A DNA stretch of 35,494 nt from Ignavibacteriota bacterium (GCA_003142575.1 PLMS01000110.1:45443-80936); one strand, 5' to 3'. Positions 1 through 35,494 are shown, counted from the first letter of the stretch. Numbers and translations are program-made. Notes: generated from the letters alone by a model not told the origin.

Positions 1-1
1 G

Positions 2-1693
2 TGGTTGTGTTCAGGTCAATCGAATATGGAAATGCCATTGGAAGGATGGCCACCGAATGATACCATCGGTAATTCTGCGTACGAGATTGCGCATGCTCAA
101 TATCCAAAGATCCGGCTATTTCATGCCCAGCGTAATTTTTCTGTGATGCCTACCAAACAGTGCGAGGGAAAATGGGAAGTATGTTCCGCTTCGACCGTTA
201 AAAGTTTTAGTGCGGTTGCGTATCTTTTCGGCAAAAAAATTTACACATCGCTCACTGTTCCTATCGGATTGATTGAAGCAGCATGGGGCGGAACCACTAT
301 CGATGCATGGATGAGCAAACCAAAGTTGAGCAAATTTATAGAATTTCAATCGACATTGAATACTATCGAAGCAAGCAAAGATAGTATTCTGAACGTCGAG
401 AAGTGGCTCGCAGCACTTCCCTCAATGAATGTCGAACCGCTGGATCCGCTGCATAAGTGGGAAGGATTACAATTTGACGATCAAGAATGTTCTGCAAAAA
501 AAATCTCCGACAGTGCATGGTCTGATATGAAACTGCCCACCGTTTGGGAAAAAACCGAAGTGGGAGAATTCGATGGAGTAATTTGGTTTCGCAAGCAGAT
601 CGAGTTGCCTCGAACCTTGATAGGTAAAACATTAACACTCCATCTTGGTCCAATTGATGATATGGATGAGACATATGTAAATGGTGCGCTCGTTGGCCAT
701 GTATTGAAAGAAGGATACTGGAAAACCGAGCGGGTGTATAGTATTCCGGATTCTCTTGTCCGAGATTCCATTCTGCAAATTGCAGTTCGCGTAATTGATT
801 ATCAGGGCAACGGAGGCATTTGGGGCGACGGTAAAAAAATGTATCTCTCCCGCGACAGCAGCGATACTATTTCAATAGAAGGTACATGGAAGTATCGGCC
901 TGTTGCAGAATATCGCTCAGGTGTGTTTTCTATTTTTGGCGGCAAGAATAATCAATATAAAAATCGCCCGAGAACTCCGATGAACTTTTCCGGTTATTCG
1001 GCAACTGCCTTATATAACGGCATGATCAATCCGCTTATTCCCTTTACCTTCCGAGGAGTAATATGGTATCAAGGTGAGAATAATGTTTCAAATCCGGAAT
1101 TATACAAAAGAACTTTCCCGGCATTGATAGCCGATTGGCGGAAAGCTTTCGGGCATGGTGATTTTCCGTTTTATTATGTCCAGATTGCGCCATATAACTA
1201 TGGCCCGTTGAGCATGTCGCAAAACTTGCGCGAAGTGCAGCTTCAAACACTCAAAGTACACAACACCGGAATGGCGGTAACCCTCGATATCGGCAATCCG
1301 GACAATATTCACCCGGAGAATAAAATCGATGTCGGAAATCGTCTGGCCAATTATGCGCTTGCCAAGACCTATGGCAAAAACATTGCATACTCAGGCCCCC
1401 AATATAAATCCATGAAAATACAAAAAGGGAAAATAGTTCTATCGTTCGATTTTTCCGGCAAAGGATTGGTGATAAAGGAGCGCGGTGGAGAGAACAATTT
1501 TATGATCGCTGGTAAAGACAGTGTGTTCAAAAAAGCCGTTGTGAATGTAATTGGAAAACAGTTGATCGTATCCAACTCGGAAATTGCTCGACCGGTTGCC
1601 GTGCGTTATGCATGGAGCAACACCGATGAAGCGTCGCTGTTCAATAAGGAAGGACTGCCGGCTTCATCGTTCAGAACAGATATATGGAGATAG
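2..1693 (+). CDS. Sialate O-acetylesterase-type SGNH hydrolase, 5' end cut by window edge
   Basis: The reading frame is open to the window edge: the first complete codon gives W, followed by L-C-S-G-Q-S-N-M, the nucleophile-serine block of the sialate O-acetylesterase (SASA) family. The true start therefore lies upstream, and the TTG at base 5 is an internal Leu codon. About 563 residues are visible. Further family blocks are WYQGENN (about residue 352) and the late D-N-I-H-P-E-N segment that should supply the catalytic Asp and His. Between them, at about residues 170-290, is a GH2-like jelly-roll insertion (WFRKQIELP, VNGALVGH), usual for this family. It probably removes O-acetyl groups from a polysaccharide or sialic-type sugar. 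With a CE2-like esterase and an alpha-galactosidase following on the same strand, acetylated mannan is the most likely substrate, by context only. It ends 58 bases before the next gene. Confidence 0.85.
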   Translation, partial: WLCSGQSNMEMPLEGWPPNDTIGNSAYEIAHAQYPKIRLFHAQRNFSVMPTKQCEGKWEVCSASTVKSFSAVAYLFGKKIYTSLTVPIGLIEAAWGGTTIDAWMSKPKLSKFIEFQSTLNTIEASKDSILNVEKWLAALPSMNVEPLDPLHKWEGLQFDDQECSAKKISDSAWSDMKLPTVWEKTEVGEFDGVIWFRKQIELPRTLIGKTLTLHLGPIDDMDETYVNGALVGHVLKEGYWKTERVYSIPDSLVRDSILQIAVRVIDYQGNGGIWGDGKKMYLSRDSSDTISIEGTWKYRPVAEYRSGVFSIFGGKNNQYKNRPRTPMNFSGYSATALYNGMINPLIPFTFRGVIWYQGENNVSNPELYKRTFPALIADWRKAFGHGDFPFYYVQIAPYNYGPLSMSQNLREVQLQTLKVHNTGMAVTLDIGNPDNIHPENKIDVGNRLANYALAKTYGKNIAYSGPQYKSMKIQKGKIVLSFDFSGKGLVIKERGGENNFMIAGKDSVFKKAVVNVIGKQLIVSNSEIARPVAVRYAWSNTDEASLFNKEGLPASSFRTDIWR

Positions 1694-1751
1694 ATGCGGA
1701 GCATAGTATGGCCGGAAAGAAGAAATTGAAAAATATTGAAGGATATCGCTT

Positions 1752-3938
1752 ATGAAGCACATCTTCGTTTTTTTTCTATTCGCCTTCATGGGCAACTCCA
1801 TACTTGTTGCTCAAGACACCATCCCGGCAAATCATTCTTTTATACAATATTATGGACGATGGGATATGTCCGATCCTACACAGCCGACGCATGGATGGCC
1901 GGGAGTATATGTCACCGCAGTGTTTCAGGGCACAAGTATCGGTGTGATTACGGACGACAACGCATGCTGGTATAATGTCATCATCGATGATACGCTTACA
2001 AAGAAATTTCATGGGACCGTGTACGGGAAAAATGCTTATACGTTAGCATCAGGCCTCAGGGATACGGTACATACGATACTGTTTACATTGCGCGGGGAAA
2101 CGTCATGGACAAAATTTGGGTTTTATGGATTTATTTTGGACCATGGAAAAACGCTTGCAGCACCTCCTACGAAGCCGGTACGAAAAATAGAATTTATCGG
2201 CGATTCCTATACGAGTGCTTCCGGCAATGAATACATGGGCACGGATGCCGCACCATCTGACTCGACAACAAATATTTATCTTGGATTTGGACCCATTGTT
2301 GCGAGACATTTTGGCGCACAGTATATGATGACGAGCCGAGGCGGCATCGGGCTTGTGCTCGATTGGCAGGGTGTGTATGGCAACTGTATGCCGAACTGCT
2401 ACGACCGAACATTGTATTACTCAACGACACCCAAATGGGATTATTCACAGTATGTTCCCAATCTCGTCGTCGTTTGTCTTGGCTTAAACGATTACAGCGG
2501 TTGGGGAGGATATTCCGCGCAGCCTTCGGAGCAATGTGCACAATACTACCAAACAAAATATCATGATTATATTGCTACGATTATGGGCGTGAATAAGGGC
2601 GCAAAGATTTTATGTGTTGCTCCAAATGGTATCGAATGGCTCAGCACAAATATCAAACAGGTAGTGCAGGAAGAACAGACTGCCGGACATACGAATGTGT
2701 TCTATGGCGCATTCCCATATTTGAACGGGACGTACGTTAATTCGGGCCATCCATCCGTAACACAGCATCAACAAATTGCCGATACGTTGATTTCAACGAT
2801 CAATACGATCGATGCATGGACTCCGTACGTCGGAACGACAAAACCGTACATCACCGAATTGCCTTCTTCTCCGACAACGTCGTACAGCTCATCTTATACC
2901 TTGACGGTGAAGACAAACGCTTATGCGACTATGAAATACAGCACGGAAGATAAACCGTACGATCAGATGGAAAATGTATTTACAACGACCGGGACTCTGT
3001 CACATTCCGTCGTTCTTTCATGTGCGAACGGCAATAGCTACACGTATTTCCTGCGTTGCAAAGATAGTTACGGCAACGCAATGGATACATCTGCCGTGGT
3101 GACCATTGTTGCCGATACGACAAAGACAGCGGTTGTCTGGACCTCGCCAAGTTATGATCATTCCATGTGGAGCAAAGGGAGTGCTCCTCTTGGATATGGT
3201 CCCAGTGTTGCAACGCAGGTTGGGAAAGTGGTAACAGCATATTATTGGCATGCTTTTACTATCGATGGTGCTCCCTCAAGTGCCTCTTGTACGTTATATG
3301 TTAAAGCAAGTGACGGCGCAGTGGTGTATTTGAACGGGTATCAAATAGCAGGTGCCAATCTGTCTGCCAACTCTGGAATAGGGTACTCCACTCTGGCCGA
3401 TAAAGCAAACATATGCGAATTGACGCTTGCCTTTACCAGAGGTACAAGTTATAGCAGACTATTACTAACCGGAACGAATACGATTGCTGTGGAAGTGCAT
3501 ACGGCAAATGCATTGAATGATACTTCAACATTCGATTCGTACCTCTACAATTCATTAAGTGGGACGTATTTCTATTCGCTGGGTTCCGATTGGTATTATT
3601 ATGCCGGCGGTTCTGCTCCTTCGGAGCAGGCAAAAACCATCACTGGAGTGAAGCAAGAGGCAGCCCTTGTTCCCGAGAAGATGGACCTGCTACCCAATTA
3701 TCCGAACCCGTTCAATCCCTCGACGACGATACAGTATCAACTTTCGTCTCGGGGCATGGTCACGCTCAAAGTATATAACATTCTCGGAAAAGAAGTAACA
3801 ACATTAGTGAATGAACAAAAGCCTGCCGGTTCTTACGCAGTTCAATGGAATGCCGGAAAGTTTGCGAGCGGTATTTACTTTATCACTCTTCGTGCGGCAA
3901 ACTTTATGAAAACGACCAAGATGGTTTTGTTGAAGTAA
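1752..3938 (+). CDS. CE2-like acetylesterase (SGNH) with T9SS sorting domain
   Basis: The 728-residue protein starts at an ATG 8 bases after GAAGGA. A signal peptide (about 1-20) leads into a jelly-roll domain (about 25-135), then an SGNH hydrolase with GDSYT (Ser152), SRGGIG, GLND (244-247) and SGHPS (His333). The order jelly roll then SGNH is that of carbohydrate esterase family 2, which deacetylates xylan and glucomannan. An Ig/Fn3-like segment (about 360-455) and a second beta-sandwich (about 460-620, APLGYG and DGAVVYLNG motifs) follow. The tail (about 650-728) has NYPNPFNPST and ends in K-M-V-L-L-K, a type A T9SS sorting signal, so the enzyme should be exported across the outer membrane and probably kept at the surface. 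A shorter, disrupted relative without the extra domains and tail lies at 28844-29929. Confidence 0.85.
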   Translation: MKHIFVFFLFAFMGNSILVAQDTIPANHSFIQYYGRWDMSDPTQPTHGWPGVYVTAVFQGTSIGVITDDNACWYNVIIDDTLTKKFHGTVYGKNAYTLASGLRDTVHTILFTLRGETSWTKFGFYGFILDHGKTLAAPPTKPVRKIEFIGDSYTSASGNEYMGTDAAPSDSTTNIYLGFGPIVARHFGAQYMMTSRGGIGLVLDWQGVYGNCMPNCYDRTLYYSTTPKWDYSQYVPNLVVVCLGLNDYSGWGGYSAQPSEQCAQYYQTKYHDYIATIMGVNKGAKILCVAPNGIEWLSTNIKQVVQEEQTAGHTNVFYGAFPYLNGTYVNSGHPSVTQHQQIADTLISTINTIDAWTPYVGTTKPYITELPSSPTTSYSSSYTLTVKTNAYATMKYSTEDKPYDQMENVFTTTGTLSHSVVLSCANGNSYTYFLRCKDSYGNAMDTSAVVTIVADTTKTAVVWTSPSYDHSMWSKGSAPLGYGPSVATQVGKVVTAYYWHAFTIDGAPSSASCTLYVKASDGAVVYLNGYQIAGANLSANSGIGYSTLADKANICELTLAFTRGTSYSRLLLTGTNTIAVEVHTANALNDTSTFDSYLYNSLSGTYFYSLGSDWYYYAGGSAPSEQAKTITGVKQEAALVPEKMDLLPNYPNPFNPSTTIQYQLSSRGMVTLKVYNILGKEVTTLVNEQKPAGSYAVQWNAGKFASGIYFITLRAANFMKTTKMVLLK

Positions 3939-4032
3939 GGAAAGATCATGGTGAGCCGATAAGCTCAACCGTACTTGATGAATAGTCGATAATGAACGAT
4001 GTAGTAGCACTATTAAAAACAGAGGTGGCTTT

Positions 4033-5238
4033 ATGAAAAAAATATTTTTAAATTTTTTTGCTGTTCTCCTTTTTTGTCCGCTCTTGCATGCGCAAAAATT
4101 CGATAAACTGGCACTGACCCCACCGATGGGCTGGAACAGCTGGAATAAATTTGGCCGCGATATCAATGAAGGATTGATTCGCAGTATCACAGATGCAATG
4201 GATACAAGCGGCATGAAAGATGCCGGCTATCAATATATCGTTATCGATGATTGCTGGCAGGGAACGCGAGACAGTCTGGGATTTATCCATCCGGATCCGC
4301 AAAAATTTCCTTCGGGCATCAAAGCACTTGCCGATTACATCCATTCCAAAGGATTGAAGTTCGGGATTTATTCCTGTGCTGGAATTCAGACGTGTGGGGG
4401 CTTTCCCGCAAGCCGCGGCCATGAATATCAAGATGCAATAATGTATTCGCAATGGGGTGCCGATTATCTGAAATATGATTGGTGCAATACCGACGGGCTA
4501 AATGCTGTCGGCGCCTACACGACCATGCGCGATGCGCTGTATGCGGCAGGCAGGCCCATTGTCTTTAGTTTATGCGAATGGGGAAACAACGATCCATGGA
4601 AATGGGGAAAAGACGTCGGGCATCTCTGGCGTACGACCGGGGACATTACGGCATGCTTCGATTGTGAATTGAATCATGGTACCTGGTCACAATGGGGCGT
4701 TATGAAGATCGCTGAAATGCGCAAAGACATCCGTCAGTATGCCGGGCCGGGGCACTGGAACGATCCCGATATGCTGGAAGTCGGCAACGGTATGAGTGTG
4801 AACGAAGATCGTGCACATTTTTCTCTCTGGTGTATGATGGCGGCTCCGTTAATTTCCGGAAACGATTTAAGCGCCATGAGTACCACCACGAAAGAAATAT
4901 TGATGAATAAAGAAGTGATCGCTGTTGATCAGGATTCGCTCGGCGTTCAAGGATACAAGTATGATTCCAAAGACAGCGTGGAAGTGTGGGTGAAGCCGTT
5001 GATGAGAGACGATTGGGCGATTTGTTTCCTGAATCGTTCTCTACAAAAGCAAAAAGTAGATTTTGATTGGTCAAAAAATATCATTACGGATGAACTATCC
5101 AAACGAACGCTGAACACAAACGAGACAAAATACAACATTCGTAATCTCTGGGTCAAGAAAAATATCGGGACGACAAAAAAGAAACTGACTGCCAAGATCG
5201 CATCGCATGATGTGTTGATGGTGAGATTATCAAAATAA
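4033..5238 (+). CDS. GH27 alpha-galactosidase, exported
   Basis: This 401-residue protein has a good ribosome site (AGAGGTGG) upstream and a signal peptide (MKKIFLNFFAVLLF..LHAQ, about 1-21). GH27/melibiase blocks are clear: TPPMGWNSWN (about 29-38), VIDDCWQ, YLKYDWC with the nucleophile Asp149, WRTTGDI with the acid/base Asp204, and GPGHWNDPDML. A small beta domain closes the protein. It removes alpha-1,6-galactose from galactomannan or melibiose-type sugars. There is no T9SS tail, so a periplasmic site is likely. It is the third gene of a same-strand run behind two esterases, with a 94-base gap, and fits side-chain removal before mannan backbone cleavage. Confidence 0.93.
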   Translation: MKKIFLNFFAVLLFCPLLHAQKFDKLALTPPMGWNSWNKFGRDINEGLIRSITDAMDTSGMKDAGYQYIVIDDCWQGTRDSLGFIHPDPQKFPSGIKALADYIHSKGLKFGIYSCAGIQTCGGFPASRGHEYQDAIMYSQWGADYLKYDWCNTDGLNAVGAYTTMRDALYAAGRPIVFSLCEWGNNDPWKWGKDVGHLWRTTGDITACFDCELNHGTWSQWGVMKIAEMRKDIRQYAGPGHWNDPDMLEVGNGMSVNEDRAHFSLWCMMAAPLISGNDLSAMSTTTKEILMNKEVIAVDQDSLGVQGYKYDSKDSVEVWVKPLMRDDWAICFLNRSLQKQKVDFDWSKNIITDELSKRTLNTNETKYNIRNLWVKKNIGTTKKKLTAKIASHDVLMVRLSK

Positions 5239-5376
5239 AAAAACAATGGAAATCTGTCAGATAAAGAGTGTGACCAAAATATAGGACGGACAGTCTTCCC
5301 GTTCTACAGAAATTCGATAAATGTATCACGCTGTTCAGGAGTTGCGGCGAAGTCACAAAGTGACCACTTCATGGCC

Positions 5377-5395
5377 GTCCCGTTGGGACATTTTT
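5377..5395 (+). terminator. Possible rho-independent terminator
   Basis: GTCCC-GTT-GGGAC (5377-5389) is followed by A and five T residues (5391-5395). The stem is only five base pairs. It lies about 140 bases after the GH27 stop and could end that transcript. A second small hairpin, GTCAC-AAA-GTGAC, precedes it at 5352-5364. The remainder of the 272-base convergent gap 5239-5510 shows no convincing gene; a 22-codon minus-strand ORF (5304-5372) has no support beyond being open. Confidence 0.4.
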
Positions 5396-5449
5396 GAACT
5401 GAAGAGGAAAACTGTTATAGACAACGCTTATTGGGTACTTTAGTTGTTA

Positions 5450-5493
5450 CCTTTTCAAAGTCCCTTTGTAAAAGCACAGATACTTTGAAAAGG
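5450..5493. terminator. 12-bp perfect inverted repeat between convergent genes
   Basis: CCTTTTCAAAGT (5450-5461) and ACTTTGAAAAGG (5482-5493) are exact reverse complements separated by 20 bases. The repeat lies 17 bases beyond the stop of the minus-strand regulator and also in the tail of the plus-strand GH27 unit. No clean U-tract follows on either strand, so it may be a bidirectional terminator or an RNA-end stabiliser. Confidence 0.45.
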
Positions 5494-5510
5494 TCTTTAT
5501 GCGGCTTCTT

Positions 5511-6962
5511 CTACTTCAACCCTAGTTCCTTGCACATACGATAGAAATTTGAAGGAGCAATTCCCAGCTTTTCTGCTGCATTCGCATCGGAGCTAGATAT
5601 ATTTCGGATATATTTGAAATACTTGAGACGGAATGCTCGTTCCACTTCATGCAATGTTAATGCATGACCAGCGTAGATTTCTTCAAATGCTGCGTCTTTC
5701 GATATTCCGGAACTTTTCAAAATCATTGGATCGCTTACATCTTTCACACTAATATGGTCTGTACAGTTCAAAACCAGGCGCTGGGCAACATTGCGCAGCT
5801 CACGGACATTGCCCGGCCATTTGTAATTCATCAATATCTCTTGCGCTTTTGGATCGATACCGGGCGGTACAATGCCCATATCATCACTAAAATATTCTAA
5901 GAAATGTTTAAACAATACAATAATGTCGTTGCCGCGCTGCCGTAAAGGAACTACATCGATGGGAATGACATTCAATCGGTAAAAAAGATCTTCACGGAAT
6001 CGACCGTCGTTTACTTCAGCAGCAAGATTTTTATTTGTTGCCGAAATAATTCTCACATTTACCGATATACTTCCTGTCCTTCCGATCTTTTCAATTTCCC
6101 CTTCTTGAAGAACCCGCAGCAATTTCACCTGTGCAGGAAGAGACAGCTCAGACACTTCATCGAGAAAAACTGTTCCGTTATTTGCCACTTCGAATAATCC
6201 CAATTTGGTCGTGTTGGCGCCGGTAAAGGCACCTTTCTCGTACCCAAACAACTCGCTCTCCACCAGTTCATGGGGAATGCTGCCGCAATTAATCGGAACA
6301 AATTTTTCATATTTCCTACGACTCTTTAAATGAATATTCCATGCAACCAATTCTTTACCCGTACCAGATGCGCCGGAGATTATTATATTCGCCTCGCTCT
6401 TGGCATATTTTTCTATCGCCTCACGCAGATGGAGCATTGGCTTGGATTCGCCGATGATTTCTTTTGATTGTAATATGCCTTCAATGCTCTGTAGTAACCG
6501 TTTATCAGATTTCAATTTTTGTTTTTCTAACTTCTTTTTCTCGTACGCGTTCACAATACTAAGGATAAAATCTGTCGGCTGGTAGATATACTCTTCGATA
6601 TTTCCGGGATACTTTGTGCAATACCAAAAAGCTCCTGCTTTGAGCAAATTGTTTGCAAAATCGAAATCTGTCGTATTCGTGGTCATTTTAGTGATGACGA
6701 TTATTTGCACTAAAGGATCGAGTTCTTTTATTTTCCTAATCAATTCCTCCCCCCGCAGTCCACCGGATATCTGATAGTCGAGAATAATAACATCATAATT
6801 ATCCGGTTTTTGTTGCAGTTCCTCTAATGCTGCACGACCATTTGATAGAACACTTTCTATCTGAATTTTTGTGGATGAGAGGTTAACGGTATTTTTAACA
6901 CGAGAGACATCAAAGTCTTCGTCATCAACTACCATCACTTTAATAATATTTGTATTAATCAT
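5511..6962 (-). CDS. Sigma-54-type response regulator (copy 1, intact)
   Basis: An NtrC-family regulator of 483 residues counted from the ATG at 6962. An in-frame extension 13 codons upstream exists, but the ATG at 6962 overlaps the preceding kinase stop as ATGA, which indicates translational coupling. The receiver domain (about 5-125) has the acidic pair Asp13/Asp14 and phospho-acceptor Asp62. The AAA+ domain (about 165-400) has Walker A GASGTGKE (197-204), GAFTGA (244-249), Walker B VFLDE (Asp268, Glu269), FREDLFYRLNV and WPGNVREL. A Fis-like helix-turn-helix ends the protein (NAAEKLGIAPSNFYRM). Everything needed to activate sigma-54 RNA polymerase is present. It is the intact partner of the broken copy at 13099-14550 and probably responds to the full-length kinase at 14547-16061. 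I found no convincing sigma-54 promoter in the window. Confidence 0.93.
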   Translation of the reverse strand: MINTNIIKVMVVDDEDFDVSRVKNTVNLSSTKIQIESVLSNGRAALEELQQKPDNYDVIILDYQISGGLRGEELIRKIKELDPLVQIIVITKMTTNTTDFDFANNLLKAGAFWYCTKYPGNIEEYIYQPTDFILSIVNAYEKKKLEKQKLKSDKRLLQSIEGILQSKEIIGESKPMLHLREAIEKYAKSEANIIISGASGTGKELVAWNIHLKSRRKYEKFVPINCGSIPHELVESELFGYEKGAFTGANTTKLGLFEVANNGTVFLDEVSELSLPAQVKLLRVLQEGEIEKIGRTGSISVNVRIISATNKNLAAEVNDGRFREDLFYRLNVIPIDVVPLRQRGNDIIVLFKHFLEYFSDDMGIVPPGIDPKAQEILMNYKWPGNVRELRNVAQRLVLNCTDHISVKDVSDPMILKSSGISKDAAFEEIYAGHALTLHEVERAFRLKYFKYIRNISSSDANAAEKLGIAPSNFYRMCKELGLK

Positions 6963-7745
6963 AACACCTCTGCGTTTCTCATCACTATAGTAAACCGGCA
7001 ACCCACCGATTCAAGATTTTCGACATCGAGCCGCCAATCGCACTTCCCGACTGCAAGTTGATGTGCTATATAACATCCATACCCTGAATGTGACTCGATA
7101 AGTTTTTTCGTGGTTTCATGTTCCAAAAACAATTTTTTAATACCCTTTTGACCGATCTCTAATAGTTCCGGGACAATCCCTTTTCCATTGTCCGATATAT
7201 ATATGTAAGAAATATTATTCTCACGGTCGTACTTCGTTTGAATCTTGATCGTAACAAAATCTACCCTGCAATGATCGATACTATTCTGGATAAGCGGCTC
7301 GAGTATTTCCCATACGTTGAATTCATTGACACGAATAAACGGCAGAGAACGATCCAGATCAATTTTCAGCTCAAACATTTCATTTTTACTCGAGACACGC
7401 ACGAAGACATTATCTACGATAAATTCGATCACCGAATTCACATCGGTATGAAACATCGGATTCACAATCGTATTAATATCCTGATTGTACCATTTCATAT
7501 CATAAATAATTCTTGAAATGAAATTTGAATATGTATTCACTCTTTTTTTCAGTTCAATAAGATTACGGGTATCCATCTTTCTCACATCATCTTTAATGAA
7601 ACCCATAATTTTTTCCGCTTTATGATGAGTATGGTAAATACGTTTCGTAAACAACGATTCTTTTTCGAGACGAATTTGGTTTTCCAGGTTTTCCTCATGC
7701 TCGATGAACAATTCTTCCTGCACTTTATTTCGCTCACGGACAGTG
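5511..7745 (-). repeat. Direct duplicate, copy 1 of a 2235-base kinase/regulator segment
   Basis: Bases 5511-7745 align without net gaps to 13099-15333 (constant offset 7588, equal length 2235). Checked anchors are the regulator stop codons, the ATGA junctions at 6959-6962 and 14547-14550, and the CGGACAGTG end points. There are many silent differences, so the duplication is not recent. Flanking bases are unrelated at both ends. Confidence 0.9.
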
Positions 7746-7759
7746 ATAATTTCGCTCAA
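6959..7759 (-). pseudogene. Histidine kinase core lacking sensor and membrane domains (copy 1)
   Basis: The 266-codon frame matches the C-terminal half of the full-length kinase at 14547-16061 from its residue 244 (TVRERNKVQEELF) to the end. Everything before that, both membrane helices and the periplasmic sensor, is missing. The conserved parts are the H-rich region YHTHHKAEKIM, the N-box EPLIQNSIDH, G1 DNGKGI and G2 SGYGCYIAHQLA. The only available start is a TTG at 7757-7759 with no clear ribosome site, and similarity to copy 2 stops abruptly at base 7745. It may be a dead 5'-truncated gene or may make a soluble kinase core. The TGA stop overlaps the regulator ATG, so if transcribed it could still couple to regulator translation. 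Confidence 0.75.
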
Positions 7760-8262
7760 TGATGTAATTCGAAATTATCGCAAATCGATGCCAATGTCAA
7801 GGTAAGAGATCAGCTATCTTTTTTCCGTTCAACTCCACCCGGTTGAGAAATATTCATTCATTTGCAGCACAGAGATTACAGCAAGCCGAATTCTGCTGAA
7901 TATTCCTGCCTTCCGCGAACCATGAGAATAATTAAAAAGAATAGAGACTATAAGATAGAACTAATAAGATAAAGTGCTCAGTTGAAATGATTTCAACTTT
8001 GCAAAGTAATTCGCCATTATTGAATCACCAGATGTCTAGTACAGATTCCATCAAGTAGCGCGTACCAGAAACCAATTGAACGGTAGAAGAAATAATTCTT
8101 TAAAAGCGAAATTACACCGTTCGCATCCAATAGAAAGGAACAAATGCTCCCTAAGTGCTGTTTCATTATTCGTAAACCAAACGGCTTTTTCATCCGCTTA
8201 TTTATGAGTTTGTTATTAGATTCTTTTTTAAATAAATTACAGTTGTTCGTTAGATAAGAAGT
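7760..8262. other. 503-base divergent intergenic region
   Basis: This AT-rich gap separates the truncated kinase (-) from the membrane protein at 8263 (+). I see no remnant of the missing kinase N-terminus and no convincing gene. A minus-strand ORF at 8017-8367 overlaps the start of the real gene and shows no recognisable family. The promoter of the 8263-12890 cassette should lie here, but no strong -35/-10 pair stood out. Confidence 0.5.
7980..7998. promoter_or_regulatory. 19-bp palindrome, possible operator
   Basis: AGTTGAAA-TGA-TTTCAACT is a perfect 8-bp inverted repeat with a 3-base spacer. It sits in the divergent gap about 265 bases before the 8263 start. The form fits a dimeric regulator site. 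No U-tract follows on either side, so a terminator is less likely. Confidence 0.35.
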
Positions 8263-10113
8263 ATGAACCTGCATAACAAAAACCGCAAATTCGACAAAAT
8301 ATTTGTTTGGATTCAAGAATGCCTTGTTCTTGTGGCATGCTTCTTCTACTTGTATCTTTATGTTCACCCCATACTAATTCTTGAAGCGCTCCCGCCCGTC
8401 TTTTTATTCGACACCAACTTTTTCATTGGATTTCTGCAAATTCCCGGTGGAATGACTGATTGGCTTTCGGCGCTTATGATGCAATTCTGGTTTTCTGATT
8501 TTGTAATTGCGTTATTCTTAACATTCTGTTTTTGGATTATCACATTTTTGACAAGAAAATGGATAGAGACACAGACTGAAGGCCGACCGATCCACACAAT
8601 CCATCTCCTTCCAGCCGGTTTATTGCTCGTCCTCCACAGCCAGTATTATTTTCCCCTCAGCATCACGGTGGCATTGATTATCAACCTGGTAATTTTGAAT
8701 CTGTTCATTCGCTGGGCCCCCAAACATCAAGCCCTCCGAGCAGCGTCAGGTTTGATTGTTTCTGTTCTGTTGTTTTGGGTTACGGGGGGTGCCTTCCTGC
8801 TGTTTATGATTCTATGCGGAGTGAGCGATCTTTTTTACCGAAAACAGATTGCAATTGGTCTTCTCTTATTAATACTTTCACCTGTTCTGCCGTACGCAGC
8901 ATCCGCATCGATTTTTCTTGTTCCTCTCAAAGAGGCTTATCTTCACAACCTTGTTTTTGAAATCGTCACAAATTTTTGGATCAACACGTACTTCCTCCCT
9001 GCATTGTTTCTGATGATTCTGATCATCATATCGCTTGCGAAAGTTCCAGCAATCCGAAAACCTTTTAGGAAAATTACAAAGCTTGCATTCATCTGGAAAT
9101 GTGGCGCGGGGACGCTCCTTATTGCCGGTGTAACATTATTGTGGGGACAAAAATCTTACAACAGAACCGCACAATTTATCCTACAATTGAACCGGGATGT
9201 GAAAGAGAATCAATGGATGAACGTGTTAGAATTGGCTAAACATTGGCCGTCCGTGAAGCCATTGTTCTCATTTCAGACCAATATTGCATGTTATCAATCA
9301 GGGATACTGCTTGATAGAATGTTTGCCGTTCCGCAGCCACTCGGAACTCTCGGCCTATTGATGGACTTTGACTGGTGTTCGGCTTCCCCTGAGGCGACAA
9401 GCAACCTATATTGGATGTTGGGATTGATAACCGAATGTCAACACTGGACTCACGAAGCATTTGAACAGAAAGGTTCTACTCCAGCCCTTTTAAAACGGCT
9501 TGGTATGATTTATATGTTGAAGGGTGATACTGAAGCAGCCAAAAAATATTTTTTGAATTTGAAAAATATTCCTTTTCATGGAAAAACTGCTGAAGATCTC
9601 TTACGGCTTAATGAAAATCCCTCTGCATTAGCTCAAGACCCTGAGGTAAATTATTTTCGATCGCTCATGCCGGTACATAATATCGCATTAACAGGGAATT
9701 CATCTCTTTTACAATTGGAAATTCTGTTGAATCGGAATCCAAAGAATAAAATGGCGTTCGAATACATGATTGCTTACCATTTATTGACCGGAAATTTGCC
9801 GGAACTGATGAATCATATTCCGGATTTTCATGCTCTTGGCTATACGCAGCTGCCGATCCACGTTCAGGAAGCAATGTTAGTTTTTGCATCGCAGACGCCA
9901 AATTTCAATGTGAATATATTATACTCGATGGTTCTCCGGAACACGTACGAACGTTTTGTCGCATACCAACAAATTCTTCAGAAATATCGGGGGAACATAA
10001 GTGCCGCGAGACAGGAGTTGCAAAGTCAATTTGTTGATACCTATTGGTATTATCTGATGTACGTCAGACCTGGCTCACGGTCATCTGAGGAGCAACATGA
10101 ATATCCACACTAA
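8263..10113 (+). CDS. Polytopic inner-membrane protein resembling DUF6057
   Basis: The 616-residue protein has about eight hydrophobic helices in its first half (roughly 17-34, 79-97, 114-128, 133-149, 160-185, 196-220, 242-259, 280-294). The second half (300-616) is soluble and helical, with TPR-like character around residues 410-440 (GMIYMLKGDTEAAKKYF). From memory it resembles the uncharacterised DUF6057 membrane family of Bacteroidota; I could not verify this. No catalytic motif is evident. Its last 17 bases overlap the start of the haem-motif lipoprotein gene, so the two are translationally coupled. A joint role at the cell envelope is likely but its nature is unknown. Upstream AAGAAG is a weak ribosome site. 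Confidence 0.75.
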   Translation: MNLHNKNRKFDKIFVWIQECLVLVACFFYLYLYVHPILILEALPPVFLFDTNFFIGFLQIPGGMTDWLSALMMQFWFSDFVIALFLTFCFWIITFLTRKWIETQTEGRPIHTIHLLPAGLLLVLHSQYYFPLSITVALIINLVILNLFIRWAPKHQALRAASGLIVSVLLFWVTGGAFLLFMILCGVSDLFYRKQIAIGLLLLILSPVLPYAASASIFLVPLKEAYLHNLVFEIVTNFWINTYFLPALFLMILIIISLAKVPAIRKPFRKITKLAFIWKCGAGTLLIAGVTLLWGQKSYNRTAQFILQLNRDVKENQWMNVLELAKHWPSVKPLFSFQTNIACYQSGILLDRMFAVPQPLGTLGLLMDFDWCSASPEATSNLYWMLGLITECQHWTHEAFEQKGSTPALLKRLGMIYMLKGDTEAAKKYFLNLKNIPFHGKTAEDLLRLNENPSALAQDPEVNYFRSLMPVHNIALTGNSSLLQLEILLNRNPKNKMAFEYMIAYHLLTGNLPELMNHIPDFHALGYTQLPIHVQEAMLVFASQTPNFNVNILYSMVLRNTYERFVAYQQILQKYRGNISAARQELQSQFVDTYWYYLMYVRPGSRSSEEQHEYPH

Positions 10114-11680
10114 TATCAAAGCGGCAATTTTCTGGAGTTTGTATATTCTGGTTCTCGTTCTTTGTACGGGGTGTTCGAAACCGGAGAAGAGAGCAGATGT
10201 CCAATCTCTCGGCAAGCCTGCGAGCCTTCATCCGGATTATAGCGGAATTGTCGTCCCACCGAATATCGCTCCATTGAATTTTTTCATTAAAGACACCGGC
10301 GAAGAGTTTATTGTTCTCATTCATTCTAAACATGGCGATCCCATTCGGATCCACAGTGTTTCAGGGACCATTCAGATTCCAATGAATTCATGGAAACACC
10401 TGCTCGCAGAAAATCTGGGTGAGCAATTGATCTATAATATTTTTGTGAAAAACCAGGCCGGTCAATGGTCCCGGTTCGACTCCGTGGTGAACCAAATCGC
10501 AAACGAGAACATCGACAGTTACTTGGCGTATAGGAAAATCGGGCCATTGTTCAACCAATGGAAGAAAATGGGTATTTTTGAGCGCTCCCTTGAAAGTTAT
10601 GACGAACAACCGGTGATGTTCAACCAGCTTACAACATCACAAAATTGCATGAACTGTCATAACTTCCTGCAGAACAAAACGGATCGCTGGCTTATGCACA
10701 CGCGTTTTGGTCCGGGAACATCCATGCTCTTAACGATTAATGGTATAGTAAAAAAGATCGACACGCGGACTCTGTTTAACAAGGGACCCGGCGGATATCC
10801 TGCCTGGCACCCATCCGGCGAGCTGATTGCGTTTTCGGTAGGTCCGCCGCTGCAGTTCTTCCACACAACAGGTGAAACCCGTGACGAGCTTGACCGCTCC
10901 CTGGATATTATTCTCTATGATATTCGAACGAATACAGTGACCACCATTCCACAAATATCGAGCAAAGAACGAGTTGAAGTATGGCCGGCCTGGACACCGG
11001 ATGGCCGGTACCTCTATTTTTGCAGCGCCCCGAAAGTTCAAACATTTTATAAGAAAACCAAAACGGGCGAAGACACTTTGTTGTACGATAAAATTCAATA
11101 TGATCTCATGCGTATTTCGTACAATCATCAAAATGGAACCTGGGGAGAACTTGAAACCGTTGTCTCTTCGAAAGAACTTGGATTGAGTATTGCCGAACCC
11201 AAGGTATCGCCCGATGGCCGGTTCCTTGTCTTCACCGCATCTCAATACGGTTCGTTCCCTATTTTTCATTCCAGCGCTGATTTGTATTTGCTCAATTTAA
11301 CAAATGGCCGGCGGGAGAAGTTAGCCTTGAACAGCGATCGAGCCGAAGGGTATCATTCCTGGTCGAGTAATAGCCGATGGCTTGCATTTTCGAGCAAACG
11401 AGATGACACCCAATTCACCAGATTATATATCAGTCATATTGATTTATTGGGAAACGCTTCGAAGGCGTTTATCCTTCCACAGAAGGATCCTTTGTTTTAT
11501 GACTCGTATCTAGAGATATACAATGTACCGGAATTAATTAAAGAACCTGTCCGAGTAAGTCCGCAAACACTGGCTACGGCTGCTTACTCCGATGCAACTC
11601 CTGCGAAATTAGATTCGCTTGTGATCCAGCGATTGAGCGCCGAAAAGACAACATCTTCTCAGAGCGAACCTAGCCGCTAA
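10097..11680 (+). CDS. Lipoprotein with CxxCH haem motif and TolB-like beta-propeller repeats
   Basis: The 527-residue protein starts inside the preceding gene behind GAGGAG (10087-10092). A lipoprotein signal ends in L-C-T-G-C, giving lipidated Cys26. A beta-rich domain (about 45-130) is followed by a single C-M-N-C-H motif (Cys184, Cys187, His188), the c-type haem attachment signature. From about residue 220 there are PD40/TolB-type propeller blades: YPAWHPSGELIAF, VWPAWTPDGRYLYF, EPKVSPDGRFLVF and YHSWSSNSRWLAF. The protein should be membrane-anchored in the periplasm or on the outer membrane. Genes of this type in Bacteroidota carry the same NCxNCH block preceded by a Y-D/F-D-E segment (from memory). 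Function is unknown; redox sensing or binding of a polymer by the propeller are both possible. No cytochrome c maturation gene is in view. Confidence 0.8.
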   Translation: MNIHTNIKAAIFWSLYILVLVLCTGCSKPEKRADVQSLGKPASLHPDYSGIVVPPNIAPLNFFIKDTGEEFIVLIHSKHGDPIRIHSVSGTIQIPMNSWKHLLAENLGEQLIYNIFVKNQAGQWSRFDSVVNQIANENIDSYLAYRKIGPLFNQWKKMGIFERSLESYDEQPVMFNQLTTSQNCMNCHNFLQNKTDRWLMHTRFGPGTSMLLTINGIVKKIDTRTLFNKGPGGYPAWHPSGELIAFSVGPPLQFFHTTGETRDELDRSLDIILYDIRTNTVTTIPQISSKERVEVWPAWTPDGRYLYFCSAPKVQTFYKKTKTGEDTLLYDKIQYDLMRISYNHQNGTWGELETVVSSKELGLSIAEPKVSPDGRFLVFTASQYGSFPIFHSSADLYLLNLTNGRREKLALNSDRAEGYHSWSSNSRWLAFSSKRDDTQFTRLYISHIDLLGNASKAFILPQKDPLFYDSYLEIYNVPELIKEPVRVSPQTLATAAYSDATPAKLDSLVIQRLSAEKTTSSQSEPSR

Positions 11681-11693
11681 CCCTTGGAACTTA

Positions 11694-12890
11694 ATGATTA
11701 AACGTGCAATCGAAATATTTCCCTCCTTTAAAATATTTACAACATCGCTTCAAAACCAGCTGTATATCACGGCATCAGTGACCCGGCACGAGACAGATGC
11801 CGAACGAACTGCAGAAGAAATGTATAACAAGATCGCCGATCTCTTATCCAATTCTTCGAGCCAAATTATCCTTGAACGGTGTTTCGGTAATATCGATTTT
11901 CAAACTAGCCTTCTCAAAAAACGAAATCACGCATTTCGCACCCATTCAATAGAAACGAATACTCCGGTAACGTATGTGGAGGGAGCATCGTGCTATGAAT
12001 GCAAATTTTCTGGAGTCCAGATCAGGGCATTGAAGGCGGCACCGGAAACCCGGATCCGGACAATTATGGACGAAGGAATTTCCAAAGGACGTGCGTGGAA
12101 TACCGATGGTTCTACATTCTTCCTTCTTCATGATATTAACGGGGGGAAATCGCACAATGGCGAGCATCGGGATCGAAAGACTCAATCCGAAATTATGTTT
12201 CGTCAAGCTGAAAAGATACTCCGCGCTGAAGGGGCTGCATATCAGGATGTGGTTCGGACATGGATATATATTTCGAATATCTTAGATTGGTACGACGATT
12301 TTAATGCCGCGAGGAACAAGTTCTTTTCAGAGTATGGGATCATCGGGAACGGGAAATCTCAGAGTCAGGCAGAACAGATATATCTTCCCGCGAGTACCGG
12401 GATCGAGGGCAGAAGTCCTTCGAATCTTCCCACGACGATGGATGTCTTCGCAGTTCATCGCTCGCCGGAAAGTACCATTCAAATCCATCCCCTCTACGGC
12501 ACCAAACAACGTTCCCCGCTTCGTTACGGTTCGGCATTCTCGCGTGCGGTGGTGATCAAAGATTCTGAAAGTAAACTGATTCTCGTATCAGGCACTGCTT
12601 CTATCGATGAACAGGGAAACAGTGTCTTTATTGGTGATCCGGAGGCTCAAATCCGTCACACCCTGCAAGTGATTTCTTCATTGATCGCAGAAGAAGGTGC
12701 AACGCTTCAGGACCTTTGCGAGACAACACTCTTCCTCAAACGACGACAGGATATGGCGGTCTATCAATCGATAGCCGAAGAACTTGGGATGACGAATATC
12801 CCTTCCGTCAATGTCGTGGCAGATGTCTGCAGAAGTGAATTGTTGTTTGAACTCGACGCTGCTTTTATTCTATCGAAAGAAAAACCGTAA
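11694..12890 (+). CDS. Tandem Rid (YjgF/YER057c)-fold protein
   Basis: The 398-residue protein begins 13 bases after the lipoprotein stop and is probably the third gene of that operon. The C-terminal domain (about 280-398) is Rid-like: LVSGTASIDEQG, QIRHTLQVISSLI, LQDLCETTLFL, NIPSVNVV, and an Arg in VCRSELLFELDA at the place of the RidA substrate-binding Arg. A second, more diverged Rid-like half (about 90-210) contains the segment RTWIYISNILDWYDDFNAARN. Two Rid domains in one chain also occur in FkbO/Hyg5-type chorismatases, so a chorismate-related activity is an alternative to imine deamination. No signal peptide is seen, so it is cytoplasmic, in contrast to its two envelope neighbours. 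Confidence 0.8.
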   Translation: MIKRAIEIFPSFKIFTTSLQNQLYITASVTRHETDAERTAEEMYNKIADLLSNSSSQIILERCFGNIDFQTSLLKKRNHAFRTHSIETNTPVTYVEGASCYECKFSGVQIRALKAAPETRIRTIMDEGISKGRAWNTDGSTFFLLHDINGGKSHNGEHRDRKTQSEIMFRQAEKILRAEGAAYQDVVRTWIYISNILDWYDDFNAARNKFFSEYGIIGNGKSQSQAEQIYLPASTGIEGRSPSNLPTTMDVFAVHRSPESTIQIHPLYGTKQRSPLRYGSAFSRAVVIKDSESKLILVSGTASIDEQGNSVFIGDPEAQIRHTLQVISSLIAEEGATLQDLCETTLFLKRRQDMAVYQSIAEELGMTNIPSVNVVADVCRSELLFELDAAFILSKEKP

Positions 12891-13098
12891 ATTGTTCCGA
12901 TACGATTGATTGTTCTTATTTTTTCTCTCGATAAATCATGATAAAGCTGATTCACTTCGATGTGATCCTCGGCGCGGCATAACAGTTAACAATCGGTTTT
13001 CCCGATTCATCCTCTTATTCACAATTGACAACTATTTCCACTTCACTGGGTCGTGCGCCGACATTGTTGAGCGCGTCGATTCGTTCGATGTTGTTTCG

Positions 13099-14550
13099 CT
13101 ATTTCAACCCAAGTTCTTTACACATACGATAGAAATTAGAAGGTGCAATGCCGAGCTTGTCGGCGGCGTTGGCATCGGAACTCGAAATACTCCAGACATA
13201 TTTAAAGTATTTCAGCCGAAAATTCTTTTCCATCTCCCGTAACTTCAGCACCTGACCCGTATACAGTTCTTCAAATGATGAATCCTTTGAGAGAGGGGAA
13301 TTCTTGAGGATCATCGGGTTGCTTACTTCTTTCACTCCAATATGATCGGCATTATTGAGAACGAGACGCTGAACGACATTGCGGAGCTCACGTACATTCC
13401 CGGGCCATTTGTAATTCATGAGGATCTCCAAGGCTTTGGGGTCAACCGTTGGAGCAGGAATTCCCATATCGTTGCTGAAGTACTCCAGGAAATGATTGAA
13501 GAGAAGTATAATATCTTCTCCCCGCTGCCGGAGCGGGACAACATCAATGGGGATGACATTGAGACGATAAAAGAGATTTTCACGGAATCGGCCTTCGCTG
13601 ACTTCGGCCGCGAGATTTTTATTCGTCGCCGTAATCACCCGCACGTTGACCGACATGCTGCCGGTCCTGCCGATCTTTTCAATTTCTCATTCCTGAATCA
13701 CCCGCAGTAGTTTCCCCTGTGCCGATAACGGTAATTCGGAAACTTCATCGAGGAAAATGGTGCCGTTGTTCGCGATCTCAAACAAACCGGATTTTGTCGC
13801 AATGGCCCTCGTAAACGATCCTTTTTCATGTCCTAACAATTCGCTCTCCACCAGTTCTTGGGGGATACTTCCACAGTTGATGGGAATGAATTTTTCATAG
13901 CGGCGCTTGCTTTTCAAATGTGCATTCCAGGCGACGAGCTCTTTTCCAGTACTGGATCCCCCGGTAATCAGAATATTCGCATCGCTTTTTGCATACTTCT
14001 CAATTGCCTCCCGCAGCTGTTGTATCGGTTTTGATTCTCCGATAATTTTCTTTGACTCAAGCATGCTTTCTATACTCTGCAGCAGCCTCTTATCGGATTT
14101 CGACTTTTGCTTTTCCAGCCGTTTCTTTTCACACGCGTTCACAATACTCAAAATAAAATCTGTCGGCTGGTAGATGTATTCTTCTATATCGCCGGGATAT
14201 TTTGTACAGTACCAAATTGCGCCGGCTTTTATGAGGTTGTTCGCAAATTCAAAATCTGTCGTATTGGTCTCCATTTTCGTAATAACGATGATCTGAATAA
14301 ACGGATCCATCTCTTTTATTTTCCTAATCAATTCCTCCCCCCGCAGTCCACCGGATATCTGGTAGTCGAGAATGATAACATCGTAATTATCCGGTTTACG
14401 CTGCAGCTCTTCCAACGCTGCACGCCCGTTCGATAGAACATTTTCTACCTGAATTTTTGTGGATGAAAGGTTAACGGTATTTTTCACCCGAGAGACATCA
14501 AAGTCCTCGTCGTCAACCACCATCACCTTAATAATATTCGTCGTAATCAT
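13099..14550 (-). pseudogene. Sigma-54-type response regulator (copy 2), broken by in-frame TGA
   Basis: This is a colinear copy of the regulator at 5511-6962, starting at the ATG overlapping the kinase stop (ATGA, 14547-14550). Codon 288, a Gly (GGG) in copy 1, is TGA here (13687-13689), while the reading frame continues unchanged on both sides. The upstream piece (287 residues) keeps the receiver and half of the AAA+ domain; the downstream piece (to 13099) keeps the arginine-finger region and the Fis-like helix-turn-helix. Other damage fits relaxed selection: the sigma-54 contact loop GAFTGA is GSFTRA, and the P-loop reads GGSSTGKE instead of GASGTGKE. A full-length activator cannot be made without read-through. 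A short receiver-plus-partial-AAA protein might still be translated. Confidence 0.9.
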
Positions 14551-15333
14551 AAGACCTCTGTATTTCTCATCACTATGGTAAACCGGCAACCCGTCGGTTC
14601 CAGATTTTCAACATCGAGCTGCCAACCGCACTTACCGACTGCAAGTTGATGCGCTATATAGCATCCATACCCGGAATGCGACTCGATAACTTTTTTCGTG
14701 GTTTCATGTTCAAGGAACAATTTTTTTACACCCTTTTGACCGATCTCTAATAGTTCCGGAACAATCCCTATTCCATTATCGGATATATAGATATACGAAA
14801 TATTGTCTTCACAATCGTACTTCGTTTGAATCTTGATCGTGACAAAATTTATTCCGCAATGATCGATGCTGTTCTGGATAAGCGGCTCAAGTATTTCCCA
14901 GACTGTGAATTCATTGACACGAATAAAAGGCAGAGAACGATCCAGATCAATTTTCAGCTCAAACATTTCATTCTTACTCGAAACCCGCAAAAAGACATTA
15001 TCGACGATAAATTCAATAACTGAATTCACATCGGTATGGAACATTGGATTCACAATCGTGTTAATATCCTGATCGTACCATTTCATATCATAAATAATTC
15101 TTGAAATGAAATTTGAATACATGTGCACCCTTTTCTTCAATTCATTGAGATTACGGGCATTCATCTTTTTTACATCGTCTTTAATGAAACCCATAATTTT
15201 TTCGGCCTTGTGGTGCGTATGGTAAATACGTTTCGTAAACAGGGACTCTTTTTCAAGACGAATTTGTTTTTCGAGATTTTGTTCATGCTCGATAAACAAT
15301 TCTTCCTGCACTTTATTCCGCTCGCGGACAGTG
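13099..15333 (-). repeat. Direct duplicate, copy 2 of the 2235-base kinase/regulator segment
   Basis: This pairs base for base with 5511-7745 at an offset of 7588. The shared segment begins at the regulator stop codon and ends inside the kinase gene just after its second membrane helix. The remainder of the kinase and the binding-protein gene exist only beside this copy. Confidence 0.9.
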
Positions 15334-16061
15334 TTGGACGATACAACGAATATTGCAAGCAACCCGACGAGCATGAGTGCTGAAGATATGAGAGAGACCT
15401 TGTCGAAACTCGATTGTATTTCTGAAGTAAGAAAAGAAAAATCCGGCGTAATCCGCATATAGAGGACGCCGATGTATTCACCGTCAGGGACAAACGGAAC
15501 AATAACATCAAATGTTTTTTGATTCGAAACCGAGCTCAAGATTTTTTCGCTCCGCCTCATTTCATTACTAACAGAAAGGAAATATTGGGCGCCGCCATGA
15601 TGCTCCGTCGTTGCCCCGCCATCGTAAGGAATAAGCGTACCATTGAAATATCCTAAAAGTTTCTGACCGCTATCGATAATATAGAGTTGGTGATTTTTCA
15701 TAAGAATAAGGCAAATATCGTCGACACTTCGGTGGATAAGTTGTTGTTTAAAAATCACATTCATCGAATTGGCTATACTTACCTCGGTTGTATCTTGATG
15801 TGCGCGCAATCGCTGCTGTTGTTCGAACAGCAGTTCCGCATTGGTCGTCGTTACCAGTGCAAGGCGTTCTGCATAATATTTTTGAAACCAGCTTTGCGTG
15901 TCCTTTAAAAAATTACTCAACGTGTCTTTCTGAAAGAAGATGAGAAAAATCTGAAAGGAAATTAAAATCATAAAAATAACGATAATATGCCGTATCCCGA
16001 AACGATAGGGGGACAGCGTTCTTTTAAATTCTTCGGGTATTTTGCTCTTCCTTTGCGACAT
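14547..16061 (-). CDS. Membrane histidine kinase with periplasmic sensor domain (copy 2, full length)
   Basis: The 504-residue kinase has TM1 (about 24-44), a periplasmic domain (about 45-221) and TM2 (about 222-241). A coiled linker leads to a dimerisation/phospho-acceptor region with His281, His283 and His284 (YHTHHKAEKIM), which is not a standard HELRTP-type H-box. The ATPase domain has N-box Asn397 (EPLIQNSIDH), G1 DNGIGI (428-433) and G2 SGYGCYIAHQL (462-472). The ribosome site GGAAGG lies within the last codons of the upstream solute-binding protein gene and the gap is two bases, so the two are made together. Its stop overlaps the start of regulator copy 2, which is broken; the nearly identical receiver of copy 1 is the likely working partner. 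The sensed signal is probably a sugar delivered by the binding protein. Confidence 0.92.
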   Translation of the reverse strand: MSQRKSKIPEEFKRTLSPYRFGIRHIIVIFMILISFQIFLIFFQKDTLSNFLKDTQSWFQKYYAERLALVTTTNAELLFEQQQRLRAHQDTTEVSIANSMNVIFKQQLIHRSVDDICLILMKNHQLYIIDSGQKLLGYFNGTLIPYDGGATTEHHGGAQYFLSVSNEMRRSEKILSSVSNQKTFDVIVPFVPDGEYIGVLYMRITPDFSFLTSEIQSSFDKVSLISSALMLVGLLAIFVVSSNTVRERNKVQEELFIEHEQNLEKQIRLEKESLFTKRIYHTHHKAEKIMGFIKDDVKKMNARNLNELKKRVHMYSNFISRIIYDMKWYDQDINTIVNPMFHTDVNSVIEFIVDNVFLRVSSKNEMFELKIDLDRSLPFIRVNEFTVWEILEPLIQNSIDHCGINFVTIKIQTKYDCEDNISYIYISDNGIGIVPELLEIGQKGVKKLFLEHETTKKVIESHSGYGCYIAHQLAVGKCGWQLDVENLEPTGCRFTIVMRNTEVL

Positions 16062-16063
16062 AC

Positions 16064-17368
16064 CTACCTTCCTGTCGTCAAATTCTTTTCTGATTCAATT
16101 GCAGCCTGAACACGGCGAAGAGCTTCGTTTACAGGGATGTCACCCTTGATGGCAAGTGCAAAATAACGGGCCATGATCTTCGAGTACTTTGTATAATTTT
16201 CCTGGAGTGGTCGATGCACTCCGCATTTTAACAATTCTTTGCTTTCTCGAATTTCGGGATATCTGTTCAGATAGGTCGAATCATCATAGAATGCCTTTAT
16301 CACGGGATAAAAACCGCCGGTTCTGTAAAAAACTTCCTGCGCCTCATTACTCAATAGGTATTTAACGAAATCGATCACCGCGCCCTTTTTTGTACTCGCC
16401 TTTGAAACCATAAGATTCCACCCTCCAAAAAGAGAAGTAGGCGTACCGCCATCCGGAAACGGTAAGAGTGTTTTTCTTAACCTGCTTTGTTTGAATGTAT
16501 CTATGGGAACATAGGAAAAGTCTTTGTCATAACTTGTCCAGCCGCGAAGGAATAAACCGTCATGGCGTATAAAATATTCATAACTTGGCGTATCGGTAAA
16601 GTCGCTCACGTCAGGCGGCGTAGCCTTGTCGCGATGCACCAAATCCACTAAAAGCTGCAAAGCCCTCTTCGCTTCCGGCGTATCGAAACGAAAGCCGATT
16701 GTTTCAAAGTATTGAGGTTTGAGACTTAAAAGTATTTCGATATAACTGCAAATCATTCCCTCATAATCCGCTGCCGGATAAATAAAATAAGGACCATGCC
16801 AATTAAATCGTTTTTGATACGATAAAAATTTTGACCAGGTTATTCCGCGGGACAGTTCGTTCATCAACCGTTTGCCGCCGGGCAGTTTTTTTAGCAAATC
16901 TTCCCGATAATACATGACGCCCTGCACAAGAAAAAGCGGAACGGCCACCAGTTCCCCTTCGTGATAACACGTTCGCAATGCAGGTTCAATGAGCCTGTCT
17001 CGCTCAGCAACGGTGAAATATTTGCCAAGCGGTTCGCACCATTTAGTAAAACGATGAACCCAGATGAGGTCTACGGCAAGTAAATCGATCGCATCATCTT
17101 CACCCCGAAGAGAACGGGCAAGAATTTCCTTCCGCGTGTCTGTACTAAAATCCGACATCGGGAAATCGATCGGCACAACTTTGATCGATCCGGCATGTGT
17201 CGCATTATATCGGTCAATCAAAATGCGATGCGCTTCTGTTAACCGTTCCGCAAAATAGATCTCAATCTCTTTTTTTTGCGGGCGATTCGGGTAAACATAA
17301 TATATTGCCACATAGAGCACTATGATAGCACTAAAGAGACTGACTCCCCATATTTGCTTCGCATTCAT
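16064..17368 (-). CDS. Membrane-anchored family 1 sugar-binding protein, probable sensor partner
   Basis: The 434-residue protein has an uncleaved-looking N-terminal helix (about 7-27) and then an extracellular solute-binding fold of family 1. Recognisable blocks are IDLLAVDLIWVHRF, GELVAVPLFLVQGVMYYREDLL and TSLFGGWNLMVSK. Such proteins usually serve ABC sugar importers, but no permease or ATPase gene is in the window. It is instead fused into an operon with a histidine kinase (two-base gap) and a sigma-54-type regulator. The arrangement suggests that it binds an oligosaccharide in the periplasm and presents it to the kinase sensor domain. The ligand is unknown; mannan oligomers are the guess from context. 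Confidence 0.85.
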   Translation of the reverse strand: MNAKQIWGVSLFSAIIVLYVAIYYVYPNRPQKKEIEIYFAERLTEAHRILIDRYNATHAGSIKVVPIDFPMSDFSTDTRKEILARSLRGEDDAIDLLAVDLIWVHRFTKWCEPLGKYFTVAERDRLIEPALRTCYHEGELVAVPLFLVQGVMYYREDLLKKLPGGKRLMNELSRGITWSKFLSYQKRFNWHGPYFIYPAADYEGMICSYIEILLSLKPQYFETIGFRFDTPEAKRALQLLVDLVHRDKATPPDVSDFTDTPSYEYFIRHDGLFLRGWTSYDKDFSYVPIDTFKQSRLRKTLLPFPDGGTPTSLFGGWNLMVSKASTKKGAVIDFVKYLLSNEAQEVFYRTGGFYPVIKAFYDDSTYLNRYPEIRESKELLKCGVHRPLQENYTKYSKIMARYFALAIKGDIPVNEALRRVQAAIESEKNLTTGR

Positions 17369-17687
17369 TTCTGATCTAATCTTCTAAGAATAATTTTAAA
17401 GATGACTTCATTACTATGTCCAAGGCATCGCTCATGTTTATCGATAGCGCATCGCAAAGATTACGATGTAAGTGCGGAGAGTATTTGCTCCAGCCTCTTC
17501 ATATGAATTGAGCAATTCTTATATTGCAGTACATTTATGTTATGCCGTCATGGTTTGGCACAACAATATTTACTTCTTTTTTCTTCCATTCTCAACAGTT
17601 TAAATAGTGAAAAAAAGTTTACCTTACAACATGTTCCCCTCTGTCGAGTCCATTATTTTCTCCTCAGGGCTCCGGCGAAAGTTCATG
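17369..17687. other. 319-base gap upstream of the sensor operon
   Basis: This lies between the epimerase stop (17688) and the binding-protein start (17368), both on the minus strand, and should hold the sensor-operon promoter. No long coding frame is supported. A plus-strand TTGGCAC (near 17554) resembles half of a sigma-54 site but lacks the -12 half and points away from the operon. I see no strong hairpin. Confidence 0.4.
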
Positions 17688-19202
17688 TCATCGAGCCAAC
17701 GATTTCTTTTTTAGCCTCGTAATACAATTGATGAGCGCCCGCGAAGTATGATAGTTTGCCTTCCAGACCGACGCTTTCGGATAATACTTGATGTCCGGCA
17801 CCATATCAGCACCCCCCCAATACCAGCTTCCATGTTCCTGATCAATAAGATATTTTTCGATATAAGAAAACTGACGACAAAATTTATCATAGTACCGCAT
17901 TCCATCATCCGGAAATAGTTCAGACATCATCAAGAATGAATTGAGTGCTTCCACTTGCGACCACCATTCCTTGGTTTTCCTTATGATTGAAACAGGACCA
18001 TCGACGGTGAAGTAATATCCGCCATCAAAAAGCCCGCCATGCTCTTGATCCCATCCATCGTTTAAAGTGTGGTCGACCATTTTCTTCGCGATTGTAAGTG
18101 TAACGGTATCAAGCTTCAATCCCAATGTTTCTGAAGCATCCAACATTAAGTACGCTGTTTCCACATCATGGCCGAACGAAACATGATCGTATTCATAATT
18201 TTTTTCTCGAACTACCGAATTGGAATCACGATACGAAACCGGTGTCCAATCACTTTGAAAAAACAATACCATATATCCTTTTTTTGTTGTAATCACATCG
18301 CGGACAATTTGGAGTAATGAAGCTAGGCGACCTTTCACAATGGTATCGGGCCATACCTTGTAAAGTTCAGTAAAAGCTTCAAGTATATGAATCGTTGAGT
18401 TCTGATCTTTCGGTGGTGCGCCCCTGTAACCTTCTTTCAATGGTGTTCCATCTCGCTGTAAGAATTGAAAATAACCACCGAAGGAATAATCGTAACTGTG
18501 CTTCTCAAGCCAACGAAATGTTTCTTTTGCTAACTCCAATGCAACGGTATCGCCGGACGCATGATAATAGGCAGCGAGGCCATAAATGGCAAAAGCGTTA
18601 CCGTACGCTCGTTTGATAATAGTACCGCTTTCTTTAATTGGTTCGCCATATCTATCCACCAAATCATAAAATCCTCCATATTCTTTATCCCACATTTTGT
18701 TTTTTAGAAATATGAAACCATGATCGGCAATTTTTAGAAGTGTCGTGTCTTTTTGAAAATAATGCGTGGCATTTGCAGTAGACCAAACGTGTCGTGCCTG
18801 CGTTACGATCATTTTGTTCTGAGGGCCTTCCAACTCCCACTTATAATTTATGTCGCTAAAAAACCCGCCGTATACCGTGTCAATGGAGAGAGGGTAAAAT
18901 TTTGCAAATTCATCTTTAAGTAAACGCTGCATTTCATAGTAAATGGTATCTCTGCTGGGTTGATCTGCGCATTGTGAATTGTCAATTCCCGGTAACTCAG
19001 CCATATCCATTCCATCCGAAACATCTGCGACACACAAATCCTCGTGAAGTTTCAATATATGGGTATTCTCTTCATGAGAAGAGGTTTTTATCTCTCTAGA
19101 GGTATATCCCTTCTGTGATTCTTGTGCATATTTTTCTTGAGGGAAAAGAAAGGGAGTAAAAGTAATGAATGCACTGAGGATGAATGTTAATCCATTTTTC
19201 AT
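17688..19202 (-). CDS. AGE-family epimerase (cellobiose/mannobiose 2-epimerase-like) with signal peptide
   Basis: The start is taken at the ATG 19202, which has GGAG at the right distance; an upstream in-frame GTG (19214) overlaps that ribosome site and is unlikely. The first 25-30 residues form a signal peptide, followed by about 60 linker residues and then an alpha6/alpha6-barrel of usual length (about 400). Conserved parts are VTQARHVWSTANA, YGGFYDLVDRYGEP, SFGHDVETAYLM (catalytic His in GHDxE), KEWWSQVEALNSF and the C-terminal YHTSRAL. Cellobiose/mannobiose 2-epimerases turn mannobiose into mannosyl-glucose, which GH130 phosphorylases can cleave. Those enzymes are normally cytoplasmic, so the export signal is unusual. 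It ends in TGA, showing that TGA is a normal stop here. A 16-bp hairpin precedes the gene. Confidence 0.88.
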   Translation of the reverse strand: MKNGLTFILSAFITFTPFLFPQEKYAQESQKGYTSREIKTSSHEENTHILKLHEDLCVADVSDGMDMAELPGIDNSQCADQPSRDTIYYEMQRLLKDEFAKFYPLSIDTVYGGFFSDINYKWELEGPQNKMIVTQARHVWSTANATHYFQKDTTLLKIADHGFIFLKNKMWDKEYGGFYDLVDRYGEPIKESGTIIKRAYGNAFAIYGLAAYYHASGDTVALELAKETFRWLEKHSYDYSFGGYFQFLQRDGTPLKEGYRGAPPKDQNSTIHILEAFTELYKVWPDTIVKGRLASLLQIVRDVITTKKGYMVLFFQSDWTPVSYRDSNSVVREKNYEYDHVSFGHDVETAYLMLDASETLGLKLDTVTLTIAKKMVDHTLNDGWDQEHGGLFDGGYYFTVDGPVSIIRKTKEWWSQVEALNSFLMMSELFPDDGMRYYDKFCRQFSYIEKYLIDQEHGSWYWGGADMVPDIKYYPKASVWKANYHTSRALINCITRLKKKSLAR

Positions 19203-19224
19203 GACTCGCTCCACAAGGAATAGG

Positions 19225-19269
19225 ATTGGATAACCGATGAGAGATATCGATCTTCATCGGTTATCCAAT
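19225..19269 (-). promoter_or_regulatory. 16-bp perfect stem-loop in the epimerase leader
   Basis: ATTGGATAACCGATGA (19225-19240) and its exact reverse complement (19254-19269) enclose 13 bases. It lies between the GH5 stop (19295) and the epimerase ribosome site (19209-19212). No U-tract follows in the minus direction, so an mRNA-end stabiliser or processing element between the two genes, or a protein-binding palindrome, is more likely than a simple terminator. Confidence 0.55.
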
Positions 19270-19294
19270 GGATTTTTAATGCGTCTAAAAATGA

Positions 19295-21505
19295 TTATTT
19301 CAATAACAGCATTTTCTTTTGAGATAGATATTCACCTGCCTCAAGTCGATAGAAATAAACGCCTGAAGCAAATTGAGCAGCATCGAACTTAAAATTATAC
19401 ACTCCAGCTTCCATATGCTTATCCGCAAGCGTTGCTACTTTCTGCCCCAATAAGTTATACACGACCAACTTTACATTGGATGCCTTAGCAAGGGAAACGT
19501 TGATAGTCGTTGTTGGATTAAATGGATTGGGATAATTTTGTTCAAGAGAATATTTTACCGGAATTTGAGAAGTCATCGTTACAGATGTTACGGCACTTGT
19601 TGGCAAAGCAATGTAATCCAGGTACATCCAACCCCAAAGCATTTGCATTTGAATTGTGTTGTTACCTTGAACTAAATTTACATTTATAGTCTTCTGGTAC
19701 CATGTCGTAGTCGAAGCTGCTGTGAATGCTACCGTATCGACACGTACACCATTGATATTGATACATTGGGATTTGGGAGATGCATAATTTAGTTTATATC
19801 CGAATGCAAGAGGATAATTTCCAGATGCTTGTACATTACTAATGTACCAGGTTATTTTAACTGTAGTATCGTTTGTAGCAATATTTACAAATTTATTATT
19901 GCTTGCAGTATTGTCGCTTGTTACAGTAAGTCCAGAACCCATCAGTGCTGCAGACTCTGCTTCGAACTTTGTCATGGGCGGTGTACCGACTGAAAGTTGA
20001 ACTGTGTTAGATACTTTTTGATGCCCACCGCTGTTTGTTGCAACCGCAGTGACCGCATAACTTCCGGGCGGGATACTATTCCATTTAAACGTAAAAAATG
20101 ATGTATCTGATGAAGCTGTATACGGTGTTGTAACTTCACCGATCTTCGTTGTATCGGCATAAAAAGTAACCAAAGAAATTGGCATTGTATCTGAGACTGT
20201 GACATTGAATGTCAAACTTGTACTATCCGGATAACTTGCATTTGTTGGAGGAGTTGTGATCGTAATGGACGGCCAACTAAATGCAATACCATTGACTGCA
20301 ACGTCTGATCGATGGTCATTCCACATCGATTGCATACCAGCAAGCATGTTCGCCTGACTGGAAATCTGCACATCCGTCCATGACCACGCAAGCGATCCTG
20401 CATAACCGAGATGATAAAGTGTATCATATAATGCTGTCTGAGCAATATTTGGTGGATTTCCACGGCCGGTTTCCATTGCATACTCAGCAACAACAATGGG
20501 TTTACTCAATCCCCACTGAACTGCAAGAGCATTAAATGGTGAAGTGGAAAGGGGTGTTGATGATGAATAATAATGAACTGAAAAGAAATCAAGTATCCCT
20601 TTCGCATCACCGCCTGCGTTCACTAAACGACTATCACTGTAATAGTTCATATTGGGCCCTGCTGCAATTTTCTCTAAATGGAATAAAATTTCATTAGGGG
20701 TGAGATTCGACCGGTATTTTTGTTTCAAGTCGGTGCCTATTCGCGTTCTTTCAGCAGCCGTCAATTTTGAAAGTCCGGGAGTGACCTTCGCAAGAATATT
20801 ATCGGTAAGAGCATAAAAACTCCATGCACCGTTCGTTACGAGAGCAGAGGTATCAGCGCGATGTATCGCACCAGCACAAAGGTTCACAAACTGCTGGATC
20901 GAAGACATCGGCACATGGTTAACATCAGACCAGCCAAATTCATTGCTCATGCCTTCCGGTTCGTTGAAGATCTCCCAGGCAATAATCGCCGGATGATGTT
21001 TCAAAGAATCGACCATCGGAATGAGACAGTTATTAATATATCTTCGGGTGTAATTAGTATCGTTCAAAAGCAAGGTATTTCGATTGAGAACAGTAGCACC
21101 ATTGGTAGACCTGAGCATATCAAACGACCACAGACATAAGACGACGCCTACCTCCCGCTCCCACGCCATGTCGAGCACCTTTTTGATATCGGCAATACAC
21201 ACTGTGCCCGGTCCGATCACAAATCCCGAGTCACTGCTGAATTGCGGCGTGTTGATGCCATTCGTGTGCAGCCACCAACGGACCGCATTCCCGCCATGGT
21301 CATGAACCTGCTGCATCATATCTGCAAACTGATTAAAATCCGTACTCCCCGGACCCAGATCTGAAGCAAAGCTGACCCAGGCAAGATTTGCCCCGCTTAA
21401 AAATAATTGCTGATTGTTATATACTATGCGTTTGGGTTGTGCGAAAATAGCTTGAGATGTCAGGAACAACACTGTACTGAGAACCAAAAACGTTTGACGA
21501 CTCAT
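19295..21505 (-). CDS. GH5 glycoside hydrolase (mannanase-like) with CBM and T9SS tail
   Basis: This 736-residue secreted enzyme has GGAG before its ATG and a signal peptide (1-22). The TIM barrel (about 28-410) has HGGNAVRWWLH, AWEIFNEPEG with the acid/base Glu182, and PIVVAEYAMETG with the nucleophile Glu341, as in clan A GH5 enzymes. An Ig-like domain (about 412-508) follows, then a CBM6/35-like module (about 512-640) opening with FEAESA. The T9SS sorting domain (about 655-736) has NYPNPFNPTTT and ends K-K-M-L-L-L-K. CBM35-type modules often bind mannan, and with the neighbouring epimerase and GH130 an endo-beta-mannanase role fits best. The subfamily was not assigned. A terminator precedes the gene, so it may have its own promoter. 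Confidence 0.85.
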   Translation of the reverse strand: MSRQTFLVLSTVLFLTSQAIFAQPKRIVYNNQQLFLSGANLAWVSFASDLGPGSTDFNQFADMMQQVHDHGGNAVRWWLHTNGINTPQFSSDSGFVIGPGTVCIADIKKVLDMAWEREVGVVLCLWSFDMLRSTNGATVLNRNTLLLNDTNYTRRYINNCLIPMVDSLKHHPAIIAWEIFNEPEGMSNEFGWSDVNHVPMSSIQQFVNLCAGAIHRADTSALVTNGAWSFYALTDNILAKVTPGLSKLTAAERTRIGTDLKQKYRSNLTPNEILFHLEKIAAGPNMNYYSDSRLVNAGGDAKGILDFFSVHYYSSSTPLSTSPFNALAVQWGLSKPIVVAEYAMETGRGNPPNIAQTALYDTLYHLGYAGSLAWSWTDVQISSQANMLAGMQSMWNDHRSDVAVNGIAFSWPSITITTPPTNASYPDSTSLTFNVTVSDTMPISLVTFYADTTKIGEVTTPYTASSDTSFFTFKWNSIPPGSYAVTAVATNSGGHQKVSNTVQLSVGTPPMTKFEAESAALMGSGLTVTSDNTASNNKFVNIATNDTTVKITWYISNVQASGNYPLAFGYKLNYASPKSQCININGVRVDTVAFTAASTTTWYQKTINVNLVQGNNTIQMQMLWGWMYLDYIALPTSAVTSVTMTSQIPVKYSLEQNYPNPFNPTTTINVSLAKASNVKLVVYNLLGQKVATLADKHMEAGVYNFKFDAAQFASGVYFYRLEAGEYLSQKKMLLLK

Positions 21506-21550
21506 TGCTGTACTCCATGGCTAATAATGAAAATCCAGAATCCTATGGAA

Positions 21551-21592
21551 ATAACAAAAGTAGCCGACAAGTGTTTACAGATACTTGCCGGC
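21551..21592 (-). terminator. Rho-independent terminator after the beta-helix gene
   Basis: On the minus strand GCCGGCAAGT (21592-21583) pairs with ACTTGTCGGC (21572-21563), ten pairs with one G-U, around a 10-base loop. CTACTTTTGTTATTT follows directly. It lies 38 bases after the stop at 21630 and before the GH5 start at 21505. It could end or attenuate the TonB receptor/beta-helix transcript. Confidence 0.7.
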
Positions 21593-21629
21593 CACTCAGA
21601 AAAGCGACTACTATGTTACAGCGTACTGC

Positions 21630-24362
21630 TTATTTGAGAAGCAGCATCTTCTTCACTGAACTGAAGTTTCCGGTCTCTAAGCGATAGAAATACACGCCCG
21701 ATGCCAGTTTGCTTGCGTCAAACACAACAGATTGCTGTCCTGCATTCATACGAGTGTCAATCAATGTACGAACTTGTTGACCCAGGATGTTATACACGAG
21801 CAACTTCACATTGGAAGCCTTTGCTAATGAGAAGTTGATCGTTGTTGTTGGGTTGAACGGATTCGGATAGTTCTGCTCAAGGGCAAACGTACCCGGGACC
21901 AGTCCATCTTTCGCTACGCCAGTTTTGATATCCTGTTTGATCAACTGGATATAGTCAACATTCACGCCGCCGCCGCTTAGCACTAACTTATGTGTACCTG
22001 CAGCTAACGTAAAGGTCGGTGATACAACATCATTACCCGTAGAATCTAACTTCGTCGTACTACCAGTTTGATATTTGAAAGGAAGATTTGCAGTCGCAAG
22101 AGTTGTGCCTGCTTCTGATATCACTATTGGGGCATTCGTGGTAGCAAGATTCTGCCCAAATATTCGAAGTTTGTATGTTCCACCGATATCTGCCTTAGCA
22201 GTAATAGTATCTTTCCCTGCAGTACCCAAAGATACGTATTGGAAGTTGGATGCAACCCAAGTAATACCTATAGCAGAAGCTGTCGCACTTGTTGATACAG
22301 CGGTTGCACCTGTTAATTTTATCGTATCTGTACCGGCTACATTATATCTGGCGAGATCGACTTCGGCTATCTGTAGAGTGCCCCATCCACCGCTTTGAAA
22401 CACACCGATTGTATTTGATCCCGCTGTTAAATTGAATGCCACTGTATCGTTCGAAGCATAAACGGTGTTCGTTGGATTCATGGTCATCCATTGCCAGCCA
22501 GTGCTCGAGACACCTTTCGTCCATTGAATATTGCCATTAGATGCTGAGTTGGCACCATCACTAATTGGATCACCACCCCAACTATACGTATTTATATCAC
22601 CGATTCGGCCACCATTAACCTGGAAATCCATTCCAATTGATCCAGTATTGCCTTGCATATTAATCTGCCATTTTGCTTGGTATTGTCCTGCCTTACCAGA
22701 AGGTACATTAAATGTCCACCCAAGCGTTCCCACATTGGCATAGTTCCAATAGATGAACCCTTGATTGGTTCCAACAGCAGAGGTACCACTTATTCCGCCA
22801 TTCTCTGCTTCGATCTTTACTTTGACCGAATCTATAACTACTTGACCGGCTAATTTTTCGATATCTGCAATATTCTTAGTTTGATTAGCTAAGAATGTCG
22901 CTTTTTGAGTTGGAAAATAGTTAAGATCACCGATAGGCAAACCATCAGTGCCAGCAGTCATAAGTGTGGCATCGGTATACGCAAAGTTTTCCGGTAATGG
23001 CCATGTATTTAAGAAATAATCTGTTTCAGGATGGTAAAAGAATGTGGTGTACGCTGAACTAGCTCGAACTTGTGTAATAAAAGCCCACATTGAATCCACC
23101 ATCGTTGCTCCGGTAAGAGAAAATCGCGGTTGCTGCCAATTGACATCAGTAAGATAATTGGTCATACCAGTTGGTAAGCTTGACAACCAATTGGTATCTG
23201 AAATAACCATATGACCACCACCGCTAGTAAGGCTATAAGGTGTTACATAATCGGCTACAGAAACCGGATCAATAAACCATGCTCGCGTTATAGTATCAGC
23301 ACCTCCTGTTGCTCTATATTTTGCCTTAATCAACGGATCGAGATATGCATACGTCTTTGTAATAACAATTCTGCGCGCTTGTTCTGTACCATATATAGCA
23401 GGTAAGGTACCAACGCCAAATAAACCGCTGTACGTCTGTCTCGCATCACGGCCGGCTGTATGCATATCGGCATATCCTTCGCCTTCCCACCATCCATTGA
23501 TAACGAGATTGTTTGCAAAGTAGGCATTTTGGTACCAATTGCCTGAGTTGGACATAATACCACGGCCTACATTCGCTATGGTATTGTGGTTATATCGTAA
23601 ATACTTTGCAGAACCACCTTCCATCTGGAACGTGGTAAATCCAACGTTAAAGAATGTGTTATTTTCTATAATAACTGAATCTTGATCTGCCCAAATCGAA
23701 ATACCGCGGCCAGACCATTGTTGCACCGGCGGCGTTTCTTCTAAGTTACGGAATTTACAATTTTGGACATAGCATTCGTTCCCCGTTCCACTGAAAACCA
23801 CGAGTGAGAAATTACTGCGTTCAAATACACATCCGTCAATAATATATCTATGGTTGTTTGCAGCGAACACGACGGGTTGGTATGCACCTTGTCCACCACT
23901 CTCAACATAAGAACCATTAATCCAAATGTTCTTTAATGTTACATCATCTCCTGCTGAAAGGATTGAACCGGATGAACTCGTGAGATCAGGTCGGCTCGCT
24001 TTCATTTGAATTTCCGGTGGATAATTGCTGAATCCGAGACTATTCATTGGGTCCGCGACAATCCTTAACGGGAAACCGCTATTCGTAATAGCATCTACTA
24101 ACCAGTACTGCCCATTTGTTTTGAGCTTGTACACACGGTTAACATTCTTTCTTGCACCGCCCGTAACCGTATCGCTATTTACAGCGTCTCGAAGTGCGTT
24201 TATTCTGATACTGAAACCGGTTTGATAACATGCAACGTCCATGGTATCCCCCCTTATCACATTGGTAGTATCCGCCAGCGTTTGCGCCCTAACTTGCCGG
24301 CAAGGTAAAATCAACGCTCCAACAAGAAATATAAAGAGCGAAAAGTTTAAATAAGTTTTCAT
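21630..24362 (-). CDS. Secreted right-handed beta-helix protein with CBM-like domains and T9SS tail
   Basis: The 910-residue protein has AGGAG before its ATG and a signal peptide (1-27). Residues about 100-300 carry the repeated N/V/I-rich coils of a parallel beta-helix (DDVTLKNIWING, YIIDGCVFERS, CYVQNCKFRN, VIIENNTFFNVG), the fold of polysaccharide lyases and of DUF4957/DUF5123-type proteins. A CBM6/35-like domain (about 505-655, KIEAENGG start) and a second beta-sandwich ending in VNVDYIQLIKQ (about 660-800) follow. The T9SS domain (about 830-910) has NYPNPFNPTTT and ends K-K-M-L-L-L-K. No catalytic residue set could be recognised, so it may be a lyase, an epimerase or a binding protein. 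It lies 68 bases behind the TonB receptor, in the place a SusD-like surface glycan-binding protein would occupy, which suggests glycan capture. Confidence 0.8.
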   Translation of the reverse strand: MKTYLNFSLFIFLVGALILPCRQVRAQTLADTTNVIRGDTMDVACYQTGFSIRINALRDAVNSDTVTGGARKNVNRVYKLKTNGQYWLVDAITNSGFPLRIVADPMNSLGFSNYPPEIQMKASRPDLTSSSGSILSAGDDVTLKNIWINGSYVESGGQGAYQPVVFAANNHRYIIDGCVFERSNFSLVVFSGTGNECYVQNCKFRNLEETPPVQQWSGRGISIWADQDSVIIENNTFFNVGFTTFQMEGGSAKYLRYNHNTIANVGRGIMSNSGNWYQNAYFANNLVINGWWEGEGYADMHTAGRDARQTYSGLFGVGTLPAIYGTEQARRIVITKTYAYLDPLIKAKYRATGGADTITRAWFIDPVSVADYVTPYSLTSGGGHMVISDTNWLSSLPTGMTNYLTDVNWQQPRFSLTGATMVDSMWAFITQVRASSAYTTFFYHPETDYFLNTWPLPENFAYTDATLMTAGTDGLPIGDLNYFPTQKATFLANQTKNIADIEKLAGQVVIDSVKVKIEAENGGISGTSAVGTNQGFIYWNYANVGTLGWTFNVPSGKAGQYQAKWQINMQGNTGSIGMDFQVNGGRIGDINTYSWGGDPISDGANSASNGNIQWTKGVSSTGWQWMTMNPTNTVYASNDTVAFNLTAGSNTIGVFQSGGWGTLQIAEVDLARYNVAGTDTIKLTGATAVSTSATASAIGITWVASNFQYVSLGTAGKDTITAKADIGGTYKLRIFGQNLATTNAPIVISEAGTTLATANLPFKYQTGSTTKLDSTGNDVVSPTFTLAAGTHKLVLSGGGVNVDYIQLIKQDIKTGVAKDGLVPGTFALEQNYPNPFNPTTTINFSLAKASNVKLLVYNILGQQVRTLIDTRMNAGQQSVVFDASKLASGVYFYRLETGNFSSVKKMLLLK

Positions 24363-24389
24363 AAAATAACTCCTATATGTTTGTGAAAG

Positions 24390-24408
24390 AGTATAGTGGT
24401 TTTATACT
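24390..24408. other. Small inverted repeat between receptor and beta-helix genes
   Basis: AGTATA-GTGGTTT-TATACT is a 6-bp perfect inverted repeat in the 68-base gap between the TonB receptor stop and the beta-helix start. It may be a weak RNA hairpin that sets relative expression. The short arms could occur by chance. Confidence 0.25.
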
Positions 24409-24430
24409 GCTACAATTACCGAACTCATAC

Positions 24431-27400
24431 TTAAAAATTATATCGAAGACCAACGTCCATAGTAGCACCATAATAATATGCATACGTTGGATTTGCTATA
24501 CGCGTACCTGCCAGATAACTTTCATCGCGGGTGTTTGTTATGTTATTAAGATTGGCGTAGAGTTGTAGAGAACTTCCGAGTTTCTGTTGAATTGCCAGGT
24601 CCCAACGATCGTATTTTCCCGTAAAAGAATCTAACAACGGAATTGAACCGATGCTGGATACTTTATCAGATTGGTATATATAAGAAGCACGTATCGAAAA
24701 TCCTTTATACTCATACCCCATCGTAACATTTAAGATGTGCGAGGGCTGATCCGGCATTCGTTGTGTTCTTGATGTGATAATATAATCATTGGTTATAATC
24801 TTTCTACGGTGAGTTGGATCCGTCGGATCAGGATCCGTTGAAATTTTTCCTGTATATTGCGGTACATCTACAGTAGAGTTTATGTACGTCCAGTTAATAT
24901 TGAATAGCAAACCCGTCAACGGCTGGGGGAGATACCAAAAATTAGTCTGCCACTCAAATTCAACACCTCTGTACTGAGCCGGTGTCGGGTTGTTCATCCA
25001 TGTATTGATCTTCGGGTTGTTAATAAACCAATTTGGATTATTAACATTCAATTGTGCATTAATCATTTTGTAGATCACCGTGTCTACACTGGTTATCCCC
25101 TGATACATAATCAAATTATCAATAGATTTATAGAATCCCGAAACGCCTAACAAACCGATATATTTATCAATAATGGAAAACGCAGCATCAGCATTCTTTG
25201 AACGTGAATCTTTTAAGGATCCATTTGCTGCGACTATACTAGTACTATAATAATCAAGTGTGGTAATTGGCGCATACATATTGTAATCAGGACGGGTTAC
25301 TGTTTCTGTTCCCGCAAGGTGAATTCTTAACCAATCAAACGGCTGGATCTTTAAGTGAACCATCGGAAGCCAAAATGAATTTTCTCGGATATTTTCATTC
25401 TTAGAAAAGTCGCTCGGCGGAGATTCAGCTCCAGCGTTGTTCGATGCACGAAAACTCTGTCCATGATATTTTGTATAATCTGCATCATATCGCACACCAG
25501 GAATGAGTGTAAGATATGGGCCCAGCTTAATTTCGGCCATAAGATACCCCGCCTGATATTGTTCGATACCATCATAGTCATACCCCATTGAACCTATGGA
25601 TATTCTTTGCCAATCGGAAGAACCACTCGCCTGCAGTGCACTCGTTAATTCATGCATAAGACGTAAATCAGGAGATACCCCAAATCCATGATACGTGCCA
25701 CCTAAAAAATTCGAGGGAACAGTATATCCACGATCAAAATTCCAGAGATTCCACACCTGCGTGCTTGCTATCGCTGTTGAATCTCTTGCAACATTAAAAT
25801 CATTGGGATACATTCGAGCCAGTGCTTGAACGAGATCAGAATTTACACCGTTCCATCCGTTGCCATATTGAAGATTATCATGGCCCCACTGTTCTTGATT
25901 GAACGTTCTTGTGAGCCATTTAAATTTTCCACCGGTCTTAAGATACCCGTTAATATTATCGGTCACGGTAAAGGGAATCTGGAAATTAAATTGTGCGGTT
26001 TTCTGATTTTCAATAAGCCGCGTGCTATACACAAATGCCGATTTAAGACCAGTTGTCGATGCAGTGCCGGTTGTTACTGCAAGGGGAGTCTCCCACTTGT
26101 AAACATCCGCTAAGGGAGTTGATGCATAAATTATTTTTGAACCTGCACTATCAGCTCCATTTTCCTGTGAAAATTCCCATCGATAGTCATTAGGATCATC
26201 CGTTTTTGATCCTGAGGAAGAGAGACCTAGATCGTATTTTATCCATCCAAAATCCTGCATTGCTCCCACGCTGGTTGTATAGAGGGAAGTGGTAGAAACA
26301 TTATCATCTAAATCATAGTAACGAGTAGCATGCCCATCTCCGCTATATAATTGATCGGATCTATATGATCCTTCGGTCTTTGCCTGATTTAAAAAACCAT
26401 TACCAGTTAACTTACCGTATGGAATTTTATAATCCAGTAAAAGGTTGGCGCCTAACCTATTTTTATAGTTTTCGTCTCTTCTTTGAGTAACCTTATAGTA
26501 TGTAAAGGAGTTAATATCAGGGTTTGCGCCCGTTTGGGCTCCCTCCCTATACTCTGCATCAATTTTATCAGCATAACGATTATTTCTATCGGCATTTAAC
26601 CCAAAAATGACACCAAGGTTATTGTCGAAGAAACGGTCACTTACACCAAAAACACCACTGTAGTTACCATAATATTTATTAAGATTGCTATATCCCCCTT
26701 GGAGAGTAGCGTTCGTCTGAAATTCTTCCGGAGCTTCTTTCAACCGTAAATCTATCGTCCCGCCGAGAGCATCGGCATCCATATCGGGAGTATTCGCTTT
26801 TTTTACTTCTATACCATCGAGAACATTGGACGAAATAAGCGATAGGTCAACACTCCTATCATTATTGTTTGTTGCCGGCAGCGCGACACCATTTACGGTG
26901 ACCGTGTTATACTTTGGAGCCAAGCCACGGATCGCCACCGAGGTAGCTTCACCATTATATCGATCAATCGAAATACCGGGTAAACGGCCAATCGATTCAG
27001 CAGCACTTGCATCCGGCAATTCTTTAATACGATCGGCAGCAACGATATTAGATATTGTATTTGAAGCCAATTGCTGGTTAATTGCGGCTTGTTGTCCCCT
27101 TGCCTGTGCAGTCACTACCACTTCCTCACCCATCAAAGATTGTGGTTCCATTCTAATCTCTTTTTCTATGACAATATCTTCAGTAACCGTCACCTGGAAA
27201 GAAGCGGGTTTATAGCCTAAGTAAGAGACCTTCAAAGTCCATTCACCTGCTGGAATAAATCGCAGGTAATAACTTCCATCGATGTCTGTCGCAACTCCTA
27301 AACTAGTGTTCTGAACAATGATGTTCGCTCCAATGAGCGGCTCACCTGTCACTTTATCCAAAACACGACCTTTTATAGAACCAGATCCTGCGGCATACAT

Positions 27401-27481
27401 TGGTTGAAACGCAAAAGTCAAAAATAAAGTAATTAATACTCCTAAAATAATCTTCCCATAGCATGACGTATCAATTAACAT
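24431..27481 (-). CDS. TonB-dependent outer-membrane receptor, probably oligosaccharide import
   Basis: The 1016-residue protein has an AGGAG site and a signal peptide (about 1-31). A carboxypeptidase-regulatory-like beta-sandwich (about 35-115; GSIKGRVLDKVTGEPLIGA, DGSYYLRFIPAG) comes first. The plug domain (about 135-245) has AAESIGRLPGISIDR, VAIRGLAPKYNTVTVNG and DALGGTIDLRL. The large beta-barrel ends ...DVGLRYNF, with the terminal Phe needed for barrel assembly. The N-terminal sandwich is shared with SusC-type receptors, but no SusD gene adjoins it, and the plug resembles the SusD-independent sugar receptors of proteobacteria. It probably imports mannan oligomers using TonB/ExbBD encoded elsewhere. 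It is the first gene of the minus-strand unit, with a 332-base upstream region holding palindromes. Confidence 0.93.
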   Translation of the reverse strand: MLIDTSCYGKIILGVLITLFLTFAFQPMYAAGSGSIKGRVLDKVTGEPLIGANIIVQNTSLGVATDIDGSYYLRFIPAGEWTLKVSYLGYKPASFQVTVTEDIVIEKEIRMEPQSLMGEEVVVTAQARGQQAAINQQLASNTISNIVAADRIKELPDASAAESIGRLPGISIDRYNGEATSVAIRGLAPKYNTVTVNGVALPATNNNDRSVDLSLISSNVLDGIEVKKANTPDMDADALGGTIDLRLKEAPEEFQTNATLQGGYSNLNKYYGNYSGVFGVSDRFFDNNLGVIFGLNADRNNRYADKIDAEYREGAQTGANPDINSFTYYKVTQRRDENYKNRLGANLLLDYKIPYGKLTGNGFLNQAKTEGSYRSDQLYSGDGHATRYYDLDDNVSTTSLYTTSVGAMQDFGWIKYDLGLSSSGSKTDDPNDYRWEFSQENGADSAGSKIIYASTPLADVYKWETPLAVTTGTASTTGLKSAFVYSTRLIENQKTAQFNFQIPFTVTDNINGYLKTGGKFKWLTRTFNQEQWGHDNLQYGNGWNGVNSDLVQALARMYPNDFNVARDSTAIASTQVWNLWNFDRGYTVPSNFLGGTYHGFGVSPDLRLMHELTSALQASGSSDWQRISIGSMGYDYDGIEQYQAGYLMAEIKLGPYLTLIPGVRYDADYTKYHGQSFRASNNAGAESPPSDFSKNENIRENSFWLPMVHLKIQPFDWLRIHLAGTETVTRPDYNMYAPITTLDYYSTSIVAANGSLKDSRSKNADAAFSIIDKYIGLLGVSGFYKSIDNLIMYQGITSVDTVIYKMINAQLNVNNPNWFINNPKINTWMNNPTPAQYRGVEFEWQTNFWYLPQPLTGLLFNINWTYINSTVDVPQYTGKISTDPDPTDPTHRRKIITNDYIITSRTQRMPDQPSHILNVTMGYEYKGFSIRASYIYQSDKVSSIGSIPLLDSFTGKYDRWDLAIQQKLGSSLQLYANLNNITNTRDESYLAGTRIANPTYAYYYGATMDVGLRYNF

Positions 27482-27590
27482 ATATCTTCTCCTGATGGGT
27501 ATTTTTCATTGTGTTAAATTATTTATGAAAAATTTATAAATTTCGATTTTTTTCTATCAGAGCGTTAAATGTAAGAAAACCTCAATGAGT

Positions 27591-27600
27591 GACATATGTC
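27591..27600. promoter_or_regulatory. Palindrome GACATATGTC with nearby partial copy
   Basis: GACATATGTC is a perfect 10-bp palindrome. A related ACATATGACA follows at 27611-27620, so the centres are about 20 bases, or two helical turns, apart. That spacing would suit two dimers bound on one face. It lies about 110-140 bases before the receptor start. Confidence 0.3.
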
Positions 27601-27750
27601 CTTAATTCTAACATATGACATCGTTGTTGGTAACCTTTTTCGAGGTATTGAACTCATTTAGCAATCCACAAATAGTGCCAAAAAAAACCACTTTGCACCC
27701 CTTTTTTTATCAAGGAAATGGCATTTTTATCATTTCTTGTAAAGAAATAA

Positions 27751-27767
27751 TTTATCAATTCGATAAA
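27751..27767. promoter_or_regulatory. 17-bp inverted repeat TTTATC-N5-GATAAA
   Basis: TTTATC-AATTC-GATAAA is a perfect 6-bp inverted repeat with 5-base spacing. It sits between the receptor and the aldo/keto reductase remnant, 46 bases beyond the latter's stop. It is operator-like, but chance occurrence in AT-rich DNA is possible. Confidence 0.25.
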
Positions 27768-27813
27768 CTCATATTATTCTAATAAAACCATAGGATTTAA
27801 CGTTGAACTTGTC

Positions 27814-28813
27814 TTATTTTGACCCTAATATGGTTTTTATTTGACGAAGTTCGTTTTGTGTGAATTTTAAGTTATTCAATGTCGTAACTGCATCATCGAT
27901 ATGTGAAATTCGTCTGGCACCAATAAGCACGGAAGTGATCTCCGCGTTGCGTAAAATCCAGGCGAGCGCCATTTGTGATAATTTCTGCCCCCTGCTCTGT
28001 GCGATTTTATCCAAACGCAAGGATTTAGAAATTTTATCTTTCGTTACGTCTTCTCGATTGAGAAATCCATGAGGATTTGCAGCTCGCGAATCATGGGGAA
28101 TGCCTTTAAAATATTTATCGGTCAACAATCCCTGCGCCAATGGTGTAAAGGCAATGCATCCAATTCCTTCTTTACTGAGAAGCTTGAGCAATTCCTTCTC
28201 CACCCAACGTTCGTACATATTATATTTTGGCTGATGAATCAGGCATGATGTCCTAAGAGATTTCAAAATGTTTGCTGCCTTACGGGTTAATTCTGCCGGA
28301 TAGTTTGAAATTCCGACATATAATGCCCGCCCCGATCGAACAATTTGGTCGAGAGCTTGCACGATCTCTGCCAACGGTGTTTTGCGGATCGGGACGAAGG
28401 TGGTAAAAAATATCTACGTACTCAAGACCCATTCTACGCAAACTCTGATCTAAACTCGATATTAAATATTTACGAGATCCCCAATCTCCATACGGACCCG
28501 GCCACATCATATAACCGGCTTTGGATGAGATAATCAATTCGTTGTGAAATGGCAGCAAATCTTTCCTAAGAATTTTTCCAAGATTTTCTTCAGCGCTTCC
28601 GGGCGGCGGGCCATAATTATTGGCGAGATCAAAATGGGTAATTCCGAGATCGAACGCATGACGAATCATCAATTGAGCATTTTCAAAATCATCAACTCCG
28701 CCGAAGTTATGCCAAAGACCAAGAGATATTGCAGGGAATGTAATCCCGCTTCTGCCGCAACGATTATATTTCATATTCTCGTATCGATTTTCTGCAGGAG
28801 AATATTTATTCAT
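27814..28813 (-). pseudogene. Aldo/keto reductase (YghZ/L-glyceraldehyde-3-phosphate reductase type), frameshifted
   Basis: Two overlapping frames together give one normal-length (about 332 residue) AKR. The first runs from the ATG at 28813 (good GAGGAAAG ribosome site) and has RYENMKYNRCGRSG, LGLWHNFGG, FDLANNYGPPPGSAEE (catalytic Asp and Tyr), SSKAGY (Lys) and VDIFYHLRPDP (His). The second continues from TPLAEIVQALDQIV through GISNYPAEL, FTPLAQGLLTDKYF and TSVLIGARR to the stop at 27814. They join if one base is removed from CCGCAAAACACC at about 28379-28384. An insertion mutation or a sequencing error is equally possible. The gene follows the disrupted CE2-like esterase by 30 bases. Confidence 0.88.
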
Positions 28814-28843
28814 AGATTTCTTTCCTCGTCAGCACATCCACCG

Positions 28844-29929
28844 CTATTTCGAGAACAGTTGATATGATTCCATCGCTTGGATGATTTGATCAGCCATCTT
28901 TTGGTGTGTCTCCACGGTCGGATGTCCATTCGCTACATATCCGCCGGGGAACTCATCGAATGTTGTATAGAAAACATCTTTACGACCTGATGCCAATTCT
29001 TCTTCAACAACCTGTTTCACGTTGGTTCGGACCCACTCAGGGAATGCTGCGGCAGCAACTATTTTTACATCCGGATAAACATCCCGCAAGGTCTGAATGA
29101 ATTGGTGATACGTTTTTCGAAAATATGAAGATTTTTCTTCCGAAATTTTTCCGATAGAGTCACGCATCCCTGAATGGTCGTTCAATCCAAGGCAAATCAT
29201 GGCGACATTCGGAATCCATTGTTTGAAATCCCAGTGCGGTTCTTTACTCTCCATTAATGTTCGATTGAATATTTTAGGAATCGTTACATTCGTGTCTCCC
29301 CGCCAATCGCATGACATACCGCTGCCAGACCGGCAAGTGGTTGTATATTGAGCGTGAAAATGACGCGCGATATCGACTGCAAAGCCTTTATCGATATTGG
29401 TAACCGGAAATCTCGCTTCCCATGACAATGATTGCTCCTTCGCCTCGTTACTTTCTGCTGCAGTAAAAGAATCACCAATAAATTCAATCTTTCTCAACGG
29501 TTTTGGCGGTGGTGGAAGCAGCGATGCAGCGCTGTCTAAAACGAAACCTTCAAAAGAATAGACTGCATCAAATGTGATGTTCCTTCTGCTCAACGCAAGG
29601 GTATGTTTTGTCTTGGGAAGATTGTCCGCAAGAATATATTCTGCTATTCCAGACTTTGTACCATGAAAGACATCGCGCAATGCCCCGTCGACTCATACAT
29701 TAAAATAATTTATACTATCCGTGAGTTGAATCCCAATACTTGTTCCAGTGAACACGGTTTGTATATACACACCAGGCCATGAGTATTTGGCGTGAAGGGT
29801 ATCACTCAGGTCCCAGCGTCCATAATATTGAATGTATGGATGGTGAGCAGGAATAAAGTTTGAAGCAGATTCCATATTATTCATACTTGTGAAATTGAAC
29901 ACCAAGAGAAAAAATATTTTCCACTTCAT
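28844..29929 (-). pseudogene. CE2-like SGNH acetylesterase with in-frame TGA
   Basis: A 361-residue frame from the ATG at 29929 is interrupted only by TGA at 29693-29695 (codon 79), with the same frame open on both sides. The parts match the CE2-like enzyme at 1752-3938: signal peptide, HHPYIQYYGRWDLSD, WPGVYIQTVFTGTSIG, then after the stop KIEFIGDSFTAAESNE (Ser block), CLGLNDHSG and NGHPTVETHQ. The stop falls in the sugar-binding jelly roll where the homologue reads YNVIIDD. Unlike the homologue it has no C-terminal extra domains or T9SS tail, so the ancestral enzyme was probably periplasmic. It starts 40 bases after the GH5 gene. It could be a recent nonsense mutation or a base-call error. 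Confidence 0.88.
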
Positions 29930-29969
29930 ATTTTATCTCGTTGACAAATAAATTGCCAATCAACCATTT

Positions 29970-31055
29970 TTATTTTTGCTCTACATTGTTTGGTTGTTTG
30001 AGATTCTTCTGCAATGCTTGCTGAAAGAACTCGCCGCCTGATGTAAGCTTGAAAGTATCGAATGATTCGATCAGTCGGGGGTACCAATCCGGATCGTAGA
30101 TCCAACACATCCAGCTTATACCATTTCCTTCTAAATACTTAATGATGGACTTACCATAATCTTCCTTCTCACTCAGGTCATCGATAAGGCCGAATTCAGA
30201 AGCGACAACAGGATAGACACTTGCCGCGAATCCAAAATCCTCTTCCCACTTCGTTTCGTACGGTGGTTGCCGTTTATGCTGATATGGATGCGTTACATAC
30301 GCAATACCTGCCGCCTGAATTGGCTCAATGCGAATCGGCGTAAGGTCGTATGCCCAATCGAGTCCCGCAACTAACGGGATTTTTTCTGTATCGTAAGCGC
30401 GGATGAGGTGAATAATATTTTCATTAATTGTTTTCCATTCGCTCCACGTCATAGAGCCGAGCTGGCCGTTAAAAAGTGTCGGTTCATTGAAGAGTTCAAA
30501 AAACACTATCGTTGTGTTTCCTTTAAAATGGACCGCCATGGTCCGCCAGAATTCATATGTCTCTTTGCGTGTTGTATTGTATACGGGATCCTGGAATAAT
30601 TCCATCCCAAGATTACCAATGGAATGCCAATCGATATCGACATACATACCGAGATCTGTGGACCATTCCACCGCCTGATCGAGAAGCGAAAGATATTTTT
30701 CAGGTGTTCTCATTCGCCATGGAACAGGATGAACGGGAATTCGCACAATCATGGCTCCCATTTCTTTTACTTTGACAAAAAGATTTTTATTCCATCTTCC
30801 TTGTTGTTCTAGTTTATCAGGGTCCGCTATCGCAACCCCGCGGAACAAGACTGTATCGCCAGCGGTGTTGATAAATTTATTTTCCTTAACCTGTATCAGC
30901 GGAAGTATACGCGATGGCGGTTTTTCATTAGGCTTGTTTACATCTTTTTGAGGACTCCAATCAAAATATTTTTTTCCCCCTTGCTGTGCAACTCCCATCT
31001 GCCAAAAACAAGCCGTGGTAAAAAGAATCATAAAAGACAGCATTATTTTTCGCAT
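29970..31055 (-). CDS. GH5 glycoside hydrolase, exported, single domain
   Basis: The 361-residue protein has GAGGA before its ATG and an N-terminal signal (1-23, ending GVAQ). The Cys in FTTAC is a poor lipobox. The clan A barrel has FRGVAIADPD, AMIVRIPVHP, FFELFNEPT with acid/base Glu191, YVTHPYQHK and VASEFGL with nucleophile Glu287. Endo-glucanase or endo-mannanase activity is typical for GH5. With GH27, CE2 and GH130 genes around it, glucomannan or mannan is the likely substrate. It has no T9SS tail or binding module, unlike the GH5 at 19295, suggesting that it trims oligomers in the periplasm. It heads a three-gene minus-strand unit whose next two genes are both disrupted. Confidence 0.88.
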   Translation of the reverse strand: MRKIMLSFMILFTTACFWQMGVAQQGGKKYFDWSPQKDVNKPNEKPPSRILPLIQVKENKFINTAGDTVLFRGVAIADPDKLEQQGRWNKNLFVKVKEMGAMIVRIPVHPVPWRMRTPEKYLSLLDQAVEWSTDLGMYVDIDWHSIGNLGMELFQDPVYNTTRKETYEFWRTMAVHFKGNTTIVFFELFNEPTLFNGQLGSMTWSEWKTINENIIHLIRAYDTEKIPLVAGLDWAYDLTPIRIEPIQAAGIAYVTHPYQHKRQPPYETKWEEDFGFAASVYPVVASEFGLIDDLSEKEDYGKSIIKYLEGNGISWMCWIYDPDWYPRLIESFDTFKLTSGGEFFQQALQKNLKQPNNVEQK

Positions 31056-31331
31056 CGCTTCCTCACTAAAAAAGTTCGTTTTGATTCCCGTTCAAGTAAG
31101 TCGTTGTTGTAGATTGAGAATAATCTCCTTTTCCTTTTTCTATCAAATATTATGCCCTTTAAATTGATTGGCATTTCATTTCGATAATAAACTTACCTAT
31201 GCAACTTTTTCTAAATGCAACCTGAACATTTTTATAAGACCTGTATTAGCATAAATATATTCATTGATATTCAAGGCTTTTAATAATCTTCTATTTTTTA
31301 ACGGTAAGATACATAAGTAAAGGGTGCGAAA

Positions 31332-31353
31332 ATAGTATAAACTATCATACTAT
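31332..31353. promoter_or_regulatory. Inverted repeat ATAGTAT-N8-ATACTAT
   Basis: Two perfect 7-bp arms are separated by AAACTATC, which itself repeats half of the motif (ACTATC occurs twice, 31341-31346 and 31349-31354 as ACTATC). It lies midway between the divergent starts and could be an operator shared by GH5 and GH130. Confidence 0.3.
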
Positions 31354-31518
31354 CATTTCATTGAATAGGAGAATGTTCAAAGCAAGAATTAATGGATTGA
31401 TATAGGTTATCGTTTTAATAATTCATTTTAACAGCTATTGATCTGCCTTTCGAGTGAAAACATTTTGATATATAGAAATTTGAAAAAAAGGCGTGTTCAA
31501 TCCAAAAAAAATACTAAA

Positions 31519-31547
31519 TTGACCGTGGTACAATTATTGAGATAAAT
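31519..31547 (+). promoter_or_regulatory. Possible promoter for GH130
   Basis: TTGACC and ATAAAT are separated by 17 bases, a fair match to a housekeeping -35/-10 pair about 185 bases before the GH130 start. The same stretch holds TGGTAC-N5-TTGA (31526-31540), a sigma-54-like pattern with a mismatch in each half. Confidence 0.25.
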
Positions 31548-31730
31548 ACAAGAAAATCGCAAAGAAAAACATTTAAAATCAAATTTTCCCTGTTAATCAA
31601 TCAGGATTTTGTCCATCGAATAATCGAGAGTAAATTAGCACAGGTATGCGCATAATACATTATTTTCCTGCTGAGTTACATGCATTATGCTTCGCTCTGC
31701 AGGTTTTATTAAAGCAGCAAGGAGTAAAAG

Positions 31731-32729
31731 ATGAAAAATAAAACAACCATCGTAGGAAAAGCTCTGCCGAATATCCCCTGGGAAAAAAGACCGAAAAATT
31801 GCAGCGATGTTGTGTGGCGATGGAGTAAGAACCCGGTTCTTGATTGGAATCCGATCCCCAAAGCCGCACGGATATTTAATAGCGCAGTTGCGCCGCATAA
31901 CGGGGCATTCATCGGAGTTTTCAGAGCAGACCAAAAAAACGGACGGGCAACATTATTTTTCGGAAAAAGTAAAGATGGAATTAAATGGAACATCGGTCCA
32001 GATCCGATTCAATGGGTCGATGAAAATGGGAATCCGAACCCAACAAGCTATGCGTACGATCCCCGCCTTGTTCAAATTGACGATACATTTTATATCGTCT
32101 GGTGCGACGATTTACACGGCGCCTCTATCGGTTTAGGACGAACGAATGATTTTAAGACATTCATCCGGATGTCCAATCCGTTAATGCCGTTCAATAGAAA
32201 CGGCGTTCTGTTCCCGCGAAAAGTAAACGGCAAGTACATCCTTCTCAGCCGTCCAAGCGACAGTGGGCATACTCCTTTCGGCGATATCTTTATGAGTGAA
32301 AGTCCGGACCTTATCCATTGGGGAAATCACAAATTTGTTATGGGTAAAGGAGGCCAGGGTTGGTGGCAAGGTACGAAGATCGGCGCAGGTCCAGTTCCTA
32401 TCGAAACCACCGAAGGATGGCTGTTATTTTATCATGGCGTTTCCAACACTTGCAATGGGTTTGTATACAGCTTTGGCGCTGTAATTCTGGATATCGACCA
32501 ACCGAACAAAGTGCTTTACCGAACACGCGATTATTTGCTGACACCGGAGAAACTGTATGAAACCACCGGCTTTGTACCAAATGTCGTATTCCCCTGCGCA
32601 AATTTATACGATGCGAAGACTGGTCGAATTGCTATTTACTATGGCGCGGCTGACACCGCTACTGCCCTTGCGTTTGCTCAAATCGATGAATTGATCGATT
32701 ACATAAAGAACAATTCAGAATCAATTTGA
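31731..32729 (+). CDS. GH130 beta-1,4-mannosyl phosphorylase, cytoplasmic
   Basis: The 332-residue protein starts behind AAGGAG and lacks a signal peptide. Family features are RIFNSAVAPHNGAFIGVFR, TSYAYDPRL with the proton-donor Asp110, WCDDLHGAS, RNGVLFPRKVNGKY, SRPSDSGHTPFG and GTKIGAGPVPIETTEGWLLFYHGV. The length and N-terminal IPWEKRP..WR segment suggest subfamily GH130_2, which includes phosphorylases of beta-1,4-mannooligosaccharides and of mannosyl-N-acetylglucosamine. It would release mannose 1-phosphate in the cytoplasm without spending ATP. It stands alone on the plus strand opposite the GH5 unit and is the only clearly cytoplasmic mannan enzyme here. Confidence 0.9.
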   Translation: MKNKTTIVGKALPNIPWEKRPKNCSDVVWRWSKNPVLDWNPIPKAARIFNSAVAPHNGAFIGVFRADQKNGRATLFFGKSKDGIKWNIGPDPIQWVDENGNPNPTSYAYDPRLVQIDDTFYIVWCDDLHGASIGLGRTNDFKTFIRMSNPLMPFNRNGVLFPRKVNGKYILLSRPSDSGHTPFGDIFMSESPDLIHWGNHKFVMGKGGQGWWQGTKIGAGPVPIETTEGWLLFYHGVSNTCNGFVYSFGAVILDIDQPNKVLYRTRDYLLTPEKLYETTGFVPNVVFPCANLYDAKTGRIAIYYGAADTATALAFAQIDELIDYIKNNSESI

Positions 32730-32834
32730 TCAATTCGCGAGCTCGTGTTGCAATCTCACCCTGCAAGACTGGCTTGCGGTATTTCGTGATCCATACCAGG
32801 TGTGATACTTAATATCATAGCCTGATTGACTCAA
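32730..32834 (-). mobile_element. Decayed IS200/IS605-family TnpA transposase fragment
   Basis: Minus-strand translation gives LSQSGYDIKYH from 32834 and, two bases out of frame, HLVWITKYRKPVLQG followed by EIATRARELI up to the GH130 stop. Together these are the N-terminal strand and loop of an IS200/IS605 Y1 transposase (YDIKYHLVWITKYRKPVL type). A CA duplication at about 32800-32804 breaks the frame. The HUH motif and catalytic Tyr region are absent, so only about 35 of some 140 residues remain. No intact element end was recognised. Confidence 0.8.
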
Positions 32835-32848
32835 CTTGCAATAGTGTT

Positions 32849-33049
32849 CTATGCCGCAAGCATACTGAAGTTTTCGCCTAAAGTCGAGGGTTTCTCTCCC
32901 ATTCCCCCTATTAGCTCGTATTTTAATGTGAGCGCCACTCTATTTAGCGGATATTCAGTAATTATCGTAATAATATCGTTTTCGGAACTGCAGTAGTACT
33001 CGAATCTCGTTGGGGACACAGATTCTAAAAGAAATTTCGCAATTTTCAT
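32849..33049 (-). CDS. Possible 66-residue hypothetical protein
   Basis: An ATG frame (MKIAKFLLESVSPTRFEYY... to ...GENFSMLAA) runs through otherwise empty DNA beside the transposase remnant. Its residue mix is protein-like (amphipathic, few rare residues), but there is no clear ribosome site and no family match by eye. It may be a gene fragment or chance. The rest of the 514-base gap 32730-33243 shows nothing else coding. Confidence 0.25.
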   Translation of the reverse strand: MKIAKFLLESVSPTRFEYYCSSENDIITIITEYPLNRVALTLKYELIGGMGEKPSTLGENFSMLAA

Positions 33050-33197
33050 CCGAGATGGTTACGGATTTTTTGTTTTATCGTCACTACGGTCACCATTTGA
33101 GTCAACACTTTAATTGCTCTATGACCTCCACCTATGCTCAGCCGCTTTGTAATAATCTGCTTCCGTATGATTTTTTTATCAATGAGGTGTGCTGAGA

Positions 33198-33225
33198 AAT
33201 CTGTTTTATTCGAACAAAACGGATT
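33198..33225. terminator. 10-bp hairpin after dctA
   Basis: AATCTGTTTT (33198-33207) pairs with AAAACGGATT (33216-33225), with one G-T pair, around ATTCGAAC. It lies 19 bases past the dctA stop at 33244. There is no long U-tract after it on the minus strand, so it may be a weak terminator or a 3'-end stabiliser. Confidence 0.45.
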
Positions 33226-33243
33226 GATCTTATCATCGCTTCA

Positions 33244-34539
33244 TCAAAGCTCTGTCTGAGATTCGTTCAGTTCTCCATTGAGAATAGATTGTGCTCGCTT
33301 CTCATCAAACGCTCCCTCCCAGCGAGCGATGGTAACGGTAGCAATCCCATTGCCGATAAGGTTTGTCACTGCTCTTGCTTCATTGATAAAGCGGTCCACA
33401 CCAAGAAGCAGCGCCATACCCGCAACCGGAATTTTATCCATCGAAGATAATGTTGCGGCAAGCGTTACAAATCCGGCGCCGGCAACACCGGCCGAACCTT
33501 TTGAGGTAAAGAGCAACACACCCAATACAAGGAGTTGATCCCAGAGAGATAAATGAGTGTTCGTAGCCTGTGCAATGAAGATTGCCGCCATAGTCAGGTA
33601 AATTGACGTGCCATCCGCATTAAAGGTGTAACCTGTCGGCAAAACCAATCCCACGACAGGTTTTGAACAGCCGAGCTGTTCAAGCTTCACCATCATGCGC
33701 GGCAGCACAGCTTCCGTCGAAGAGGTTGCAAAGACGATGATAATTTCATCCTTAATGTATTTAAGAAATTTCCAAAGGGAGATGTGGCTCATCCATGCAA
33801 TAGTGCCGAGAACAAAGACAATAAAGACGGTGCTGGTAATGTACACGCCTGCCATTAACTTGCCGAGCGACATCAACGAGCCGAAGCCGTACTTGCCGAC
33901 AGTAAAAGCCATTGCACCGAAAGCCCCAATCGGAGCCAGACGCATAACCATTTTCACGATGCCGAATAAACCTTGCAGAATAGAATCGATGACGTCGACT
34001 ACTGTTTTTCCCCGATCGGGAAACTGTGCAAGCGCCAAACCAAAAAGAAGCGCAAACAAGATCACTTGCAGCATGTTTCCTTTTACAAATGCATCGACAA
34101 CGCTTGTCGGAATAATATCCATGAAAAATCCAACAGCATCCTGTTGTTTCGCGGCTGAAGTGTATGTGGAAAGCGATTTTGTGTCGAGCGTAGCGGGATC
34201 AATATTCATTCCGGCTCCCGGCTGCAGGACATTGACAACGACGAGTCCAATAATGAGAGCCATGGTAGAGACTATTTCAAAATAGACAAGAGCTTTTATT
34301 CCGACACGTCCTACTTCTTTCATACTCCCCATCTTAGCAATGCCGACAACTATGGTACCGAAAATGATCGGGGCAAGCAGCATCTTGATAAGTTTGATGA
34401 AGCCATCACCAAGCGGCTTGAGAGTTTCACCCAATCCGGGATTGAAAAGACCCAGGATGATCCCAGCCAAAACACCCAAGAGTACCTGGAAATAAAGATG
34501 ACTGAAAATGGTTTTCGATTTATTTTTTTTTGTATCCAT
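33244..34539 (-). CDS. dctA: DctA-type C4-dicarboxylate:cation symporter
   Basis: The 431-residue inner-membrane protein has GAGGTGCT before its ATG. It has the SLC1/DAACS fold with eight helices and two hairpins: [21 protein letters not shown] early, the serine-rich [13 protein letters not shown] (hairpin 1), [19 protein letters not shown] (helix 7), [17 protein letters not shown] (hairpin 2) and [17 protein letters not shown] (helix 8). The STEAVLPRM and NADGTSIY forms fit DctA (succinate, fumarate, malate) better than glutamate carriers. It follows the enolase-superfamily dehydratase gene by about 100 bases on the same strand, so transport and breakdown of a hydroxy-dicarboxylic acid may be linked. 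It is unrelated to mannan use. Confidence 0.9.
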
Positions 34540-34639
34540 AGCACCTCAGAAAATCATCTGATCGTCTTGTTGTTCATTCCACAAGCTTGAATTCCTCGGC
34601 TTTTACATCTTCGAAAAATATTCTTGCTCGCGTACACAA

Positions 34640-35494
34640 TTAATCACTGAGCGTTTTCATCAAAGCGAAGAGATCGGACTTGGTTTCGAAACCGACGCCG
34701 GGGGCATCCGGCAAACCGACATATCCGTTCTCGATTGCAATTCCGTCTGCGAAGCCGCCGAAAGGCTGGAAGACTCCGGGATACGATTCATTGCCGCCGA
34801 GATGCAAACCTGCTGCAATATTCAAAGACATTTGATGTCCGCCATGGGGAACAACTCGTCGTGAGGACCATTTGTTCTGTTCAAGAACATCAAGAGTTCG
34901 CAAATATTCAACCAGACCGTATGAGAGTGCGCAATCGAATTGAAGCCAATCGCGGTCGGCATGCATTCCGCCGTAGCGGATCAGGTTACGCGCATCCTGA
35001 TGCGAGAAAAGATTCTCGCCTGTTGCCATAGGTAAGAGATATCGCTTGGAAAGCTCAGACTGAAGCGCATAATCGAGGGGATCTCCTGCTTCTTCATACC
35101 AAAACAATCCATATGGTTTCATCGCGTCTCCGTACGCAATTGCCGTTTCGAGATCAAAGCGTCCGTTCGCATCGACTGCAAGAAATTTTCCATCGCCGAC
35201 CACCTCGAGTACCGCTTCGATGCGGCGAATATCTTCATCCAGTGAAACACCACCGATTTTCATTTTGACAACAGTATAACCGCTGTCACGATAACTCTTC
35301 ATCTCATTCTTGAGTGCAGTCATATCTTTGCCCGGAGAATAATATCCGCCGGCCGCATACACCCACACTTTGGAATCCGCCTTGCCGTTACGATAACGAT
35401 CGGCAAGGTAACGATAGAGAGGTTTACCTGCTATTTTTGCTACGGCATCCCATACCGCCATATCGATCGTACCAACAGCGACAGATCGCTCACC
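34640..35494 (-). CDS. Mandelate racemase/enolase-superfamily acid-sugar dehydratase (TarD-like), 5' end cut
   Basis: The frame stays open to the window edge (GERSVAVGTID before the first Met at 35461), so the N-terminal capping domain is missing and 284 residues are visible. Counting from the first visible residue, the barrel shows VVKMKIGG (Lys77, Lys79), LAVDANG (metal Asp108), WYEEAGDP (metal Glu at 134/135), ATGEN (metal Glu160) and VPHGGHQM (catalytic His near 217). The end FGGFADG..ENGYVGLPDAPGVGFE resembles D-tartrate dehydratase (TarD) from memory; other acid-sugar dehydratases remain possible. It lies upstream of dctA on the same strand, which supports a dicarboxylic or hydroxy acid substrate. 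Confidence 0.75.
   Translation of the reverse strand, partial: GERSVAVGTIDMAVWDAVAKIAGKPLYRYLADRYRNGKADSKVWVYAAGGYYSPGKDMTALKNEMKSYRDSGYTVVKMKIGGVSLDEDIRRIEAVLEVVGDGKFLAVDANGRFDLETAIAYGDAMKPYGLFWYEEAGDPLDYALQSELSKRYLLPMATGENLFSHQDARNLIRYGGMHADRDWLQFDCALSYGLVEYLRTLDVLEQNKWSSRRVVPHGGHQMSLNIAAGLHLGGNESYPGVFQPFGGFADGIAIENGYVGLPDAPGVGFETKSDLFALMKTLSD

Follow-up and report, generated by a model that had tools for sequence, protein, structure and literature searches.

A DUF6057 membrane protein and a haem-motif propeller lipoprotein form a near-obligate gene pair, often in glycan loci, joined in Ignavibacteria by a chorismatase-like protein

Three adjoining genes of an Ignavibacteriota bacterium raise the question of what a membrane protein (gene A), a lipoprotein with a haem-type motif (gene B) and a Rid-like protein (gene C) might do together. 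The genes lie in a stretch of 35,494 nucleotides (GCA_003142575.1 PLMS01000110.1:45443-80936), here called the window, and their features are collected in Table 1. The reading frames given in a preliminary description of the window are exact, with A and B overlapping by 17 bases and C starting after a gap of 13. The same description proposed that the trio is an undescribed envelope redox or sensing system. For A and B, this proposal survives both of the tests that could have refuted it, namely whether the genes occur together and whether the CxxCH motif is kept in homologues, while the redox or sensing role itself is what we infer. Our main reading, to which we assign a probability of roughly 0.4, is that A and B are obligate partners in an envelope complex whose propeller carries haem c, that this complex has a part in redox traffic or in sensing at glycan loci, and that C is an optional supplier of an aromatic compound. 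A second complete trio is present in the same genome, where it fills a separate 5.1-kb contig.

Table 1. Location of the three genes, their main parts and the flanking repeat copies in the window
Feature	Position	Strand	Remark
Gene A, 616 aa: protein of the inner membrane, family DUF6057 (PF19529), ending in a TPR-like domain	8263..10113	+	
Membrane part of A, about residues 15-298, including the conserved loop PGG...QF at residues 61-75	8305..9156	+	
TPR-like tail of A, residues 300-600	9160..10062	+	
Gene B, 527 aa: lipoprotein with Ig-like domain, CxNCH motif and TolB-like propeller	10097..11680	+	
Lipid-anchor cysteine of B, residue 26	10172..10174	+	kept by 99% of 74 homologues
C-M-N-C-H haem c motif of B, residues 184-188	10646..10660	+	in 91/91 homologues
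Gene C, 398 aa: protein with two domains, of the Rid / chorismatase fold	11694..12890	+	
V-C-R-S-E-L-L-F-E of C, residues 378-386	12825..12851	+	HMMER alignment to 5AG3 chain A
Left regulator repeat (2.24 kb), with an intact sigma-54 response regulator and a truncated histidine kinase; flank, outside the module	5511..7745	-	
Right regulator repeat, with a response regulator interrupted by an in-frame stop and part of an intact histidine kinase reaching 16061	13099..15333	-	

Gene A matches the Pfam family DUF6057 with an E-value of 1.6e-96 and 324.9 bits, against a curated cut-off of 29.8, and the alignment covers model positions 10-568 of 569. It is thus a whole-model match above the cut-off, by which membership of the family was judged. 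The AlphaFold model (mean pLDDT of 76.5) has about eight long helices followed by a helical-repeat tail that starts at residue 300, for which structure comparison gives TPR proteins as the best solved matches. The Pfam match and the structure model bear out the preliminary description, which had A as a DUF6057 protein with eight helices and a TPR-like tail. The family-average charge pattern favours a tail on the outside, that is, in the periplasm, whereas the helix count of the AlphaFold model would place it inside. These two indicators disagree, and the periplasmic side is probably the better, if uncertain, assignment. Weak DUF6057 matches elsewhere in the phylum fall below the cut-off and were set aside; the frames listed for them look like unrelated proteins, several being multi-pass membrane proteins. 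Of 124 genomes of the Bacteroidota family f55, 108 carry A, and a single genome can have as many as nine matches. Our literature search, which had most subscription journals outside its reach, returned no paper mentioning DUF6057.

The loop PGG...QF, which follows the first helix of A, is among the most conserved membrane parts of the protein. This loop and the succession of helices (TM1, then a loop containing a pair of short helices, then TM2 onward) are observed anatomy that presumably resembles the architecture of GT-C glycosyltransferases. On this basis A could be a membrane glycosyltransferase of a divergent GT-C type to which a TPR tail is attached, having B as its cofactor. However, no GT-C-type match to A was found by sequence search, and the structure comparison, filled by TPR domains, covered mainly the tail of A. 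We consider this assignment highly improbable, the least likely of those discussed here.

Gene B combines the anchor cysteine, an Ig-like domain, the CxNCH motif and a propeller with PD40 repeats (Pfam, 4.4e-20). The anchor cysteine, the single motif and the repeats bear out the earlier view of B as a lipoprotein with a lone CxxCH plus TolB-like blades, and the motif lies ahead of the propeller. Conservation of the motif had been chosen beforehand as a check, and CxxCH, always in the form CxNCH, is present in every one of the 91 homologues of at least 300 residues, which come from three phyla (Ignavibacteria, Bacteroidota and Planctomycetota); they were drawn partly from overlapping loci, so that closer to 70 of them are distinct (74 were used for conservation). 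A recount with a wider profile adds two A-adjacent B-type genes without CxxCH. One of them is a divergent copy of 430 aa, which at L133:5729-8971 follows a divergent A (229 bits) and adjoins an intact A-B pair.

An invariant CxNCH with its histidine is the signature of haem c attachment, and on the strength of the motif B is predicted to carry a covalent haem c. His 238, 256 and 420 of B are invariant or nearly so and are candidates for the second haem ligand. Three features expected of a c-type cytochrome are present: a conserved CxxCH, an export signal in the form of the conserved lipid-anchor cysteine, and an assembly system in the genome, with three Cytochrom_C_asm matches. Genes for c-type cytochrome assembly also occur in all 62 well-assembled f55 genomes and, being found in nearly all genomes, are uninformative as a discriminating test. 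As to the location of B, the surface-export signal of Bacteroidota lipoproteins consists of acidic residues following the anchor cysteine. In 68 of 73 homologues of B, none or one of the five residues at this place is acidic, and such a signal is therefore not suggested.

The best structural match of the B propeller is TolB of the Tol-Pal system (2w8b, Z of 26.4 over 274 residues, rmsd 3.0), and the likeness is also detected by Foldseek (2hqs, E 4.6e-14), so that a TolB-like propeller fold can be assigned. Unlike TolB, B is a lipoprotein, carries the haem c motif and pairs with DUF6057, and it scores 35.9 bits against the cut-off of 343.15 of the TolB equivalog model (NCBIfam TIGR02800). The next family after TolB is the N-terminal propeller of hydrazine synthase alpha (5c2v, Z of 23.1 over 295 residues, rmsd 3.9), in which the alpha-I haem residues His587 and Tyr591 fall outside the range that is matched by B, 55-445. 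The idea that B is a relative of hydrazine synthase alpha, raised by the HZS-like genes beside homologues of C (see below), was rejected, as the profile comparison with HzsA-like proteins gave a probability of 2.3%.

The strongest rival to our reading is one in which the complex is kept and the haem is denied. A and B would then be a non-redox accessory for glycan handling, with B acting as a periplasmic propeller that binds carbohydrate or protein, the CxNCH holding a structural metal or forming a disulfide, and A serving as a scaffold or a transporter-like protein. It is consistent with the likeness of B to TolB, which is a protein-docking propeller, with the stretch around CxxCH being modelled as a strand at low confidence, and with the fact that lipoproteins beside SusC/SusD are commonly glycan-binding. 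It has to face the retention of CxNCH, including the histidine, in all of the sequences above, as well as the cytochrome c assembly genes in the window's own genome and in the 62 f55 genomes, and we regard it as somewhat unlikely.

The pairing of A with B is the most regular feature of the cassette. Among the 70 distinct A genes of the loci covered, 62 are followed by B on the same strand, 54 of these with an overlap or a spacing of at most 20 bases. The remaining eight A genes include two weak matches (24 bits) and several that are partial or lie at contig or locus ends; for at least two A genes (L094 and L132) no adjacent B was found. Across 123 genomes of f55, both genes are present in 105, both are absent from 15, A is without B in 3 and B is never without A (Fisher p 1e-16, a value that ignores relatedness), and the three genomes that have A alone are all incomplete. 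Tandem A-B pairs duplicate and are passed on as units, and the distances of A and B correlate with a coefficient of 0.917. Since linked genes give matching trees even without contact, this correlation reflects co-inheritance more than binding, and the complex of A with B is put forward here as a putative one.

The surroundings of the trio suggest where such a complex could act. The window contains, at 1-5238 and 16064-32729, SASA and CE2 esterases, a GDSL esterase, GH27, GH5 and GH130 enzymes, a cellobiose-2-epimerase-like gene, T9SS proteins, one of them with CBM35, and a TonB-dependent receptor, and by this gene content it looks like an acetylated galactomannan utilisation locus. The mannan-type setting was overlooked in the preliminary description, as were the recurrent ties to SusC/SusD and glycoside hydrolases and the chorismatase likeness of C. 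Among 76 neighbours of A-B pairs in Bacteroidota, SusC- and SusD-type families lead, and GH130 (3), GH26 (2) and GH28 (2) also occur. In two loci (L041 and L104), A-B-A-B arrays are accompanied by GH26, GH130 and an MFS transporter for sugars; A-B is found beside GH130 in L037 and L044 and together with GH28 and GH106 in L091. The first two loci place A-B directly beside the genes of beta-mannan polysaccharide utilisation loci (PULs), which are GH26-GH130-transporter operons. Described mannan loci are, in contrast, defined by hydrolases, SusC/SusD and transporters, and we found no paper that names DUF6057. The glycans served would be beta-mannan, pectin and others, to judge from the genes nearby. 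Some A-B pairs adjoin an ABC transporter or housekeeping genes, and a glycan locus is hence not universal. A link to the 3-keto-glycoside pathway was also considered and dropped, as two PF06439 genes among the 76 neighbours are too few.

A-B thus appears to be a previously undescribed accessory module of PULs. In this way DUF6057, a family of unknown function, gains a near-obligate haem-motif partner and a setting in which it is met repeatedly. Should B indeed carry haem, PULs would hold a redox component that is absent from current models of glycan uptake, which comprise hydrolases, SusC/SusD, transporters and regulators.

The trio in the window is enclosed by regulators on the opposite strand, and the duplicated pair described earlier proves to be a direct repeat of 2.24 kb with 80% identity. 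In the left copy the kinase lacks its N-terminal half and the regulator is intact, whereas in the right copy the regulator has an in-frame stop and reads GSFTRA where the left one has GAFTGA. This leaves one intact kinase, on the right, and one intact regulator, on the left. It is conceivable that the module senses redox state or a ligand on behalf of this sigma-54 two-component system, which may in turn control the mannan locus, because the regulators directly flank the trio on both sides and the intact kinase adjoins a solute-binding protein. However, the closest relative of the trio (L032/L100), whose A is 88% identical to that of the window, has no flanking regulator pair, judged by gene sizes, and other A-B loci mostly have different neighbours. 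In addition, a search of the region upstream of A gave no sigma-54-type site, the count of such sites in the window being that expected by chance. A sensor of this kind is therefore very unlikely in our estimate.

Gene C had been described as a tandem Rid protein. The two Rid-like domains stand, but C turns out to belong, as a distant member, to the chorismatase fold with its two domains, and is not simply a tandem RidA. It matches PF01042 (Ribonuc_L-PSP, 3.8e-18) and, weakly and below threshold, FkbO_Hyg5-like_N, and its second domain is similar to RutC/RidA. A profile built from 12 C proteins retrieves Hyg5 (5AG3, 1.4e-17) and FkbO (4BPS, 2.4e-15), both before any single-domain Rid protein. 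C aligns with these chorismatases over most of both domains, and in the HMMER alignment to 5AG3 chain A, Cys379, Arg380 and Glu386 of C correspond to Cys327, Arg328 and the catalytic Glu334 of Hyg5. Cys327 steers Hyg5 towards 3-hydroxybenzoate. The aligned residue is Ser in the 5A3K chain and Ala in FkbO. Glu386 and Arg380 are invariant in the 12 homologues, so that the catalytic glutamate of chorismatases and its adjoining arginine are both retained. In Hyg5, it is Glu-334 that protonates chorismate (PMC7170507). Unlike FkbO and Hyg5, C is about 60 residues longer, has an unaligned N-terminus and scores 55.8 bits with the chorismatase model NCBIfam TIGR04444, far below the cut-off of 325, and it is therefore filed as chorismatase-like rather than as a chorismatase. 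Fused Rid (RidA/YjgF) proteins likewise have two Rid-like domains; such fusions were noted as rare and omitted from a survey of the Rid family (PMC4433059). In contrast to them, C has chorismatases as its closest solved relatives. We thus view C as a distant relative of chorismatases, predicted from its aligned residues to be of the 3-hydroxybenzoate-forming type.

The occurrence of C together with A and B depends on the lineage. A-B is the near-obligate pair, C accompanies it in Ignavibacteria and in a few Bacteroidota and Planctomycetota, and in Bacteroidota C usually lies elsewhere, so that the trio expected from the preliminary description holds in part. All seven full-length C genes found in Ignavibacteria (six above 500 bits, plus that of L103) are beside A-B, and C is present at 7 of the 9 A loci that can be judged. 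The gene order is A-B-C in the genus of the window and C-A-B in another genome (G039) and in a Planctomycete (L040), whereas in L037-L039 C is found between a short A and B; C is also with A-B in L093. In the tree of C, in which some trio rows are labelled as other because duplicate loci had been merged, the Ignavibacterial and Planctomycete trio copies form one clade, and the copies of L037-L039 belong to a Bacteroidota clade. This placement implies either that A-B acquired C on two or more occasions or that C was retained while the genes were rearranged. In L100, directly upstream of the intact A-B pair with the 88% identical A, a decayed fragment of C with two stops is seen at about 7870-8085 (G622:C72:14870-15085).

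Most of the C genes in f55 lie away from A-B, and many A-B loci lack C. By presence in the genomes of f55, C matches A-B less well than A matches B (97/8 against 7/11, relatedness ignored). That A-B can do without C is in line with another explanation, according to which C is functionally unrelated, an ordinary Rid-type imine/enamine deaminase co-transcribed by chance, as its PF01042 match and the RutC/RidA similarity of its second domain would also allow. Such an explanation leaves aside the full-length alignment to chorismatases with their catalytic residues, the joining of A-B by C in differing gene orders and from separate C lineages, and the adjacency to A-B of every full-length Ignavibacterial copy. 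On balance, we find it unlikely.

The f55 copies of C that lie apart from A-B show two conserved contexts. The first (L109-L113, L121 and L136) is an iron/haem-type cluster of imelysin, a di-haem oxidoreductase, a porin, a mono-haem CxxCH protein of 240 aa, C, hemerythrin and LuxR. In the second (L114-L119, L122 and L123), C stands between a propeller and di-haem protein, preceded by IclR, and an HZS_alpha protein with two CxxCH motifs (HZS_alpha/FGE/NPCBM), followed by a ResB/CcsA cytochrome c assembly protein. The propeller and di-haem protein weakly matches the model of the hydrazine synthase beta-gamma fusion, with 104.8 bits against a cut-off of 1250. Co-located homologues of hydrazine synthase alpha and beta-gamma are reported mainly from Planctomycetota and a few other phyla (PMC12758564). 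Overall, 22 C loci of f55 outside the trio were sampled, and in 16 of them a CxxCH gene is next to C, against about 14% expected, which is an enrichment among related genomes and not 16 independent events. The count leaves out L135, in which the CxxCH gene lies at a distance of two genes from C; the C gene of L123 escaped the ORF scan and was located separately. L109, L111 and L112 have second, tandem copies of C, and these do not adjoin a CxxCH gene. Exceptions to the adjacency are L120 and L137-L140. Some homologues of C are beside non-haem genes, namely those for a carbamoyltransferase, FeoB or a penicillin-binding protein, and in the Ignavibacterial family f11 relatives of C are near carbamoyltransferases or FeoB. 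The linkage of C to haem c proteins in several settings provides a testable prediction about the purpose of chorismatase-like proteins.

According to our main reading, A would be anchored in the inner membrane and would present its TPR platform, probably on the periplasmic side. B would carry one covalent c-type haem and dock with its propeller on the TPR part of A. The resulting complex would most likely pass or sense electrons in the periplasm, a step that could support the uptake or processing of glycans via the neighbouring SusC/SusD or TonB-dependent system. C, as an optional cytoplasmic partner, may be a chorismatase-like enzyme that supplies a small aromatic compound used by haem-c envelope proteins. 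We found no literature that joins DUF6057, a haem propeller and chorismatase-like parts. A more specific version, which we hold to be doubtful, is that glycan loci contain a new kind of module for electron transfer in the envelope. In it, a propeller lipoprotein with a single haem c would dock on a TPR protein of the inner membrane, and a hydroxybenzoate-type aromatic from C would tune or feed the module. The uptake or cleavage of polysaccharides would in that case include a redox step not known so far.

Two further observations concern the neighbourhood of these genes. In f11, a CxNCH motif, a PD40 propeller and TPR repeats occur in one chain (L127:2608-4716 and L126:16513-18810), a natural fusion of B-like and TPR parts that adjoins C in L127 and lies about 6 kb from C in L126. 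The existence of such fusions counts in favour of the main reading. In five loci (L038, L041, L044, L093 and L104), a DUF4369 protein of 200 aa is encoded just upstream of A, and it may be a fourth member of the cassette in Bacteroidota.
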